Positions 1-64,000 of a stretch of DNA of 64,000 nt are shown one piece after another. The stretch is from Clostridiaceae bacterium OM02-2AC. Its GTDB lineage: Bacteria; Bacillota_I; Bacilli_A; Erysipelotrichales; Erysipelotrichaceae. Under the pieces are notes generated by a model. The model worked only from the letters and a program-made list of their open reading frames with translations. It was not told where the DNA came from and ran no database searches. The translations under genes and the position numbers were made by a program. The stretch spans positions 124,001 to 188,000 of the forward strand of contig QULU01000002.1 of the NCBI GenBank assembly GCA_003481775.1. Direction: 5' to 3'. Each line of letters starts with the position of its first letter. The stretch's first letter is position 1.

Positions 1-3000
1 ATCAAGATGAGGGGAAAGGATTGCGCCAGCAGTAGAGCTTGTCATGGCTGTGACTTCATCCTTACATTCTGCATCCCTGTATATACCGAAGGTCATAACC
101 TGATTCAGTCTTCGTTCCGCAGCAGTGCCGTATCCCCAGATTTCTTCTTTTTTCAGATAGAAACGGCCCTTGGGCGTATTTTCAACCGGTGTACTTACCA
201 GACTATTATTTAACCTGTTTGCGCTTACCTCTACCTTATATACCGTATTGAGATCCGGTGTATAATATTCCATATTGGTACCGATTGGTGTGACCTCCAA
301 TACAGCGTATGTGTCAGGCTTCAGAGTGACTGCATGAATACCGTCCTTTTCTTTTATATCAAAGGCCTCAATCGGTTTATTCTTGCGATAATCCGCATAT
401 GTATAGCCTTCTACATATTTATAAATTTCAAATCTGGCACCGCCTGTGATGACAACCTCCTTATTATTTAATTTCATGGAGCTGACTTTTTTAATTTTCA
501 GCATTCCAAGGCTGGTTTTATTGATGACCTCCTGTTCAACTGTCGTGCCGGAGACTACCGTTATCGTGATAGGATCTGCTTTTTCATATCGCTCATCCTC
601 TTCCTCTACCAACCAGTACGTACCCGGCTTCAACTTTTCTGAGGTAAAGGTGCCATCACTGCCGGTTTCTGCTGTTCGCAGTGTAAAATTAGAGGTTGCC
701 CAGTACAAATCTTGCGTAACATCCTCTGTAAGCTTTGGAAAATACTTAAATTTAATACCGCTCAGCGTTTCTGATACCTCTTCTGAATTAAATTTCTGCA
801 GCTTTTTTGTTATTCTGAAATCTCCATACTTTTCATTTAGAATAAGCGGAGGCTCCTCCTGCTGTTTATATGCAGTACCCTTGCCTGGAGAAGTAAATGA
901 TTTTATCGCATCATCCAAAATATAGTCATCGGATGCTGTTTTTGTCTCCCTGTAAAAATATTCCGTCTGCGGCTCCAGCTTTTCAAATCGAAGTTCTCCG
1001 GAGGCAGCCGTTGTATACGTTTTCCCATTGGTATCGTTTTCTGCATCCTGCTTCGTCGGATACAGCTTAAAGCTGACTCCCGCTAAAGGATTACTCTTAT
1101 CATCCGTCTTTTTTATTGTATACGCTACAAGCGGTTCATTCTCGATGATGACCTCAGAAACAGCATTCTTTTTGACCTCAATTCCCGTTCCCTCTGTTTT
1201 CGCCTTCCCCTGCGCATCCAGCCCCATGAAAAGCTTTCCCTTTGCTGTTTTGGAATAGCCTTCCGGCTGTGATATCTCCTTGATTTTATACCTGCCGTCA
1301 TTTAAAAATACAGATTCCGCAATACCCTCCGAATTGGTGCGAACTGTATCAACTTTATTGCCTGCTTCATCGTAGATTTCAAATTCTACCCCTTCCAGCT
1401 TTACCGCACTGTCAGACGCATCCTGCTTGATAATTTTTAGCAGACCCAGACTGGTTGCTATATTCTTTGCCTCATAGATGAATTCATATTTATCCGTGTC
1501 CAGCAGCTCGCGGAGCAGTCTGACATTCTTATCCATCTCATAGCCCTGCGGCGCCTTTGTTTCTTTGATCCAATATGAGATGCCCTTTCTCAGCATGACT
1601 GCATTTGACGTTGACTTCCCTCCGGATAAATAGGTTGTCAAAACAGCATCCTTAGGCTCCTCAGGATTCGTATAGTCCTGTGCTGCCTGCGTGCATTCCT
1701 TATCCGTATACACGCGGAACTGTGCTCCGCTCAGCGGTTCACTCGGCTGCGGCTTATCCGCAGACAGCTGCCCTGTTTTCGCAACAGTCAGGGTAATCAT
1801 TTTTTCATTTTCTATTTGTAAGCTGTTGATTTGATTTGCCTGAATCTCGGAAACAAATCTTCCATCGGCTACAGCATAGCCGTTTGGCGCCTTTGTTTCT
1901 ACAAACGCATACCAGCCCTTTGCTAATGCATAATAGGTATTCCCATCTGTAAACTCACTGGTAATAGCGATTCCCTTTTGTCCCTTTGTATCTGCGGCCT
2001 CTGCGGCAGCTTTCGTATCATAGGGACCGTATGCCATGAATTCAGCACCTGTAAGCTTCTTTTCCTTATCCTTTTTATCTACCTTGATGATTTTCAAGCC
2101 GCCCTTTTGTGAAATATTTTCAATATACGGCTTTTGATTTTCATCTTTATTCAGCGCTTCATTATTCGCTTTAACAGGGTAATTCACCTGATTGCCTGTC
2201 ACAGTAACCTTCCAGTCATTGGAAGGTGATTCAAATTCTCCATCCCCGCGGTCAATCTCCTTTAAGCTGTATTTTCCTGCTGGTATACCCTGAAATAAAA
2301 CCAGCCCGTGCGCATCAGACACCGCAGTATAGGTTTTTGTAGAATCTGTCTCGGAAATCAACTGAAATGTAATATTCTGCAAATACTGCTTTGCATCCTT
2401 TGATATCGCCGTGGTACCCTTTTTCCAAAAAGCCACATAGCCAAAGCCCTTCTCATCCGCAGTATTCACAATGGTAACCGGAGCATTGGCTTCTACAGGT
2501 TTCCCATCAACATGAATACCTCCATCCTTTGCGATTACGATTTTTTTGACAGATGGCTCCTGAAATCCTTGAAAGTTCATCGTTTCCTTCAGATAGTATG
2601 TTCCTGCAAGCAGATGATCGAAGCTGAACAAGCCATCCTTTACAGGCTGATCCTTTCGCAGAATTACCGGCTGTACGGTATTTCCGTCCTTATCCTTTGC
2701 CAAAACGGTTGTGCTTTTATCCTTATATAGATGAAATTCGATTCTATCGTCAGCCGCAAGCAGCTGCTCCTGAAGACGTTCATCGAAATTTCTGGTTTCT
2801 TCAACACCGGAACCGGACAGCAGCGCATCAACGCCGATCCTGATCTGCTTTTGAATGTTTAGATTAAAAACACCCGGATTTTCATCCCGCCAGCCCAGAA
2901 CGGCAGACGCCTCTGCTTTTACGGTTTGCTCTGCCTCCATTAACGGCTGATAGGTCAGCTGCAGCTGATTGTTTAAAAGATATCCGTTGATGTCCCTTTC

Positions 3001-4062
3001 ATTAAATGGAATTTCATATGCACTATAATCATAATCTGCATATACCTGGAAGGTTGTTCCCACCATCGTTCCAGCATCAATGGTATTTCCGGCGCTTGTA
3101 TTCATGGCAGACGCCTGTATATGAATTTCAGCGATTGTTCCATCTGCCGCCTTTGTCAGAGTATAGTCTGCCCCTTCCTTCAGCTCCCGCTGTATATCCT
3201 CATTTTCATTTGCTATGATACGTATCGAGCTGGCACCACCGCCCGATGGATACCCCTGTGCAATACCATTTGTAATTTCCGAGGTAAACGGTGCAGGAAG
3301 CTTGTCTGTCAGCTGAAACGTCGTACATTCCAAACGACCATAGCGATCTGCATTACCGCCGGGATTTACCTGCAGCTTGTATTTCAGACGATAGGTCCCT
3401 TTTGTTTTATCATATATATAATCCTGACCGTTCTGCTGCTCAATTCCCTTCTGAATATCCCATGTCTGCGATGCCTTATTTACAACTGTCAAATCCCCCA
3501 TCTGAATAGGATTGATTGCACCGCCGGATGTAGATGCAGTAAACTGAATATTGCGAAAAATCCCATGATAATCATTTTCTGTAGTCATGTTTGAATAATG
3601 AAAAACCATGTATAAGGAACCACTCATACCACTGTTAAAATCACCATTCGTGGTAAAGGTGATCAGATGGTTTGTTGGATTATACACAAAATCTGTAAAA
3701 ATGGAAGGACGTGTCTGCATGAGCTCACGCGTTGCTGCTTCGTCAAATACAGCTTTTTCCGGAATCTGTAAGGCCAGTGTTCCCGCCGTATACACATTTT
3801 CTTGTCCGCCACCCAGCGAGTTGATGGTATAGCTACTTTTCACATAAAAGGCTTCCCCACTTTGTACTTCGATGTTATCAGTACCAGCTCCATCAATTGC
3901 TTTTAACAATACCGCCTGAAAGCTGATATTGGAATCCGCCGCAAAAATCCCCTCCAGTCTGGAAAGGTCTGAAACATTCAGCAGCAGAAGCAGACATACC
4001 AATACAATCCCCGCTTTATAGAGAACCATTTTCACGTTCTTTTTTAATCTGTATTTCTTCAT
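1..4062 (-). CDS. Cna-B repeat surface adhesin (SpaA-like), partial at the C-terminus
   Basis: The frame is open from an ATG at 4062 to the left edge (1354 codons, no stop), so the C-terminus and any LPxTG sorting signal lie outside the window. The start has a strong GGAGAGGGAG site. Residues 1-38 form a lysine-rich signal peptide with a leucine-rich core. An N-terminal adhesin-like region of about 400 residues follows, and then at least eight complete Cna-B type units plus one cut by the edge. Each unit starts with a K-containing strand, has an LxGAxF or LxGVxF type motif, and ends in a KET or KEI motif (for example IKETKAPQGYE). In this family K-to-N/D isopeptide bonds stiffen a cell-wall-anchored stalk or pilin, and sortase attaches the protein. 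The role in adhesion is inferred from the family. No sortase gene is visible in the window. Confidence 0.9.
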   Translation of the reverse strand, partial: MKKYRLKKNVKMVLYKAGIVLVCLLLLLNVSDLSRLEGIFAADSNISFQAVLLKAIDGAGTDNIEVQSGEAFYVKSSYTINSLGGGQENVYTAGTLALQIPEKAVFDEAATRELMQTRPSIFTDFVYNPTNHLITFTTNGDFNSGMSGSLYMVFHYSNMTTENDYHGIFRNIQFTASTSGGAINPIQMGDLTVVNKASQTWDIQKGIEQQNGQDYIYDKTKGTYRLKYKLQVNPGGNADRYGRLECTTFQLTDKLPAPFTSEITNGIAQGYPSGGGASSIRIIANENEDIQRELKEGADYTLTKAADGTIAEIHIQASAMNTSAGNTIDAGTMVGTTFQVYADYDYSAYEIPFNERDINGYLLNNQLQLTYQPLMEAEQTVKAEASAVLGWRDENPGVFNLNIQKQIRIGVDALLSGSGVEETRNFDERLQEQLLAADDRIEFHLYKDKSTTVLAKDKDGNTVQPVILRKDQPVKDGLFSFDHLLAGTYYLKETMNFQGFQEPSVKKIVIAKDGGIHVDGKPVEANAPVTIVNTADEKGFGYVAFWKKGTTAISKDAKQYLQNITFQLISETDSTKTYTAVSDAHGLVLFQGIPAGKYSLKEIDRGDGEFESPSNDWKVTVTGNQVNYPVKANNEALNKDENQKPYIENISQKGGLKIIKVDKKDKEKKLTGAEFMAYGPYDTKAAAEAADTKGQKGIAITSEFTDGNTYYALAKGWYAFVETKAPNGYAVADGRFVSEIQANQINSLQIENEKMITLTVAKTGQLSADKPQPSEPLSGAQFRVYTDKECTQAAQDYTNPEEPKDAVLTTYLSGGKSTSNAVMLRKGISYWIKETKAPQGYEMDKNVRLLRELLDTDKYEFIYEAKNIATSLGLLKIIKQDASDSAVKLEGVEFEIYDEAGNKVDTVRTNSEGIAESVFLNDGRYKIKEISQPEGYSKTAKGKLFMGLDAQGKAKTEGTGIEVKKNAVSEVIIENEPLVAYTIKKTDDKSNPLAGVSFKLYPTKQDAENDTNGKTYTTAASGELRFEKLEPQTEYFYRETKTASDDYILDDAIKSFTSPGKGTAYKQQEEPPLILNEKYGDFRITKKLQKFNSEEVSETLSGIKFKYFPKLTEDVTQDLYWATSNFTLRTAETGSDGTFTSEKLKPGTYWLVEEEDERYEKADPITITVVSGTTVEQEVINKTSLGMLKIKKVSSMKLNNKEVVITGGARFEIYKYVEGYTYADYRKNKPIEAFDIKEKDGIHAVTLKPDTYAVLEVTPIGTNMEYYTPDLNTVYKVEVSANRLNNSLVSTPVENTPKGRFYLKKEEIWGYGTAAERRLNQVMTFGIYRDAECKDEVTAMTSSTAGAILSPHLD

Positions 4063-4443
4063 TTTTTCTCCCTCTCCTTTATAATTTATAACTATATGAA
4101 AAATTTTATAATATTTTATAAATCTATCATACACCCATATGGTAATAAATTGGTTAGATAAATACTTATTTTCTTTTTTTACAGGTTATTTCTTATGACT
4201 TATTCTATTTAGTATAAGAAAAGAAGAATTTCATGCAAAAGCGAAAATTCCCTTATCCATAGGTAAATATAAAGTGATTGCCTAGAAAGTATTAAAAAAT
4301 CCTTCATTGTCATAAAAAATACCACAGCCTGCGGCTGTATCATCCTACACATTGTATCAATATGATAGATTTTATCATTCCCATAGATTTGTTTCCTTCC
4401 AGCATCTGTACACAGACGCGATGATCGCACTCTCTTGCGTACA
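4063..4443. other. Intergenic region between adhesin start and group II intron 3' end
   Basis: The stretch next to the adhesin (4075-4200) is very AT-rich. It contains a TATGAT -10 candidate on the minus strand near 4125-4130 but no convincing -35. A hairpin at 4313-4340, read on the minus strand as an AGCC/GGCT stem followed by T residues, looks like a rho-independent terminator. I see no gene here. The short minus-strand frame across 4209-4511 overlaps catalytic intron RNA and is not credible. Confidence 0.5.
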
Positions 4444-6306
4444 ATCGAGTAGGAGGAAATAAATCCTCCTCTCACACCACCCAGCTTGCCGTTCGGCACA
4501 AGGCGGTTCAATTAAACTTCATTTTATGTCTCTCTAGATAATAGTCTAGGCAACTGATTAGCCCTTTTTGGGCTAGTTTTTGTTTTGATATCGCTCGTGT
4601 TACACATGTCCTAGTCGCTATCCATTGATAGCGGTCTCCCACATATGATGTAAGACGCGCCAAATCTTTAGGTATTCCTAATTTCTGTAACCCCCATTGT
4701 CTCTTACTTGGTTTTTTCCATTGTTTCCAGATAATGATTCTTAATCTAGTCCTCAAGTGCGCGTCTATCTTTGCCATATGTGTTTTCATATCACATATCG
4801 CATAATAGTTCACCCATCCCCTAATGATTGAATTAAGTTCTTTAATTCTCTCTATCATAGGTGTTGGATATTTTCGTATAGTTTTTGCTTTCAGCTTCCT
4901 ACTCAATTCCTTGACAGATTCTTTGTGTGGAATCGGCCTCCATTGCTGACTTTTTCTTTCTTTGTAAAAGCTCATTCCTAGATATTTCACACCACTCGGT
5001 TTTGAGATTTTAGTCTTCGTCATATTTACTTTCAACCCTAGTTTTCTTTCTATCCATGAGGTTATCGAGTTCATGACTCTTTTCGCGCTCGCTTCACTTT
5101 TCACTACAATCAATACATCATCTGCGTACCTTGTAAAGTGCAGTCCTCTCATCTCTAGTTCCTTATCTAGTTCATTCAATATGATATTACTCAGTAATGG
5201 ACTAATATTTCCGCCTTGCGCTGCGCCGACTTCGGTTGCTTCGGGAATACCATTTATCATAACTCCTGCTTTTAAGTATTTCCCGATGAGTGATTCTGTA
5301 TCTCCATCATTTATGATGGTATGTACATAGCTCATCAGCTTATCATGTGGTACTCTATCAAAGAACTTTTCCAAGTCTATGTCGACCATCCAAATGTACC
5401 CATCGTTCAAGTATTCTAACATTTTAAGTATTGCCTTTTCACAACTTCTATTTGGCCTAAACCCATAACTATACTCTGAGAAATGAGGTTCACAGATCGG
5501 TGTAAGTACCTGCACGATAGCTTGTTGAATGATTCTATCCATTACTGTTGGAATGCTTAGTTTACGCTTTCCTCCACTCTGTTTTGATATTTCCACTCTT
5601 CTTGTCGGTGCAGGCTTATACTTTCTGTTTAGAATTTCTCCTTTGATACATTGCCAGTGCTCCTTGATATATTCATCAATTTCTTCTATGGAGACACCAT
5701 CCACACCGTGTGTTCCTTTCTTGGCACATACGTGTCTTTTTGCCTTTTCCATATTCTTGTTAGCAAGTATCTGTTCTAATATTCCAGACATAATTTCCGC
5801 GTCCTTCTCCTTTCCGCTCTCAAATGATTCTTCTTAGATTTCTTTGGGTGTTTTCATTTACGTTTTCTACAAGCCAAGGGTCAGATATTCATTTGAGACA
5901 TACATTTGTTGTTCGCACATTTAATTGTTCAGCCCTTCAGTTTTCTGTGAAAACCTAATACGGCCTCTGCTGACTTCTCATGATTCGTTGTTACTACAGT
6001 TTCACCTGCTCATGAGACCTCACGGGGTAATTCACACACCTTTCCTCGTTTACCTATCTGATTTACGCTATTGAGTTACGATTGCCTTTTTGGACTTTAG
6101 TGTCTTTAGCCACCTCATCCATCAATACCGCCTTTTATCAGCCGTCCGATCAGTTGAACCGGACTTCCTGTCCGTTAGGCCACGATTTCGCTATTGCTTC
6201 CTCTCTCCCATATCTCACGATATGAAACTTGCAAGTCGCTCTCAAGTTCGCTGGCAACTGCGCCTCTTGGGATTTTCACCCTAGGTGTGCGGCATGCCCG
6301 TCACAC
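4444..6306 (-). mobile_element. Group II intron (complete, about 1.86 kb)
   Basis: The minus strand begins at 6306 with the group II 5' signature GTGTGAC. About 0.5 kb of structured RNA precedes the intron-encoded protein. Domain V lies at about 4476-4509, a GAACCGCC/GGTGGTGT stem that overlaps the maturase stop. Domain VI, a GAGGAGGA/TCCTCCTAC hairpin, ends in CTACTCGAT near 4444. The 5' end directly abuts the T-run of a rho-independent terminator, the insertion habit known for bacterial class C introns. The 3' boundary is accurate to a base or two. All expected parts are present, so the intron is probably functional. I did not resolve EBS/IBS pairings, so the class is inferred from the insertion site and the endonuclease-less protein. 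Confidence 0.88.
4508..5791 (-). CDS. ltrA: Group II intron reverse transcriptase/maturase
   Basis: The product is 427 residues. It has an N-terminal RT0-like segment, RT fingers and palm, the catalytic motif RYADD at about residues 242-246, and a QGGNISPLLSNI motif just before it. A maturase X domain follows (GWVNYYAICDMKTHMAKID). The protein ends without an HNH endonuclease domain, as in the endonuclease-less intron classes that rely on transient single-stranded DNA at terminators or forks. In this family the protein helps the intron RNA splice and copies it into DNA at the target. It is the only gene inside the intron, and its stop overlaps domain V. It appears intact. Confidence 0.95.
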   Translation of the reverse strand: MSGILEQILANKNMEKAKRHVCAKKGTHGVDGVSIEEIDEYIKEHWQCIKGEILNRKYKPAPTRRVEISKQSGGKRKLSIPTVMDRIIQQAIVQVLTPICEPHFSEYSYGFRPNRSCEKAILKMLEYLNDGYIWMVDIDLEKFFDRVPHDKLMSYVHTIINDGDTESLIGKYLKAGVMINGIPEATEVGAAQGGNISPLLSNIILNELDKELEMRGLHFTRYADDVLIVVKSEASAKRVMNSITSWIERKLGLKVNMTKTKISKPSGVKYLGMSFYKERKSQQWRPIPHKESVKELSRKLKAKTIRKYPTPMIERIKELNSIIRGWVNYYAICDMKTHMAKIDAHLRTRLRIIIWKQWKKPSKRQWGLQKLGIPKDLARLTSYVGDRYQWIATRTCVTRAISKQKLAQKGLISCLDYYLERHKMKFN

Positions 6307-6307
6307 T

Positions 6308-6334
6308 AAAAAAAGAGCCGGTATATGCCAGCTC
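6308..6334 (-). terminator. Rho-independent terminator of the BTAD regulator, target of the intron
   Basis: On the minus strand a 7-bp stem GAGCTGG/CCGGCTC with a 6-base loop is followed by seven T residues. It lies 10 bases beyond the regulator stop codon. The group II intron starts at the next base but one, so the terminator served as the insertion landmark. Confidence 0.9.
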
Positions 6335-6344
6335 ATGTAACAAT

Positions 6345-7532
6345 TCAATTTATATGCTTATATTCGTACACCAGCTTTGATTCTGGAATCGTCTTCTTCT
6401 GTTGGAATCTGTCCAGAATACGGCTGATCGCCTTATCACAGCCCTCAATCGAGGTTGTCGCAATAATCAGGGAATACTGAAACGGACTGCATTTTGTGAA
6501 TACATCGTTTTTTCTCAGCTCCGTCGTGATAACATCCCGAAGGATATCGGATTCTCTTTGCTGAGCCTCTTCCTTCAGTCCCTCCGGCTGCTGCATGGTC
6601 AACAGCACCAGATAACGGGAACGCGAGGATCGTCTTGCGGAACGCAGATTCATTTGGTATATGTTTTTGAATACATCAAAGTCACAATAGAAGGTGCCTT
6701 CATTTCTGACATTTTCCTTCAGCTGCTGTTCCAGCTCATGCACATCGACCGGATTGCTGGCAATGCACTGCACAACTTCCGTATAAATTTCTCTGCACAG
6801 CGGCGTTACCTCGATTCCAAGCCTGCCATAATACATATCAATAACCTTGTGATAATACGACAACGCCAGTGAGTATTGATGCGTCTGCCGATATGCCTCC
6901 AGCTTGTATTCATGGATATGGTTATTCGCATAGTGCTTAAAGCCCAGAATATCGCACAGCTTGATCACTTCATCATAATATTCCTTATCCATCAACAGCT
7001 TGCAGCTGCGGTTGGTTGCCCGCATCAGATTGTTGTCATAATAGGTTTTCTGCAGCTCTACCCAGTTCTGTGTATGAAATTCAAACATGAAATCTTCCAT
7101 ATAATTACTGAGCAGCTCCTTGCAATACTGATAAGAGGCTTCCGGTGCTTCCTCCTCTTCGATTTTCCTGCACAGCTCATCCATCTGCACTACGTCAATC
7201 TCACAGGGGATTTCCGCATTCCATGCATAGGTATTGCCTTTTGACAGAATGAAGGATAGCTCGGGATTATCCGGATAAAACTTCTGCAGTTCCTTTCTTG
7301 CTCGGTAAACAAGATTACGCAAAGCTCCCTCGGGCTTATCTGATTCATCCTCCTTCCACAAAATTTTTATCAGCTTCTCCTTCGATACCACCGTATGCCG
7401 ATACATAATCAGATAGGCGATCAGAAGAATCAGCTGTGTGCTTTTCTTTGTTTCCTGTGGAAACCGATAATTTTTGTTTTCCATATAAAATTCACCCAGC
7501 AGATGAATTTTTAATATATTTTTCTTTCTCAT
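6345..7532 (-). CDS. BTAD/SARP-like transcriptional regulator
   Basis: The 395-residue protein begins with a winged-helix DNA-binding domain of the OmpR/SARP type (about residues 8-100, with ALRNLVYRARKEL as the recognition-helix region). A bacterial transcriptional activator domain with TPR-like helices follows (about 110-270) and then a C-terminal region (280-395) I cannot assign. The start is an ATG preceded by GAGGA. The gene is monocistronic: it ends in a strong terminator and tsaC lies upstream on the same strand across about 180 bases. Proteins of this family activate nearby genes, but the target cannot be told here. The C-terminal part could be a sensor or nucleotide-cyclase-like fold, with low certainty. 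Confidence 0.8.
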   Translation of the reverse strand: MRKKNILKIHLLGEFYMENKNYRFPQETKKSTQLILLIAYLIMYRHTVVSKEKLIKILWKEDESDKPEGALRNLVYRARKELQKFYPDNPELSFILSKGNTYAWNAEIPCEIDVVQMDELCRKIEEEEAPEASYQYCKELLSNYMEDFMFEFHTQNWVELQKTYYDNNLMRATNRSCKLLMDKEYYDEVIKLCDILGFKHYANNHIHEYKLEAYRQTHQYSLALSYYHKVIDMYYGRLGIEVTPLCREIYTEVVQCIASNPVDVHELEQQLKENVRNEGTFYCDFDVFKNIYQMNLRSARRSSRSRYLVLLTMQQPEGLKEEAQQRESDILRDVITTELRKNDVFTKCSPFQYSLIIATTSIEGCDKAISRILDRFQQKKTIPESKLVYEYKHIN

Positions 7533-7716
7533 AGGATGTCCTCGCTGCTTTCTATGATTTCATTTTATCACAAATCCATCTCATGAAAAGAGGGCTAAAA
7601 AAAATCAGAAATCATAGAAAAACAAAGCCATTAACGGACTGTGAATTTCAATTTTTCTGATTTTCCTGCATTTATCTTGACAATATAACTATATGAAATT
7701 GAACAAAAGCCATCCC

Positions 7717-8331
7717 TTATGCGTTATGTAACACCTTTTTGATATCATCCGCAGAGATTGGACCTTCACGGACAATGCGCGGTTCTTCGTCGCTCATATC
7801 TACGATCGTGCTTGCCAGCTTGCCCTTCGCCTCTCCCAAAACGATGGCATCAATTCTACCATCCAGCTGCGCCAGCACCTGATCATCTCGTACTCCGGTT
7901 TCATCTCCGGAACGATTTGCACTCGTTACCAGAAGCGGCTTGCCGCATTCCTTAATCAGACGCAGTACAAACGGATCGTCCGGCATCCGGATTCCCACGG
8001 TAGGAAAACCGTTTGTCACATAATCCGGCAGCGTATCCTGCTTTCGCAAAATCATCGTAAATGCTCCCGGCATAAAAGCATCCGCCAAAGCAACGGCATC
8101 CGCACGCATAAGCGCAATGCGCTTCATCTGTTCCACATCCGCAACCATAGTGGGAATGGGCTTGTTTTCCGGACGTCCCTTGCTTTCCTTCAATGCACGC
8201 AGGGCCTCCTCGTTTTCATAGATGACACCCAGTCCAAATACCGTATCTGTAGGAAACGCCACAACCTTTCCGCTTTTCAGCAGCTCTGCGACTTCCTTTA
8301 CATCCTTTTTCTCAAACCGTCTGGTTTCCAT
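7717..8331 (-). CDS. tsaC: L-threonylcarbamoyladenylate synthase (Sua5/YciO/YrdC family)
   Basis: The YrdC-type protein makes threonylcarbamoyl-AMP from threonine, bicarbonate and ATP for the t6A37 modification of ANN-decoding tRNAs. Family features seen are VVAFPTDTVFGLG near the N-terminus, the KGRPENKPIP motif, and TSANRSGDETG. The roughly 204-residue length fits the short TsaC form without a Sua5 C-terminal domain. Three in-frame ATGs (8340, 8337, 8331) follow an AAAGGA site. I chose 8331 for spacing, but 8337 is equally possible. The longer open frame to 8460 runs through the promoter and is not used. It is divergent from the amino acid permease at 8546. Confidence 0.9.
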   Translation of the reverse strand: METRRFEKKDVKEVAELLKSGKVVAFPTDTVFGLGVIYENEEALRALKESKGRPENKPIPTMVADVEQMKRIALMRADAVALADAFMPGAFTMILRKQDTLPDYVTNGFPTVGIRMPDDPFVLRLIKECGKPLLVTSANRSGDETGVRDDQVLAQLDGRIDAIVLGEAKGKLASTIVDMSDEEPRIVREGPISADDIKKVLHNA

Positions 8332-8545
8332 GTTCATCATTTCCTTTCCATTATCAGCATTGTAGCACAGAATTTCCACAAAAAACACAGTGGATAGAAA
8401 ATGATGGAAAGTTGATGGAGAATCATAAACAAAATATGGAAATTGTAGTATATTTTGCAAACAAAATGTTGAAAAATCGTGGAGTTTATGGACTACCTAT
8501 GGTATGATAGCTAGGCTCGACATTTATATTCTAAGGAGGGTAAAA

Positions 8546-9970
8546 ATGGAAAGTTCAAAGAAAATAGTCTGGTATAACCTTGCGTTTATGGCATTTTCTA
8601 CCGTATGGGGTTTTGGAAATGTATTGAACGGCTTCGTATACTTCAACGGTATTCAGGTTATATTCAGCTGGATTCTGATGTTTGCTCTGTACTTCGTGCC
8701 TTATGCACTGATGGTCGGAGAGCTGGGATCCGCATTCAAAGACTCCGGTGGTGGAGTCAGCTCCTGGATCAATGAGACAATTGGTCCGAAATTCGCCTAC
8801 TATGCCGGGTGGACCTACTGGGCATGTCACATTACGTACATCGCAAGCAAAGGAAGCGGTGGACTAAAAGCACTGAGCTGGGCTGTGTTCCGCAATGCGG
8901 AAACTTATGACACATTCCCGACCATTTATGTGCAGCTGGGTACACTGGCAGTCTTCCTGTTCTTCTGCTGGGTCGCAAGCCGCGGTCTGAATCCGCTGAA
9001 AAAGCTGGCGACGGTTGCCGGAAGCAGTATGTTCATCATGTCCATACTCTACATCATTATGATGTTTGCCGCACCGGTTATCAATCCAAACGGCGGCTTT
9101 GTCACTCCGGATTTCAGCTGGGATAACATCTTCCCGCAGTTTAATCTGCAGTATTTCACATCGCTATCCATTCTGGTATTTGCCGTCGGTGGTTGTGAAA
9201 AGATTTCCCCTTATGTAAACAAGGTGGAAAATCCAAGCAAGGGCTTCCCGAAGGGTATGATCACACTGGCAATCATGGTTGTTGTATGTGCTATTCTGGG
9301 TACGATTGCAATGGGTATGATGTTTGATCCTTCCGTTATCAACGGAACGACGGAATCCTTTAATTCCTATGTATCCAACGGTTCCTACTGGGCATTCCAG
9401 AAGCTGGGCGGATACTATCACATGGGAGATGCACTGCTGATCATCTATGCATTGTGCAACATGATCGGTCAGTTCTCAACACTGGTATTAAGTATCGATG
9501 CTCCGCTGCGTATGCTGCTGGACAACGAGGAAGCCAGAGAGTTTATCCCATCTGGGCTGCTCAAGAAAAACAAATACGGTGCTTATATCAACGGTATCTG
9601 GATGGTTGTCATCCTGTCCGGAAGCATTATTCTGATACAGTCCTTCGTACCTGGTGCTGCCAGCGTACTTGCACAGCTGAACAAGCTGAATTCTGTAACC
9701 ATGCCGATGCGTTATCTATGGGTATTTGCCGCCTACATCGCGCTGCGGACTGCACGAAACAAATTCCAGCCGGAATACCGGTTTGTAAAGAATCAGGGAG
9801 TCGCTATGACCTTTGGTATCTGGTGCTTTGCTTTGACTGCTTTCTGCTGTATCTTCGGTATGTATACACCGGGGGATATGTTCACCACAGCATTAAACGT
9901 CATTACGCCTATCGTACTGACAGCGCTTGGTATGATCCTGCCGGTTATCAAAAGAAACGAAAAGGCATAA
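8546..9970 (+). CDS. yjeM: APC-superfamily amino acid permease (YjeM/GadC-like)
   Basis: The 474-residue integral membrane protein has about 12 hydrophobic segments. It resembles the glutamate/GABA antiporter branch of the APC superfamily, especially YjeM: N-terminal NLAFMAFSTVWGFGNVLNG, SGGGVSSWI after TM2, and AGWTYWACHI. The true start is the ATG at 8546 behind AAGGAGGG rather than upstream codons in the same frame. The substrate cannot be read from sequence; an amino acid or its decarboxylation product is likely. It lies upstream of an aminopeptidase gene in the same direction but is separated from it by a terminator, so the two are independent transcripts. Confidence 0.85.
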   Translation: MESSKKIVWYNLAFMAFSTVWGFGNVLNGFVYFNGIQVIFSWILMFALYFVPYALMVGELGSAFKDSGGGVSSWINETIGPKFAYYAGWTYWACHITYIASKGSGGLKALSWAVFRNAETYDTFPTIYVQLGTLAVFLFFCWVASRGLNPLKKLATVAGSSMFIMSILYIIMMFAAPVINPNGGFVTPDFSWDNIFPQFNLQYFTSLSILVFAVGGCEKISPYVNKVENPSKGFPKGMITLAIMVVVCAILGTIAMGMMFDPSVINGTTESFNSYVSNGSYWAFQKLGGYYHMGDALLIIYALCNMIGQFSTLVLSIDAPLRMLLDNEEAREFIPSGLLKKNKYGAYINGIWMVVILSGSIILIQSFVPGAASVLAQLNKLNSVTMPMRYLWVFAAYIALRTARNKFQPEYRFVKNQGVAMTFGIWCFALTAFCCIFGMYTPGDMFTTALNVITPIVLTALGMILPVIKRNEKA

Positions 9971-9974
9971 ACCT

Positions 9975-10004
9975 TAAGACAAGATCAGCCGGTCTTGTCT
10001 TTCT
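9975..10004 (+). terminator. Rho-independent terminator after permease
   Basis: AAGACAAG pairs with CTTGTCTT across a 10-base loop and is followed by TTCTT. It lies five bases beyond the permease stop. Confidence 0.85.
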
Positions 10005-10178
10005 TACTATTAAGTCATTGTATAACATTTGCTTTTTAATATCCGTGTTTATAAGCAGTGCCACCTTTCAGCGGATAGTGGCAAATCAAAGATAAACAGC
10101 AGGTTCCACGAAATCAGGTAAAGAAAACGCTGCTCTTTGGGTAGAATTCCCCAAATAGGAATTACCCTGTTCAATCGA

Positions 10179-10228
10179 CATGGTATGCCGGAGAGCATGT
10201 TTACCCCGTAAGCATACCATGCTATACT
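10179..10228 (+). promoter_or_regulatory. apeB promoter flanked by a perfect inverted repeat
   Basis: The promoter reads TTTACC (10200-10205), 17 bp, TATACT (10223-10228). A perfect 10-bp inverted repeat, CATGGTATGC at 10179-10188 and GCATACCATG at 10212-10221, brackets the -35 box and fills the spacer up to the -10. Its position suggests a repressor operator or DNA loop. Most of it lies upstream of the expected start of transcription. Confidence 0.65.
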
Positions 10229-10260
10229 GTACGTGTAGATTACAGGAGGATAAATCAATT

Positions 10261-11577
10261 ATGTATAAAGATATTGCAAAAGAATTAGGAAGCTTCATTC
10301 AGAAAAGTCCTAGCTGCTTTCATGCAGTGCATACCATGAAAGGTATGCTGCTGGAAGATGGCTATACGGAATTACGGGAATGTGAAGCCTGGACGCTGGA
10401 AAAGGGCGGAAAATACTTCACAACTAGAAACGGCTCCAGTCTGATCGCCTTTCACATTGGAAGCAGTCTAACGGATTATCACTTTCAGGTTACTTCATCC
10501 CATTCTGATTCTCCTACCTTCAAGGTAAAGGAAGAAGCAGTTCTGAAGGGAAAAGGCGGCTATCTGCAGCTGAATACGGAAGGCTATGGCGGTATGCTGT
10601 GTGCAACATGGATGGATCGGCCGCTTTCTTTGGCAGGGCGTGTCCTTGTAAAGGAAGGCAACACCTTCACCAGCAGGCTCGTAAGCTTCGATCGTGACCT
10701 TCTGCTGATTCCAAACGTTGCCATTCATATGAATCGTGATGTAAATAACGGTATGAAATATAACAATCAGGTGGATATGCTGCCGCTGTTCTCAGCCGGA
10801 GAATGCAGTGAAAGCGATTATGCACAGCTGCTTGCTGATGAGCTGGGCTGTGCAAAAGAGGACATCTTCGGAACTGATCTGTATTTGGTAAACCGCATGG
10901 CTCCAAGCATCTGGGGCATGAAGGAAGAATTCATTTCCTCACCAAAGCTGGACGATCTGCAATGTGCATTCACATCTCTGAAGGCGATGTTGCAGGGGAC
11001 AAATGAACAGGCAGTCAATGTATTTGCATGCTTTGACAATGAGGAGGTTGGCTCCGGTACCAAGCAGGGTGCCTGCTCAACCTTCCTGTATGATGTACTG
11101 CAGAGAATCAATGACAACCTTGGCTACACAAAGGAGGATTATTACCGCGCTGTTGCGAAGAGCTTCATGGTTTCCTGCGACAACGCACATGCTGTACACC
11201 CAAATCATCCAGAAAAAACAGATGATACGAACTGCACCTATATGAATAAGGGAATCGTTGTGAAATTCAGCGCCAACCAGAAATATACAACCGATGCGAT
11301 CAGCTCGGCAGTCTTTGCGGGCATCTGTGAAAAAGCAGGAGTCCCTGTTCAGCATTTCGCAAATAGAAGTGATGCAGCAGGAGGCAGCACTCTTGGAAAT
11401 CTCTCCAGCCAAAAGGTATCCATGCACACCGTGGATATCGGATTGGCACAGCTTGCCATGCATTCCTCCTATGAAACAGCAGGTATCAAAGACAGTGAGT
11501 ATATGATTCGTGCATTGACAACGTTCTATAACACCAATCTTCATATTACCGACAGCGAAACGATTGAGGTCGCATAG
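10261..11577 (+). CDS. apeB: M18 family aminopeptidase
   Basis: The 438-residue cytoplasmic zinc aminopeptidase belongs to the aspartyl/leucyl M18 family. Family motifs seen are the first metal-ligand region SHSDSPTFKVK (about residues 80-90), DNEEVGSGTKQGA (about 260-272) carrying the bridging aspartate and catalytic glutamates, and the C-terminal HSSYETAG with a metal-binding histidine. The start is the ATG at 10261 behind CAGGAGGA; the frame extends upstream through the promoter and is not used there. The enzyme removes N-terminal residues from peptides, which fits its position after an amino acid permease, although that gene ends in its own terminator. The next gene begins six bases downstream and is probably cotranscribed. 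Confidence 0.95.
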   Translation: MYKDIAKELGSFIQKSPSCFHAVHTMKGMLLEDGYTELRECEAWTLEKGGKYFTTRNGSSLIAFHIGSSLTDYHFQVTSSHSDSPTFKVKEEAVLKGKGGYLQLNTEGYGGMLCATWMDRPLSLAGRVLVKEGNTFTSRLVSFDRDLLLIPNVAIHMNRDVNNGMKYNNQVDMLPLFSAGECSESDYAQLLADELGCAKEDIFGTDLYLVNRMAPSIWGMKEEFISSPKLDDLQCAFTSLKAMLQGTNEQAVNVFACFDNEEVGSGTKQGACSTFLYDVLQRINDNLGYTKEDYYRAVAKSFMVSCDNAHAVHPNHPEKTDDTNCTYMNKGIVVKFSANQKYTTDAISSAVFAGICEKAGVPVQHFANRSDAAGGSTLGNLSSQKVSMHTVDIGLAQLAMHSSYETAGIKDSEYMIRALTTFYNTNLHITDSETIEVA

Positions 11578-11583
11578 AGCTCC

Positions 11584-12240
11584 ATGAAAGGTCAAAGCAG
11601 TCAGAAAAAAATTCATATTGACAATCTGTATCTGGTGAAAAAGCTGGATGAGGATTATCATAAGGAATTTATGCGTTTCTATGACTATGTACTGCACAGT
11701 AATAAATCCGATGCGGATATCAACATCATTGTCAATACCGCACTCAATCAGTGTCTGGAGGGAATGAAGAACAGAAAAAAGGCTACGCTGGTAATCCCGA
11801 AGGATTTGAAAGAATATACGGCAAAGCTTTCCCGCGGTAATGTGTATAAGGATATGAAGCGGAAAATTCGCAATCAGGATTATGAGAAAATGCAAATCAG
11901 CAGTATCTGGTATGTATTCTCCCTCTGTATTGTGCTGTTCTTCTTTAAAAATCTGATGGATCAGAAATTTATAGTGAATTATCTGGTTGATGTCATCGTT
12001 GCCTGTATTGCAGGTGGTATTGCAATGAAAAACTTTCTGATACGCAAAAGAATTGTAAAACGCTATCAGTTCGGCAGCTTCTATATGCGAATGGACATCA
12101 TCGCAATCGTCGCCTGTGTATTTATAAAAATAGTGACACCTGCCGCATATGCTAATTTTGATATCACCTATCTTCTTCTGGTGATTTCCTTCTTCATTAT
12201 GAAACGGAAGATCAAGCCGCAATTTGAAGCGGTGATATAG
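11584..12240 (+). CDS. Hypothetical membrane protein with soluble helical N-terminus
   Basis: The 218-residue protein has a charged, helix-rich N-terminal half (about residues 1-105), then four hydrophobic segments (about 107-125, 130-150, 168-185, 190-207) and a short basic tail. This layout resembles the DUF1129/DUF1048-type helical-plus-membrane proteins of Firmicutes, but I see no diagnostic motif and give no function. It starts six bases after the aminopeptidase stop with only a weak ribosome site, which implies translational coupling. A terminator follows at once. The long minus-strand frame across 11077-12222 is an antisense shadow. Confidence 0.75.
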   Translation: MKGQSSQKKIHIDNLYLVKKLDEDYHKEFMRFYDYVLHSNKSDADINIIVNTALNQCLEGMKNRKKATLVIPKDLKEYTAKLSRGNVYKDMKRKIRNQDYEKMQISSIWYVFSLCIVLFFFKNLMDQKFIVNYLVDVIVACIAGGIAMKNFLIRKRIVKRYQFGSFYMRMDIIAIVACVFIKIVTPAAYANFDITYLLLVISFFIMKRKIKPQFEAVI

Positions 12241-12251
12241 CAGACATGAAA

Positions 12252-12281
12252 AGCCCTCAGCAATACGCTGGGAGCTTTTTT
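12252..12281 (+). terminator. Rho-independent terminator of the apeB operon
   Basis: An imperfect AGCCCTCAGC/GCTGGGAGCT hairpin with a 5-base loop is followed by six T residues, 11 bases after the stop. The 285 bases from here to the next start at 12567 show no gene. Confidence 0.8.
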
Positions 12282-12566
12282 GTTATTGTTATCCAAGCAG
12301 AAATGGTTCTTTGAAGTATGTATGCGTATGCTGGAGTCGTGATACACAAAGGGGATTCGATGTAAAAACAGCTGTATATACCGCATCCTGTATCAAATAC
12401 TTCCATCCGGATTTCGACTCCATTGGAATAAAGCTGTCATGCCCCTTCTCTTGTATGAAAGAAAATTCATGGAATTTTAAAATTTGTAAAGTATTTCTTT
12501 TTGTGTGATATTTTGAAATATATACAGCTACTGACTCGTATAGTAAATGAAAGAAGGTAACCCCCT

Positions 12567-13376
12567 ATGAAACGAGCCTGCAGCATTATCCTTATCCTAG
12601 TATTGATCTCCATTGTTTTTCTGTCTGCATACAGCAGTTTACAGACAGACTATAAGCTGATTTCGGCAACAGGAGCTTTTTCCCGGGGAATAATTGTGCA
12701 TTCCATGTATTCTGGTGATGAAGCTGCGGCTACAGACAGGCAGGAGGAAGCACCATCCGTACAGACTGATAGAGAAAGCAAGCCAGCGGAACAAAGCCAT
12801 GGTACTGCATCATCAAAGCCGCAACAAAAAAAGCTGCGCATAATTCAAAGCGTACAGGAAACCTCGTATTACTGCGTTCCTGCCTGTATACAGATGACGC
12901 TTCGCTATCACGCTATAGAATGCACGCAGCACTCCCTTGCACAGCAGCTCCATACAGATCCTGTAACCGGTACGGAGTATGTGGATATGGCAAGGGTTTT
13001 GAACAGCTACCTGTTTCCTGATGCAAGCATGCCATCAGCGGATGAAGCAGGCTATCATGTACAGACAATAGCACCTACAGATCACACACAGGAAGTATCC
13101 GAGATATTTTCACGCCGCTGTGAACAAAACATTAAAGACGGTTACCCTGTATTCGCCGCAGTTGATCTGCATGCGCTTTATCCTGCACTTGCACATGCCA
13201 ATCATATGGTGCTGGTAATCGGTTATGCAAAGAATGATGAAACGATAACCTCCTACTATATCATAGATCCATATCCGCCTGTTCAGGATGATGTATACAA
13301 GGGATTAAAGATATTTTCTGCCGAGGAGCTTGTACATGCCATGCTGGTAAATGAGGAGCCTGCCTACATATGGTAA
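12567..13376 (+). CDS. Secreted or membrane-anchored C39-like cysteine peptidase
   Basis: The protein has 269 residues. Residues 4-22 form a hydrophobic signal or anchor helix after MKRAC. A low-complexity linker rich in E, S, K and Q (about 48-88) leads into a C39_2 papain-like domain. The catalytic Cys is in SYYCVPAC (about residue 103), the His in HANHMVLVIG (about 216), and the Asp in IIDPYPP (about 235). These domains are common in extracellular proteins of Firmicutes, where their substrates are mostly unknown. No ABC exporter or bacteriocin precursor lies nearby, so a bacteriocin-leader peptidase role is unlikely. The start has an AAGGT site 10 bases upstream. It is transcribed alone. 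Confidence 0.8.
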   Translation: MKRACSIILILVLISIVFLSAYSSLQTDYKLISATGAFSRGIIVHSMYSGDEAAATDRQEEAPSVQTDRESKPAEQSHGTASSKPQQKKLRIIQSVQETSYYCVPACIQMTLRYHAIECTQHSLAQQLHTDPVTGTEYVDMARVLNSYLFPDASMPSADEAGYHVQTIAPTDHTQEVSEIFSRRCEQNIKDGYPVFAAVDLHALYPALAHANHMVLVIGYAKNDETITSYYIIDPYPPVQDDVYKGLKIFSAEELVHAMLVNEEPAYIW

Positions 13377-13505
13377 ACTATGGCATAATTTATCAATTAA
13401 AATCAAAGCAGCATGCCCTGGCGCTGCCTTGGAATTGAGGCGCGAAAAATGGTCAAAGGAAACGAAGCTTCCTATCATAGGGGATCTTACTTGGACAAAT
13501 GAAAT

Positions 13506-13556
13506 AAAAGATTTCAAAAGCTATTGTATTCTTCAATAGTAATGAAATCTTTTTTT
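13506..13556 (+). terminator. Rho-independent terminator downstream of C39 peptidase
   Basis: AAAGATTTCA pairs with TGAAATCTTT around an inner CTATTG/CAATAG stem and is followed by T7. The roughly 130 bases between the peptidase stop and this hairpin carry no credible gene. Confidence 0.8.
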
Positions 13557-13691
13557 ACATCTATCCTAAAGGCAACAACCCTAAAGTAAGAAAGAACTAT
13601 CATAGGAATTTGCTTCTTTTTTCGTTTTCTCCTTGTCCTCTGATAAGAGCAGGATATCATGCTTTCTCACATACTTCTATTGAGCATCTTA

Positions 13692-13723
13692 TTGACGATT
13701 GCATGCAGCCCTGTTAGTATAAT
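13692..13723 (+). promoter_or_regulatory. Promoter of the yjdF RNA and gene
   Basis: TTGACG at 13692-13697 is followed by TAGTAT with 17-bp spacing, overlapping a better TATAAT at 13718-13723 with 20-bp spacing. Transcription would start just before the structured leader. Confidence 0.6.
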
Positions 13724-13727
13724 ATGG

Positions 13728-13806
13728 GAATAAAAACACGGTCTGGTTGGTAGTCCAGACGCAATGAGAATTGTCAGTAACCTGCCTCCTTGGTTGTCCG
13801 TTTCCT
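13728..13806 (+). ncRNA. yjdF-motif riboswitch candidate
   Basis: The leader between the promoter and the DUF2992 (yjdF) start contains a stable hairpin GTCTGG/CCAGAC at 13741-13760, a closing helix (ACACGG with CCGTTT), and conserved-looking single-stranded purine-rich linkers. The yjdF RNA motif lies directly upstream of yjdF genes in Firmicutes and is reported to bind azaaromatic compounds and activate translation. Here the RNA ends just before the GGAGGAAG site of the gene, which suits control of translation. The assignment rests mainly on genomic context; I could not align it to a covariance model. Confidence 0.65.
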
Positions 13807-13832
13807 TATATAGTATATAAGGAGGAAGCATT

Positions 13833-14249
13833 ATGAATCAGACTTCGCTTAGCTTCACTGTCTTCTTTGAAGACCCTTTTTGGATTGGTTTATTTGAATA
13901 CCGGGAAAATCAGCTGCTGTATTGGAAACGCATCGTATTTGGCAGTGAGCCCAGTGAACAGTTGGTATATGCATGGCTGAAGAGCTTCTGGTATTCCATC
14001 AGCTTTCAAAAACCTGTGGAAAGCGTGCAGCAAAAGGTGCATCATCGAAATCCCAAGCGCATACAGCGCGAGGCTCGTAAAGCACTGGATGTAAGGCTAT
14101 CCTGTACAAAATCACAGCTGGCTAAAAAACAGCAGCAACAGGAGCGTGCAGAGCAAATGGCTGATAGACGAAAGGCAGACAGAGAAGAACAGAAGGAAGC
14201 GTTTCGTCTTAGACAGATGAAGAAAAAGGCAAAGCATAAGGGTCATTGA
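13833..14249 (+). CDS. yjdF: YjdF family protein (DUF2992)
   Basis: The 138-residue protein matches DUF2992: an N-terminal FTVFFEDPFWIGLFEY segment, a middle domain to about residue 75, and a long basic, charged coiled-coil tail (about 80-138) rich in K, R, E and Q. The molecular function is unknown. The family is tied to the yjdF RNA that senses azaaromatic ligands, which suggests a role in handling or resisting such compounds. The start at 13833 follows AAGGAGGAAGC. It is a single-gene transcript that ends in a strong terminator. Confidence 0.9.
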   Translation: MNQTSLSFTVFFEDPFWIGLFEYRENQLLYWKRIVFGSEPSEQLVYAWLKSFWYSISFQKPVESVQQKVHHRNPKRIQREARKALDVRLSCTKSQLAKKQQQQERAEQMADRRKADREEQKEAFRLRQMKKKAKHKGH

Positions 14250-14271
14250 CATTATACTTTACCAGCTGTAC

Positions 14272-14298
14272 AAAGGGTATGCCTGCGCATACCCTTTT
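14272..14298 (+). terminator. Rho-independent terminator of yjdF
   Basis: A perfect AAAGGGTATGC/GCATACCCTTT stem with a 4-base loop is followed by T residues, 22 bases after the yjdF stop. Confidence 0.92.
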
Positions 14299-14328
14299 AT
14301 ATGAAAGCTGCGTGTGTTTGCCTATGGA

Positions 14329-15006
14329 CTACTGATGAATCGTTTTGATCCGAAAGAGAAAATAGTAGTATTTAAAGAGCATGAGTGCAAACAAAAACAA
14401 ACGCAGCCATAGATTGTTCATAAAATACATAGCAGCAAGCAGCATCAAACTGGCAAAAGTCAGTAGAGAAGCCTTGGTTTTCCGTGTCATGGAACGATGC
14501 TGTACGAAGGAATCCAGATGATTTTTGTACAGCTGTGTCGAAATGAACCAGCAATGAAAGCGCCGTGAGCTTTTCGCAAAACACCAGGCAGAGAGAAGCA
14601 GAAACGGTGTTGTAGGTAAAACAGGAAGCACAACACCCGCTGCCCCCAGTATCATAGATAAAACACCAATGATAAAATAAATAGGTTTCATATATGTCTC
14701 CTTTCGTGACAGCCATATATGCTGTATCACCATGAGCGGTCGATGCAGGAGCATCCTCCAGCCGCTAAAGCGCATGACGCTGCGAATCTGTTCACGCTGT
14801 TCCTTTTGATAACAATGTACCCTGCAGCTGCTGCAGAAGGTCTTGCTTTCCATAAATGGACAGCTGTCAATACGCTGATGTGCGTAGCTGCGAAGCTCCT
14901 CGCATTCCTTGCAAAGTCCCTGTCCATGATGCTGCTTTCGGCAATACAGGGATATCATTTCCTCAATGACAAGCTTTTCCTTTTTCCGTTTGGCTGTGGC
15001 ATCCAT
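14329..15006 (-). CDS. YgbA (nitrous-oxide-stimulated promoter family)-DUF454 (YbaN) fusion
   Basis: The protein has 225 residues. Residues 1-100 match the YgbA family: EKLVIEEMISLYC, a cysteine pair LCKEC, CPFMESKTFCSSCRVHCYQ with more cysteines, and VMRFSGWRML. In enterobacteria YgbA is linked to nitrosative stress. Residues 106-225 match the DUF454/YbaN inner-membrane family: GAAGVVLPVLPTTPFLLLSAWCF and three to four membrane helices. An AAGGAGAC ribosome site lies inside the frame before an in-frame ATG at 14691 (MKPIYF), so the membrane half may also be made alone. The start overlaps the cydC stop (ATGA), so all three genes form one operon. The link to heme/thiol export and NO stress is inference. 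Confidence 0.85.
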   Translation of the reverse strand: MDATAKRKKEKLVIEEMISLYCRKQHHGQGLCKECEELRSYAHQRIDSCPFMESKTFCSSCRVHCYQKEQREQIRSVMRFSGWRMLLHRPLMVIQHIWLSRKETYMKPIYFIIGVLSMILGAAGVVLPVLPTTPFLLLSAWCFAKSSRRFHCWFISTQLYKNHLDSFVQHRSMTRKTKASLLTFASLMLLAAMYFMNNLWLRLFLFALMLFKYYYFLFRIKTIHQ

Positions 15007-16661
15007 CAGCTAACTCTCCCGGATTCCACAGAAAGCACTGTATCCGCAATGCGCATAGTCGTAGGACGATGGGATACCAGAAGAATCGTTTTATCCTTCT
15101 GTGCCTGAATACTTTTCAGGATAACAGCTTCATTCAATGCATCCAGATTACTGGTCGGTTCATCCAAAAGGATACAGTCGGAATCATGCAGGAATGCTCT
15201 TGCGAGTGCGATTCTTTGCTTCTCCCCTCCGGAAAGGGAATCACCGAGCTCTTCCACCAGTGTTGCATACTCCTTTGGCAATGACATAATAAAATCGTGA
15301 ATTCCCGCTTTGCGGCAGGCCTCTTCAATCTCATTAACAGATGCGTCCAGCTTCGCGATTCGTATATTGTTGAAGATGGTATCGTGAAATAAAACTGTTT
15401 CCTGTGTAACCAGACTCTGCATGTTACGCAAATCACAGGTATTGATTTCCTCCAGACTGACACCATTGATGGAAATACTGCCCTGCGGCGCATTCCAGAA
15501 TCGCATAAGCAGCTTCAGCAGGGTTGATTTTCCAGAACCGCTCTTCCCATGAATACCTGTAATCTGGCCCTTTTTGAAGCTTGCCTGTACCTTACGCAGC
15601 ACCTCTTCCTGCTCATAGGAGAAGCTCAAATCCTTCACTTTTATATCCCCGCTGTATGCCGGCTCTTTCCCGCTGATTTCCTCAACCTCTTCTTTTTCAT
15701 CCAGCAGCTGCAATACACGTCTTGCACTCGCCATGGTAATCAGAAGATTATTGGAAAGACTGGCAAGAGCAAGAAGTGGTCCGAAGCTGGATACCATCAG
15801 CACGGTACTCATCAATACCGTTGTAAAGCTTACCCTTCCCTGCAGATACAGCAGGCTGCCGCATAGCAGCATAAGCAGGGTGAATAGCGTAACCACCGCA
15901 TTTCCAAGAATCGCAGAGGTACCTTCATGCAGCTTCAGACGCTTTGCTGTATCATGAAGTGCTTCACTTTTTTTCTGCATTTCCTCCATACGACGGTTTC
16001 CGATACGGTATTGTAATATATCCTGCATTCCACGAAGCGATTCCAATACATAGCTGCTCAAGCTTCCAAATCCCTCACGGGACTGACAGCCCTCCTGCTT
16101 ACCCAGCTTTGTGATAAGAAGTGGAAGCAGTACTCCGCAGGACACATATCCAAGCAGTGCAATCATAAAGAACAGCGTATGCATGTTCGCAAACTGTATC
16201 AGAAGTATGGCAGATGTGAATACAGCAATTAAGACAGGGGAAATCGTATGGGCATAAAACACCTCCAGCGCTTCTATATCACTGGTAATCAGATAAATCA
16301 GATTTCCCTTATCCTGTCCCTCCAGCTTTGCCGGTGCAAGGCGTCGCAAAACAAGGAATACCTTATCTCGAAGAATGGCAAGCAGCTTGAATGCAATATA
16401 ATGATTGCAGGCCTGCTCACCATAATGCAAAATCCCTCGTAGAAGTGCCAGTACAAGCATGATTACAAAGAACACACTCACTGGAAAATCCGGTGCCTGT
16501 ATAGCGATATGGCTAATGAGAAGTGCACTGAAATACGGAATGTATATCGCACATAGAAAGCCCGTAACACCGAGAAATACCGCCAGCAGCATATAGGGAG
16601 CCAGCGGCTTCACAAGCAGACTCATTCGTGCCATCAATCGTATATTTCCTATTTTATCCAT
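15006..16661 (-). CDS. cydC: ABC exporter ATP-binding/permease subunit, CydC-like
   Basis: The 551-residue half-transporter has six membrane helices in the first 310 residues and a C-terminal ABC ATPase: Walker A HGKSGSGKSTLL, signature LSGGEKQRIALARA, Walker B CILLDEPTSNLD, and a switch His in LLVSHRP. With the upstream subunit it forms the heterodimer known as CydDC, described as a glutathione/cysteine exporter and more recently as a heme transporter. I place the start at the ATG at 16661, overlapping the cydD stop by 8 bases behind GGAGGGAG. The frame extends further upstream inside cydD, but that part is a shadow. No cytochrome bd genes are in the window, so the role may be thiol or heme homeostasis. 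Confidence 0.85.
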   Translation of the reverse strand: MDKIGNIRLMARMSLLVKPLAPYMLLAVFLGVTGFLCAIYIPYFSALLISHIAIQAPDFPVSVFFVIMLVLALLRGILHYGEQACNHYIAFKLLAILRDKVFLVLRRLAPAKLEGQDKGNLIYLITSDIEALEVFYAHTISPVLIAVFTSAILLIQFANMHTLFFMIALLGYVSCGVLLPLLITKLGKQEGCQSREGFGSLSSYVLESLRGMQDILQYRIGNRRMEEMQKKSEALHDTAKRLKLHEGTSAILGNAVVTLFTLLMLLCGSLLYLQGRVSFTTVLMSTVLMVSSFGPLLALASLSNNLLITMASARRVLQLLDEKEEVEEISGKEPAYSGDIKVKDLSFSYEQEEVLRKVQASFKKGQITGIHGKSGSGKSTLLKLLMRFWNAPQGSISINGVSLEEINTCDLRNMQSLVTQETVLFHDTIFNNIRIAKLDASVNEIEEACRKAGIHDFIMSLPKEYATLVEELGDSLSGGEKQRIALARAFLHDSDCILLDEPTSNLDALNEAVILKSIQAQKDKTILLVSHRPTTMRIADTVLSVESGRVS

Positions 16662-18393
16662 ACTGTATATCTCCCTCCATAGCTTCCAGCTCCTGCTGTT
16701 TCTCATACATTTTTGCATAGGCTCCCTGCAAATGCAGCAGCTCCTCATGTCTGCCATGCTCCTGACAGGTACCCTGTTCAATCACATAGATCTGATCACA
16801 GTTTATAATGCTCTTCAGCCGATGCGTGATCATGATTACCGTTTTCGTTTCTGCCAGCTTATGAATGATCGATATAATGGCATCCTCACTCTTTGCGTCA
16901 ATATTACTTGCGGCCTCATCAAAAATATAAACATCGCGCTGAGCCAGCAATGCCCGGGCAATGGATAAACGCTGCTTCTGTCCACCGGATAAATTATTCC
17001 CCTGCTCCTGCAATTCCATATCCAGGCCGCCCTGTTCCATGACAAAATCAAGAAGCTCCACCTTACGCAGTGCCTCCAGCATATCCGCTTCACTCAGCGA
17101 AGCCTTTGCTATTGCCAGATTTTCGCGAACACTGCCCTTAAAAATAAATGGTTGGTGGCTGACATATAGAAAGGATTGATAGAAGGCATCATCGTCAATA
17201 TCCCTCCGCTGCGTTCCCGCAATCAGCAGCTGTCCATGGTAATCTTTGACAATGCCGGCAATCAGCTTGGCAATCGTACTCTTACCGGAGCCGCTTTCTC
17301 CAACGATTGCAGTGAACTGTCCAGGTCTAAGCTGCATATATACATGCTTTAGGATAACGCGTTGCTCATCATAGGAAAAGCTAAGATCACGCAGCTGGAT
17401 ATCCCCTGTTTTTGCTTCCCTCTGCATGCCCTCTGCATGATTCAGCGGCTGATCCAGAATACGGAAAATTTTATCACTCGCGGCAATACCATTCATCGCA
17501 ATATGGAAAAAGGAGCCCAGAAGACGCAACGGTATAAAAAATTCCGAGGAAAGCAAGACTATGCAGATAACCTGAAATAATGACAGATTTCCATTTTGAA
17601 ATCCGAGGATGGCCACAATACTCCCCAGAGCCGCACCGCCATAAGCAATCAGATCCATGACACTGACAGAGTTTAACTGCATTGTGAGAACCTTCATTGT
17701 GATTTTACGAAAATTCTCCGCCTCCTTGTTCATTTCCTGCTGCTTCCATTCATCCGCCTGATAAATTTTCAGTGTGGTAAGCCCCTGCAAATTCTCTAAA
17801 AAGCTGTCTCCCAGTGTCGTATAGCTGCTCCAGTACTTAGATAACAGCTTCTTTGCAAATTTCTGTACCGCTATGATAGACAGTGGTATAAGCGGTACAC
17901 AAAGCAGAAGAACGAGTGCACTTCTTACGTCCATCCATACAAGAATCAGGAATAGCGTTATCGGTGCAAGCATACTGTAGAAAAACTGGGGAAGATATCT
18001 GCCAAAGTAAATCTCCAGCTGATCAATTCCTTCGACACTCAACTGCACCAGCTCACTGGTCACTGCACTCTTCGTATAGTCATTTTTCATTTCCAGCAGC
18101 TTTGCGAAAAGCCGCATGCGAAGGTGCTCCCGTACATGACAGGAGGCCTCATGGGAAAATATACTCGTTTTTTGAACACAGATTGCTCGAACCGCAATGC
18201 ACAAAAGTACGCCGCATGCTGTCAAAAGCAGAATCCGTGGTTCTATGGTCTTGTTGAATATGTGTGAAAGTACGTTTGCCAGCAGTATCACGAAGACGAT
18301 ATTGCAGAGCAGGGATAACCACTGCATACCTACCTGCTTCAGGATATATGGTTTTGCCTCCGGCATCTCTTTTAAAAGTCGTTTATCAATCAT
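16654..18393 (-). CDS. cydD: ABC exporter ATP-binding/permease subunit, CydD-like
   Basis: The 579-residue half-transporter has an N-terminal six-helix membrane domain and a C-terminal ATPase: Walker A VGESGSGKSTIAKL, signature NLSGGQKQRLSIARA, and Walker B VYIFDEAASNID. The Walker B region is followed by A rather than the catalytic-type P of DEPTS, seen also in CydD-like partners. It is the first gene of the cydD-cydC-ygbA/DUF454 operon, preceded by AAGGAGGC and a good promoter. The assignment as CydD rather than a generic exporter is from overall resemblance and pairing and is moderately certain. Confidence 0.82.
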   Translation of the reverse strand: MIDKRLLKEMPEAKPYILKQVGMQWLSLLCNIVFVILLANVLSHIFNKTIEPRILLLTACGVLLCIAVRAICVQKTSIFSHEASCHVREHLRMRLFAKLLEMKNDYTKSAVTSELVQLSVEGIDQLEIYFGRYLPQFFYSMLAPITLFLILVWMDVRSALVLLLCVPLIPLSIIAVQKFAKKLLSKYWSSYTTLGDSFLENLQGLTTLKIYQADEWKQQEMNKEAENFRKITMKVLTMQLNSVSVMDLIAYGGAALGSIVAILGFQNGNLSLFQVICIVLLSSEFFIPLRLLGSFFHIAMNGIAASDKIFRILDQPLNHAEGMQREAKTGDIQLRDLSFSYDEQRVILKHVYMQLRPGQFTAIVGESGSGKSTIAKLIAGIVKDYHGQLLIAGTQRRDIDDDAFYQSFLYVSHQPFIFKGSVRENLAIAKASLSEADMLEALRKVELLDFVMEQGGLDMELQEQGNNLSGGQKQRLSIARALLAQRDVYIFDEAASNIDAKSEDAIISIIHKLAETKTVIMITHRLKSIINCDQIYVIEQGTCQEHGRHEELLHLQGAYAKMYEKQQELEAMEGDIQYG

Positions 18394-18432
18394 AGTGCCT
18401 CCTTGTTAGTTTGAGATAACTTATCGGATAGA

Positions 18433-18461
18433 AGTTTACCACGGTTAACAAAAGGTGTCAA
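18433..18461 (-). promoter_or_regulatory. Promoter of the cydDC operon
   Basis: On the minus strand TTGACA (18461-18456) is followed by 17 bp and TAAACT (18438-18433), about 40 bases upstream of the cydD start. This is a near-consensus -35 with correct spacing. Confidence 0.75.
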
Positions 18462-18553
18462 TGTATAATGATTTTTTATATGAGAATTCAACAAAAAATA
18501 TAATGTAATTAAAAAGTATGTTAAAATTATCTGGATAGGAAGGATGTGGAAGA

Positions 18554-20179
18554 ATGACCGGAAAGAGAATGCTGTATCTTTATGCATGTCTGTGGATTAT
18601 CGGCTTCTGTATGGTAGTATCTGTCATTTTTCCAAAGACAACACCACAGGCTGCTGTTATAGTTTCGCAACCCAAAGATATTGAGGTCCTAAACAACAGC
18701 TGGAAGGCCAAAGATGGTAAGGCTGTAGTGAATGCAGATTTCCGGGATAAAACCTTTAGCAGAAAAAGAACCCTGCCGGTAATTGCGAAGGATACCATGC
18801 TTGTTATCAGAAATAATTATCGTGGTGTACAAGTTTGTATAGATCAGGATGTTCGTCTGGATTATGGTTACCGTCAGGATGATACCACCTTGCTTGGCAA
18901 TGTATATATACGGGTGCCGCTTACACCCAAGGACAGTGACAAAGAGCTGCTTCTGAACTTCAAAAATAATTATTCAAATCTAACCTCTGATATAGAATAT
19001 CCCATGCTGGTTTCCGCATCCTCTTTCTCTTTTTATGTATTGCAGAAGAATGCCGGAATCGTTCTCACGGTAATCCTGCTGCTACTGCTTGATGCCATTC
19101 TTGTTTTTCTGATCATATGGTTGAAAAACCGCAGCTTCTGGTTGTCTAAAACATCCCTGTATGCACTTGTGGGCTTTATTTTTCTCACTGCACTGTGGCT
19201 GCTTACAGACTCCCCGGTATTACAGCTGTATGTGAGTGACAGCCTGCGTATCGTTTTATTATCCTTCTGCAGCTTTATGCTTATGCCGATTCCGCTTCTG
19301 GTCTTTATAAATGACGCATTAAAGCTACGGCGCCCTTCGTTGACTTTACTTCAGCTTTTGCTGCTGGGAAACACCATTGTGCAATGTATTCTGTACCAAG
19401 CAGGCATTCTGGATTTCGTACAAATGCTGCCAATTACCCACTTCCTGATGATTATCAGTATCGCTGCCCTGCTGTTTACATTGATTCGTGAGGTACGCCT
19501 GTATAAGACAGACTATTCCCGCAATATCCTGCTATCCTTCTTTATCCTTGCCCTGTTCTCCACAGCAGCACTAATTGCCTTTTACCTTCATCCGATGAGT
19601 GACTATAATATTTTCTTCCGCATCGGGCTTCTACTGTTTATTGTCATGCTGAGCTGCTTTTCCTTTCACAAGATTTATCTCCTGTCACAGGAACAGGAAC
19701 AAATACAGTTTTATCGCCAGCTTGCCTATACGGATACTATGACAAAAACACGCAATCGCTCAGCGTTTGAACAGGATTGCGAAAAGCTTGCCGACAGTGG
19801 AAGTGCAGTCTCTCTTACTGTATTCATGTTCGATATCAATAACCTGAAGTATACGAATGACACCTATGGACATCAAGCCGGTGACAGTATTATCAAGGAT
19901 GCAGCGGATATCCTGCACAGTGTTTTTTCCGATATCGGCCAGCTGTACCGGATCGGTGGCGATGAATTTCTAGTCATCAGCGAAAGAACATACACCTCCG
20001 CACAGGCTGTATATACGTTATTGGAACAGCAGTTGAAGGAGTATAATAAGAATGCTGCCTATCCTCTATCTATTGCCAAAGGATATGCCAGCAATATTCG
20101 GCATAATAAAGGTATTGAGGAGCTGCTGGAGTCAGCGGATCATGCCATGTATGAGGATAAGAGAAAGAGCAGAGAATGA
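18554..20179 (+). CDS. Membrane-bound diguanylate cyclase (GGDEF)
   Basis: The protein has 541 residues. An N-terminal membrane helix (about 8-25) precedes an extracellular domain of about 140 residues. Seven hydrophobic segments (about 168-370) follow in the manner of 7TMR-DISM receptors. A C-terminal GGDEF domain has the intact active site RIGGDEFLVIS (about 463-473), with YTDTMTKTRNRSAFE at its start and FDINNLKYTNDTYGHQAGD for Mg/GTP binding. It should make cyclic di-GMP in response to an extracellular ligand or membrane state. I see no RxxD inhibitory-site motif upstream of GGDEF. It is transcribed divergently from cydD and ends in a terminator. Confidence 0.9.
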   Translation: MTGKRMLYLYACLWIIGFCMVVSVIFPKTTPQAAVIVSQPKDIEVLNNSWKAKDGKAVVNADFRDKTFSRKRTLPVIAKDTMLVIRNNYRGVQVCIDQDVRLDYGYRQDDTTLLGNVYIRVPLTPKDSDKELLLNFKNNYSNLTSDIEYPMLVSASSFSFYVLQKNAGIVLTVILLLLLDAILVFLIIWLKNRSFWLSKTSLYALVGFIFLTALWLLTDSPVLQLYVSDSLRIVLLSFCSFMLMPIPLLVFINDALKLRRPSLTLLQLLLLGNTIVQCILYQAGILDFVQMLPITHFLMIISIAALLFTLIREVRLYKTDYSRNILLSFFILALFSTAALIAFYLHPMSDYNIFFRIGLLLFIVMLSCFSFHKIYLLSQEQEQIQFYRQLAYTDTMTKTRNRSAFEQDCEKLADSGSAVSLTVFMFDINNLKYTNDTYGHQAGDSIIKDAADILHSVFSDIGQLYRIGGDEFLVISERTYTSAQAVYTLLEQQLKEYNKNAAYPLSIAKGYASNIRHNKGIEELLESADHAMYEDKRKSRE

Positions 20180-20181
20180 GA

Positions 20182-20207
20182 AAAATCCCCTTTGGGGGGG
20201 ATTTTTT
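20182..20207 (+). terminator. Rho-independent terminator of the GGDEF gene
   Basis: AAAATCCCC pairs with GGGGGATTTT and is followed by T residues immediately after the stop codon. Confidence 0.9.
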
Positions 20208-20328
20208 CATAATGGAATTATGTATTCATATGGATCTATCTTTCATTAACAAAAAACAGACATTGACTATTCGCTGTCTTATGTAAAAGGACAGATAGCA
20301 GGCATGTCTGTTTCTTATATATTGTGGT

Positions 20329-20925
20329 TTATTTCTCAACCGCAACTACCTTGGTATCCGCCAGATAGTCATGAATCATTCGTCTCGATTTCTTTTTCAT
20401 AGCGATATAAATGGACAGGAAACAGATAACACCACTTGCTACTCCAAGAACCAGTGTTAAATCATATCCTGCAGCCAACGACAGGAGCTGACAGACATAG
20501 CTTCCTCCTGGAATCAGACAGCCTTCCAGAATGATACAGCCAAGGATCTGCCGTATGCACAAGGACTTCAAATCGACATCGCTGCCATCCCGCTTAACGA
20601 TTTTCATATCCATGAATTTCTTTCCACATGTCTGGCCATTATGGCGATAAGGGTAAATCACATAGTATGCAATGCAAAACAGCAGACTGAGTATACCTGC
20701 CACCCAGCCATAAGGCTGATCAAAAATCAACAGATTCTGATTAACCTCCTGTGTTTTGGTCAGAGCCATATATAAAATGACAGTTGGAAAAGCAGTAATC
20801 ATAGAGCCTGCCACCCAGTCAATCAGCCATGCTACAGCTCGATTTGTCATGTCTACGTTACATGCTTCATTGTCTAGTTTTGAAAATAGTCGAAAATACC
20901 ATTTCAGCTTTACTGTATCTTCCAT
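20329..20925 (-). CDS. RDD family membrane protein
   Basis: The 198-residue protein has the RDD motif region NRAVAWLIDWVAGS (about residues 29-42), carrying the family Arg and first Asp. Three to four hydrophobic segments follow, with CGKKFMDMKIVKRDG (about 106-120) between them, as in the family. RDD proteins are small integral membrane proteins of mostly unknown function; a few act as Na+/H+ antiporters. It is transcribed alone with an AAAGGAGATT site. A GntR/HutC-type palindrome at the start of transcription suggests repression by a small-molecule-sensing regulator. Confidence 0.85.
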   Translation of the reverse strand: MEDTVKLKWYFRLFSKLDNEACNVDMTNRAVAWLIDWVAGSMITAFPTVILYMALTKTQEVNQNLLIFDQPYGWVAGILSLLFCIAYYVIYPYRHNGQTCGKKFMDMKIVKRDGSDVDLKSLCIRQILGCIILEGCLIPGGSYVCQLLSLAAGYDLTLVLGVASGVICFLSIYIAMKKKSRRMIHDYLADTKVVAVEK

Positions 20926-20955
20926 ATGCCAAATCTCCTTTACGTATTGGTTTTT

Positions 20956-21010
20956 AGTGGTCTATACCACTTGACAACCATAGTATAACACACATGAAAG
21001 CGCATTCCAA
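20956..21010 (-). promoter_or_regulatory. RDD gene promoter with GntR/HutC-type operator
   Basis: On the minus strand TTGGAA (21010-21005), 17 bp and TATACT (20987-20982) form the promoter. A near-palindrome AGTGGTCTATACCACT at 20956-20971 covers the start of transcription. Its core GGTCTATACC resembles NagR/DasR-like GntR-HutC operators, so repression is likely. The cognate regulator is unknown. The window's own GntR at 40525-41241 is one candidate but shows no such site at its own promoter. Confidence 0.6.
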
Positions 21011-21070
21011 GTATTTTTATATATAAATATGATTCCTCTTTGATACACAATATTACTAATATGAATAACA

Positions 21071-21358
21071 CGCTTTGATGAAATACAAAATTACGATGTC
21101 CACGTGAAGGATGAGGCAGGACGTTTCTATAATCTCGAGATGCAGACCACGTATGCAGGAATTGCGGAAATGATGCGTTTTGAATTTTACGGAGTCAGAG
21201 CATTGAACATTCAGCTGAAAAGCAGTGAGAAATACAGGGATTTGAAGCCTGTATACCAGGTTATTTTCATTGAAAAATATGCTTGGAATAATAAAAATCT
21301 GATCAATCACTATAAAATGCGTAATGAACAGGGTAAGCGGAGAGTGCATATCCACTGA
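21071..21358 (+). pseudogene. Remnant of an Rpn/PD-(D/E)XK nuclease family transposase
   Basis: The frame is open from 21068 to 21358 without a credible start. It contains the PDDEXK_2 core DVHVKDEAGRFYNLEMQT (catalytic-type D then ExQ), TYAGIAEMMRFEFYG, and the following PVYQVIFIEKY strand. Full-length members are about 280 residues; both ends are missing, and a stop precedes the fragment at 21065. It is a decayed recombination-promoting nuclease or transposase-like gene. No terminal repeats are visible. Confidence 0.75.
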
Positions 21359-21497
21359 TCAGAAGAACCTTCATCCATCTACCGGTCATCCATGACATCG
21401 CAAATGCGTTTATGATTCATGTAAAAATATTTGCATCCCCTTATATGCAGGAGTATAATAATATTCATACATTATGAACAAAAAAGGAGTTATGTTT

Positions 21498-22265
21498 ATG
21501 CTATATACCTTTGTTATCTGCTTCATCGCCGGTATCGGTGCAGGTCTTGGCACCGGCTTTGCAGGAATGAGCGCCGCGGCGGTAATATCCCCGATGCTGA
21601 TTACATTCTTGGACATGGAACCCTATATGGCTGTGGGGATTGCTCTGGCGAGTGATGTGCTGGCCAGCGCTGTTTCCGCTTATACATACGGCAAGCACGG
21701 CAATCTGGATATCCGCAACGGCATTGTAATGATGATATTTGTTCTTCTCTTCACACTTGTTGGAAGCTATATATCCAGTCTGGTTCCGGGAACAGCAATG
21801 GGTGGCTTCTCCACCTTTATGACGCTGCTGCTTGGTATCAAATTCATCGTGCGTCCGGTCATGACAACAAAAAGTAGTATGGAGCATACCAATCCGAAGA
21901 AAAGACTTATGCAATCCATGGTGTCCGGCGCGATGGTTGGCTTCATCTGCGGTTTTATCGGTGCAGGCGGCGGTATGATGATGCTGCTGATTTTGACCAG
22001 CGTACTTGGCTATGAATTAAAAACAGCAGTCGGTACCAGCGTATTTATTATGACCTTTACCGCATTTACCGGTGCTGTTAGCCACTTTACCATCGGTGGT
22101 ATGCCCGATATAACCGCTTTGATTCTCTGCATCGCCTCTACACTTCTTTGGGCGAGAATAGCAGCTAGATTTGCCAACAAGGCCAGTGCCAAAACACTGA
22201 ATCGGGCAACCGGTGTTGTACTTACGGTATTAGGCATTGCCATTCTGGCTGTCAATTATTTGTAA
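21498..22265 (+). CDS. TauE/SafE family sulfite/anion exporter
   Basis: The 255-residue membrane protein has about eight hydrophobic segments and the two family repeats GIGAGLGTGFAGMSAA and GFICGFIGAGGGMMMLL. Members export sulfite, sulfoacetate or related organosulfur anions. The start is the ATG at 21498, eight bases after AAAAAGGAG; ATGs at 21474 and 21492 are in frame but badly placed. A second sulfur-related gene (arylsulfate sulfotransferase, 60070) is far away, and no functional link is shown. A hairpin terminator follows. Confidence 0.88.
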   Translation: MLYTFVICFIAGIGAGLGTGFAGMSAAAVISPMLITFLDMEPYMAVGIALASDVLASAVSAYTYGKHGNLDIRNGIVMMIFVLLFTLVGSYISSLVPGTAMGGFSTFMTLLLGIKFIVRPVMTTKSSMEHTNPKKRLMQSMVSGAMVGFICGFIGAGGGMMMLLILTSVLGYELKTAVGTSVFIMTFTAFTGAVSHFTIGGMPDITALILCIASTLLWARIAARFANKASAKTLNRATGVVLTVLGIAILAVNYL

Positions 22266-22309
22266 TCTTTTATAGAATGGATTGGTAATATGCAGCTCTG
22301 CAAAAAATA

Positions 22310-22359
22310 AAAAGGGAAGACATGTGTCTATTGTGATCATAGACCTGTTTTCCCTTTTG
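22310..22359. terminator. Bidirectional terminator between tauE and dehydrogenase
   Basis: A long imperfect hairpin with AAAAGGGAA pairing with TTCCCTTTT and an inner GTCTAT/ATAGAC stem has T-runs on both strands. It serves the convergent genes ending at 22265 and 22441. Confidence 0.75.
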
Positions 22360-22440
22360 CTGTAAACGTATTTGTATAGAGAAACGGAAAGTGCGTTTCT
22401 ACATACTTCCCTTATGATATACGGTGAAATACAGCATACG

Positions 22441-23439
22441 TTATTCAATTTCCTTGTTTACATAATTGACGGTATGCACACGGTATCCCAGCTTTCGATC
22501 AACGACATTCTTTAGTTCTTTATGTTCCAGAAATGCCTGCAAATTATAAAGTGCAATTTCTGTAAAGCGATAAAAGGATTCCTTCAGCTGAAAGGTACCG
22601 GAAATATGAGGTGTGATAATGACATTTGGCTGTTTCCAGAGCGGATGCTCCTTTGCAAGGGGCTCCCTGTCGCATACATCCAGAACAGCTCCTGAAAGCT
22701 GCTTCTGCTGTATAGCCTGCAGAAGTTCATCACAACTCAAAGCATCCCCTCTTCCCACATTGACAAGAATTGCCGTTGTCTTCATACAGGCAAGCTGTTC
22801 ACTTCCAAAGCATCCACGGGTCTTTTCTGTACTCGGAAGTGCCAGCACCACCACATCAGCACGCGGAAGCAGCGTACACAGCTCTTCCATCGTATGCAGC
22901 TCATCGAAATAAGGAACTCGCTCCTGCACCCGTCGGCGTATTCCTATTGTATACGCGCCCATTGCTTTCACTCTTTTCGCAAATTCCTGTCCTAAGTCAC
23001 CGGTTCCCGCAATCAAAATCGTAGAGCCGTAAATCGACTGCACCGGCCCTTCCATATGCCAGTACGCCTGCTCCTGATTACGGATATACAGATTCATATT
23101 CCGCATCAGCATCAATATTGTGCAAATCAGATATTCGCTGATTGCCATTCCAAAGCTTCCGGAAGCATTGCATAGCTGACAATCCTTCGGAAGCAATCCA
23201 TCAGCTGTATACTGCTCACTACCCGCACAATCCAGCTGCAGTAAACGCAGTCTCTGCGCATTTCCTAAAAGCTCTTTCGGTACTCTGCCAATGATGACAT
23301 CCGCCTCTTTTACCATAGCGGCACTCACACACTTCGCATTTGAGCATGTCACAATATAGCTGTCCGGTATTCGGGCAAGCTGTTCCCGTTCAAAGCCGGA
23401 AAGCTCAAGCAGATGCAGCTTTTCCCTACTCATCTTCAT
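22441..23439 (-). CDS. D-isomer-specific 2-hydroxyacid dehydrogenase
   Basis: The protein is about 332 residues. The NAD-binding motif is GTGDLGQEFAKRVKAMG (about 146-162). The catalytic Arg is in VNVGRGDAL (about 232-240), the Glu in CDREPLAKEHP, and the His in ITPHISG (about 283-289). It reduces a 2-keto acid with NADH or NADPH; the substrate is unknown, but lactate, glyoxylate or hydroxypyruvate types are possible. The start is ATG 23439 (or 23433), overlapping the end of the upstream gene, so the two genes are translationally coupled. The open frame up to 23508 lies inside the upstream gene and is not used. Confidence 0.88.
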   Translation of the reverse strand: MKMSREKLHLLELSGFEREQLARIPDSYIVTCSNAKCVSAAMVKEADVIIGRVPKELLGNAQRLRLLQLDCAGSEQYTADGLLPKDCQLCNASGSFGMAISEYLICTILMLMRNMNLYIRNQEQAYWHMEGPVQSIYGSTILIAGTGDLGQEFAKRVKAMGAYTIGIRRRVQERVPYFDELHTMEELCTLLPRADVVVLALPSTEKTRGCFGSEQLACMKTTAILVNVGRGDALSCDELLQAIQQKQLSGAVLDVCDREPLAKEHPLWKQPNVIITPHISGTFQLKESFYRFTEIALYNLQAFLEHKELKNVVDRKLGYRVHTVNYVNKEIE

Positions 23440-23890
23440 GCAGCAGTACTCTTCTTGAAATATCGGAAAGCAAATAAATCTGATCAAAAACCTCTTCCAT
23501 TCTTTCATTCAGCTCATCCAGAATCTCTCCGTCTACATTATAATTCAAAAAGGCGTTTTCAATTTCCTCCGTCAGCTGCAGCCCCTTGTTGGAAATCTCC
23601 AGAAACTTTATGAAATTTGTACTGTTAGCAGCATTTTGAAACTTCTCAACATCATGCTTGATGAAGGACAGAACCTCATATTCATTGGAAAACTTGCCAT
23701 GAACCATGGAATAAGGGCGCATCCTCTGCAGAAAATATTTACCCTCTCGTGTAATATTGAATACATAGGAGATTCGCATATCCTCCTTCAAATCAAAATT
23801 AACCAGATACATCTGTGAATCCAGCTTCTGTATCTTTGTCGCATTCATTTCCTCCAGCTTTTCCTGAATCAGCTCTTCATTCATATACAT
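23426..23890 (-). CDS. Hypothetical acidic cytoplasmic protein
   Basis: The 154-residue soluble protein has no membrane segment. It is predicted to be a mixed N-terminal fold (about 1-75, with strands such as MYLVNFDL and RISYVFNIT) followed by a helical, strongly acidic C-terminal half. I do not recognise the family. It is the first gene of a two-gene unit with the hydroxyacid dehydrogenase, overlapping it by 14 bases, so it may be functionally linked. The second methionine (MNEEL) is an alternative start. Confidence 0.7.
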   Translation of the reverse strand: MYMNEELIQEKLEEMNATKIQKLDSQMYLVNFDLKEDMRISYVFNITREGKYFLQRMRPYSMVHGKFSNEYEVLSFIKHDVEKFQNAANSTNFIKFLEISNKGLQLTEEIENAFLNYNVDGEILDELNERMEEVFDQIYLLSDISRRVLLHEDE

Positions 23891-24028
23891 AATCAGCCCT
23901 CATTTCTCTTTTCGCTCTTTTCCTATACGCTTACCTACAGTATATCACAATCTAAATACTCCTCCTTATAAAATATTGCGTTCCCTTTTTAAAAATTAGA
24001 TGTATAATAGAAAGCTGAGGGATATCGT

Positions 24029-24973
24029 ATGGAAAATTTAATATTTTGTCTGAATGCCACGATTCCGGTATTCATAACAATGATTTTTGGTTACTTCTTT
24101 AAAAGGATACACCTGTTTGACGCAGCCTTCCTTTCTAAAATGAACAAGTTTGTATTTGTTGCAGCGCTGCCTGTTCTTCTGTTTGAGGACATCAGCACAA
24201 CAGACCTTAGAAAAGCATGGGATACATCCTTTGTCGTCTTCTGCTTTCTGGCAACACTGCTCTCCATTCTCTTTTCAATCGCCGTTTCCTATCGATTAAA
24301 GGATCGAAGTATTCAGGGAGAATTTGTACAGGCAAGCTATCGCAGCAGTGCTGCGATTCTGGGCATCGCCTTTATTCAAAATATTTATGGAAATGCAGGA
24401 ATGGCTCCACTTATGATTGTTGCGACTGTTCCTCTCTATAATATTATCGCTGTTATTGTGTTGTCGATGATGAAGCCAAAGCGAGAAGTGTTGCATAAAG
24501 AGCTTATCCTGCAAACGGTTAAGGATATTCTGCGCAATCCGATCATTCTGGGAATCGGTGCCGGTATGCTTTGGTCCCTGCTAAGAATCCCGCAGCCCGT
24601 CATACTGCAGAAGTCACTGCATAATCTGGGAGCCCTTGCGACACCGCTTGGGTTGATGGCGATGGGAGGTTCCTTTGAATTTCACGATCTCTATGCCAAA
24701 CGAAAGCCCGCTCTGATCTGCACCTTCATGAAGCTGATTCTGTTTGTCGCAATCTTTCTGCCGATCGCAATTTCTCTTGGCTTTGTGAATGATAAGCTGG
24801 TGGCGATTCTGGTCATGCTTGGCTCTGCCACGACAGTAAGCTGTTATATTATGGCTCGGAATATGGGGCATGAGGGAACGCTATCTAGCAGTGTTGTCAT
24901 GATGACCACACTTGGCAGTGCATTTACATTGACGATGTGGCTGTATATATTAAAAAGCTTGCAAGCTCTATAG
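24029..24973 (+). CDS. AEC family (auxin efflux carrier-like) transporter
   Basis: The 314-residue membrane protein has about ten hydrophobic segments split into two five-helix halves by a cytosolic loop with MMKPKREVLHKEL (about 150-162). The N-terminal half has FITMIFGYFFKR and MNKFVFVAALPVLLFED, and the second half has GLMAMGGSFEF, all typical of AEC carriers such as malate or other dicarboxylate permeases. The start at 24029 follows GAGGG. It lies 11 bases upstream of iadA and is probably cotranscribed, which would suit import or export of an aspartate-related product. Confidence 0.88.
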   Translation: MENLIFCLNATIPVFITMIFGYFFKRIHLFDAAFLSKMNKFVFVAALPVLLFEDISTTDLRKAWDTSFVVFCFLATLLSILFSIAVSYRLKDRSIQGEFVQASYRSSAAILGIAFIQNIYGNAGMAPLMIVATVPLYNIIAVIVLSMMKPKREVLHKELILQTVKDILRNPIILGIGAGMLWSLLRIPQPVILQKSLHNLGALATPLGLMAMGGSFEFHDLYAKRKPALICTFMKLILFVAIFLPIAISLGFVNDKLVAILVMLGSATTVSCYIMARNMGHEGTLSSSVVMMTTLGSAFTLTMWLYILKSLQAL

Positions 24974-24984
24974 GAGGAAACGCT

Positions 24985-26112
24985 ATGCAACTGGTGAAAC
25001 ACGTACATATTTATGCACCAAAGGATCTGGGGATACAGGATATTCTTATAGCAGAAGGGCACATCGCCCACATCGCGCCTCACATCGAGCCAGCTCCCTA
25101 TATGGACATTACCGATGGCTGTGGAAAACGGTTGACACCGGGATTGATTGATCGCCATGTCCATGTAAGCGGAGGAGGCGGAGAAGGCGGCTTTGCGACA
25201 CGGACTCCGGAAATTCAGTTATCTGCACTCATACAGGCAGGCATCACTACGGTGGTTGGTTTACTTGGGACTGACGGTGTGACACGCAGTGTAGAGGATT
25301 TGATTGCCAAAGTCAAAGCGCTTAAAAGTGAAGGAATTTCCGCCTATGCTATGACAGGCTCCTACGCTTATCCGAGTGCGACAATTACAGGCTCAGTAAA
25401 AAAAGATATCCTGTTTATAGACGAAATTCTTGGTTTGAAGCTTGCATTAAGCGATCATCGAAGCTCTCATCTATCACTGGAGGAATTTTTCAGACTTGCC
25501 AGTGATGTCAGGACAGCTGGCATGCTCGCAGGAAAGCCGGGTTGTATGACATTGCATATGGGGGATGAAGCTGACGACCTTGCCTATGTCATGAAAGCCG
25601 TGAAAAACACCGGACTGCCATGTACCATGTTTCACCCGACCCATGTCACAAGAAATGAACAGCTGTTCCAAAAAGCCCTGCAGCTATTATATATGGGCGG
25701 TACCATAGATATAACCTGTGATGAGCAGGGAGGATGTGCTTCCTGGATTAAGCAGGCAAACCCAAAGGATTATGAACGAATCACCGTAAGCTCTGACGGG
25801 CAGGGGAGCTGGTCAAATTACGATGAAAACGGAAATCTGACTGCAATCGGTGTCTCCAATGTTTCTGTTCTCCTGCAAAATGTGCAGGAAATGCTGCGGA
25901 AACAGGACTTTTCAATTACCGACTGCATTTCCTTCGCAACAGCGAATCCAGCCCGTGCGCTTGGCTTATACCCTGCAAAGGGGTGCATCTGTGTTGGAGG
26001 AGATGCCGATCTTTTGCTGTTTGATGAAGATTGGCAGCTTCATGATGTAATGGCGAATGGGAGCTGGTTAATGAGAAAGCAAAAGCTTTTGAAGAGAGGA
26101 ACCTTTGAATAA
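24985..26112 (+). CDS. iadA: Beta-aspartyl-peptidase (isoaspartyl dipeptidase)
   Basis: The 375-residue amidohydrolase hydrolyses isoaspartyl dipeptides left from damaged proteins. Motifs are the metal-binding HVH in TPGLIDRHVHVSGGGGE (about 54-60), GLLGTDG, the LALSDHRSS loop typical of IadA, MTLHMGD with a metal-ligand His, FHPTHVTRN, and VSSDGQGS with the catalytic Asp. The start is ATG 24985 behind TAGGAGGAAA. It directly follows the AEC transporter, so the pair may salvage beta-aspartyl peptides. The length matches the family. Confidence 0.95.
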   Translation: MQLVKHVHIYAPKDLGIQDILIAEGHIAHIAPHIEPAPYMDITDGCGKRLTPGLIDRHVHVSGGGGEGGFATRTPEIQLSALIQAGITTVVGLLGTDGVTRSVEDLIAKVKALKSEGISAYAMTGSYAYPSATITGSVKKDILFIDEILGLKLALSDHRSSHLSLEEFFRLASDVRTAGMLAGKPGCMTLHMGDEADDLAYVMKAVKNTGLPCTMFHPTHVTRNEQLFQKALQLLYMGGTIDITCDEQGGCASWIKQANPKDYERITVSSDGQGSWSNYDENGNLTAIGVSNVSVLLQNVQEMLRKQDFSITDCISFATANPARALGLYPAKGCICVGGDADLLLFDEDWQLHDVMANGSWLMRKQKLLKRGTFE

Positions 26113-26146
26113 AGGTACTGTCATTGATATAAGTCCGATATACAGC

Positions 26147-26210
26147 AAAAAGGTATCCGCAAGGACATAACGGTAGGCTCCATACCGTATATCTTTCGAT
26201 ACCTTTTTTT
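26147..26210. terminator. Bidirectional terminator between iadA and metK
   Basis: AAAAAGGTATC pairs with GATACCTTTTT around an inner CGGTA/TACCG hairpin, with T-runs on both strands. It lies between two convergent genes. Confidence 0.85.
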
Positions 26211-26247
26211 CTATGAATTTTTCACTTTCACAAATAACGCTTTGCCT

Positions 26248-27345
26248 TTAATACTTTAAATCTATAATTTTCTCCCAGCTGAATTCCTCTCTGCCAAAAT
26301 GCCCATAGCAGGATGTTTCCTTGTAAATCGGACGGCATAGATCCAGTTCCTCAATGATATCCTTTACCTCAAAGCTGAAATTGCTGCGAATGATATCGAG
26401 TATCTCCTCATCACTTTTATTTCCTGTTCCAAAGGTATCCACCATAATGGATACCGGCTTCACCTTACCGATAGCATATGCAACCTGTACCTCACATTTG
26501 CTGGCCAGCTGATGTGCCACGATATTCTTAGCAACATAGCGGCAGTAATATGCTGCACTGCGGTCAACCTTGGAAGGGTCTTTACTGGAGAAGCAGCCTC
26601 CACCGATTCTTCCCATGCCACCGTAGCTGTCTACAACGATTTTCCTTCCCGTTGTACCACTGTCTCCAAAGGAACCACCCATGACAAAGCTGCCACTTGG
26701 ATTGATCAGATAAATGGTATCCTCATCCAGCAGCTCATCCGGGATGACAGGGGTTATGACATCCTTCATGACGATGTCAGCAATCTGCTGCTGTGAAGCC
26801 TTCGCCACATGCTGTGTGGAAACAACAATCGTATCAATTCTCTTGATTTTATCATTTTCATATTCCACGCTCACCTGTGTCTTTCCATCCGGAAGCAGCA
26901 GAGCATTCCCACGACGTACATCACTCAGGCGCTTTGCCAGCTTGTGTGCATATTCAATAGCAGCTGGCATATAGTTATCTGTATCATCACATGCATATCC
27001 GAACATGATTCCCTGATCTCCTGCACCGATTTCTCCATCATCCTGTACAACAGCCTGATTGATTTCCTGAGACTGCTCGCGTACCTTCACCAACACCTCA
27101 TACTCTTCCGTATAGCCGATTTCCCGAATAACCTCTTTTGCGATTTTCGCATACTCCAGCACAGCCTTGGTATTAGCCTCGCCATAAACAAGTACAAAAT
27201 CATCCTTGATGGTTGCCTCCACCGCCATTTTACTGGCAGGGTCCTGACGAAGAGCTTCATCCAGAATACTATCTGCGATACGGTCACAGATTTTATCCGG
27301 ATGCCCCTCTGTAATACTTTCTGATGTAAAAATATAATCCTTCAT
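26248..27345 (-). CDS. metK: S-adenosylmethionine synthetase
   Basis: The 365-residue enzyme makes SAM from methionine and ATP. Signature segments are FTSESITEGHPDKICDRI at the N-terminus, GAGDQGIMFGYA (about 107-118), and NPSGSFVMGG. It is about 30 residues shorter than the usual 385-400. The loop normally written GGGAFSGKDPTKVDRS is GGGCFSSKDPSKVDRS here, so the nucleotide-loop A and G are replaced by C and S. The catalytic Lys and Asp of KDPSKVD are kept. The gene is preceded by a SAM-I riboswitch with its own terminator, so expression should fall when SAM is plentiful. It is a single-gene transcript. Confidence 0.95.
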   Translation of the reverse strand: MKDYIFTSESITEGHPDKICDRIADSILDEALRQDPASKMAVEATIKDDFVLVYGEANTKAVLEYAKIAKEVIREIGYTEEYEVLVKVREQSQEINQAVVQDDGEIGAGDQGIMFGYACDDTDNYMPAAIEYAHKLAKRLSDVRRGNALLLPDGKTQVSVEYENDKIKRIDTIVVSTQHVAKASQQQIADIVMKDVITPVIPDELLDEDTIYLINPSGSFVMGGSFGDSGTTGRKIVVDSYGGMGRIGGGCFSSKDPSKVDRSAAYYCRYVAKNIVAHQLASKCEVQVAYAIGKVKPVSIMVDTFGTGNKSDEEILDIIRSNFSFEVKDIIEELDLCRPIYKETSCYGHFGREEFSWEKIIDLKY

Positions 27346-27375
27346 TTCTCAAATCTCCTTTGCTTCTATCCTGAA

Positions 27376-27517
27376 AAATGCCTTCCCTAGCGTGAGAGAA
27401 GGCAAATCGTTATGTGATTGTTCTCTTATCGCTGTTAGCAGTACCACCTTATATGATGCGTCATACAGGTTGGTGTGGGATCAAGCGAGCTAACTCTCTA
27501 CCCCAACTCTTGATAAA
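27376..27517 (-). ncRNA. SAM-I (S-box) riboswitch of metK
   Basis: On the minus strand the aptamer runs from about 27517 to 27424. It has the hallmark TTTATCAAGAG at the 5' side, TGATCCCACACCAACC in place of the usual TGAAACCCGGCAACC, AAGGTGGTACTGCTAACAGC, and the closing GATAAG that pairs with CTTATC to form P1. A rho-independent terminator, GCCTTCTCT/AGGGAAGGC plus T5, follows at 27404-27376, before the metK ribosome site. This arrangement is a classic transcription-off switch responding to SAM. The core departs from consensus at several bases but keeps the architecture. Confidence 0.88.
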
Positions 27518-27561
27518 AAGGCATCTATATTAAACCACAATATAAAAAGCATTGCAATAGT

Positions 27562-27589
27562 AAAAAGAGATTCCGCATTGGAAATCTCT
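27562..27589 (-). terminator. Terminator overlapping the stop of the 53-residue gene
   Basis: On the minus strand AGAGATTTCC pairs with GGAATCTCT across a 5-base loop and is followed by T5. The first stem base overlaps the TAG stop, so this small gene is terminated before the metK riboswitch. Confidence 0.85.
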
Positions 27590-27749
27590 ACATAAGATTG
27601 ATGGAATAAATCTGTATGATTTTCTTATATACTTCCTGAAGACCAATCTGTCGGATCCAGTTATCCAACTCAAATATATTCTCAGGTTCATTCTGTATAT
27701 CCATGATATCAACAATTATACGATAAATTTCGTTATCTGTTACAGTCAT
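27588..27749 (-). CDS. Small acidic hypothetical protein (53 residues)
   Basis: The ATG at 27749 follows GGGAGGGTG with 4-5 base spacing. The frame of 53 codons (MTVTDNEIYRII...) ends in TAG inside a strong terminator, and a TATGAT -10 box with a TTGGTG -35 lies about 60 bases upstream. A promoter, ribosome site, frame and terminator within 250 bases support a real gene. The product is acidic, amphipathic-helical and without a membrane segment. I do not recognise it. A longer frame from 27785 exists but lacks a ribosome site. Confidence 0.65.
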   Translation of the reverse strand: MTVTDNEIYRIIVDIMDIQNEPENIFELDNWIRQIGLQEVYKKIIQIYSINLM

Positions 27750-27923
27750 GCCCACCCTCCCATTGAATATTGAGCATCTCCCCATGATAGCTCTCCTATA
27801 TCATAACACAAAATTGATAATTACACCAATTTTTCGTTAATTTGATATGAATAATTGTTACCTTACCAACAAGATAGCTAAAAAATCAACGCAACAATTT
27901 AAAAAAAGTGATGATTCATTATA

Positions 27924-28062
27924 TAAAAAGAGAAAATCCCTGTGGGAAAGGCAGAGATTTTCTTGAAAGAGAAAGGGCAACAGCAATGAAAAAGCTATTT
28001 ATCAGGATGAGGAAACAAGAACTGCTGCCATCTATTAGCAAACAGACATATCTTTGTCTGTA
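27924..28062 (-). ncRNA. Putative small RNA, family copy C
   Basis: The minus-strand transcript of about 138 bases is bounded by a -10 box at 28073-28068 and a terminator at 27962-27924. The 5' hairpin is ACAGACA/TGTCTGT (28061-28042). A second helix pairs GGCAGCAGT (28029-28021) with GCTGTTGCC (27984-27976). The loop carries the C-rich motif TTTCCTCATCC (about 28015-28003). The terminator GAAAATC/GATTTTC is followed by T-rich sequence. Copies A (41340-41445) and B (42188-42341) have the same order of elements with different paired bases. No conserved coding frame is shared, so a regulatory RNA is favoured; C-rich loops in Gram-positive sRNAs often pair with Shine-Dalgarno sites. Confidence 0.6.
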
Positions 28063-28067
28063 CCTGT

Positions 28068-28121
28068 ATCTTACACCTTTTATGTGAATACCTCGTGAAG
28101 CTGTCATGAAGGATGGGTTAA
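28068..28121 (-). promoter_or_regulatory. Response-regulator-type promoter of sRNA copy C
   Basis: Read on the minus strand, four hexamers spaced exactly 11 bp, TTAACC (28121), TTCATG (28110), TTCACG (28099) and TTCACA (28088), end 9 bp before TAAGAT (28073-28068). This periodicity matches tandem binding by OmpR/PhoP-family response regulators, whose boxes read TT(A/C/T)A(C/T)A every 11 bp. Confidence 0.7.
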
Positions 28122-28237
28122 GCTTTATGTGAAATGATCAGAGGAACATGGGGGAGCTTTGTTTGTTTCTTGTGCAGAGTCCAAATTACGCAGCTATAGA
28201 ATTTATGTAAGGAAATGAAAATCCTTTCTTTTTTACA

Positions 28238-28266
28238 TTGACTTTCCTAATGTCAGCTTATAAAAT
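28238..28266 (+). promoter_or_regulatory. Promoter of the NSS transporter gene
   Basis: TTGACT (28238-28243), 17 bp, TAAAAT (28261-28266), about 27 bases upstream of the chosen start. Confidence 0.75.
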
Positions 28267-28292
28267 GTACAGGAAAGGTGTGTAGAAAGTAT

Positions 28293-29753
28293 ATGAAATC
28301 AAGAGAAAAACTATCATCCAGACTCGGATTTATTCTGATATCCGCTGGATGTGCAGTCGGTCTGGGGAATGTATGGCGTTTTCCATACATTACAGGCCAA
28401 TATGGAGGAGCAGCCTTTGTACTGCTCTATCTGGTTTTCCTGGTACTGCTGGGATTGCCTATTATGGTTATGGAATTCTCCGTCGGACGTGCTTCTCAGC
28501 GCTCCGCAGCGAAGTCCTTCGATTTATTGGAACCGGAAGGAACCAAGTGGCATCTTATAAAGTATGTCTGTATGGGGGGCAACTATCTGCTGATGATGTT
28601 TTATACAACAGTCGGAGGATGGATGATCAATTACTGTTTAAAAATGGCAACCGGAACCTTTGAGGGTCTACGGCCGGAACAGGTAGGACAGACATTTTCC
28701 GATATGCTTGCCAGTCCCGGACAAAACCTGTTCTGGATGATTGCGATTACTGTGATCGGCTTCTTTATCTGTAGCAGAGGACTGCAAAACGGCGTGGAAA
28801 AGATGTCAAAATACATGATGTCCTGTCTGTTTATCGTCATGCTGGTTCTTGTGATTCGTGCAGTTACCCTGCCAAACGCAGTAGAAGGCTTAAAATTCTA
28901 TCTGATTCCGGATTTTCAGAAAATGATGGCAAATGGCTTATGGGATGCTATTTTCGCAGCCATGGGGCAGGCATTTTTTACGCTGAGTCTTGGCATTGGT
29001 GCCCTTGCTATCTTTGGCAGCTATATTGGAAAAGATCGCTCTTTGCTGGGAGAAAGTCTGAATGTATGCATTCTGGATACCTGTGTGGCCTTTATCGCCG
29101 GACTGATTATATTTCCTTCCTGCTTCTCCTTCAACGTTGCAGCGGACAGTGGTCCTGGTCTGGTGTTTGTCACATTACCAAATGTTTTCAATGCGATGTC
29201 ACAAGGAAGATTATGGGGCTTTCTATTCTTTCTATTCATGTCCTTTGCGGCAATCACGACCATCATTGCAGTATTTGAAAATATTGTAGCCTTCGCAATG
29301 GACAGCGGCTGGTCCAGAAAAAAAGCTGTTCGTGTAAACTTTATCCTGATCCTGCTTTTATCACTCCCTTGTGTATTCGGCTTCAATCTTCTTTCCTTTA
29401 TAGAACCGCTTGGAGATGGAAGTACCATACAGGATCTGGAGGATTTCATTGTATCCAATAATATGCTGCCGCTGGGTTCTCTCATGTATCTGCTGTTTTG
29501 TACCTTCCGCTATGGTTGGGGATGGAAGAGCTTTACGGATGAGGCAAACAGTGGTACAGGCTTTAAATTTCCTGTATGGGCACGCTTTTATGTTTCATAC
29601 ATACTGCCTGTTGTAGTTATTTATATTTTCTTTCAGGGCTACATCGAGAAATTCGCAAAGCCATGGAATATATTGATTCCACTCGTTCTGCTGCTTCTCA
29701 TGATTTATGTCCCTTTGCAGGCATGGAGAAAGAAAAGAGCAAATAACAAATAA
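28293..29753 (+). CDS. Neurotransmitter:sodium symporter family transporter
   Basis: The 486-residue protein has about 11-12 membrane helices. The N-terminal SSRLGFILISAGCAVGLGNVWRFPYITGQYGGAAFVLLYL is the signature unwound TM1 region that binds Na+ and substrate in LeuT/TnaT-type NSS proteins (cited here only by its ends SSRLGF and FVLLYL, positions about 28308-28425). It imports an amino acid with sodium; which one cannot be told. I chose ATG 28293 over a GTG at 28278, which lies on the ribosome site AGGAAAGG. It is monocistronic and followed by a terminator. Confidence 0.9.
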   Translation: MKSREKLSSRLGFILISAGCAVGLGNVWRFPYITGQYGGAAFVLLYLVFLVLLGLPIMVMEFSVGRASQRSAAKSFDLLEPEGTKWHLIKYVCMGGNYLLMMFYTTVGGWMINYCLKMATGTFEGLRPEQVGQTFSDMLASPGQNLFWMIAITVIGFFICSRGLQNGVEKMSKYMMSCLFIVMLVLVIRAVTLPNAVEGLKFYLIPDFQKMMANGLWDAIFAAMGQAFFTLSLGIGALAIFGSYIGKDRSLLGESLNVCILDTCVAFIAGLIIFPSCFSFNVAADSGPGLVFVTLPNVFNAMSQGRLWGFLFFLFMSFAAITTIIAVFENIVAFAMDSGWSRKKAVRVNFILILLLSLPCVFGFNLLSFIEPLGDGSTIQDLEDFIVSNNMLPLGSLMYLLFCTFRYGWGWKSFTDEANSGTGFKFPVWARFYVSYILPVVVIYIFFQGYIEKFAKPWNILIPLVLLLLMIYVPLQAWRKKRANNK

Positions 29754-29800
29754 GACCACTCTCAGAAACAAAGCATAAGAAAAAACGATATATGAAATAG

Positions 29801-29833
29801 AGGCTCCTCATCAATCATACAGGAGCCTTTTTT
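29801..29833 (+). terminator. Rho-independent terminator of the NSS transporter
   Basis: AGGCTCCT pairs with AGGAGCC(T) across an 11-base loop and is followed by T6. Confidence 0.88.
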
Positions 29834-29877
29834 GGTTATCCGCAAGAGAACGGCATAATAAAAATATTATAATCGTA

Positions 29878-30624
29878 TCACCTTAACATATAGGAACGAA
29901 TCGCTTCACCTACAGAATCCACCAGATGATCAGCAGCTTCTCTTACCTTCTGTGGAGAAGACTTGAAGGTAAAGGATACATCCGCATCCTGCAGCATAGG
30001 AATATCGTTATAGGAATCTCCGATGCCAAAGCAGCTGTGCAGATTCATGAGCTTTTTCAGCTTTAAGAGCGCCTTTCCCTTAGAACAGCCGTAAGGTACC
30101 ACATCAACAAAATTCTGATTCTGAAATACCGCACAGGTATTGGGAAGCTGTTCTTCCATAGAGCGGCATAAGCGAGCCGCGGCCTCCTCATCTACCATGC
30201 GAAAGGACAATCCATGGATATTCTGATCCTTTATTTCCTCTATTTGTTGAATGACCGGAATATCTGTAAATGCTCTTGCTTTCTTATATGCATAGATATT
30301 ACCACCAGCCTGAATGGCGATACTTTCCACATCCTCCTCAAGCATACTCAGCTGCTTTGCGGTTTCCAGTGAAAGACAGCATTCAAACAGTATCCTTTGA
30401 TCTTTGTCCAGTATCATTGCCCCGCTGCTAACGATATAAAAATCAGGATGCAGGCGTTCGGAAAGAAATGCCGTAATGCCCCATAATGGCCGTCCTGTGC
30501 ACAGACCAAACAGACACCCCTGCTTCTGCAGCTGTTTGATTCCTGCTATATCCTCTTCCCGATAGCTTTCTACTGCATCGTGCAGATACAGTGTTCCATC
30601 GAAATCACTTGCCAATGCCTTCAT
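29878..30624 (-). CDS. HAD-superfamily Cof-type phosphatase
   Basis: The protein has 248 residues. Motif I is ASDFDGTLYLHD (nucleophile and acid Asp, about 4-15). Motif II is the SSG in YIVSSGAMI. Motif III/IV is KGKALLKL followed by GIGDSYNDIPML (about 205-216) with the Mg-binding Asp pair. A type IIB cap lies between motifs II and III. Members dephosphorylate sugar phosphates, flavin precursors or pyridoxal phosphate; the substrate is unknown here. The start is ATG 30624, ten bases after GAAGGG; the frame extends to 30678 without a better site. It is monocistronic. Confidence 0.9.
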   Translation of the reverse strand: MKALASDFDGTLYLHDAVESYREEDIAGIKQLQKQGCLFGLCTGRPLWGITAFLSERLHPDFYIVSSGAMILDKDQRILFECCLSLETAKQLSMLEEDVESIAIQAGGNIYAYKKARAFTDIPVIQQIEEIKDQNIHGLSFRMVDEEAAARLCRSMEEQLPNTCAVFQNQNFVDVVPYGCSKGKALLKLKKLMNLHSCFGIGDSYNDIPMLQDADVSFTFKSSPQKVREAADHLVDSVGEAIRSYMLR

Positions 30625-30678
30625 AATATCACAACCCTTCATCTGCTTCATTTTAAGAGGAAAGTGTTCAGCTGTCAA

Positions 30679-30970
30679 TAAAGAAAATACCTGTATGCTG
30701 TTAAATAGCTTTACAAAGGATATGAAGCAGGAAATAGAGTATTTTAAGGATCATAACAAATGAAAGCCAACAGACTTTGCATAATTAAGCAGCTAAAAAA
30801 ATGCTGGGAGTCAGCATTTTTTCAAATCCTATATGTTTACTCATGTATAGGCAGTTATCAAATTATTTATGCATAGCCTAAAGCAAATGATTAGGAATTC
30901 AAATTCTATTGATATACACAATAGCTTGAATTCCTATCTTTTTTAATATCACAAGGATACAGGTCCCTTT
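30679..30970. terminator. Intergenic region with two hairpin terminators
   Basis: No gene is seen in this 292-base stretch. At 30794-30822 AAATGCTG pairs with CAGCATTT, flanked by A6 and T6, making a bidirectional terminator. At 30892-30945 a TAGGAATTCAA/TTGAATTCCTA stem with an inner CTATTG/CAATAG stem is followed by a T-run on the plus strand. Together they isolate the HAD gene from the aldolase-PTS operon that ends at 30971. Confidence 0.7.
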
Positions 30971-31858
30971 CTATAATAGATGGTAATGCCGCAGCATCTC
31001 TTTTATTTTTTCATCATCCTGCGCACTGCATTCCAGCACCGGCTTCCTTGCCGGCCCGATTTCTGCGATTCCCGCAAGCTCTGCCGCACGCTTCATGACA
31101 ACCGGTACCGTTCCCAGCTTCAATACGCCGCGCAGTACATCGATGTCCTTCTGCAATTTCTCTGCTTTTTCTATTTCTCCATTTCGCAGTGCCTTGTCCA
31201 GCTCCACCAGCACCTCCGTTATTACATTGGAGGTTCCTGCCACTGCACCGCTTGCCCCTACTGCATAGCCATAGCTGATTTTGGAATCCGAACCGATCAG
31301 CAGATCGAAATCATCACGCTTCGCAATTTCTGCATACGCCTTCAGATTTTCTTCCTTTCCACTGCTGTCCTTGATACCGCGGATGTTCTTTACCTCCGCC
31401 AGACGTCCCACGACCTCTGCGCTCAAATTGCAGCCTGTCGCCTTTGGAATGTTGTAAAGAATGATCGGAATGCTGACACTTTCCGCAACCGCTGTGAAAT
31501 GCTGTACCAGCTCTTCCGCAGTCGGTGTCAGAAAATACGGTGTGATGACACTCAGTGCATCTGCTCCCAGCTCCTCCATCTTCTTTGACAGACGGATGGT
31601 TTCCTTTGTGCTGCACGCCCCTGTCCCTACATATACCGGAACACGGTGGTCTACCATTTGGATTACCTTTTCGGCAAATTCTATTTTTTCCGCTTCCTCG
31701 ATCACATGAAACTCCCCGTTGCTTCCGAGAATGAAGATTCCCTTTACCCCCTTTGCGATTAGGTGGTCGATCAGCTGCTGTGTCGCCTCATAGTTGATGC
31801 TTTGTTCCGCATCACGATGAAACGGTGTTACGATTGGTGTGATGATACCGTCAAACAT
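30971..31858 (-). CDS. DapA/NanA-superfamily class I aldolase
   Basis: The 295-residue (beta/alpha)8 Schiff-base aldolase has the phosphate/carboxylate loop GSNGEF (canonical GTTGE), the catalytic Tyr in ILYNIP (about 135), and the Schiff-base Lys in GIKDSSG (about 163). Members include dihydrodipicolinate synthase, N-acetylneuraminate lyase and 2-keto-3-deoxy-gluconate-type aldolases. Its place as the last gene of a PTS operon that also encodes a hydroxyacid dehydrogenase and a sugar isomerase points to catabolism of a 2-keto-3-deoxy sugar acid rather than lysine synthesis. RBS AAGGAAAGAGG. The substrate is inferred. Confidence 0.85.
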   Translation of the reverse strand: MFDGIITPIVTPFHRDAEQSINYEATQQLIDHLIAKGVKGIFILGSNGEFHVIEEAEKIEFAEKVIQMVDHRVPVYVGTGACSTKETIRLSKKMEELGADALSVITPYFLTPTAEELVQHFTAVAESVSIPIILYNIPKATGCNLSAEVVGRLAEVKNIRGIKDSSGKEENLKAYAEIAKRDDFDLLIGSDSKISYGYAVGASGAVAGTSNVITEVLVELDKALRNGEIEKAEKLQKDIDVLRGVLKLGTVPVVMKRAAELAGIAEIGPARKPVLECSAQDDEKIKEMLRHYHLL

Positions 31859-31877
31859 ATAATTTGTCCTCTTTCCT

Positions 31878-32345
31878 TTATTTTTTAAAGATTGAGTAAT
31901 CCTTATTATCGAAGGGTGCCGTCTGAAAGAACATACGGATTCCCTGACTCTGGATATACCGAATCTTTTCTATGTCTTCTTCACTGAAATAATCCGAGAG
32001 GCTTTTGATCATCATGCGGCTTGCAGGATATGGCATCTGAATCTCCTTTGTACGGAAACCTGCCTTCACAGCATCACAGGCAACACTTAAATTCGGAAAA
32101 ATAACCATTGCTTTGATACTGCGGCCTTCATTGATATATTCGAGGAATTGTTCTATAGAGAAAATTTTAACCTTCATGGTTTTGGGAAGACAAAGCTGCA
32201 TTACATCAGCAATGAATGGATCATTTACATAATCCGGATCTACAATCAGTACATTATCTGCATCGATAAACTGATTCCAGTTCAAAGCAACTGTCGCATG
32301 CAGTAATCGTTTGTCTATCCGCGCAAGTTTGATTTTTGTACTCAT
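31878..32345 (-). CDS. PTS mannose-family IIB component (second copy)
   Basis: The 155-residue IIB protein of the mannose/sorbose PTS family has the phosphorylated His at residue 16 in ARIDKRLLHATVALNW, where most members have RLIHGQV. The rest follows the family: VDPDYVNDPF, MKVKIFSIEQFLEYI, and a C-terminal YFSEED region. Its start overlaps the regulator stop (ATGA), so it is coupled to it. The operon also encodes another IIB at 37241. The altered HATV motif suggests a regulatory role towards the PucR-like regulator or a second substrate, which is inference. Confidence 0.88.
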   Translation of the reverse strand: MSTKIKLARIDKRLLHATVALNWNQFIDADNVLIVDPDYVNDPFIADVMQLCLPKTMKVKIFSIEQFLEYINEGRSIKAMVIFPNLSVACDAVKAGFRTKEIQMPYPASRMMIKSLSDYFSEEDIEKIRYIQSQGIRMFFQTAPFDNKDYSIFKK

Positions 32346-33427
32346 GCTTCATCACCTACTTGAACTCGTTTCTGATATTCTCTCAATGCATAGGATATCA
32401 GCATTAAGAGAACCTTTCCCTGAAAACTTCCCCGGACATCTATCTGAAAAACTTCCTCATATTTCTTAAGCTTATATATCAATGTATTTTTATGCAGAAA
32501 CAGATCATCTGCGGCCTGTGTCAGATTGAAATCATTCACAAACAGCTTATCACAGATATCCACCATTTCCTCTATATCGATACCTTTTCCACATTCCCTG
32601 TAATAATCAAACACATCCCTGACATCATCCACCGCTACCTTTGACAGAAAATAGTCATAGAGGTAATCGGAGAAAAATACCGGAACATCCTTCTCGTATG
32701 TCACATTGTTCTTCAGCCACAGACAATTCTGATAGCTGATTGCATACTGCCGCAGCTTTTTCTGAATGGAACCGACAAAATAATAACAGTCCGTCATCTC
32801 CCATTCCCGCAGGCTGCGGATATAATCGCGTATAAATGGTTTAAAATCAGCCGTATTATGATATTCCTGCGGCAAATCCTTAAAAATCAGCAGGCACTTG
32901 CTATTCAGCAGAGAATAGATGATTTCCTTACTATCCGGCTTCATTTTCAAACGCATGACATCCTTTGTATTGAACCCTTCATTATGAACCACATAGATCG
33001 CCACCCTTGGTTTATTTTTATCTATTTCCAATTCATCCAGAAGGCTTAACACATGATTCATATCAAAGTTTTCCGTATTTAATATATATTTCACCAGCTC
33101 GTCATCCTTTGTGACCTTCTGGTTCAAGGTTGTCTGATTGATTTCATACATGAGCCGTACCGTAAGAGATTCATTCAAAAGCTTACTGATCATCGGCAGA
33201 TTTTCATCATTACCGCTCACCCATAAGAATCCGAAATCCTGACCCTTTACACGTACTTCAAAAAATGCATTATGCTCATCCGGCCGATTTACATCAACCT
33301 GACGTCCGATTTCCGCTTTATTACTGCATAATGTCACTGTCATTTTATCATTCACAAGCCCAATCGTATAACGGTTGTTTTCCTGAACAACATTTATAAA
33401 TTCCTCAAAAACTTCACCTATCAGCAT
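32342..33427 (-). CDS. CdaR/PucR-like regulator with C-terminal HTH
   Basis: The protein has 361 residues. The N-terminal 60 residues (TIGLVNDKMTVTLCSNKAEIGR) resemble the sugar-diacid recognition domain of CdaR. A middle domain lacks clear motifs. A C-terminal HTH_30 of PucR type is NLTQAADDLFLHKNTLIYKLKKYEE (quoted ends NLTQAADDLF and YKLKKYEE, about 305-330). These regulators usually activate carbohydrate-acid catabolism in response to the substrate. It sits inside the PTS operon between IIA and the second IIB, not at its head. Control of the operon is likely but not shown. Confidence 0.82.
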   Translation of the reverse strand: MLIGEVFEEFINVVQENNRYTIGLVNDKMTVTLCSNKAEIGRQVDVNRPDEHNAFFEVRVKGQDFGFLWVSGNDENLPMISKLLNESLTVRLMYEINQTTLNQKVTKDDELVKYILNTENFDMNHVLSLLDELEIDKNKPRVAIYVVHNEGFNTKDVMRLKMKPDSKEIIYSLLNSKCLLIFKDLPQEYHNTADFKPFIRDYIRSLREWEMTDCYYFVGSIQKKLRQYAISYQNCLWLKNNVTYEKDVPVFFSDYLYDYFLSKVAVDDVRDVFDYYRECGKGIDIEEMVDICDKLFVNDFNLTQAADDLFLHKNTLIYKLKKYEEVFQIDVRGSFQGKVLLMLISYALREYQKRVQVGDEA

Positions 33428-33580
33428 ATGATCTCTCCTTTCGCAAGAGTTGAACTCTCATGAAGTCTGACATCTTCCCTGTATGCCAATAGTACCACAG
33501 AATAATATATCCCCTTCTGCATGATAGTGCTTTCATGGAAATTATAATTCATATGACAGGGTTTGTCCAGACAGCTTTAT

Positions 33581-33994
33581 TCAGGATTCCAGCTGTGTAT
33601 TCGTATGTACGCAGCTGGTTTGTAAAGTTTCCATCGTTTCCTTCAGAAGTGCTTCCTCCTCCAGATCTGTTTCCTCCATATTGGAGAGCTTCAGATACAG
33701 ATCAATCAGCATCGGAAGATTCAGACCGGTAAGCACCGGATAGTGATACTTTCTGCTCATGACAGTAAAAACATTGCAAGGGGTTCCGCCATACAGGTCT
33801 ACCAGAACGATGGTAAAGCCTTCCTTTGTACGCATGGTTTCATCCACAAGCTTCATGTAATCCTCAAAGGAATATTCCGGAAGCAGTGAACAGCAATCTA
33901 CATTCTCCAGCGCCCCTGCAATCATTCTCGCAGAATTCACAAGCTCCTCACCGAATTTTCCATGTGTTCCTATAACAATATTAAATTTTTCCAT
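33581..33994 (-). CDS. PTS mannose-family IIA component
   Basis: The 137-residue single-domain IIA has the phosphoryl-accepting His at residue 11 in VIGTHGKFGEEL. The family motif VLVDLYGGTPCNVFTV (about 65-80) follows, which builds the dimer and active site, and then VLTGLNLPML. It takes phosphate from HPr and passes it to IIB. It lies apart from the IIB-IIC-IID genes, after the SIS isomerase, with RBS AGGAGGAGC. About 150 bases separate it from the regulator gene downstream. Confidence 0.9.
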   Translation of the reverse strand: MEKFNIVIGTHGKFGEELVNSARMIAGALENVDCCSLLPEYSFEDYMKLVDETMRTKEGFTIVLVDLYGGTPCNVFTVMSRKYHYPVLTGLNLPMLIDLYLKLSNMEETDLEEEALLKETMETLQTSCVHTNTQLES

Positions 33995-34006
33995 AGCTCC
34001 TCCTGT

Positions 34007-34609
34007 TTATTTCTGCAGCTCTTTGATACTTTTACCAAGACTTCCACCCGGATGCCATTTCACATACTGATTCAAATCCAGCTGCTTTGCTTCCTGCAAT
34101 ACGACACTCAAGCATTGCAGAATCAGTATTTCCGACAGGATGGATGCTCGCGGCGGCTTATTCAGCTCGTCCCCTTCTTCATCCACATGCGCTACCAGAC
34201 AGACCTCTGACTGCTTTGCCAGCGTCGATTGCGGATTTCCCGTACAGCTGATGATGTGTGCTCCGTTTGCTATCAGTGTCTGTACCGTTGCCTCCAGCTC
34301 CATCGTTTCTCCACTATTGGATATGGCAATCACCACATCTCCTTTTTTTACCTGTCCGCTGGATCCATGTACGGCCTCTGTACCATGCAGCTCATAGGCA
34401 CTCGTTCCTGTGGAGGACAACAACGATGCAATATAGCCTGCCACATGCCCCGGCTTCCCGATTCCCGTGACATGGATTCGTCCTCCCTGCTTTTCACTTT
34501 CCATTATGATATGTGCTGCACGCTCGATGCTTTCCATATCCATTTCTTCTATATTTTTCCCTAATTCCGATGCAATATTGCTCAGATATTCCTTTACACA
34601 TTCTATCAT
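34007..34609 (-). CDS. SIS-domain sugar-phosphate isomerase (KpsF/GutQ-like, no CBS domains)
   Basis: The 200-residue protein is a single SIS domain: GRIHVTGIGKPGHVAGYIASLLSS carries the first Ser-rich phosphate loop (ends GRIHVTGIGK and ASLLSS), ELHGTEAVHGSSG follows, and AISNSGETMELEATV is the second. It resembles the SIS half of arabinose-5-phosphate isomerase but ends before CBS domains. It may instead isomerise or deglycate an amino-sugar or keto-sugar phosphate produced by the PTS. ATG 34609 has AGGTGA at the right distance; a GTG at 34618 is in frame but ill placed. It lies tight behind the dehydrogenase. Confidence 0.85.
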   Translation of the reverse strand: MIECVKEYLSNIASELGKNIEEMDMESIERAAHIIMESEKQGGRIHVTGIGKPGHVAGYIASLLSSTGTSAYELHGTEAVHGSSGQVKKGDVVIAISNSGETMELEATVQTLIANGAHIISCTGNPQSTLAKQSEVCLVAHVDEEGDELNKPPRASILSEILILQCLSVVLQEAKQLDLNQYVKWHPGGSLGKSIKELQK

Positions 34610-34618
34610 ACGTTTCAC

Positions 34619-35551
34619 CTAGTTTCCGATCAGCTGTTCCAATATGATGTCCGTAGACATTGCACAGGTTCGCTGTTCACTTTCCTTGCTTCTTGCGGCT
34701 GTGTGCGGCGTCAACAGGAAATTATCCAGTGTGAGCAGCTTATCATCCTCCCTTGGCGGTTCACTGCTGTACACATCGAAGCATGCACTTCGTATTTCCT
34801 TATTCTTCAATGCTTCATATAAAGCTTCTTCATCCACGATACCCCCACGCGCTGCATTCAGCAGGCAGGCATCCTTCTTCATTTTTTTGAATTCCTCTGT
34901 GGAAATCATATGTCGTGTAGAGTCCAGAAGTGGTACGTGAAGAGAGATATAATCACATTCTGCTAGGATATCCTCCAGTGTGGAAATCTGTGCATGGTAC
35001 TGCTTTGCACTTTCCTCTGCGATTGCAAAGGCATCATAGGCATATACCTCCATACCGCAGCCGTAAGCATATTCTGCAAGATACTTTCCGATCATACCAA
35101 AGCCGATGATTCCCAGCTTCTTCCCATAAATTTCTCTGCCGGTAGGCTTATTCCAGCCATGCTGCTTCACATCCCGTACACTGGTATACAGATTTTTAGC
35201 TTCCATCAGCATCATGGAAAGGACATGCTCGGCGACTGAGCGGGAATTGCTTCCCACACAGCGTCCGACATGGATATGATGCTCCTTTGCATAATCCAGA
35301 TCGATATTATCCGTTCCAACACCGAATTTACACACTGCCTTCAGCTTCGGACAGCCCTCCATCATTTCCTTATCCATCGTATCCACACCGACGATAATAG
35401 CATCGGCATCCTTCGCCAGTGCTTTAAACTCCTCCTGTGTATATGCCTTACCTGTGGCATTGTAATGTACATCCAGACCCTTGGATTTCATCCGCTCCAC
35501 CTGATCCAGACCATAATTCGCAAACCCTCGCGGGGTTATCAGTACCTTCAT
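34619..35551 (-). CDS. Phosphoglycerate dehydrogenase-like D-2-hydroxyacid dehydrogenase
   Basis: The protein has 310 residues. The Rossmann motif is LGIIGFGMIGKYLAEYA (about 147-163). The catalytic residues are Arg in LNAARGGIVDE (about 233-243), Glu in SSEPPRED and His in LTPHTAARS. It lacks the ACT domain of biosynthetic SerA, so it more likely acts on a sugar-acid intermediate of this operon. It is separated from the IID gene by an 80-base gap with a strong hairpin, so the downstream half of the operon may be expressed at a different level. Confidence 0.88.
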   Translation of the reverse strand: MKVLITPRGFANYGLDQVERMKSKGLDVHYNATGKAYTQEEFKALAKDADAIIVGVDTMDKEMMEGCPKLKAVCKFGVGTDNIDLDYAKEHHIHVGRCVGSNSRSVAEHVLSMMLMEAKNLYTSVRDVKQHGWNKPTGREIYGKKLGIIGFGMIGKYLAEYAYGCGMEVYAYDAFAIAEESAKQYHAQISTLEDILAECDYISLHVPLLDSTRHMISTEEFKKMKKDACLLNAARGGIVDEEALYEALKNKEIRSACFDVYSSEPPREDDKLLTLDNFLLTPHTAARSKESEQRTCAMSTDIILEQLIGN

Positions 35552-35596
35552 AAAATCTCCTTTCTTTTCCTATCCTCCATCTGTCTGTAAAGAAAA

Positions 35597-35622
35597 CAAA
35601 TCCATGCTCTTCCATGGATTTG
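35597..35622 (-). terminator. Intercistronic hairpin (attenuator or partial terminator)
   Basis: A perfect 10-bp inverted repeat, CAAATCCATG and CATGGATTTG with a 6-base loop, lies between the IID and dehydrogenase genes and is followed on the minus strand by TTTTCTTT. It can act as a rho-independent terminator inside the operon or as an mRNA-stabilising 3' end for the IIB-IIC-IID message. Confidence 0.75.
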
Positions 35623-35630
35623 TTCACATC

Positions 35631-36482
35631 TTATATAATATGGAAGAAGGTTAATACGATTGCGATAATCATTGTATAAATCATCAGACGAATATACTTT
35701 GGTCCTCGCTTTGTAATATACAGATACATTCCCATAACGACGATGAATGGCAGCATATTCGGCAGGATACCGTCGATGATTTCCTGCAGCTTCACAGTTG
35801 ACGTATCACTGGCGAATTCCACAATGGTCTGCACCTTTATATAAGAGGCAGACAGACATCCGATCATGAACAGACCAACGATGCTTGCGATGTCAATAAC
35901 CTTTTTGATTGCTCCGGAGTGCAGAATTTCCAATACAGAATTTTTACCCAGAGAGTACCCCTTGTTGAAGAGGAACCAGGACCAGCCAAAGCTCCATGCA
36001 ATATAGATCAAGCCAGGAATAAAGGCGGCGATGATTGAGCCCTCCAGCGCCATCGGGACAAAGATTGCCAACGGAATTGTCGCAACGATTCCCTGATCCA
36101 CACTGTCACCGATACCGGCAAGCGGTCCCATCAGACCAAGCTTTAAGGATTGAATAACCTCCGGTGAAATATCGTCGTGACCAAGCGCACGCTGCTCCTC
36201 CAAAGAAATCGTAATTCCATGAATGATACTTCCCCAGTCACAGTTTGTATTGAACATGGATGTATGACGGCGCATTGCTGCCTGCAGCTCTTCCGGGTCA
36301 TCCTTGTACAGCTTACGCAAAACCTTGTTCATCGAATATCCGAAGGCAAGTGCCTGCATACGGTCAAAGCTTACCGGAACCTCTACAGCAAGCGTCCATT
36401 TCCACCATGCCTTTAACAGATCCTTTTTTGTTACGATTGTTTTCTTTTCTTCAGCGGCTACACTGTTTACTGCTTCACTCAT
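35631..36482 (-). CDS. PTS mannose-family IID component
   Basis: The 283-residue protein opens with a soluble helical region and contains the family stretch MNKVLRKLYKDDPEELQAAMRRH (ends MNKVLRKL and AAMRRH). HTSMFNTNCDWGSIIHGI and LMGPLAGIGDSVDQGIV follow. C-terminal membrane helices lie at about 140-165, 200-220, 235-255 and 265-283. With IIC it forms the translocation channel. Its start overlaps the IIC stop by four bases (ATGA). Confidence 0.93.
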   Translation of the reverse strand: MSEAVNSVAAEEKKTIVTKKDLLKAWWKWTLAVEVPVSFDRMQALAFGYSMNKVLRKLYKDDPEELQAAMRRHTSMFNTNCDWGSIIHGITISLEEQRALGHDDISPEVIQSLKLGLMGPLAGIGDSVDQGIVATIPLAIFVPMALEGSIIAAFIPGLIYIAWSFGWSWFLFNKGYSLGKNSVLEILHSGAIKKVIDIASIVGLFMIGCLSASYIKVQTIVEFASDTSTVKLQEIIDGILPNMLPFIVVMGMYLYITKRGPKYIRLMIYTMIIAIVLTFFHII

Positions 36483-37231
36483 GCAACTTCCTCCTCATCG
36501 TTCTGTTTGAATAGGGATACGATCAGTGCAAGACATAATGCAATCACTGCTCCTGTCAGCATGGAGAAGCCCATGACAGAGTACAGGAAGAATCCCAGTA
36601 CGAAGAATGGCAGATATTTCTTTTTTCCCATAACAACCAGTGTCAGTGCGAACCCTAACCCCGGCAGCATGTTTCCTGCGTTGGTAAGTCCATTCATCGC
36701 CCATTCCGGTATCACGTTGATAAATGCCTGTACAACGCTGGAACCGAATAACGTCGCAATGAATACCGGTGTAAAATACAATACACCATTGGTAAGCCAT
36801 GGAAGCACAAAGGAGAAGATGGACAGCTTGTCATACTGCTTGTCCTCTACAAATTTATCTGCCTTCGTATTATAGAAGGAGTTGATGGTACGACGTACAT
36901 TATTGATCAAAACGCCCAAAACTCCGAATGGAACGGCCAGAGCCACAGCCGCAGCCGGATCCAGATTGTTTGCGATAGCGGCAGGAATTGCGATACAGGT
37001 TGCCAGTCCCTGATCACTTGGAATATTTCCACCGGCTTCGATACCTCCCATATACATCAGCTGGATGGTGGCACCATACAGCAGACCGGTCTGTACATCC
37101 CCATATACAAGACCGATAAATACGCCCAGTACGACTGGCTTACGGAATGCAAACGAGATAAAATAGCTCGCACGTCCCATGGAAAGCCAGTACAGTATAC
37201 CGACTAAGATTGCTTGAATTACCATATACAT
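36479..37231 (-). CDS. PTS mannose-family IIC component
   Basis: The 250-residue membrane protein has about seven hydrophobic segments and family motifs LVYGDVQTGLLYGATIQLMYMG (ends LVYGDVQTG and QLMYMG) and GGNIPSDQGLATCIAIP. It binds and transports the sugar while IIB phosphorylates it. RBS GGAGGACAT. It is flanked by IIB (9-base gap) and IID (4-base overlap), the standard order. Confidence 0.93.
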   Translation of the reverse strand: MYMVIQAILVGILYWLSMGRASYFISFAFRKPVVLGVFIGLVYGDVQTGLLYGATIQLMYMGGIEAGGNIPSDQGLATCIAIPAAIANNLDPAAAVALAVPFGVLGVLINNVRRTINSFYNTKADKFVEDKQYDKLSIFSFVLPWLTNGVLYFTPVFIATLFGSSVVQAFINVIPEWAMNGLTNAGNMLPGLGFALTLVVMGKKKYLPFFVLGFFLYSVMGFSMLTGAVIALCLALIVSLFKQNDEEEVA

Positions 37232-37240
37232 GTCCTCCTG

Positions 37241-37723
37241 TTATAATTTAGCGACAGCTTTTTGAAGTGTTTCGGAAGGATAATCCGGAGTTGTCTGGAA
37301 ATAAATTTCGATCCCCATCTTTTCCAGTTCAAGCAGAGTATCTGCATCTGCTCTGTCCAGTGTGATTGCGTTGTTGACAGCCTTACGTCCCGGTCCCCCG
37401 CCAAGACCTCCAATCTGTACCTTTTCCAGCTTCAGTCCAGCCTGTACTGCGGCATTCAGTTCTGCCACACCCTTAAACAGCACCATGACGCGGTTCTTAT
37501 CAAAGGCTCCCTCCTGCTGGCGTTTTACCGCATCCTCTACATTTACGATTGTGATTTTTACACCCTTTGGAGCTGCCATTTTAAATACTTCCTGCATGAA
37601 AGCATCCTTGCTCAGGGCAGTGTCGATTGTTACGATTTCATTGATCTGACACTGTGTCAGCCATCTGGTAATAACCTGACCGTGAATCAATCTGAAATCT
37701 ACTCTTGTCAATTCAATACTCAT
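37241..37723 (-). CDS. PTS mannose-family IIB component (first gene of operon)
   Basis: The 160-residue protein has the canonical phosphorylation-site motif TRVDFRLIHGQVITRW with His14, then IDTALSKDAFMQEVFKMAAP, and GGLGGGPGRKAVNNAITL. It receives phosphate from the IIA encoded 3.7 kb downstream and phosphorylates the sugar bound by IIC/IID. RBS AAGGAGGAATT. It is the promoter-proximal gene of the long operon and is preceded by a cre-like site. Confidence 0.93.
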   Translation of the reverse strand: MSIELTRVDFRLIHGQVITRWLTQCQINEIVTIDTALSKDAFMQEVFKMAAPKGVKITIVNVEDAVKRQQEGAFDKNRVMVLFKGVAELNAAVQAGLKLEKVQIGGLGGGPGRKAVNNAITLDRADADTLLELEKMGIEIYFQTTPDYPSETLQKAVAKL

Positions 37724-37746
37724 CTTGAATTCCTCCTTACACCTAC

Positions 37747-37768
37747 ATTATATTGAAATCGCTTTCAA
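37747..37768 (-). promoter_or_regulatory. PTS operon -10 box with adjacent cre-like site
   Basis: The minus-strand TATAAT (37752-37747) lies directly next to TTGAAAGCGATTTCAA (37768-37753), a near-perfect palindromic catabolite-responsive element. It would overlap the core promoter, so CcpA-type binding should repress the operon when better sugars are present. Confidence 0.75.
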
Positions 37769-38017
37769 GTCGCTATGTTCAAACAAACTAAAAAGCTTAT
37801 GCCGTTTTTGGTCAAACGCACAAAGTTGAAAAAATGCATCCGGAAACCGGAGCATACTTGTTTTCTATATATTATATGTGTTTTGATTGACCTTCTAAAA
37901 GTCCTTTATTTATAGGCTTTTTAAGCATAAGCCAGGCAGACGAGCAGGCTCTTTCCAACTGCAATCTCATTTGTTTAAGCGCACATATTTCACCTCTAAT
38001 TTTGTTCACTCATCCAA
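37769..38017. other. Divergent intergenic region between PTS operon and aldolase
   Basis: No gene is present. A hairpin TCCGGAAACCGGA sits at about 37839-37851. An AT-rich tract holds TATAAT-like boxes on both strands near 37865-37880. The two cre-like sites at either end frame the region, which probably also binds the operon's own regulator. Confidence 0.5.
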
Positions 38018-38046
38018 TTGTAAGCGTTTCTAAAACAACGTAAGAT
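38018..38046 (+). promoter_or_regulatory. Aldolase promoter with cre-like site on the -35 box
   Basis: TTGTAA (38018-38023), 17 bp, TAAGAT (38041-38046). The -35 is the first part of TTGTAAGCGTTTCTAA (38018-38033), a good match to the cre consensus, so CcpA-type repression is expected here as well. Confidence 0.75.
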
Positions 38047-38067
38047 ATAGGCAAGGAGGATGTCATT

Positions 38068-38709
38068 ATGAATATGAAAAAAATGAATGTCACAAACCGT
38101 ATGTATGAGGCAGGAGCACTTGCTATCGTTCGTGCGGAAACACTGGATCGAGCATGTGAAATAGCGGAAGGCTGCATGAAGGGCGGTGTACCTGTCATGG
38201 AAATGAGCTATACATTAAATAACGCTGGAGATATCATACAGGGGCTTTCTGAAAAATATGGTGATGCGCTATGCGTAGGTGCCGGAACGGTGCTGGATGC
38301 AGAAACAGCAAGACACGCAATCCTGCATGGAGCCGATTTTATTATCGCACCCAATTATAATGAAGAAGTCGCAAAAATGTGCAATCGTTATCAGATACCT
38401 TATGCACCCGGTTGTACAACGATTACCGAGTGTGTTGATGCATTGAGCAGCGGAGCGGCATTCGTTAAGGCATTTCCTATTTCTGATTTCTATGGGCCAA
38501 AGCTGGTAAAGGTTTTTAAAACACCAATTCCAGATATGCCGATTCTGGCAAGCGGTGGAATCAATCTTGATAATCTGACAACATGGCTGGAAAACGGTGT
38601 TGATGTCTGTGGCTTCGGTGGTCTTCTGACAAAAGGAAGCAGTGAGGATATTGCCGCAAATGCTACCAAAATTCATGAAATCATTACCGGCTTTCGTTCC
38701 AGTAAATAA
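38068..38709 (+). CDS. eda: KDPG/KHG-type aldolase
   Basis: The 213-residue class I aldolase has a VPVMEMSYT strand (the catalytic Glu is normally in EvTlR), GAGTVLDAETA, the Schiff-base Lys in AFVKAFPISDFYGP (canonical KfFPA), and a phosphate-binding LASGGINLDNL. It cleaves a 2-keto-3-deoxy-6-phospho sugar acid to pyruvate and a triose phosphate. The EMSYT and KAFP variants suggest a substrate other than plain KDPG. RBS AAGGAGGAT. It is divergent from the PTS operon and shares catabolite control with it. Confidence 0.88.
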   Translation: MNMKKMNVTNRMYEAGALAIVRAETLDRACEIAEGCMKGGVPVMEMSYTLNNAGDIIQGLSEKYGDALCVGAGTVLDAETARHAILHGADFIIAPNYNEEVAKMCNRYQIPYAPGCTTITECVDALSSGAAFVKAFPISDFYGPKLVKVFKTPIPDMPILASGGINLDNLTTWLENGVDVCGFGGLLTKGSSEDIAANATKIHEIITGFRSSK

Positions 38710-38749
38710 GGGCAGTTAGAAAGCTTATCTGATATTTCTGTATTCTTAC

Positions 38750-38792
38750 AAAAAAACTGCATGGCGTATCTTAACGGTACACCATGCTTTTC
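38750..38792. terminator. Bidirectional terminator between eda and the phospho-glucosidase side
   Basis: GCATGG pairs with CCATGC around an inner weak stem. A7 on the left gives a T-run on the minus strand, and TTTTC lies on the right. Confidence 0.8.
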
Positions 38793-38797
38793 ATTCT

Positions 38798-38974
38798 TTA
38801 TTTAAATGCTTCCAAATTTGTTAAATAATTCAAATATCCATTACTTCCCATTTGTTTTTCCCAAAAATCCATACTTTCATGTATTCTGATGAGCAGCCGA
38901 AATGCCATCGTGACCATTCCTTCACAAATCTTATTTCTATCCATAGCTGCGATATCTGCAGCTTCAAGAATCAT
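38798..38974 (-). pseudogene. Remnant or small gene of 58 codons
   Basis: The minus-strand frame MILEAADIAAMDRNKICEG... runs from ATG 38974 to TAA 38798 and has normal codon usage. It ends six bases before a terminator. There is no good ribosome site, and a stop lies just upstream in the same frame, so it reads like the C-terminal stub of a longer protein. I do not recognise the family. It lies behind the GH1 gene on the same strand. Confidence 0.4.
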
Positions 38975-39028
38975 ACAGCTTTGGATGCCTTACAAGTTTT
39001 TACCATCCGTTTACTTACGCTGTGCACC

Positions 39029-41241
<2,213 letters not shown>

Positions 41242-41261
41242 AGCACACCTCCAATACGTAT

Positions 41262-41289
41262 ATTATAACGCAAAATTCGTTGACTGCAA
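41262..41289 (-). promoter_or_regulatory. Promoter of gntR-bglA
   Basis: On the minus strand TTGCAG (41289-41284), 16 bp, TATAAT (41267-41262), 20 bases upstream of the start. A near-palindrome AATATACGTATT directly after the -10 (about 41265-41254) could be the autoregulatory operator. Confidence 0.6.
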
Positions 41290-41339
41290 CATAATTATAT
41301 ACTTTTATTATAAAACATATATATTTTTAAAACACTTCT

Positions 41340-41445
41340 AAAAAAACCTCTGTGACGGGACAGAGGCTTTGTGGCAATGACGATGGATAACATATAGATG
41401 AATAGGAAATTGTCATCACCCTTCTTTCAGACAGAGCTTGTCTGT
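41340..41445 (-). ncRNA. Putative small RNA, family copy A
   Basis: The minus-strand transcript of about 106 bases has a 5' hairpin CAGACA/TGTCTG (41444-41428) and a second helix GGTGATGAC (41419-41411) with GTCATTGCC (41382-41374). Its loop has TTTCCTATTCATC. The terminator CCTCTG/CAGAGG (41366-41347) is followed by T7. The element order is the same as in copies B and C. The paired bases of the second helix differ from the other copies but still pair along the whole length, which is evidence for selection on structure. An AAGGGTGATG start-like site overlaps the helix, so a very short peptide cannot be excluded. Confidence 0.6.
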
Positions 41446-41451
41446 ATGTAC

Positions 41452-41494
41452 AGCATACACCCGCCGTGTGAACAGCATGTGAAGTATGTTTGAA
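41452..41494 (-). promoter_or_regulatory. Response-regulator-type promoter of sRNA copy A
   Basis: On the minus strand TTCAAA (41494), TTCACA (41483) and TTCACA (41472) are spaced exactly 11 bp. Nine bp later TATGCT (41457-41452) follows. The geometry is identical to that of copies B and C and of the sulfotransferase promoter. Confidence 0.72.
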
Positions 41495-41517
41495 TATCCA
41501 TACAATATCTGTATAAT
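41490..41517 (+). promoter_or_regulatory. Promoter of the GNAT gene, divergent and overlapping
   Basis: TTGAAT (41490-41495), 16 bp, TATAAT (41512-41517). Its -35 overlaps the most upstream hexamer of the sRNA A promoter, so a regulator bound there could affect both directions. Confidence 0.6.
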
Positions 41518-41609
41518 GATGTATGGAACAGAAAAGGAGGACTTCTATAATCCTTTATAATCTGGATTTCATTTACAGTACACGCAAAGAAAGGATGGGG
41601 GAGGCAACT

Positions 41610-42056
41610 ATGAATATAAACTACAAAAGAATGGAGAGTCAGCATGTAGATGCAGTGGTAAAACTATACATAGACTATTATAATACCTATGAGGGAGGCT
41701 GCTGGACTTATGATAAAGCATATAAAAGACTTCATCAGCTCATGACGATCGAGGATGCACTGTGCTTTATACAGATGGTCGATCATGTTATCAGTGGATT
41801 CGTCATGGGATATTTTAAAGAATTTGATGATTTGACCGGTTATTATCTGGAAGAAATCGTGGTCGTCAAGCAATTTCAAGGGGCGCATCTTGGTACGCAT
41901 TTTCTAAATAAACTGGAGAAAACCGTAAAAGCGAACGGTGCTTCCTTCATTGAGCTACTCAGTGTAAACGATGAGATGCATGCGCATTTCTATACGAAAA
42001 GCGGATACAAAAATGCAGAGAATATGATATTCAAATGCAAGCATTTTGCGGATTAG
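41610..42056 (+). CDS. GNAT family N-acetyltransferase
   Basis: The 148-residue protein has the GNAT fold order: an N-terminal helix, YLEEIVVVKQFQGAHLGTHFLNKLE containing the acetyl-CoA loop QFQGAHLG (motif A, Q/RxxGxG/A), and the C-terminal ELLSVNDEMHAHFYTKSGYK strand-helix. It acetylates an unknown amine or protein. The start at 41610 has GGGGGAGG; the frame upstream to 41523 covers the promoter. Two copies of the small-RNA element flank this gene. Confidence 0.85.
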   Translation: MNINYKRMESQHVDAVVKLYIDYYNTYEGGCWTYDKAYKRLHQLMTIEDALCFIQMVDHVISGFVMGYFKEFDDLTGYYLEEIVVVKQFQGAHLGTHFLNKLEKTVKANGASFIELLSVNDEMHAHFYTKSGYKNAENMIFKCKHFAD

Positions 42057-42187
42057 CAGCAGCATTGTAGGGAGGGGATGTCCCTATTCCTCTCACAAGC
42101 AGCAGCCCAGCAAAAGCAGCCTTTATTCTGTATACTGATCATAGCCTTCAACTTTCACTTGAATGGTCGCCTATATGTATGGGAAGC

Positions 42188-42341
42188 AAAAAAGAACCTC
42201 TGCGAGGGACAGAGGTTCAGCATGAAGGCAGGTAATGGAAATGAAAAAATATTGTAAACATGATAGCTGTTTTGTTTTTATAGGGATGGGGAAACATTCC
42301 ATTACCTTTATTAAGATTTCACAAGCATTGCTTTGCTTGTG
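42188..42341 (-). ncRNA. Putative small RNA, family copy B
   Basis: The minus-strand transcript of about 154 bases has a 5' hairpin CACAAGC/GCTTGTG (42341-42320). Its second helix is ten perfect pairs, GGTAATGGAA (42306-42297) with TTCCATTACC (42240-42231). The enclosed loop has TTTCCCCATCCCTATAA (about 42294-42278) and is longer than in A and C. The terminator GAACCTCTG/CAGAGGTTC (42218-42194) is followed by T6. It is the best-formed of the three copies. Confidence 0.65.
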
Positions 42342-42346
42342 TCTAT

Positions 42347-42389
42347 ATCATACATCGCCTATGTGAACGCTGTGTGAACGTTATATGAA
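42347..42389 (-). promoter_or_regulatory. Response-regulator-type promoter of sRNA copy B
   Basis: On the minus strand TTCATA (42389), TTCACA (42378) and TTCACA (42367) occur at exact 11-bp steps, then 9 bp and TATGAT (42352-42347). Confidence 0.75.
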
Positions 42390-42512
42390 AAGGGAAAGAA
42401 TTAAGCAATTCATCCATATCTGCATTCTGTATCCGCATAAACTGGGGAAATGAATTGTCTGAACAATTCCTATCATGGTAAAATAGATAGGAAAACGGAA
42501 GGAGTGTGGATC

Positions 42513-43037
42513 ATGAACAAGCTGTGGGGACATTTGAAAACAATAACTGCGCACAAGCTTGCGGTCACAAAGCTTTGTTTTCGTTGCGGTTTGTATAAAC
42601 AGGGACTTCTGCATGACCTCTCCAAATACTCTCCTGTTGAATTTTGTGCAGGTGTGAGGTATTACCAGGGAAATCGCAGCCCCATTGATTATGAAAAGGA
42701 AGTAAAAGGCTATTCCTTAGGCTGGCTGCATCATAAAGGAAGAAACAAGCATCATTGGGAATACTGGTTGGATAATGCTGTCGGGGGAATCAAGCCTGTG
42801 AAAATGCCGCTTCATTATCTTGTGGAAATGTACTGCGATCGTACTGCCGCTTCCCGCATTTATATGAAGGAAAATTATCATGACGGCAGTGCTTATGAAT
42901 ACTTCATGAACGGGTATGATAATGTTATTATGCATGAAGAGACAAAGGCAATGCTGAAGATGATTCTGGAATATCAGCGGGATCATGGAACGGATGCTAC
43001 AATTAACTTTATACGAAAAGAGATACTGCAGAACTGA
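42513..43037 (+). CDS. DUF5662 family protein
   Basis: The 174-residue protein is rich in histidine, with conserved family segments GLYKQGLLHDLSKYSPVEF, LGWLHHKGRNKHHWEYW and MYCDRTAASRIYM. The HD-like and HHxxxxxHH patterns suggest a metal-binding helical fold related to HD phosphohydrolases, but no activity is known. ATG 42513 is chosen behind GGAAGGAG. It is preceded by the small-RNA B promoter region, which reads the other way. Confidence 0.85.
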   Translation: MNKLWGHLKTITAHKLAVTKLCFRCGLYKQGLLHDLSKYSPVEFCAGVRYYQGNRSPIDYEKEVKGYSLGWLHHKGRNKHHWEYWLDNAVGGIKPVKMPLHYLVEMYCDRTAASRIYMKENYHDGSAYEYFMNGYDNVIMHEETKAMLKMILEYQRDHGTDATINFIRKEILQN

Positions 43038-43042
43038 ATGAT

Positions 43043-43653
43043 CTGGTATATGACCTTATTATAAGTGAGCTGGCACTCCATTCGACAGATACCTTTATTC
43101 AAATTTCACCTTTTGTCAGTAAAGAAGAGATACAAAGCATACAAAATAATACAAAGATGCCTGAATCGAAAAAAGGAAGTTGAGTTTGAAAACTGTTCTT
43201 TAAAACGATGCATCAGGACAGTAAAAAGCCTTACTGTAGGAGATTACACAGAGCGTTATCTCGTTGGGAAGTGCGAATCATGTCTTTACAGATCATGTTT
43301 TGATAAGGGAGAAATTATCAATCACATCCTTTCATAACGGTGTTGTGATACCCCATGCTTTGTATCTGAATGCCAGAAAGAGCTTTATTTCTTTTCTGCT
43401 GCTAGATACACAGGATGCTATTTTACGGAATGATTTTTTTCTGGTCATAGCTGATCCCGATCAGAATTACAATCCTGATCTCATCCTGATCCCATTCAAT
43501 CAGATTGTGGAGCTTTTATCATGGCCTGCGGTTATTCAGAAGCTTGCCAATGTGTCAACATATGCAAAGCTACTTCGCGTGATTACAGCTAAGGAGTTAA
43601 TCCTCATAATAGCTTTTATAATCATGCCACTAAACTACAAGTTATACTCCTAG
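43043..43653 (+). pseudogene. Broken PTS regulator/EIIA-like gene
   Basis: Frame 43043-43180 encodes a peptide (DLIISELALHSTDTFIQ, SPFVSKEEIQSIQ) that ends in TGA. After a frame change, 43264-43653 encodes an EIIA(fructose/mannitol)-like domain: VLIREKLSITSFHNGVVIPHALYL with the phosphorylatable His in VVIPHAL, and a following NDFFLVIADPDQN. Together they resemble the C-terminal part of a BglG/LicR-type PTS-regulated antiterminator or activator. The 5' part is missing and at least one frameshift is present. It lies directly behind the DUF5662 gene. Confidence 0.65.
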
Positions 43654-44061
43654 TGATCATCTAGAATTAACATTTCCACAATTATCTTTTTTGCTCTATA
43701 CAATTCCGACACACATTAGGAAATTCTGCAATAAGCATTACTGTATGCGGTGTTTACTTCGCCGTTATACTTATGAATATCTTTATTATTGATGCTACAC
43801 TATTATCTGGCAGGAATTGAACAAGAAAATATGCAAAGTTTGCACCTATAGAGCATACTGAGCAGCACCTGCAAGGCCACGCATATATATCTCAAGGATT
43901 TTTACCAAAACCGCATAGAGGCGATGGTGGGAAATCAGACCCTATCAAAAATTAAGTTTACTAACATTGTTATGCTAAAAATTCCAATAAAATACTATTT
44001 CTTCCGAAACAATATCATCTTGAATTTGCTATGATACAATAAAAATGAGGAGGAATGATAT
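43654..44061. other. AT-rich intergenic stretch before a two-gene insert
   Basis: No complete gene is seen. A short open piece around 43878-43952 (HAYISQGFLPKPHRGDGGK) could be a coding remnant but has no start or context. A TACAAT -10 box precedes the start at 44062, with AATGAGGAGG as ribosome site. Base composition shifts to lower GC from here to about 44930. Confidence 0.4.
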
Positions 44062-44436
44062 ATGAAGAAAATTATAACAGAGATTAATCAAATAGCTATA
44101 TCATACTATATCACTTTCATTGTTCTCATTATCATTATGAGTAATCTAAACGACAGCGATATAAGAACTGCTACTTTACTAGATACATTTTTGTTTGCTT
44201 ATATCCTTCCTATTTCCGTCATCACAATCCTTTTATCCAACTCATTTAAATATATATATAGTTGCAATAAACGAAAAATGTTTTTTGAAATTGGTATCTC
44301 TCTCTTATTATGTTTGTTCACAGTGTTTTTTCTCCGATTTGATTCAATGCTTACAATATCTAGACTGATTATGTTTTTAGGAATTGCTGTTTACTTGACT
44401 ATGTTAATTTTTTCATTCCTAAAAAAAGGAGGGTAA
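44062..44436 (+). CDS. Small hypothetical membrane protein
   Basis: The 124-residue protein has four hydrophobic segments (about 13-30, 42-58, 73-90 and 96-116) separated by short charged loops (SNSFKYIYSCNKRK). I do not recognise the family. It is transcribed with the secreted protein behind it, with a single base between stop and start codons. Low GC relative to the neighbours suggests transfer. Confidence 0.7.
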   Translation: MKKIITEINQIAISYYITFIVLIIIMSNLNDSDIRTATLLDTFLFAYILPISVITILLSNSFKYIYSCNKRKMFFEIGISLLLCLFTVFFLRFDSMLTISRLIMFLGIAVYLTMLIFSFLKKGG

Positions 44437-44437
44437 T

Positions 44438-44914
44438 ATGAAAAAGATTCTTAAAATTTGTTTATCTATATTTCTATTCAGCCTATTCATTCTACCTGGG
44501 TTTAGCATACACGCAAATGAAGATACAGTATTGCGGGCTGGTGCAACTAGCCATAAAGTCGAAGCAATAGCTTCTGGATTAGGTTGGGCTCAATATAAAG
44601 TTACAGGAAAGATAACAGTCTATGATCTCGAAGGGAAAGATCCTAGAGAACTATCATACAGTTATAAAGTGAGAGTTAACTGTAGTACAAACGGCTATAT
44701 TAGCAGTTTTAGTACTTCAGATACAAAGGTAACTGGTTCTATGCCTGAGTATAACGCTTACGGAAAATTAGTTTTTTACGGAACTAAGAATGGAACGAAG
44801 TTATTACTCACAGAAAGAGTTCAGATATGTTATACACAAATAGGTAGTGGTGAACAGCTTTCTCATTTAGCTGAAAACACATTCACTATATCCGGAAGTG
44901 GACCATACAGATAA
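44438..44914 (+). CDS. Small secreted hypothetical protein
   Basis: The 158-residue protein has a clear signal peptide (MKKILKICLSIFLFSLFILP, cleavage near SIHA-NE at about residue 27). A 130-residue mature part is rich in T, S, G and Y with two cysteines (VNCSTNG, QICYTQ) and an alternating pattern typical of a beta-sandwich. No family is recognised. RBS AAAAGGAGG overlaps the end of the membrane gene, so the two are coupled. The pair could be a secreted factor and its exporter or protector, but nothing in the sequence proves it. Confidence 0.7.
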   Translation: MKKILKICLSIFLFSLFILPGFSIHANEDTVLRAGATSHKVEAIASGLGWAQYKVTGKITVYDLEGKDPRELSYSYKVRVNCSTNGYISSFSTSDTKVTGSMPEYNAYGKLVFYGTKNGTKLLLTERVQICYTQIGSGEQLSHLAENTFTISGSGPYR

Positions 44915-44955
44915 AAAGTTTAAGTGTTACATCAAATGTAAGCAACATAAGAGAA

Positions 44956-44986
44956 GAAAAGCAGTGATTGTGAATCCCTGCTTTTC
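44956..44986. terminator. Bidirectional terminator
   Basis: GAAAAGCAG pairs with CTGCTTTTC across a 13-base loop between the convergent secreted-protein gene and niaR. Confidence 0.75.
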
Positions 44987-44997
44987 ATTAAGCTTTC

Positions 44998-45576
44998 CTA
45001 CTTTTCTTCCTCTTCCAGCTCATAAGGCAGAAACTCTGCAAGCAGATGCTTCTGCCGAAGATTCTCTTCAATTTCATCCAGTATTTCCTGTGAATCCGCA
45101 GTTACATGGTGAAAGTGATAGCCGGCTGTCACATTCATTAAAGGTGTGGACTTTCCTGTCTTGAGATTATCCAGCAATGTTGCCACATCCCGACGGTTTC
45201 TAATACGCAGAGGTGCTGACATCTTCCCATAAGCTCTGTGGTTCACCATCACATCCTCTACACTTCCACCAAGATCAACGATCGTCTCAAGCTCTTCACT
45301 GATCTGCTCTGTCGTGTGACAGACCTTAAACAGGCGAACTGCTTTTTTTGTTTCATTCAATATATAGCCCCGTGCGGTAGCAATGATCGGATAGCCCTCT
45401 GTCCGCAGCAATGCGATATCCTGAACCACCACCTGTCGGCTTACACCGGTATCTCGTCCCAGTGCACCACCGGAAAGCGGTTGGGAAGACTGCCTCATCA
45501 TGGTTAATATGCGTTTACGGCGCTGAGAGCCTGTCAAAGCTGTAGCCATAGGGCTGGCTGCTCCTTTCTTACTCAT
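44998..45576 (-). CDS. niaR: Niacin-responsive repressor NiaR (3H domain)
   Basis: The 192-residue protein has an N-terminal HTH_11 (about 15-70, GGALGRDTGVSRQVVVQDIALLR). The C-terminal 3H domain has the histidines of the nickel/niacin site: CHTTEQ, MVNHRAYG and GYHFHHVTAD. In Firmicutes NiaR represses NAD synthesis or niacin uptake when niacin is abundant. It is the last gene of nadA-nadB-nadC-niaR, and a matching operator precedes nadA. M10 (45549), behind AAAGGAG, is an alternative start. Confidence 0.93.
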   Translation of the reverse strand: MSKKGAASPMATALTGSQRRKRILTMMRQSSQPLSGGALGRDTGVSRQVVVQDIALLRTEGYPIIATARGYILNETKKAVRLFKVCHTTEQISEELETIVDLGGSVEDVMVNHRAYGKMSAPLRIRNRRDVATLLDNLKTGKSTPLMNVTAGYHFHHVTADSQEILDEIEENLRQKHLLAEFLPYELEEEEK

Positions 45577-45588
45577 AGTATCCGCTCT

Positions 45589-46446
45589 TTACTCATCAAG
45601 GACGCTCAAATGCTTCAGACTGATATCCAGAATCGGGGAAGAATGTGTCAATGCTCCACTGGAAACATAATTCACACCGAGATCCTTCATCAGTTCAATA
45701 TTTTCTTTTGTGATATTACCGGAGCATTCTGTTTCTGCACGTCCGCCAATCAGCTGTACGGCCTCCTTCATCTGCGCAGGTGACATATTGTCGAGCATGA
45801 TAATATCTGCACCGGCCTCCACTGCTTCTTTCACCATGTCAAGATTCTCTGTTTCGATTTCAATTTTGCGAACGAATGGTGCATGCATTCTTGCGGCCTC
45901 GATTGCCTGCTTTACACCGCCTGCCGCATCAATATGGTTGTCCTTCAACAGCACTCCATCGGATAAATTATAGCGGTGATTTCTTCCGCCTCCGACAAGA
46001 ACAGCATATTTCTCAAACACCCGCATGCACGGTGTCGTTTTTCTTGTATCTACCAGACAGGTTTTAGAGCCTTCCAGCATATCCGCTACCTTTCTGGTAT
46101 ATGTCGCGATTCCACTCATTCTCTGCAGATAATTCAACGCAGTACGCTCACCGGATAGCAGTACACGAACATCCCCGTGTACTGTTCCCATCAGCTGTCC
46201 GTTCGTTACCCTATCTCCATCCTTAACAAGGAAATCAACCTTTGTTTGTGGATCCAGCAGCGTAAATACACGCTCGAATATCTGAAGTCCGGCAATGATA
46301 CCGTCCTCCTTACAAATAAGCTGAACCTCTCCTTCCTTATAGTCCGGCATAACGGAACAGGTTGTTACATCCTCACCGTTAATGTCCTCCTCTAAAGCAA
46401 GACGGATATATTTATCAGCAACAAGCTGCATCGTAATTGGATTCAT
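45589..46446 (-). CDS. nadC: Nicotinate-nucleotide pyrophosphorylase (quinolinate phosphoribosyltransferase)
   Basis: The 285-residue enzyme converts quinolinate and PRPP to nicotinate mononucleotide. Motifs are LALEEDINGEDVTT, RTALNYLQRMSGIAT, VDTRKTTPCMRVFEKYAVLVGGGRNHR (ends VDTRKTTP and GGGRNHR), KDNHID, and EIETENLDMVKEA with IIMLDNMSP. Length and motifs are complete. The start at 46446 lies 31 bases inside the 3' end of nadB with an AAGGAAAAAGAG site, so the two are coupled. Confidence 0.96.
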   Translation of the reverse strand: MNPITMQLVADKYIRLALEEDINGEDVTTCSVMPDYKEGEVQLICKEDGIIAGLQIFERVFTLLDPQTKVDFLVKDGDRVTNGQLMGTVHGDVRVLLSGERTALNYLQRMSGIATYTRKVADMLEGSKTCLVDTRKTTPCMRVFEKYAVLVGGGRNHRYNLSDGVLLKDNHIDAAGGVKQAIEAARMHAPFVRKIEIETENLDMVKEAVEAGADIIMLDNMSPAQMKEAVQLIGGRAETECSGNITKENIELMKDLGVNYVSSGALTHSSPILDISLKHLSVLDE

Positions 46447-47632
46447 AAGCTCTTTTTCCTTTCCGGCAGACTGTTATGTTATCAGCTGCTCTTTTCGCAA
46501 AAACAAGACTCTCCAGCAGACTGTTGCTGGCAAGGCGATTCTTACCGTGCACGCCGTTACAGCTGGTTTCTCCAACGGCATACAGATGCTGCATGGTTGT
46601 CTGTGAATGACTTCCCACATGGATTCCTCCCATAAAATAATGCTGAGCAGGAACCACCGGAATACATTCCTTTGTAATATCATAGCCTTCCTTACGGCAG
46701 GCCTCCTGAATATTTGGAAAATGACTTTGTATGGTCTCTTTGGGTACATTTTGAAAAGACAGCCAGACATGCTCCGTTCCATCCTTCTTCATCTCCTCAA
46801 AGATAGCCTGAGATACTACATCCCTTGGCAGCAGCTCATTTACAAAGCGTTCTCCCTTTTTATTCAGTAAAATCGCTCCATCTCCCCGGGCAGACTCGGA
46901 AATTAAAAAGCTCCGTCCCTTTTTTCGACTATACAGGCTGGTTGGATGAATCTGTACATAATCGAGGTGATCCAGCTGAATCCCATGCTTTTCACAAATG
47001 CGCAATGCATCTCCTGTAAGGCTCGGATAATTGGTGGAATGCTCATAAAGTCCTCCGATACCACCTGTCGCCAGCACCGTATCCTCCGCATGGACGCAGA
47101 CGACCTGCTGCTCCCTTGTTTTCAGTACAATCCCCTTACAAATACCATGCTCAACGAGCAGATCGCACATCAGGGCATGCTCCATAATAGTGATATTTGA
47201 ACAGCTGCGAACATGCTTTTGCAGAGCTGTCGTTATTTCCTTTCCAGTGATATCCTTATGAAAACAGATTCTCGCACGGGAATGCCCTCCCTCACGGGTA
47301 TACCGCAGACTTCCATCCTCATTTTGTTCAAAGCGGACACCCAGCCGAAGCAGCTCCTCAATAACCGGTCTGCTCTGTCGAATCATGATGTCAACACTCT
47401 CTCTATTATTTTCATAATGTCCCGCCCGCATAGTATCTTCAAAATAGGCGGTATAATCATCTTCATCATGAAGCACACAGATTCCTCCCTGTGCCAGCAT
47501 GGAATCACATTCCGCCATATCCTCCTTACAGATCATCAGCACACGCATGGTCTTCGGAAGATTTAAAGCTGTATAAAGTCCTGCGACTCCACACCCTACA
47601 ATAACGGTATCATAATACATATCTGATTGCAT
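46415..47632 (-). CDS. nadB: L-aspartate oxidase
   Basis: The 405-residue FAD enzyme oxidises L-aspartate to iminoaspartate. Motifs are the dinucleotide-binding VIVGCGVAGLYTALNLP, SMLAQGGICV, TREGGHSRARI with catalytic residues, VLATGGIGGLYEHSTN, HPTSLY, and the FAD-binding VGETSCNGVHGKNRLASNSLLE near the C-terminus (ends VGETSCNG and SNSLLE). It lacks the roughly 120-residue C-terminal helical domain of the E. coli enzyme, as in the short Firmicute form. RBS AAGGAGGCGAACC. Confidence 0.95.
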   Translation of the reverse strand: MQSDMYYDTVIVGCGVAGLYTALNLPKTMRVLMICKEDMAECDSMLAQGGICVLHDEDDYTAYFEDTMRAGHYENNRESVDIMIRQSRPVIEELLRLGVRFEQNEDGSLRYTREGGHSRARICFHKDITGKEITTALQKHVRSCSNITIMEHALMCDLLVEHGICKGIVLKTREQQVVCVHAEDTVLATGGIGGLYEHSTNYPSLTGDALRICEKHGIQLDHLDYVQIHPTSLYSRKKGRSFLISESARGDGAILLNKKGERFVNELLPRDVVSQAIFEEMKKDGTEHVWLSFQNVPKETIQSHFPNIQEACRKEGYDITKECIPVVPAQHYFMGGIHVGSHSQTTMQHLYAVGETSCNGVHGKNRLASNSLLESLVFAKRAADNITVCRKGKRAYESNYDAACC

Positions 47633-47653
47633 GGTTCGCCTCCTTAAGGCGGT

Positions 47654-48559
47654 TTACGCCGCAAGCTCCAGCATTCGGTTCAAGGTTGCCTTTGATGGCT
47701 CTGCGATATCCTCCGCTACAGCTGCACCGTTTTCTCCCGTGCGCAGGACGTGCAGAATACCATCCAGTGTAATCTTCTTCATATCCGTACATACCGGCTC
47801 TGTTTTTGGAAAGTAGAATGTCTTCTCTGGATTCTGCTTTTCAAGCTCATAGCGGACACCAACCTCAGTAGCAATAATAAACTCCTTTGCATTGCTTGCT
47901 GCAGCCTGCTTCAGAATACCTGTTGTAGAACCGATATAATCTGCAATTGAAAGCACAGCGGCATTACACTCCGGGTGTGCGAGCACTTCTGCCAGCGGAT
48001 GCTGCTGCTTCAGCTCTTGAATTTCCTGTACTCTCATCTCCTCATGAACCGGGCAGTAGCCCTTTACCAGCATGACATTCTTTTCCTTAACCTGCTCTGC
48101 GACATAACGTCCCAGATTTTTATCCGGAATAAATAATATATTCTGATTTGGCAGATTCTTCACGATCTGTACTGCATTGGCTGAGGTAACACATACATCT
48201 GACCATGATTTTATCTCTGCTGTTGAATTGATATAGCAAACGACAGCTAAATCCTCATAGCGTGCTCTTACCTCATCAATCTCTGCTTTCGTTACCATGT
48301 GTGCCATCGGACAATCTGCGGATGCGTCCGGCATCAGTACCGCTTTATCCGGATTTAATAGCTTTCCACTTTCTCCCATAAAGGAAACACCGCAGAATAC
48401 CAGCACCTTATTCGTCAGTTTGGACGCTACCTTGCTGAGATAGAAGGAATCTCCTACATAATCTGCTATCTCCTGCACCTGTGCAGGTACGTAATAATGT
48501 GCCAGCAATACGGCATCTTTTTCAAGCTTCAGCTGTTTAATTTCTTCCTGTTTTGTCAT
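47654..48559 (-). CDS. nadA: Quinolinate synthase
   Basis: The 301-residue [4Fe-4S] enzyme condenses iminoaspartate with dihydroxyacetone phosphate to quinolinate. Family segments are LAHYYVPAQVQEIADYVGDS, VFCGVSFMGE, MPDASADCPMA, YINSTAEIKSWSDVCVTSANA (ends YINSTAEIKS and VTSANA) and AHPECNAAV. Cluster cysteines are visible in FCGV, in VCVTS and in the C-terminal half. It is the first gene of the NAD operon, downstream of the NiaR-type operator. Confidence 0.96.
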   Translation of the reverse strand: MTKQEEIKQLKLEKDAVLLAHYYVPAQVQEIADYVGDSFYLSKVASKLTNKVLVFCGVSFMGESGKLLNPDKAVLMPDASADCPMAHMVTKAEIDEVRARYEDLAVVCYINSTAEIKSWSDVCVTSANAVQIVKNLPNQNILFIPDKNLGRYVAEQVKEKNVMLVKGYCPVHEEMRVQEIQELKQQHPLAEVLAHPECNAAVLSIADYIGSTTGILKQAAASNAKEFIIATEVGVRYELEKQNPEKTFYFPKTEPVCTDMKKITLDGILHVLRTGENGAAVAEDIAEPSKATLNRMLELAA

Positions 48560-48630
48560 ATCCTTTGATGATACTGTTCCATCTATACAGTATCTTCATC
48601 TCCCTTTCTCTTTACCATTATATCTGCCTC

Positions 48631-48670
48631 AGTATAGCATATATAATGACAGGTGACAAGACACATGTCA
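48631..48670 (-). promoter_or_regulatory. nad operon promoter with NiaR-type operator
   Basis: On the minus strand TTGTCA (48659-48654), 17 bp, TATACT (48636-48631). The -35 lies inside the inverted repeat TGACAGGTG-N6-CACATGTCA (48647-48670), which matches the ACAGGTG/CACCTGT style of NiaR boxes. Repression by niacin-bound NiaR, encoded at the end of the operon, would block polymerase binding. Confidence 0.8.
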
Positions 48671-48967
48671 GATTATTTGTATAAATGCCGCCTCTGTAAG
48701 GTATTGTTCATTGCTAGATATCCTGTATTGTGCCATGAAATGAAGTGCGTTAGAAGAAGGTACGCTTCAGCAGCTCGGATACAAATACGGGAGTGATCGT
48801 AGCTGACAGCCTATCTCAGCCATAGCTTTTCTATTTTCTGGTTACAATACATAGTAACCCATATACTATATGTATAAAAGACCTTCTGAATTTATCCTAT
48901 AATTGTTATCTAATAAATAATGCCTTGCCAAAGCGGGTTATTTCCAAGATACATCGCGTTTCTAAAG
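48671..48967. other. Intergenic region, no gene seen
   Basis: Nothing with coding character is present. The only notable element is the inverted repeat GGTTAC-N8-GTAACC at 48840-48859, which could be an orphan operator or a weak hairpin. Confidence 0.4.
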
Positions 48968-49003
48968 AAAAAAATCAAGCCCGTAAAAACGATGACTTGA
49001 TCC
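48968..49003. terminator. Terminator of the rsmG-noc-parAB operon
   Basis: ATCAAG pairs with CTTGAT around a 16-base loop with T-runs on both strands (T7 on minus). It lies about 50 bases beyond the parB stop. Confidence 0.75.
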
Positions 49004-49049
49004 TTCTTTTTTTTGTTATTTTTAAATCAATTATAACCATCCAGATTAG

Positions 49050-49934
49050 CTATTCTTCCTCAATTCCACCCAGCATTTCCAGCAGACGGTTCAGATCCTC
49101 ATTGCCCTCATAACGTATGGTGATTTGCTTTTCATCAATGCGCACCTTTGTTTGAAAACGGCTCTGCAAGCGATCCTGCACCTTATCCAGATTGATATCC
49201 CGCTGCTTCTTCTCCGGTGCACTTTTTGGTTCATTCATATTTTTTACAAGCGTTTCAACCGCACGCACACTCAGATGCAGCTGGATGGCTTTTTTTGCCA
49301 CATCCTCAATCTGTGTCGCATCCTTTAACCCAAGCAGTGCACGCACATGCCCCATGCTCAGCTGCTTATCAATAACATACTGCTGGACAGCCTTCGGAAG
49401 CTTTAACAGACGCAGCATATTCGCAACATGCTCTCTTGATTTCCCGATTCGCTTCGCCAGCTCTTCCTGTGTATAGTCAAGCTTCTTAATCAGCTTTTCA
49501 TAGCCCTGTGCTTCCTCAATGGCATTCAAATCCTCACGCTGAATATTTTCCAGCAGTGCGATTTCCATCATTTGCTGATCGTCAAATTCCATTAGAATAG
49601 CAGGAATGGTTTTCAATCCTGCAACCTTACTGGCCCGCAATCGACGTTCTCCTGCAATCAGCTCATAGCCCTTAACGGCTTTCTTAACCAGAATCGGTGT
49701 GAATACACCATGCAGACGGATGGAATCAGCAAGCTCCTGAATCTTGTCATCATCAAAGTTTTTCCGCGGCTGATACGGATTCGGCTTTACATCCTTCACC
49801 GCAACCTCAAACTTGGAATCCTCGTGAACCTCTGTCTTTCCCTGCTGAATATCCTCTAATACATTATTGACGTCTTCACCAAAGATGGCAGACAAGCCCT
49901 TCCCAAGTCTTGCACTATTCTCTTTTTTCGGCAT
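49050..49934 (-). CDS. parB: Chromosome-partitioning protein ParB (Spo0J)
   Basis: The 294-residue protein has a short N-terminal ParA-stimulating segment (KKENSARLGKGLSAIFG), a CTP-binding ParB/Srx domain with GERRLRA (about 96-102), LLENIQREDLNAIEEAQGY, a parS-binding HTH (QEELAKRIGKSREHVANMLRLL) and a C-terminal dimerisation domain. LSMGHVRALLGL is typical of true ParB rather than Noc. It spreads from parS as a CTP-dependent clamp to organise the origin. RBS GGGAGGTGG. It is the last gene of the block. Confidence 0.93.
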   Translation of the reverse strand: MPKKENSARLGKGLSAIFGEDVNNVLEDIQQGKTEVHEDSKFEVAVKDVKPNPYQPRKNFDDDKIQELADSIRLHGVFTPILVKKAVKGYELIAGERRLRASKVAGLKTIPAILMEFDDQQMMEIALLENIQREDLNAIEEAQGYEKLIKKLDYTQEELAKRIGKSREHVANMLRLLKLPKAVQQYVIDKQLSMGHVRALLGLKDATQIEDVAKKAIQLHLSVRAVETLVKNMNEPKSAPEKKQRDINLDKVQDRLQSRFQTKVRIDEKQITIRYEGNEDLNRLLEMLGGIEEE

Positions 49935-49946
49935 TCATCCACCTCC

Positions 49947-50729
49947 CTATCTGGCTTTCGCTTTCTTATTCATTTTCACAACTTCATTGGATAGCCCGGC
50001 ATATGCCTTTGCCCCCTCACAGCGAACATCATATTCAAAAATCGACATTCCTCTGGATGGTGCTTCGCTCAGCTTGACATTTCTCGGTATGTAGTTTTTA
50101 TAAACGCGATCCTTGAAATGCTGACGAACCTCCTGCTGTACCTCAACACTCAGCTTTGTTCGTGCATCATACATCGTAAGTACAACGCCCTCAATCATCA
50201 GATTACGATTAAACAGCTGCTGTACCAGACGAATTGTCAGAAGCAGCTGTGTGACTCCCTCCAATGCATAATATTCACACTGTACCGGTATGATTACAGA
50301 ATCCGCAGCGGTTAAGGCATTCGTATTCAGCAGTCCCAAAGAAGGCGGACAGTCAATGATAATAAAGTCATATTCATCCTTGATCGGCTCCAGCTTATTC
50401 TTTAACAGCTCTTCTTTTCCTACTTCAAATTTTACCATTTGCAGATCAGCTCCTGCCAGTGCAATGCTTGCAGGAACAATGTCAATAGGCGGAGACGTCA
50501 GTTTTTTTCGGATATCCTCAACCTTATAATCCTCCATAATCAGATTATAAACAGAAAGCTTATCCTCTCCGACCTCTGCACCGACACCCTGTGTGGCATT
50601 TCCCTGGGGATCAAAATCGACCAGTAGCACTTTATTTCCAAGGTATCCCAAGCCAGCAGCGAGGTTAATCGATGTTGTCGTCTTTCCTACGCCGCCCTTC
50701 TGATTGGATACCGCTATGATTTTACCCAT
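49947..50729 (-). CDS. parA: Chromosome-partitioning ATPase ParA (Soj)
   Basis: The 260-residue deviant Walker A ATPase has AVSNQKGGVGKTTTSINLAAGL at the N-terminus (KGGVGKTT), VDFDPQGNATQG, and FIIIDCPPSLGLLN. It binds DNA as an ATP dimer and is recycled by ParB; Soj also controls DnaA. It is flanked by noc and parB with gaps of 12-15 bases. RBS AAAGGAAATG. Confidence 0.96.
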   Translation of the reverse strand: MGKIIAVSNQKGGVGKTTTSINLAAGLGYLGNKVLLVDFDPQGNATQGVGAEVGEDKLSVYNLIMEDYKVEDIRKKLTSPPIDIVPASIALAGADLQMVKFEVGKEELLKNKLEPIKDEYDFIIIDCPPSLGLLNTNALTAADSVIIPVQCEYYALEGVTQLLLTIRLVQQLFNRNLMIEGVVLTMYDARTKLSVEVQQEVRQHFKDRVYKNYIPRNVKLSEAPSRGMSIFEYDVRCEGAKAYAGLSNEVVKMNKKAKAR

Positions 50730-50744
50730 AAGATCATTTCCTTT

Positions 50745-51509
50745 CTATTTCGGAATGCGAATGGTAATGATTACTTCATCCTCATGTTCCTCTTCGTTTA
50801 TTTCTGCCGCTGTACCGGCACGATTCACCATACTGACCGCCTGATGGATGGTATTGATAGCGATTTTAATATTTTTGCTGATACCCTTCAGCATCACTTT
50901 TTTCTTTTCTTTTTTCGGTTGTGCCTGTTCCTTCAGCATTTTTTCCGTCTGAGCAACCGTCATACCCTTTTTTACGATTTTATCAAGAGCATCATGCTGC
51001 TTTTCTTCATCCAGACCAATCAGTGCCCGTGCATGCCGCTCACTGATTTTTTTTGTGCTGACGGCCTCCTGCACATCCTCATCCAGATTCAACAGGCGGA
51101 TTTTATTCGCAATAGACGACTGGCTCTTGCCAACGCGAAGTGCCAGCTGACTCTGATTCAATCCGGAATACTTCATGATCTCGACATAGGATTTTGCTTC
51201 TTCTATCGCGCTTAGATTTTCTCTTTGGATATTTTCAACCAGTGCCATTTCCGCCATCTGCACTTCATTGGCATCCATGATCAGTACCGGAACATCGACA
51301 GCGCCATTCAGCTTCAATGCACGAAATCTTCGCTCACCTGCAATAATCTGATATTTTCCATCCATCTCACGAACTGTGATTGGTTGAATCAATCCGTTTT
51401 CCCGGATGGATTGTGCCAGATCCATCAGTGCTTCATCATCAAATTCCAGACGCGGCTGATATGGATTCGGCTCCACCAGATCAATATCCACAATTCTTGT
51501 ATCTTTCAT
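50745..51509 (-). CDS. noc: Noc-type nucleoid occlusion/ParB paralogue
   Basis: The 254-residue ParB-family protein has VEPNPYQPRLEFDD, CTP motif AGERRFRALK, LVENIQRENLSAIEEAKSYVEI, HTH LALRVGKSQSSIANKIRLLNL and KKISERHARALIGL, the last matching Noc (KITERHARALI) rather than ParB. In B. subtilis Noc blocks division over the nucleoid and binds membrane through an N-terminal amphipathic helix. That extension is absent here because the frame starts just before the CTPase domain (ATG 51509, RBS GGAGGAAT). The C-terminal part is lysine-rich, then acidic. Confidence 0.85.
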   Translation of the reverse strand: MKDTRIVDIDLVEPNPYQPRLEFDDEALMDLAQSIRENGLIQPITVREMDGKYQIIAGERRFRALKLNGAVDVPVLIMDANEVQMAEMALVENIQRENLSAIEEAKSYVEIMKYSGLNQSQLALRVGKSQSSIANKIRLLNLDEDVQEAVSTKKISERHARALIGLDEEKQHDALDKIVKKGMTVAQTEKMLKEQAQPKKEKKKVMLKGISKNIKIAINTIHQAVSMVNRAGTAAEINEEEHEDEVIITIRIPK

Positions 51510-51520
51510 TCTATTCCTCC

Positions 51521-52231
51521 TCAAAGGGGATTTTTCTTCATCTGTGCAAACGGTCTTGGATACTTTTTCGGTGTCCTTCTCGTCTTTTCAAAAACAAAAT
51601 TGATCCGCTGTGATCCATCCGACAGCGTATGCACATCCCTCTGCTTCATTTCACACCCCAGAAGTCGAATTGCTTTTTCAGCCAATGCGTATTCTTCGTC
51701 CCCATTGGCACCCTTCAATGCGAGAAAGCAGCCCTGCGGCTTCACCAGCGGTATACACAGCTCACTAAGCAGAGGCAGATTTGCCACAGCTCTTGCACTG
51801 ACGATATCAAAGCTTTCGCGATGATCCTTCGCATACACCTCGGCACGCTCATGCACACAGGTAACATCCTTCAGCTTCAGCTTTTCGCATAATGCATTTA
51901 AAAAAGTAATTCTTTTTCCCAGAGTCTCCACAATCGTCAGCTTTAGTTCAGGATATATGATTTTTAACGGTATCCCCGGAAAACCGGCACCTGCTCCGAC
52001 ATCGCAGAAACTTCCCTGTATCGGCATATCAAAGGAAGGCAATATGGAATCCAGAAAATGCTTTTCATAAATCTCATCCGGATCGGTTATGGCGGTTAGA
52101 TTTATCTTCTGGTTCCATTCGATCAGCATGGATGCGTACTCTTCAAACTGCCGAAGCTGATGCTCCTGCAATATCATTCCGTACTCAGCAAGCACCTTGG
52201 AAAAGTCTTCTTTATGAAATATTTTGGACAT
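51521..52231 (-). CDS. rsmG: 16S rRNA (guanine527-N7)-methyltransferase
   Basis: The 236-residue SAM-dependent enzyme methylates G527 of 16S rRNA; its loss gives low-level streptomycin resistance. Motifs are INLTAITDPDEIYEKHFLDSI, the SAM-binding CDVGAGAGFPGIPLKI, and VSARAVANLPLLSEL. RBS GGAGGGATACT. It heads the rsmG-noc-parA-parB order seen near the replication origin of Firmicutes. mnmG, its usual upstream neighbour, is not here; a long non-coding region lies in its place. Confidence 0.96.
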   Translation of the reverse strand: MSKIFHKEDFSKVLAEYGMILQEHQLRQFEEYASMLIEWNQKINLTAITDPDEIYEKHFLDSILPSFDMPIQGSFCDVGAGAGFPGIPLKIIYPELKLTIVETLGKRITFLNALCEKLKLKDVTCVHERAEVYAKDHRESFDIVSARAVANLPLLSELCIPLVKPQGCFLALKGANGDEEYALAEKAIRLLGCEMKQRDVHTLSDGSQRINFVFEKTRRTPKKYPRPFAQMKKNPL

Positions 52232-52252
52232 AGTATCCCTCCAGCACCTACT

Positions 52253-52280
52253 ATTATATCAAAGAACACTCTCTAACTAA
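52253..52280 (-). promoter_or_regulatory. Weak promoter candidate of rsmG
   Basis: On the minus strand TTAGTT (52280-52275), 16 bp, TATAAT (52258-52253), about 22 bases before the rsmG start. The -10 is perfect and the -35 poor. Confidence 0.5.
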
Positions 52281-52534
52281 ACATTTAGTTTGTGAATTTT
52301 CCACAGAGTGCCCTATCAAAAGTGTAATCGCTTCATATCTGACAGAAAAAGGGTAAATGGATACCGAAAGCCATGTTACAGCGTTTAAACTGAAGTCTTT
52401 GACATGCTATGCAGCCATACATGCTTCATAAGCAGTTAACCTGAAAGATGTCAATCCAGTGGCTCTCATAAAAAAATGAGTATCTACATCATCGTGGTGA
52501 TAAAGTCCTCCTTTAAATTATCACAGAGAAAATC

Positions 52535-52572
52535 AAAAAAAACCTCTGACAGCATTTCACATGTGCCAGAGG
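52535..52572 (-). terminator. Orphan terminator upstream of rsmG
   Basis: On the minus strand CCTCTG pairs with CAGAGG around an inner weak stem and is followed by T8. It ends a transcript coming from the degenerate region at 52.6-53.4 kb. The stem resembles the terminators of the small-RNA copies A and B. Confidence 0.75.
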
Positions 52573-53165
52573 CTTTATCATTTACTTGTATTTTATCACA
52601 TCCATTTCTTCTTATCTATGTCTTTGTATAAGATACAAATCTTATGATTCAAATCAAATTACAATACATCATGACAAGCTTTCAATGAACGCTTCGTATT
52701 TGAACTATTAACGGAATCTGCAGTTTTTTTCTTTCTACCATATCTGTTGCAGGTTGCCAGTTTGCTTTATCCCTGCTTTTTACATTTTCTGCAATTCCTC
52801 CTGATGCTTTCTATATTGTTTCCTGACTTTGCCGGAAGTGATGGTTCTCATGATATCCTTCCAATCTCATCAGTTAAGATAGTTTCAGGCTCCTTATGAC
52901 ATCTTTTTGTTTAGCGGATACATCTCCTGATCTCTGTAACGGACAACAATCTTCTGTTTCGTTCCTCATCAGTTTCTCCTTAAACTCTGCTTTCCCATCA
53001 AATCATAGTCCAGCCGGTCATAAGATATAGATCTATTTACTTAACCATCGATATTCAACAGCCGTTCGATTTGTCTACTTGTATTAACATTCAAATTACA
53101 TTGGAGTTTTCTGTTTTACCAGCTGATATAATCACTTATATCGTTTCCTGATACCTTGTCTGCTG
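52573..53165 (-). pseudogene. Degenerate, formerly coding region behind leader copy 2
   Basis: The minus strand shows short coding-like pieces interrupted by many stops, for example KIVVRYRDQEMYPLN near 52900-52945 and TITSGKVRKQYRKHQEELQKM near 52780-52850. It directly follows leader copy 2 and ends at the terminator at 52535. I read it as a decayed gene that was once expressed from that leader. The pieces do not visibly match the Ig-like gene at 53532, so its identity is unknown. A small palindrome ATAAGATACAAATCTTAT lies at 52629-52646. Confidence 0.4.
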
Positions 53166-53173
53166 TCACCAGT

Positions 53174-53400
53174 TCTTCTTCAGGCTTTAACTTCCGATGA
53201 TCCACACCGTATTTCCGATTTACCGTTAGATTATTATGATATTCAAATAACTTTCTTTTCACTGACGAGCTCCTATACAAGAAACCCTTTCACGCATCAG
53301 CATCCTATGACAAGTTCCAGAATAATCTAACTAACAAACTGTCCCATTTTCTCACCGCTCTCTTTTCTTTGGTATTTCTTTTTACACTTTTATTATATTC
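53174..53400 (-). repeat. Duplicated leader, copy 2 (beside degenerate gene)
   Basis: The roughly 225-base region is the homologue of 54181-54400. Shared blocks include CTTCCGATGAT, CTATACAAGAA, CCTATGACAAG, AATAATCTAACTA and TCTCACCGCTCTCTTTTC in the same order and spacing. On the minus strand a promoter TTTACA, 16 bp, TATAAT (about 53400) starts it. Conservation over the transcribed leader, while the gene behind it has decayed, suggests either recent duplication or a functional RNA. Confidence 0.75.
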
Positions 53401-53531
53401 GCTGAGCGATATCTGTAAAGGCTTGTGGAAAGATTTGCAGAAATTTGGAATAATTGGTAATTTGCCTGTGGTATACTTCTCATAATCTCATTTCTACTGG
53501 AATCCCCAAGCGACATTCAGAGTCCAAATTT

Positions 53532-54149
53532 TCAATGATAGGCAGGTGGTGTAACGATAATCTTTATTGTTTTATATGCCTGATTTCCATGCCCGTCATA
53601 CGCAGATATATGAATATTATGAACACCAATAGCATCCTGATCAAAACTACAGGTCTGATTCCTTTCATCACAGGTATATTCATAATAGCGGTATGCTTTA
53701 TCCCCATCTTTTTCCTGTAAATCAAATTTCACCTTATCATAGGCTCGAACATCATAAACCTCCAGGTAATCACTTAATCTAAAATTGGGATCGCTTTCTA
53801 TTTTTTTCGGTCCCGTATAGTTTATAATCGGAGAATCCCTGTCAATAATTGTCAAATTGAAAGCCCGGCTTGTTTTATACCCATTGCAGCTAACCGTTAC
53901 CGTAAGCAACTGTTCTTTATTGATAATTGAGTCATCATAATGAAACAGGACAGTCGCATCCTTGGCAGAGGAATCTAATTCTACAAAATCTTTCTCAGCC
54001 AGTGACTCTCCCCAAAGTATTTCTCTTGGGCTATCTTCCTTAATGAAATGAATAGCTTCTTTTATACCTCTCATCCACGTTGCATAGCAAACAACACCCA
54101 AAGCCATACAAAGGAATAAGATAAAAAGAATACTCGACTTTTTTTTCAT
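53532..54149 (-). CDS. Membrane-anchored or secreted Ig-like domain protein
   Basis: The 205-residue protein has an N-terminal hydrophobic helix (about 5-25) after MKKKSS. Two beta-rich segments follow. The second (about 105-200) resembles bacterial Ig/DUF5011-type domains: DRDSPIINYTGPKKIESDPNF, LSDYLEVYDV, and a final IHISAYDGHGNQAYKTIKIIV. A CTCDERNQTC-like cysteine pair lies within it. The function is unknown and surface exposure is inferred. ATG 54149 follows GGAGGTAC; codons upstream in the same frame lack a site. The long leader (copy 1) precedes it. Confidence 0.75.
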   Translation of the reverse strand: MKKKSSILFILFLCMALGVVCYATWMRGIKEAIHFIKEDSPREILWGESLAEKDFVELDSSAKDATVLFHYDDSIINKEQLLTVTVSCNGYKTSRAFNLTIIDRDSPIINYTGPKKIESDPNFRLSDYLEVYDVRAYDKVKFDLQEKDGDKAYRYYEYTCDERNQTCSFDQDAIGVHNIHISAYDGHGNQAYKTIKIIVTPPAYH

Positions 54150-54180
54150 AATGTACCTCCAAAACGAATCCATCCTGGCT

Positions 54181-54400
54181 CTTCTTCAAATTTAAACTTC
54201 CGATGATTTTCCTTCGTTCCGTTTCTCGTTAATTATGATGATAGCTGAATAGCTTTCTGCTTACTGACAAGCACCTATACAAGAAGCCCTTTCATACTGT
54301 AGCTTCCTATGACAAGCTCCAGAATAATCTAACTAGCTAGCCTTCCCATCTTCTCACCGCTCTCTTTTCTTTGTAATACCTTGTACACGCTTATTATACA
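54181..54400 (-). repeat. Duplicated leader, copy 1 (beside Ig-like protein gene)
   Basis: This is the partner of 53174-53400. On the minus strand a TATAAT at about 54400 lacks a good -35 (TTTTTG at 16 bp). A long untranslated leader of about 230 bases then runs to the Ig-like gene. The conserved blocks carry several possible stems, such as GAAGCCC/GGGCTTC. The leader lies immediately downstream of the LytTR regulator gene, which is a candidate activator. Confidence 0.75.
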
Positions 54401-54471
54401 ACGATACATATATGCAAAAATATGAAAAAGGTTTTGAATGCATTTGAAGGTCTATGGAATGTTCCGTGCCC

Positions 54472-55152
54472 TTACTCTATAAAATTATGAAAAGTGCTTA
54501 ATACCTCTGCTTTTTTTGATCTGGAAATCGGCAGATGAATGGATGGCAGCATGACCATATCATTTTCAATTTTCAAAATATATGACATGTTTACGAGATA
54601 GCTGACATGAATCCAAAGAAAATTATAGACCTTAAAATCCTCATAGGCATCCTTCATGTTCTTCCGTTCACGAAACTCTCCTCGCCGGGTATGATATACA
54701 AGCAGCTTATCTTCCTTCTCAATGTAGTATATATCGCTGATTTTCAACGGAACCTTTACATTATTATAAGAGAACAGATATTCATCCTGATTACGAATCA
54801 GCTTTTGTATATAGGGCAGAATTCTCTCCATTTCCCGTTGCATATGCTTGCGTTCCACATAAAAGATACGGGCAAATGGTAGAATCTGTTGTTCAGACGG
54901 ACTGAGTTTGGTCTTGGTATAGATGATGATACGCTGAGGCTTATTCAGAACAAAGGATTGTGTTACTCTTGGAATCTCCATTTTCTCATGGAAAATCACG
55001 ACATGAAATTCCTTTTCCGCCTCCGCCTTAGCAAATTGGGATATTTTTTTGAAGCAATAGAAGCAGCAGTCCTCCTCCTGCAGCTTCTGCGCAAGAGAAA
55101 ACATGATATTTTTCGCAGCCTCTTCATTTTCCAATATCGCTATTCTCAGCAT
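54472..55152 (-). CDS. LytTR family regulator with degenerate receiver
   Basis: The protein has 226 residues. The N-terminal receiver keeps the acidic pair (ILENEEAAK) but where the phospho-accepting Asp should be it has VVIFHEKM, so Asp is replaced by His. The Thr and Lys (IIIYTKTKLS) seem partly kept. A linker follows, and then a complete LytTR DNA-binding domain (about 120-226): SDIYYIEKEDKLLVYHTRRGEF, FLWIHVSYLVNMSYI. It probably regulates without classic phosphorylation. No histidine kinase is adjacent. The leader and Ig-like gene downstream are likely targets. Start ATG 55152 behind GGGGGTGA. Confidence 0.88.
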   Translation of the reverse strand: MLRIAILENEEAAKNIMFSLAQKLQEEDCCFYCFKKISQFAKAEAEKEFHVVIFHEKMEIPRVTQSFVLNKPQRIIIYTKTKLSPSEQQILPFARIFYVERKHMQREMERILPYIQKLIRNQDEYLFSYNNVKVPLKISDIYYIEKEDKLLVYHTRRGEFRERKNMKDAYEDFKVYNFLWIHVSYLVNMSYILKIENDMVMLPSIHLPISRSKKAEVLSTFHNFIE

Positions 55153-55178
55153 ACGTATCACCCCCATGTTGTTATATA

Positions 55179-55898
55179 TTACAATTCCTTATAGGTACAC
55201 AATTCAATTTGATATTGTTGCAGCAAAGAAGCCGCTTCTTCACTGCACAGGATTTCCAGCTCCTTCATGCGTTTCAATGAATATGAGGTTGTTTCATACA
55301 AAAACTGATCCATATAGGCAGGATGACACATCAGATCGATCACGCCATTCTCTGCAATCGTTTCCAGTATTTTCTTTAATGATGCTAAGGATGCCCCATC
55401 GTCATAGAAATCCATAGAAAGCTGGGCATGCGGAAAGGATACGGGATATGCAAAGCCGCCGCGAAATGGCAATGCATATTCCTTATATAGTCTTTCTACC
55501 ACCTTCTGCAGCTTTGTGGTTGTATGAATATGATGATGGGAGTCCAGATGGTCAATCCGAATTCCCTGTGCCAGCACATAGTCGATCTGTGCCTTTAATT
55601 CCTCGTACATTTCTTCTTCGCAACAGCCTGCAAGCTCTCCCTGCTTATGGAAATAGCCGGTTTCCGTAACCAGGGTTTTGTGCGTGGATAGCAGCGGGCG
55701 ATAACAGGTAAGATTCAGATGTACGCCAACCGCCATATCCGGATGTTCATGGTACAGCGCTGCCGCATGGGCAAAGCCGGGCATGTTCGCCATAATTGAT
55801 GTTGAGGTGACAATACCGTCCTCCATCGCCTTCAGAATACCGTGATTAACCGCCTCACTGAAGCCGAAATCATCCGCATTTACAATCAATTTTCTCAT
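55179..55898 (-). CDS. chbG: ChbG/YdjC family carbohydrate deacetylase
   Basis: The 239-residue protein has family motifs LIVNADDFGFSEAVNHGI (metal-binding Asp pair), GVHLNLTCYRPL, and DHLDSHHHIHTTTKL with the metal-ligand histidines, plus MCHPAYMD near the C-terminus. Members remove an acetyl group from chito-oligosaccharides or related sugars. It follows the metallo-hydrolase gene by 61 bases on the same strand. RBS AGGAGGAG. No chitobiose PTS lies nearby. Confidence 0.92.
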   Translation of the reverse strand: MRKLIVNADDFGFSEAVNHGILKAMEDGIVTSTSIMANMPGFAHAAALYHEHPDMAVGVHLNLTCYRPLLSTHKTLVTETGYFHKQGELAGCCEEEMYEELKAQIDYVLAQGIRIDHLDSHHHIHTTTKLQKVVERLYKEYALPFRGGFAYPVSFPHAQLSMDFYDDGASLASLKKILETIAENGVIDLMCHPAYMDQFLYETTSYSLKRMKELEILCSEEAASLLQQYQIELCTYKEL

Positions 55899-55959
55899 TT
55901 GCTTCTCCTCCTTTATACAGCTTTATTATACGCCGATTGAAAGGCAGAGTATATGAAAA

Positions 55960-56664
55960 TCAACGGTTGTTCAGCATTGCATATTTATATGCCAGCATAA
56001 TTATCTGATCTGCATGACTGCCAATAACCGGAATGCCGTGTCCGCCTGCCACAATATCCGGATGCAGCTGCAGCTTCCAGAGCTTTAGAAAGCTTTCCAG
56101 CAAACGGGAGCCGTCATAAGCCATATCCCCCTTCCAGCCGGTATATGCTTCTTCTCCGGTTTCACCATCCGCAAAAAACATATCGCCACTAAAAAGAAGT
56201 ACTTCCTCATCCAGCGTCAAGTAATAAATCATGGAGCCATTGGTATGCCCCGGCATACGCAGTGCATGGATACGCAGACCTCCTGCACAAATATCCATAT
56301 CCTCCTTCATACAAACATCCGGATGACACGGCGGCATTACGTGATTGGTAAACGGACTGTTTGAACCGAAATTTCCGTCCGACATACTCTTTTCATCACC
56401 AGCACCAACGTAAACCTGTGCTCCCTTGCTTTGAAACCAGGAAGCGCTTCCCGCATGATCATCGTGACCGTGCGTCAAAAGGACATGTGTGATGTTGTCT
56501 TCGGGTATATTCCAGAAAGCCATATTCTGCCGTATGATATCCAGAGCATCATAACGCCCGCAGTCAATCAGGATGTAGCCGCTGTCATGCTGAAGAGCAT
56601 AGACATTTCCCAGCTTTCCATATACGCCTCCGGAAAGAAGATACAGGTGTTTTCTTAATTTCAT
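55960..56664 (-). CDS. MBL-fold metallo-hydrolase
   Basis: The 234-residue metallo-beta-lactamase fold protein has the metal site THGHDDHAGSA (HxHxDH, about 70-80), MPGHTNGSMIYYL with the next His, LLFSGDMFF with the bridging Asp, and GGHGIPVIGSH near the end. These are glyoxalase II-like or lactonase-like hydrolases; the substrate is unknown. RBS GGAGGTAAT. It is the first gene of a two-gene unit with chbG. Confidence 0.9.
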   Translation of the reverse strand: MKLRKHLYLLSGGVYGKLGNVYALQHDSGYILIDCGRYDALDIIRQNMAFWNIPEDNITHVLLTHGHDDHAGSASWFQSKGAQVYVGAGDEKSMSDGNFGSNSPFTNHVMPPCHPDVCMKEDMDICAGGLRIHALRMPGHTNGSMIYYLTLDEEVLLFSGDMFFADGETGEEAYTGWKGDMAYDGSRLLESFLKLWKLQLHPDIVAGGHGIPVIGSHADQIIMLAYKYAMLNNR

Positions 56665-56678
56665 TTACATTACCTCCT

Positions 56679-56891
56679 TCATCTCTGCCATACAAGTGTA
56701 AGGGAGCAGTCTCTATCGTTAAGGAAAGTATAGCATATTCCAAGCTCATACTGCGACTTAATTTCAGTGTGCAGTAAAGCCTGTGTCTTTTCTTTCCACT
56801 GTTTTATGTAATCTTTCCCTGCATGCAGTCCTTGGTATCCGAATAATGTTACATATACAAAACGATAACGGTCAGCTGTTTTGCAAAGCAT
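56679..56891 (-). CDS. Small hypothetical protein behind murA
   Basis: A 70-residue frame (MLCKTADRYRFVYVTLFGYQG...) runs from ATG 56891 to a stop 15 bases before the metallo-hydrolase gene. It looks like an alpha/beta peptide with normal codon usage. The ribosome site is weak, and a GAACGGC/GCGGTTC hairpin just upstream (56892-56925) could be the murA terminator, which lowers confidence. I do not recognise the family. Confidence 0.45.
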   Translation of the reverse strand: MLCKTADRYRFVYVTLFGYQGLHAGKDYIKQWKEKTQALLHTEIKSQYELGICYTFLNDRDCSLTLVWQR

Positions 56892-56929
56892 GTAAAAGAA
56901 CCGCCGTTTCCAGCCGTTCTTCTCTTTGT

Positions 56930-58192
56930 TTATTCTACGGTTTCTCTCCATATTTTTGCGCCGAGAGCCGTAAGCTTTTCATCAATATGTTCATATCCGC
57001 GTTCGATATGATAGATGTTGTGAATCGTTGTCACACCATCCGCAATCAGACCTGCAATCACAAGACAGGCCCCGCATCTTAAATCTGTTGCATAGACCTC
57101 GGCACCGGATAACGGTGTTGGTCCGTTGATAAAGGAGCTCGGTATCATCACATTGATGTTTGCCCCCATCTTGTTTAACTCCTGACAGTGCTTAAACCGC
57201 TCTGTATAAATCGTTTCCGTTACAATCGACTGTCCCTGTGCCTGTGTCAGCAATGCTGTCAGCGGCTGCTGAATGTCTGTCGCAAAGCCCGGATACGGCA
57301 GCGTCTTGATATCCGCAGCCTTTAAGTCCTTGGAAGCGCGAATTACTACATTATCCACACCGATTTCCAAATCCGTTCCGATTTCCTTCAGTTTGGAAAG
57401 TAGTGCCTCCAAATGATGCGGGATAATATTGTCGATGCGTACTTCCTTTGCGGCAGCTGCGGCAAGCACGATATAGGTGGCTGCCTCGATTCTATCCGGA
57501 ATAATCTCATGGAAACAGCCGGCCAGCTGATCCACGCCATCAATCGTGATGACGTTTGTACCCGCACCGCGGATATTGGCTCCCATTTTATTCAAAAGGG
57601 TTGCCACATCAATAATTTCCGGTTCCTTTGCGGCATTCTCAATCGTCGTTCTCCCCTTCGCATGAACGGCAGCCATCATAATGTTAATGGTCGCTCCCAC
57701 ACTGGCGATATCCAGAAAAATCTTGGTTCCAATCAGCTGTGGTGCATCCAGAATATAAGAGCCGTGATCATACCGGATTTCCGCTCCCAGGGCTTCAAAC
57801 CCCTTTAAATGCAGATCAATCGGTCTGGGTCCCAGATAACATCCCCCCGGCATTTTGATTTCCGCATGCCCGTATTTTCCCAGCAGTGCTCCCATGAAAT
57901 AATAGGAAGCACGAAGTTTATTTACAGCGTCCTGTACCAGAGGACGATTTTCCATTGCGGTTGGATCAATAACAATGGTATCAGAAGAACGGATGTCCAC
58001 CAGAACACCCAGATCTCTCAGCAGTACAGACAGGGATTGTACATCAGATATTTCAGGAACTCCACAAATAGTAACTGGTCCATTTGCCAGAATGGCGGCC
58101 GGGATCAGTGCAACGGTAGCATTTTTTGAACCGCTGATTCTTACTGTCCCCTCTAATGCATGCTTTCCTTCAATTTTTATAACTTCTTCCAT
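56930..58192 (-). CDS. murA: UDP-N-acetylglucosamine 1-carboxyvinyltransferase
   Basis: The 420-residue enzyme transfers enolpyruvate to UDP-GlcNAc, the first committed step of peptidoglycan synthesis and the target of fosfomycin. Motifs are [19 protein letters not shown] (Lys22-type active residue), [15 protein letters not shown], and the loop [18 protein letters not shown] with the fosfomycin-sensitive Cys (about 115). The C-terminal [17 protein letters not shown] is also typical. It is full length. Firmicutes often carry two paralogues (MurA/MurZ); which one this is cannot be said. It is divergent from the DUF1846 gene. Confidence 0.95.
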
Positions 58193-58450
58193 GACAATTC
58201 TCCTTCCAGTATTACTATTTTATTGTGATTTACTGTTCGCGTGATTCTTTACAGGCGCAAAAGTGCATTATTATTATAAAGCATTTCAGGACAGATATCT
58301 ATATAAAAAGAAAAATCTTAAGAACTTGCCATTTCCTGCACAGGAATCCGCTGTGCATCTTAAAATATTCCCGATTTTTTCCCATTTAATTAGTAAATGC
58401 ATGTCTTTTTTGGTATAATACGAAATAGTGGGTTGAAAAGGAGTGGAACG

Positions 58451-59935
58451 ATGAAAGAAGTGGCATTTGATAATGACAAGTATTTAAAACTGCAATCCAA
58501 GCACATCTTGGAACGTATCAGCAATTTTGACAATAAATTATATCTGGAGTTTGGCGGAAAGCTGTTTGATGATCACCATGCTGCCAGAGTTCTGCCAGGA
58601 TTTCAGCCGGACAGTAAACTGGAAATGCTCCTCGAACTGAAAGAGGAAGTGGAAATCGTCATCGCGGTTTCTGCGAATGATATAGAGAAAAACAAGATAC
58701 GAAGCGATATGGGAATCACCTACGATGTTGAGGTACTTCGTCTGATTGACGCATTCCGTGATACCGGGCTGTATGTTGGCAGTGTTGTCATCACACAGTA
58801 TGCGAATCAGGCATCCGCAGATACCTTCAAGGCACATCTGGAGCATCTGGGTGTCCATGTATATCTGCATTATCCAATCGCAGGATATCCAAACAATATA
58901 CCTTTGATCGTATCCGATGAAGGCTACGGTAAGAATGAATACATAGAAACGACAAAGCCGCTGATTGTTGTAACGGCACCGGGACCAGGTTCTGGAAAAA
59001 TGGCGACCTGCCTGTCTCAGCTGTACCATGAGCACAAACGCGGAATCAAGGCGGGATATGCGAAATTTGAAACCTTCCCAATCTGGAACCTTCCGCTGAA
59101 GCATCCGGTGAATCTGGCTTATGAGGCTGCAACCGCGGATTTAAATGATATCAATATGATTGACCCGTTCCATCTGGAGGCCTACGGGGAAACGACTGTC
59201 AACTATAACCGTGATGTAGAAATTTTCCCGGTTCTGAATGCCATGTTTGAAAAAATACTCGGTACAAGCCCTTATAAATCTCCAACGGATATGGGGGTGA
59301 ATATGGCCGGCTACTGTATTGAGAATGATGAGGCCGCCAAGCGTGCCAGCAGTGATGAAATCATTCGCCGTTATTATAAAGCCAGAGTAGATTATAAAAA
59401 AGGACACACGAGTGAAGATACCATCAGTAAAATTGAAATCATCATGTCACAGGCGAATATTCAGCCCAAGGAGCGAAGCGTAGTAAAACCGGCGCTGGAA
59501 AAATCTGAGGAAACGGATGCACCGGCTGTAGCGATTGAGCTGCCGGACGGACGAATCGTGACAGGAAAAACCACCTCTTTGCTGGGGGCAAGCTCTGCGG
59601 CTTTGCTGAATGCTTTGAAGGCACTGGGAAATATCAATGATGAAATTCCGTTGATTTCCCCGAATATCATCGAGCCGATTCAGAAGCTGAAGGTGAATTC
59701 TCTGGGAAATCATAATCCGAGATTGCATACGGATGAAATTCTGATTGCACTCTCCATCAGTGCTACCACCAATCCGGTATCCCACCTTGCTCTGCAGCAG
59801 CTGGATAAGCTGAAGGACTGTGAGGCACACAGTACTGTAATTCTGTCTCAGGTGGATGCAAATACCTTCCGCAAGCTGAATGTCAATCTGACATGCGAGG
59901 ACAGATATCAGACGAAAAAGCTATACCACAGATAA
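58451..59935 (+). CDS. DUF1846 family protein
   Basis: The 494-residue cytoplasmic protein matches DUF1846: [59 protein letters not shown] (a P-loop-like GPGSGK), [25 protein letters not shown], and a C-terminal [15 protein letters not shown]. Structures show a Rossmann-like fold, but the function is unknown. ATG 58451 is chosen behind AAAGGAGTGG. It is monocistronic and closed by a terminator. Confidence 0.92.
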
Positions 59936-59940
59936 TACAG

Positions 59941-59966
59941 GCAGTCCCTTCGGACTGTCTTTTTTA
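59941..59966 (+). terminator. Rho-independent terminator of the DUF1846 gene
   Basis: GCAGTCC pairs with GGACTGT across CTTC and is followed by T6. Confidence 0.92.
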
Positions 59967-59977
59967 CTGTCACTGAA

Positions 59978-60053
59978 TTCACATGGTATTGCCGTTATTT
60001 TTGAAAAGCGTTCACAGCTGCTTCAGAAAATATTCACAGAGCATTGATACAAT
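59978..60053 (+). promoter_or_regulatory. Response-regulator-type promoter of the sulfotransferase gene
   Basis: TT-hexamers recur at exact 11-bp steps: TTCACA (59978), TTGCCG (59989), TTTGAA (60000), TTCACA (60011), TTCAGA (60022) and TTCACA (60033). Nine bp after the last comes TACAAT (60048-60053). No -35 consensus is needed in such activator-driven promoters. Spacing is identical to the three small-RNA promoters, so one regulator of the PhoP/OmpR type is likely. Confidence 0.72.
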
Positions 60054-60069
60054 AACAGCGGTGATAAAA

Positions 60070-61659
60070 ATGAAGAACAAAAAGAAAAAAAGTGCAATTA
60101 TTTTAACGATTGCGGCAGTATCGCTATGTCTGGTGGCCTGGCTGACCAAACCGGAAACAACAAATACCACTGGCAGCATTGCTTCTGCCAAGACAACAGT
60201 GAAGGATATCTATCATGTGGAAAAGCAGAATGCCATACGTGAATCGCTAGACAATCAGATTGCGGAGGGCAGCTACAGCGAAGATAATGCTTTGATGGTC
60301 TATAATCCGTTTGGCACAAACACGCTTTCCATGTATACGTATTTTACAAGCACACAGGGTGCGAAAATCAGCTATACGATCCATGTAGAGAATAAAAATA
60401 TTGCGGATTTCACACGCACATTAAATAGTGATTATGCTACGACGCATGAATATCAGCTGATCGGTCTGATACCAAATCAGGAAAATACGATCACCCTTCA
60501 TATGGAATATGAAGACGGTACGAATAGGGATGTCACATATACCTATACCTGCGGCTCCTTAAAAGGAAGTGAATCCATTCAGCTGGAAATGGAGGAGGGC
60601 ACCAGCAGGGAAGAAGTCAGCGATGGCCTGTATGTCATTCTCGGCAATGACAGTGATGCGGATGACTTCATGTATTATTATGATAACAACGGTATTCTGC
60701 GCGGTGAAGTGCCAATCGAAGGCTATCGATCACACCGTCTGCTGTTTGCAAATGATCGCATGTATTACAGCATAAGCACGAATAAGATGGCGGAAATGGA
60801 TGCTCTGGGACAGGTTACCAACGTATTTGATCTGGGTAACTATGACCTGCACCATGACTACGTATTTGATGATAACGGAGACATGCTGATTCTCGCAACC
60901 GACACGACAAAGGATACGGTTGAGGATATGATTATCCGTTTGGATGTTTCCAGCGGTGCTGTGTCTCTGGTCGTAGATATGGGGGATTTATTCACAACCT
61001 ATAAAGCCTCTGTGTATGATAAAGATAATGACGAGCTGGACTGGACGCACCTTAATACCATTCAGTGGATGGGAGCTAACGAAATTCTTGTGAGCAGCCG
61101 GGAAACAAGCACCATCGTCAAAATCAAGGATATCGATGGCACACCGGAAATAGATTATATGATGGGGGAAAAGACCTTCTGGGAAGACAGTGACTATGCA
61201 GACCTGCTGCTGGATAAGGCAAACAGCTTCACCTCACAGACCGGTCAGCATTCCATAACCTATGTGGAGGATGATACCCTTGCAGATGGACAGTATTATC
61301 TGTATATGTTTAATAACAACTTCGGATACTCTTCCACGAATACAGCCTATGACTGGAGTCAGCTGAATATCCCTACCGAGGTTAAGGCTGAGGATGCAGT
61401 AAGCAAATACTACAAATATCTGGTGGATGAAAAAAAGGGTACCTATACACTTGTGGATGCATTCGATGTCCCATATTCCCCTTATGTATCAAGCGTACAG
61501 AATATCGGTACGAATACGATTGTGGACAGTGGCATGGCATTTAATTTTCAGGAATATGATAGTGAGCATACGCTGATTCGTTCTTTTACCATGAAGGGTG
61601 AAAAGTATATTTATCGGGTTTATAAGTATACCTTTGATAATTTCTATTTTAATCAGTAG
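60070..61659 (+). CDS. Membrane-anchored arylsulfate sulfotransferase
   Basis: The 529-residue protein has an N-terminal anchor or signal helix (about 9-24) after a lysine-rich start. An ASST N-terminal beta domain is followed by a six-bladed propeller with catalytic histidines in DLHHDYVFDDNGDM (about 257-270), DWTHLNTIQW (about 322-331) and TGQHSITYV (about 397). ILVSSRETSTIVKI is also typical. The family transfers sulfuryl groups between phenols without PAPS. The start at 60070 is closest to the promoter but has only GGTGAT as ribosome site. It is monocistronic. Confidence 0.9.
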   Translation: MKNKKKKSAIILTIAAVSLCLVAWLTKPETTNTTGSIASAKTTVKDIYHVEKQNAIRESLDNQIAEGSYSEDNALMVYNPFGTNTLSMYTYFTSTQGAKISYTIHVENKNIADFTRTLNSDYATTHEYQLIGLIPNQENTITLHMEYEDGTNRDVTYTYTCGSLKGSESIQLEMEEGTSREEVSDGLYVILGNDSDADDFMYYYDNNGILRGEVPIEGYRSHRLLFANDRMYYSISTNKMAEMDALGQVTNVFDLGNYDLHHDYVFDDNGDMLILATDTTKDTVEDMIIRLDVSSGAVSLVVDMGDLFTTYKASVYDKDNDELDWTHLNTIQWMGANEILVSSRETSTIVKIKDIDGTPEIDYMMGEKTFWEDSDYADLLLDKANSFTSQTGQHSITYVEDDTLADGQYYLYMFNNNFGYSSTNTAYDWSQLNIPTEVKAEDAVSKYYKYLVDEKKGTYTLVDAFDVPYSPYVSSVQNIGTNTIVDSGMAFNFQEYDSEHTLIRSFTMKGEKYIYRVYKYTFDNFYFNQ

Positions 61660-61663
61660 TTTA

Positions 61664-61687
61664 CAGGGTACAGATTGTGCCCTTTTT
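61664..61687 (+). terminator. Rho-independent terminator of the sulfotransferase gene
   Basis: AGGGTAC pairs with GTGCCCT across five bases and is followed by T5. The next 270 bases to 61957 show no gene. Confidence 0.85.
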
Positions 61688-61956
61688 CTTTATCCACGCT
61701 GCCTTACAGAAAACAGCTCCGACGTGAATTGCCTATTTCTATCAGCTAATATATGCTTGAAAATTGCTTTCATAAAGAAACAGCTAAGAGTATTTGACAG
61801 TATGTTTTCTCTAATGCATCAAAAGTGAAATCTCTATTGCCAGTTATGCATGAAGGCGTTTGATTCCGTACCTTGTAGCCTTATTCCTACAGGCAATGTA
61901 TTTGCAATTTTACGTATTCTTGGTTATGATAATAAAAAAGATGGGAGACTGAAACT

Positions 61957-62316
61957 ATGCGTATGCTGTTTATTGAATATCCGGCCTGCTCAACATGCAG
62001 AAAAGCAAAGAAGTATCTGCAGGACGCCGGGATGGAGCTGGAAATCCGCCATATCGTTGAGGAAACACCTACAGTGGAAGAGCTTCGTGCGTGGGTAAAG
62101 GAGAGCGGGTTAGAATTAAAAAAATTCTTTAATACCTCCGGCAATGCTTACAAGGAGCTGAAGCTGAAGGATCGTCTGAAGGAGCTAAGCGAGGAGGAGC
62201 AGCTGCGGTTACTTGCAGGCAACGGTATGCTGATCAAGCGGCCGCTGCTGATTTGTGAAAACGGAATCGCAGTTGGCTTCAAGGAAGAGAAATATAAAAA
62301 TTTATGTTCAGAATAA
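61957..62316 (+). CDS. ArsC/Spx family protein
   Basis: The 119-residue thioredoxin-fold protein has CSTCRKAKKYL (CxxC at residues 11-14), EETPTVEELRAWV, ELKKFFNTSGNAYKEL, and the RPLLICENGIAVGFKEEKY end. This is the YffB/Spx-like branch of the arsenate reductase family. It may be a redox protein or a regulator; true arsenate reduction is not implied because no ars genes are nearby. RBS is GGGAGACTG. The metal-dependent regulator follows in the same direction. Confidence 0.88.
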   Translation: MRMLFIEYPACSTCRKAKKYLQDAGMELEIRHIVEETPTVEELRAWVKESGLELKKFFNTSGNAYKELKLKDRLKELSEEEQLRLLAGNGMLIKRPLLICENGIAVGFKEEKYKNLCSE

Positions 62317-62359
62317 CAAATATGTGTTATATTGATAAAAAGGCATTGAGGTGATAAAG

Positions 62360-62722
62360 GTGATATTAGGTGAATCGTTGGAGGATTATCTGGAAACACT
62401 GCTAATCCTGGATAATGAAAACGGCAAGATCCGCTGTGTGGATGTGGCTAAGAAAATGGATGTTTCCAAGCCAAGTGTGAATAAGGCTATGAATGTATTA
62501 AAGGAAAAAGGACTTGTTCAGCAGGAAACCTATGGGGATATACATTTTACTCCGGAGGGAAGAGAGCTTGCTGTCAAGGTGTATCAGCGGCATACAACAA
62601 TCCGCTCCTTTCTGGAGGATGTACTTGGTGTTGCACCGGATACAGCAGAGGAAGAAGCATGTCATATCGAGCATGTTATCAGTGAAGATACCTTCCAGAA
62701 AATAAAAAATTTCAAAAGATAG
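62360..62722 (+). CDS. DtxR/MntR-family metal-dependent regulator
   Basis: The protein has about 120 residues. A winged helix (about 4-65) has SLEDYLETLLILDNENG and VDVAKKMDVSKPSVNKAMNVLKEKGLV (ends VDVAKKMD and KEKGLV). A dimerisation/metal domain follows with YQRHTTIRSFLEDVLGV and EEACHIEHVIS; E/C/H ligands as in MntR and IdeR are visible. It lacks the C-terminal SH3 domain, as in MntR. GTG 62360 is chosen behind GAGGTG; GTG 62351 is the alternative. Metal homeostasis is inferred. Confidence 0.85.
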   Translation: MILGESLEDYLETLLILDNENGKIRCVDVAKKMDVSKPSVNKAMNVLKEKGLVQQETYGDIHFTPEGRELAVKVYQRHTTIRSFLEDVLGVAPDTAEEEACHIEHVISEDTFQKIKNFKR

Positions 62723-62755
62723 CGCTTTTTTATGAAAATGCGCTTTTTTTTGTTG
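62723..62755 (+). terminator. Rho-independent terminator of the regulator gene
   Basis: AGCGC and GCGCT pair across an AT-rich loop and T8 follows at once after the stop codon. Confidence 0.8.
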
Positions 62756-62793
62756 CATATTTTTATAAAACGGAATAGAATAGTATAGGACAT

Positions 62794-62870
62794 CGGGATG
62801 TAGCACAGCTTGGTAGTGCGCTTGCTTCGGGAGCAAGAGGTCGCAGGTTCAAATCCTGTCATTCCGACCA
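62794..62870 (+). tRNA. tRNA-Pro, anticodon CGG
   Basis: A complete 77-base cloverleaf with encoded CCA: acceptor CGGGATG/CATTCCG, D loop AGCACAGCTTGGTAGTGCG, anticodon stem CTTGC/GCAAG with loop TTCGGGA (anticodon CGG at 62828-62830), and T loop GGTTCAAATCC. It reads the CCG codon. It stands alone between the metal regulator and tatD and is followed by a terminator. Confidence 0.95.
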
Positions 62871-62879
62871 TTCTGCTGA

Positions 62880-62905
62880 TTAGCCTTTGAAGAAAAGGCT
62901 TTTTT
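62880..62905 (+). terminator. Rho-independent terminator after tRNA-Pro
   Basis: AGCCTT pairs with AAGGCT across a short loop and is followed by T7. Confidence 0.88.
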
Positions 62906-63335
62906 TATATGCTTAACACATACGGCACCTACATACGCTCTATTGGACAAGCACGATTCCTAATGAAACCCGCTGTATAGAAATAATAGCCCTGATAGAT
63001 TGGAATGCTGCTTCTTACCTGTGTTCATGCAGCTATATAGTCTTCAAGCAACTTTCAAGATAAGAAGCATGAAAGTTTTATCATATGTAAACAGCCTTGA
63101 AAACAGTTTGCTTTCAGATACATGAAAGACTTCGTTCTATAAACTGCTGAAAAAGTAGACGGTTCTAAAATCGTCTACTTTTCTGATTACAACGATCAGA
63201 AGCAACCGTATGCAAGCTGTAACCCAAGTCTTTTTCATTGTGCGGTATATCCTACCTGCATTTCCGGTTCATCAGCATTTCCTTCTGTCAGTATAGAAGT
63301 AAAAATTTGGTTTCTTACGCGTGGAAAACATATTC
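62906..63335. other. Intergenic region with one hairpin
   Basis: No gene is seen. AAGTAGACG pairs with CGTCTACTT at 63153-63179, followed by TTC, a likely terminator usable on either strand. Other short AT-rich repeats such as GCATGAAAG near 63067 and CATGAAAG near 63120 have no clear meaning. Confidence 0.5.
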
Positions 63336-64000
63336 TCAATTTGAGAATACTTCCTTATAATTTTTCCACAGCTGCTCTGCCGCCAAATCTTTATCCACCG
63401 CTTTGATTTCACACAGCTTGTCAAACGTATATCTGACATACATCGGCTCATTCTGCTTGCCTCTGAACGGATGCGGCGTCAGATAGGGACTGTCGGTTTC
63501 CACAAACAGCCGATGCAAAGGAAGCGCTTCTGCCGTAGCCGGTGCTCCTCTTGAATTCTTAAATGTAAGCGGCCCGCCAAAGGAGATATAAAAGCCGATT
63601 TTTATCAGCTCCAGAGCCACTTCCTTACTTCCGCTGTAGCAGTGCATGATTCCCTTTATTGGACCTTCCTCCTTCAGAATATCCAGCGTATCCTTTGTTG
63701 CCTCTCTCATATGAATAAGAATCGGCCTGCTGTATTTCTGTGCAAGCTTGATTTGTCGTATAAAGCCGATTTTCTGATCCTGCGGCAATACATCCTCCCA
63801 ATGATAATCCAGTCCGATTTCACCGACCGCAGCCAGACGCTCCTGCTTTAACAGCTCTTCCAGCCGCTCATAATCGGCTTCCTGAAAAGCATAAAGATCA
63901 TTTGGATGAAACCCCAGTGCAATATCAAAGCGCTCCGGTTCCTTCTCCTTTAACTGCTCTGCTCGCTCATATTCAATAAAATTCGTACAGATGATGAGCA
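63336..64000 (-). CDS. tatD: TatD family metal-dependent hydrolase, partial at the N-terminus
   Basis: The frame is open from the right edge to a stop at 63336 (221 codons visible), so the start is outside the window. Visible motifs are CTNFIEYE, IALGFHPND, VGEIGLDYHW with the metal-bridging Glu and Asp, ILIHMREATKDT with a metal His, IMHCYSGS, and the C-terminal LFVETDSPYLTPHPFRGKQNEP (ends LFVETDSP and GKQNEP). This is the whole TatD core except the first HxH. Members are 3'-5' DNases or D-aminoacyl-tRNA-type hydrolases. An ATG at 63788 is internal and not the start. Confidence 0.94.
   Translation of the reverse strand, partial: LIICTNFIEYERAEQLKEKEPERFDIALGFHPNDLYAFQEADYERLEELLKQERLAAVGEIGLDYHWEDVLPQDQKIGFIRQIKLAQKYSRPILIHMREATKDTLDILKEEGPIKGIMHCYSGSKEVALELIKIGFYISFGGPLTFKNSRGAPATAEALPLHRLFVETDSPYLTPHPFRGKQNEPMYVRYTFDKLCEIKAVDKDLAAEQLWKNYKEVFSN

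Follow-up and report, generated by a model that had tools for sequence, protein, structure and literature searches.

Do three similar intergenic units on the minus strand of this DNA encode a family of regulatory RNAs, and if so, what would switch them on and what would they act upon? The units lie in a window of 64 kb (the whole stretch of 64,000 nucleotides analysed here) at 28110-27925 (U1), 41494-41340 (U2) and 42389-42188 (U3). The order of parts attributed to them by the sequence-only reading was found at the expected positions on rechecking the coordinates of each element. It comprises three TTCACA-like hexamers, a spacer of nine bases (N9), a -10 box, a 5' hairpin, a second helix of 9 bp (helix 2) and a terminator.

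Predicted RNAs and their folding

The fold and the coordinate check give predicted small RNAs (sRNAs) of about 135 nt for U1 (27925..28062, minus strand, hairpin 28061-28042), about 105 nt for U2 (41340..41445, minus strand, hairpin 41444-41428) and about 150 nt for U3 (42188..42341, minus strand, hairpin 42341-42320). Helix 2 is predicted to pair 28029-28021 with 27984-27976 in U1, 41420-41412 with 41381-41373 in U2 and 42306-42297 with 42240-42231 in U3, all on the minus strand. On the same strand each RNA would end in a terminator followed by a T-run, formed by the stem 27963-27952 with 27942-27931 in U1, the core 41366-41360 with 41353-41347 in U2 and the segment 42218-42194 in U3. The rho-independent terminators proposed earlier are thus upheld to different degrees, as the strict terminator scan calls that of U3 alone among the units, while those of U1 and U2 are recognised by folding and a looser scan.

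The predicted folds are more stable than those of shuffled sequences, with z scores of -3.4 (U1), -4.0 (U2) and -6.8 (U3), and none of 300 shuffles is as low for any unit. When the terminator is removed only U3 remains striking, 1 of 500 shuffles being as low for it, 15 for U1 and 40 for U2. A scan of 127,480 start positions on both strands, whose thresholds were set after the units had been seen, finds the combination of 5' hairpin, 9-bp helix 2 and terminator only at U1-U3 and at the complement of U3.

Helix 2 had been described as changing its bases while keeping its pairing, and this description holds. In the three sequences all 27 cells pair and both sides have changed in five of the nine pairs. 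MAFFT, given no structural input, aligns each arm of the helix column for column across the three units. Pairing-preserving change among these three sequences is equalled by 4 of 500 shuffles on four of five measures; on the fifth, the number of pair types, 103 of 500 are as good, and a control slid by -3 still retains four pairs changed on both sides. The cognate arms are predicted to pair at -14.5, -12.0 and -13.7 kcal/mol, as against -1.4 to -8.6 kcal/mol for swapped arms.

No family in Rfam reaches its gathering score at U1, U2 or U3, in keeping with the earlier failure to recognise a named family. Rfam 15 holds an LhrC family, and LhrC is absent even among the weak matches of the three units. 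PsrR1 of cyanobacteria (RF02701) has been rejected as an identity for U2, since its match of 29.1 bits, strongest over the terminator, does not reach the gathering score of 42; neither U1 nor U3 has it among its weak matches. Promoter statistics (given below), structure, pairing-preserving change and the lack of an Rfam match together give good support to the proposal that the units are paralogous regulatory RNAs sharing one type of promoter.

Comparable small RNA families and the loop

Two groups of sRNAs offer the closest functional parallels. The csRNAs are described as intergenic RNAs of 51-202 nt with an intrinsic terminator, preceded by an NTTAAG-N5-TTTAAG repeat with the -10 element ten bases on; an unpaired region is complementary to the Shine-Dalgarno sequence and AUG, and they are activated by CiaR, which also controls htrA (PMC3091779, in the part available). 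The five RNAs LhrC1-5 of Listeria are multicopy and belong to the LisRK envelope-stress two-component system (PMC4132741), and their CU-rich loop binds Shine-Dalgarno regions (PMC5880928), according to the available parts of these papers.

U1-U3 resemble the csRNAs, as described in the available part of PMC3091779, in having several intergenic copies, a direct repeat spaced by N5, a -10 box at a fixed distance and a short RNA with stem-loops and a terminator; in csRNAs a pyrimidine-rich region faces ribosome-binding sites. In length (about 105-150 nt), intergenic position and terminator (that of U1 and U2 recognised by folding and the loose scan) they fall within the csRNA description. They depart from it in having the hexamer TTCACA instead of TTTAAG, N9 instead of ten bases, usually three hexamers, a long-range helix 2 and no Rfam match at gathering score. 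The sequence CTTTTTCAT is common to U1 and to a conserved stretch of four csRNAs (PMC6755750, in the part available); this 9-mer occurs seven times in the window. With LhrC they share the multicopy arrangement, and LhrC has in addition envelope-stress two-component control and a CU-rich anti-Shine-Dalgarno loop (available parts of PMC4132741 and PMC5880928); they differ from it in the Rfam comparison, and the available part of PMC4132741 contains neither the term TTCACA nor the term direct repeat. The best reading is that U1-U3 work like the CiaR csRNAs and LhrC yet belong to neither family as tested. Our literature search found no paper on such an sRNA family outside streptococci and listeriae.

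The loop motif TTTCCYYATYC, earlier assigned to all three units, is retained for two of them. U1 carries TTTCCTCATCC (28005..28015, minus strand) and U3 carries TTTCCCCATCC (42284..42294, minus strand), both candidate pairing sites, and only 7 of 2000 shuffles match the likeness of these loops. The loop of U2, TTTCCTATTCATC, fits the motif poorly (663 of 2000 shuffles are as good for U1-U2 and 1257 of 2000 for U2-U3). The loops of U1 and U3 also carry UUUUUCAUU, complementary to AAUGAAAAA.

Pairing of the C-rich loops with Shine-Dalgarno sequences, the mode of action suggested by the sequence-only reading, is plausible by analogy, because csRNAs and LhrC act in this way. In the window the loops of U1-U3 pair more strongly at 44 hand-picked translation starts than at internal coding positions. 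Compared with shuffled loops they have no advantage at these 44 starts (26, 17 and 17 of 100 shuffles are as good), the lone exception in seven queries being the 3' side of the U1 loop, which none of 200 shuffles equals. The complement of the loop, GGATGNGGAAR, is in excess in the window (45 occurrences against 9.2), an effect that we attribute tentatively to codon content. One exact match, at 18542-18552, coincides with the beginning of a GGDEF gene, a candidate target only.

The equal performance of shuffled loops at start regions would also suit sponges or decoys that titrate a protein or another RNA, as would multiple copies with a shared loop. We regard such a role as unlikely, as the RNAs nearest to them in function have mRNA targets and the loops, by eye, are CU-rich and devoid of the GGA motifs that sponges of the CsrA type carry.

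Promoter arrays, putative regulator and neighbouring genes

The hexamers are present at exact 11-bp steps, with the 9-bp gap, in all three units, as had been proposed. The array of U1 (28083..28110, minus strand) consists of TTCATG (28110-28105), TTCACG (28099-28094) and TTCACA (28088-28083), that of U2 (41467..41494, minus strand) of TTCAAA, TTCACA and TTCACA, and that of U3 (42362..42389, minus strand) of TTCATA, TTCACA and TTCACA; each is a putative regulator-binding site. The box described as TATGAT-like lies 9 bp past the array in every unit, but its letters vary: TAAGAT in U1 (28068..28073), TATGCT in U2 (41452..41457) and TATGAT in U3 (42347..42352), all on the minus strand. No -35 element is called at the promoters of U1-U3, and the promoter scan calls no sigma-70 type pair at the -10 box of U1.

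A search of the whole 64 kb with TTCACA-N5-TTCACA-N9-TATGAT, allowing up to three mismatches, returns four matches against 0.12 expected, and none of 100 shuffles reaches four. Besides U1-U3 it identifies a fourth array of the same promoter type (TTCACA, TTCAGA, TTCACA, N9, TACAAT; 60011..60053, plus strand). Directly behind it is an arylsulfotransferase gene (ASST, PF05935 and PF17425; 60070..61659, plus strand), which we infer to be a member of the U1-U3 regulon.

Promoters of OmpR-family regulons have tandem hexamers one helical turn apart at a fixed distance from the -10 box, and this layout is seen at all four window sites. The promoter type was also sought in 398 genomes from the phylum of a Lachnospiraceae genome. 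They are not close to the organism of the window, since the best MetK identity is 57% near full length and at most 63% on fragments of one genome (61 genomes), and the best MurA identity is 58% among the 20 of 299 genomes above a strict threshold. In the 398 genomes the two-hexamer form occurs at 33 sites in 30 genomes (control 0) and the three-hexamer form at 35 sites in 29 genomes (control 1).

The gene behind a site was taken as the longest open reading frame (ORF) starting at most 350 nt from it, and all 30 such proteins were scanned. DUF2680 is found in 10 of the 30 (one just below the cut-off), an HtrA-type protease in four, a response regulator in three, and HlyD and SLH in two each; AcrB-type, PMT_2, M23, sigma factor, FAD oxidoreductase and SHOCT proteins occur once each, and three have no family. 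These counts are not independent, because several sites are near-identical copies (L112/L113, L122-L125 and L126/L127). The neighbours are mostly DUF2680 secreted-type proteins, HtrA-type proteases, efflux genes and OmpR-family regulators. A gene for an OmpR-family regulator is present in 6 of 10 larger, hand-chosen regions, five of these six having a histidine kinase also. The promoters and neighbouring genes of these other genomes point to the hexamers as sites of an OmpR-family regulator of the envelope-stress type.

PHO boxes are likewise direct repeats at 11 bp with GTTCAC or TTxACA cores near a -10 box, and their resemblance to the TTCACA arrays raises the prospect of PhoP/PhoB sites and of phosphate-starvation sRNAs. 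Three site-adjacent regulators that were scanned do have a PhoB model ranking first or second among their NCBIfam matches, but they score 180-221 bits against a curated PhoB cut-off of 296, none of the 30 scanned proteins beside sites is a phosphate gene, and the fourth window array precedes an arylsulfotransferase gene. A phosphate circuit is accordingly considered quite improbable.

The downstream genes bear on a further reading, that U1-U3 are cis-acting leaders or attenuators. A GntR-family gene starts about 100 nt past the end of U2, and an ORF of 65 aa, co-oriented with U1, about 140 nt past that of U1, as a leader would have it. Against this, a predicted terminator closes every unit, promoter-like boxes are visible by eye before the downstream genes (the promoter scan calls none of them), and the acetyltransferase gene downstream of U3, which sits between U2 and U3, is convergent; we give leaders little credence. 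Small peptide genes are very unlikely, as the ORFs of at least 20 aa starting within the predicted RNAs on the same strand (42 aa in U1; 30 and 32 aa in U2; 22, 26 and 43 aa in U3) are short and differ from unit to unit in length and sequence, while helix 2 changes so as to preserve pairing.

Proposed mechanism and occurrence

On balance we favour the reading of U1-U3 as paralogous, trans-acting sRNAs that would be activated jointly by an OmpR-family regulator, probably under envelope stress, and would pair with ribosome-binding sites; transcription, regulator and targets are inferred. Independently transcribed RNAs of about 105-150 nt would arise through an OmpR-family response regulator that, once phosphorylated, occupies the series of TTCACA hexamers, spaced at one for each helical turn, and stands in for the missing -35 contact. 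Envelope or secretion stress is the likely trigger, because in the Lachnospiraceae phylum genomes, as distinct from this organism, the promoter type precedes HtrA-type protease, efflux, small secreted-type and two-component genes. The predicted 5' hairpin may protect the RNA, helix 2, variable yet always paired, may present the pyrimidine-rich loop, and the terminator would end the RNA. The loop UUUCCYCAUCC could then pair with Shine-Dalgarno or start-codon regions and lower the translation of selected, perhaps exported, proteins under stress.

The known copies are three, all within the window of one genome. The sequence model R1 finds nothing above chance in the 398 genomes (best 21.6 bits, E 5.8e-4 per genome), and a contig search with the acetyltransferase gene that separates U2 from U3 yields 12 loci, all of Lachnospiraceae/Butyrivibrio. 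Plasmid records have no match to 41300-42450 or 40000-64000, and phage records none to 26000-50000; for 1-25000 two plasmids match, over 76 bp of a group II intron. Viral contigs give no stretches for other patterns and 84 for a loop pattern; 103 loci (1.0 Mb) contain no array that reaches a score of 19, and viral contigs have no relatives of the GntR or arylsulfotransferase proteins. Among the promoter sites of other genomes, 1 of 41 distinct sites resembles an sRNA gene. A phage-like contig (L188) has the same promoter followed by a predicted RNA of about 65 nt that carries a UUCCCU loop and ends in a terminator.

A broader conjecture, tentative and rather doubtful, is that in several lineages of Firmicutes the envelope-stress two-component systems have independently gained anti-Shine-Dalgarno sRNAs in multiple copies, placed behind promoters with tandem hexamers. 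U1-U3 would be one such family beyond streptococci and listeriae, and temperate phages would carry miniature versions, as in L188, that tap the host stress regulator to alter host translation.

U1-U3 look like a new family on the same lines as those of Streptococcus and Listeria. If this is true, an RNA family missing from Rfam would be gained, together with a promoter rule (three TTCACA hexamers at 11 bp, N9 and a -10 box) for tracking down sRNAs under stress control, and the regulator behind them, in Firmicutes that have received little study. It would also suggest that stress two-component systems repeatedly adopt multicopy sRNAs that block start sites, and the L188 example suggests that this circuit may be put to use by phages as well.

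Promoter arrays and gene surroundings of the three units

The three minus-strand units predicted by the sequence-only reading to encode small RNAs, U1 (28110-27925), U2 (41494-41340) and U3 (42389-42188), lie where that reading had placed them, and every element has been rechecked by coordinate. All three are intergenic and comprise an array of three TTCACA-like hexamers at 11-bp steps followed by N9 and a -10 box, a 5' hairpin (helix 1), a 9-bp second helix (helix 2) closing a pyrimidine-rich loop, and a terminator. On a hand score for three TTCACA hexamers plus the -10 (maximum 24), only four sites in the 64 kb reach at least 18, namely U3 (23), U2 (22), 60011-60053 (21) and U1 (20); with a closely related scoring scheme, 19 is reached nowhere in 103 other loci (1.0 Mb). 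The two-hexamer pattern has four matches in the window against 0.12 expected, a number attained in none of 100 shuffles. No -35/-10 pair of the sigma-70 type is called at the promoters of U1, U2 or U3, which fits dependence on an activator. The fourth array (60011-60053, plus strand, -10 TACAAT) is located directly upstream of an arylsulfotransferase gene (60070-61659, plus strand), which probably belongs with it to the same regulon as U1-U3.

U1 has a 65-aa ORF on one side and, on the other, a symporter gene of the SNF family that is divergent from it. U2 lies between a GntR-family gene and a GNAT acetyltransferase gene, the latter divergent from U2; U3 is convergent with this same acetyltransferase gene. 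The U2 array is overlapped by a plus-strand promoter-like -35/-10 pair (41490-41517) that points to the acetyltransferase gene, so this gene might be under the regulator of the array as well. The same GNAT gene (41523-42056), for which 12 related loci have been found, all in Lachnospiraceae/Butyrivibrio, is perhaps laterally acquired. The window also encodes an azaaromatic (yjdF) riboswitch (13720-13818, plus strand, 82.8 bits) and group II intron domains (5932-6224, minus strand); 76 bp of the intron match two Tetragenococcus plasmids at 88% identity. Two ParB-family genes adjoin a GidB methyltransferase gene at 49050-52231, an arrangement usual near the chromosome origin.

Predicted structure and helix pairing

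The predicted folds are more stable than those of dinucleotide shuffles (z of -3.4, -4.0 and -6.8 for U1, U2 and U3; 0/300 as low in each case), with the terminators accounting for part of this stability. On their removal the signal is still strong in U3 (1/500 shuffles as low) and modest in U1 (15/500) and U2 (40/500). When hairpin, helix and terminator were sought together at 127,480 start positions, with thresholds chosen once the units were known, only the three units and the complement of U3 were returned.

The arms of helix 2 fall in the same columns of a structure-blind sequence alignment, where all 27 cells are paired; two pairs are invariant, two are changed on one side and five on both sides. 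Of 500 shuffles, 4 equal this result on four measures; for a further measure, the number of pair types, 103 do. In slid controls pairing drops to 30-82%, the -3 slide retaining four pairs changed on both sides, and in each unit the best pairing of an arm is with its own partner. Helix 1 is similar in U1 and U2 and differs on both sides in U3 with pairing kept. With three sequences, the pairing-preserving change in helix 2, which the earlier reading had called covarying, is suggestive and not proof.

Search for relatives of the units and predicted loop pairing

A model built from the sequences of all three units scores 84-107 bits at U1-U3, by construction, and 4.1 bits at the next match in the window. 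With strict filters, the model used in the genome search (R1) reached E ≤0.1 in 55 of 398 genomes (best 21.6 bits), where chance would give about 40; because this is near the chance number, no clear homologue of U1-U3 is detected in the sampled phylum. Rfam gave no gathering-level match at U1, U2 or U3. The best weak match, PsrR1 at U2 (29.1 bits against a gathering threshold of 42), is strongest over the terminator.

The closest systems in function are the csRNAs (PMC3091779) and LhrC (PMC4132741, PMC5880928). Two further reports describe csRNA genes as integration sites of pneumococcal phages (PMC6755750) and inhibition of transformation when a prophage changes csRNA3 (PMC9764711). The top-ranked papers of a licence-limited literature included none on an sRNA or csRNA-like family of Clostridium innocuum/Erysipelotrichaceae.

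A terminator-like hairpin within 260 nt was found at 2 of 41 distinct promoter sites drawn from two-hexamer loci, three-hexamer loci and nine viral-contig loci. One of them (L130) falls within a coding region, and only the other looks like an sRNA gene. This second site, on a phage-like 45.8-kb IMG/VR contig (L188), is a stand-alone unit at 3140-3260 (minus strand) in which three hexamers and TATAAT precede a hairpin (loop UUCCCU) and a terminator, for a predicted RNA of about 65 nt. Of its neighbouring proteins three were scanned, and two of these match families of phage regulators and DnaD-like helicase loaders. This RNA resembles U1-U3 in promoter type and loop character but not in sequence, and no relatives of it were found among phage records. 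In the window itself, the DUF5662 protein at 42450-43037 has 31 related loci in viral contigs.

The loop motif TTTCCYYATYC, proposed earlier as common to all copies, is exact in U1 and U3, which share TGTTTCCYCATCC and TTTTTCATT, and not in U2, where the corresponding sequences are TTTCCTATTCATC and TTATCCATC. Predicted pairing of the 5' loop side has mean energies of -11.8, -11.3 and -9.5 kcal/mol (U1, U2, U3) at 44 translation starts and is weaker at internal positions (-10.4, -8.2 and -8.1 kcal/mol); at the starts it is no better than that of shuffled loops (26, 17 and 17 of 100 as good). The 3' loop side is better than its shuffles in U1 (0/200 as good) and not in U2 (38/200) or U3 (84/200), and the whole U1 loop is not above shuffles (58/200). 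The complement of the motif core (GGATGTGGAAG) occurs at 18542-18552 (plus strand), just upstream of a GGDEF gene whose start codon is at 18554; this gene is a candidate target from its sequence.

The same promoter in other genomes and its candidate regulator

The promoter was also sought in a sample of 398 genomes of the phylum to which a Lachnospiraceae genome (L001, = G001) belongs. There TTCACA-N5-TTCACA-N9-TANRNT has been identified at 33 sites in 30 genomes, the reversed pattern at none. The three-hexamer form with at most one mismatch occurs at 35 sites in 29 genomes (control, 1), some without a clear -10. Of the two-hexamer sites 31 were read, in 30 loci; at one (L104) no ORF of at least 60 aa begins within 350 nt. 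At each of the remaining 30 the longest ORF beginning within that distance was scanned against Pfam, giving DUF2680 (10, including L125 at 24.0 bits, cut-off 25), trypsin/HtrA (4), OmpR-family response regulator (3), HlyD (2), SLH (2), one each of AcrB-type, PMT_2, M23, sigma factor, FAD oxidoreductase and SHOCT, and three without a family, counts that are not independent owing to near-identical site copies (L112/L113, L122-L125, L126/L127). None of these 30 proteins is the product of a phosphate gene. The gene set behind the promoter in the sampled phylum is envelope-stress-like.

An OmpR-family regulator gene is present in six of ten larger regions picked by hand with a bias to regulator, efflux and protease genes, accompanied by a histidine kinase in five; in the sixth (L143) it lies 3' of an HtrA-type gene, and its product has BaeR, RegX3 and MtrA as the names of its nearest solved relatives. 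For the three regulators scanned with NCBIfam, the MtrA and PhoB models were best, all below cut-offs. Similar repeats can be bound by other OmpR-family regulators. By analogy, the role of the promoter may carry over to the organism of the window, in which a stress signal would be the trigger for a regulator acting at the arrays, U1-U3 would be transcribed and their RNAs may pair with mRNA.
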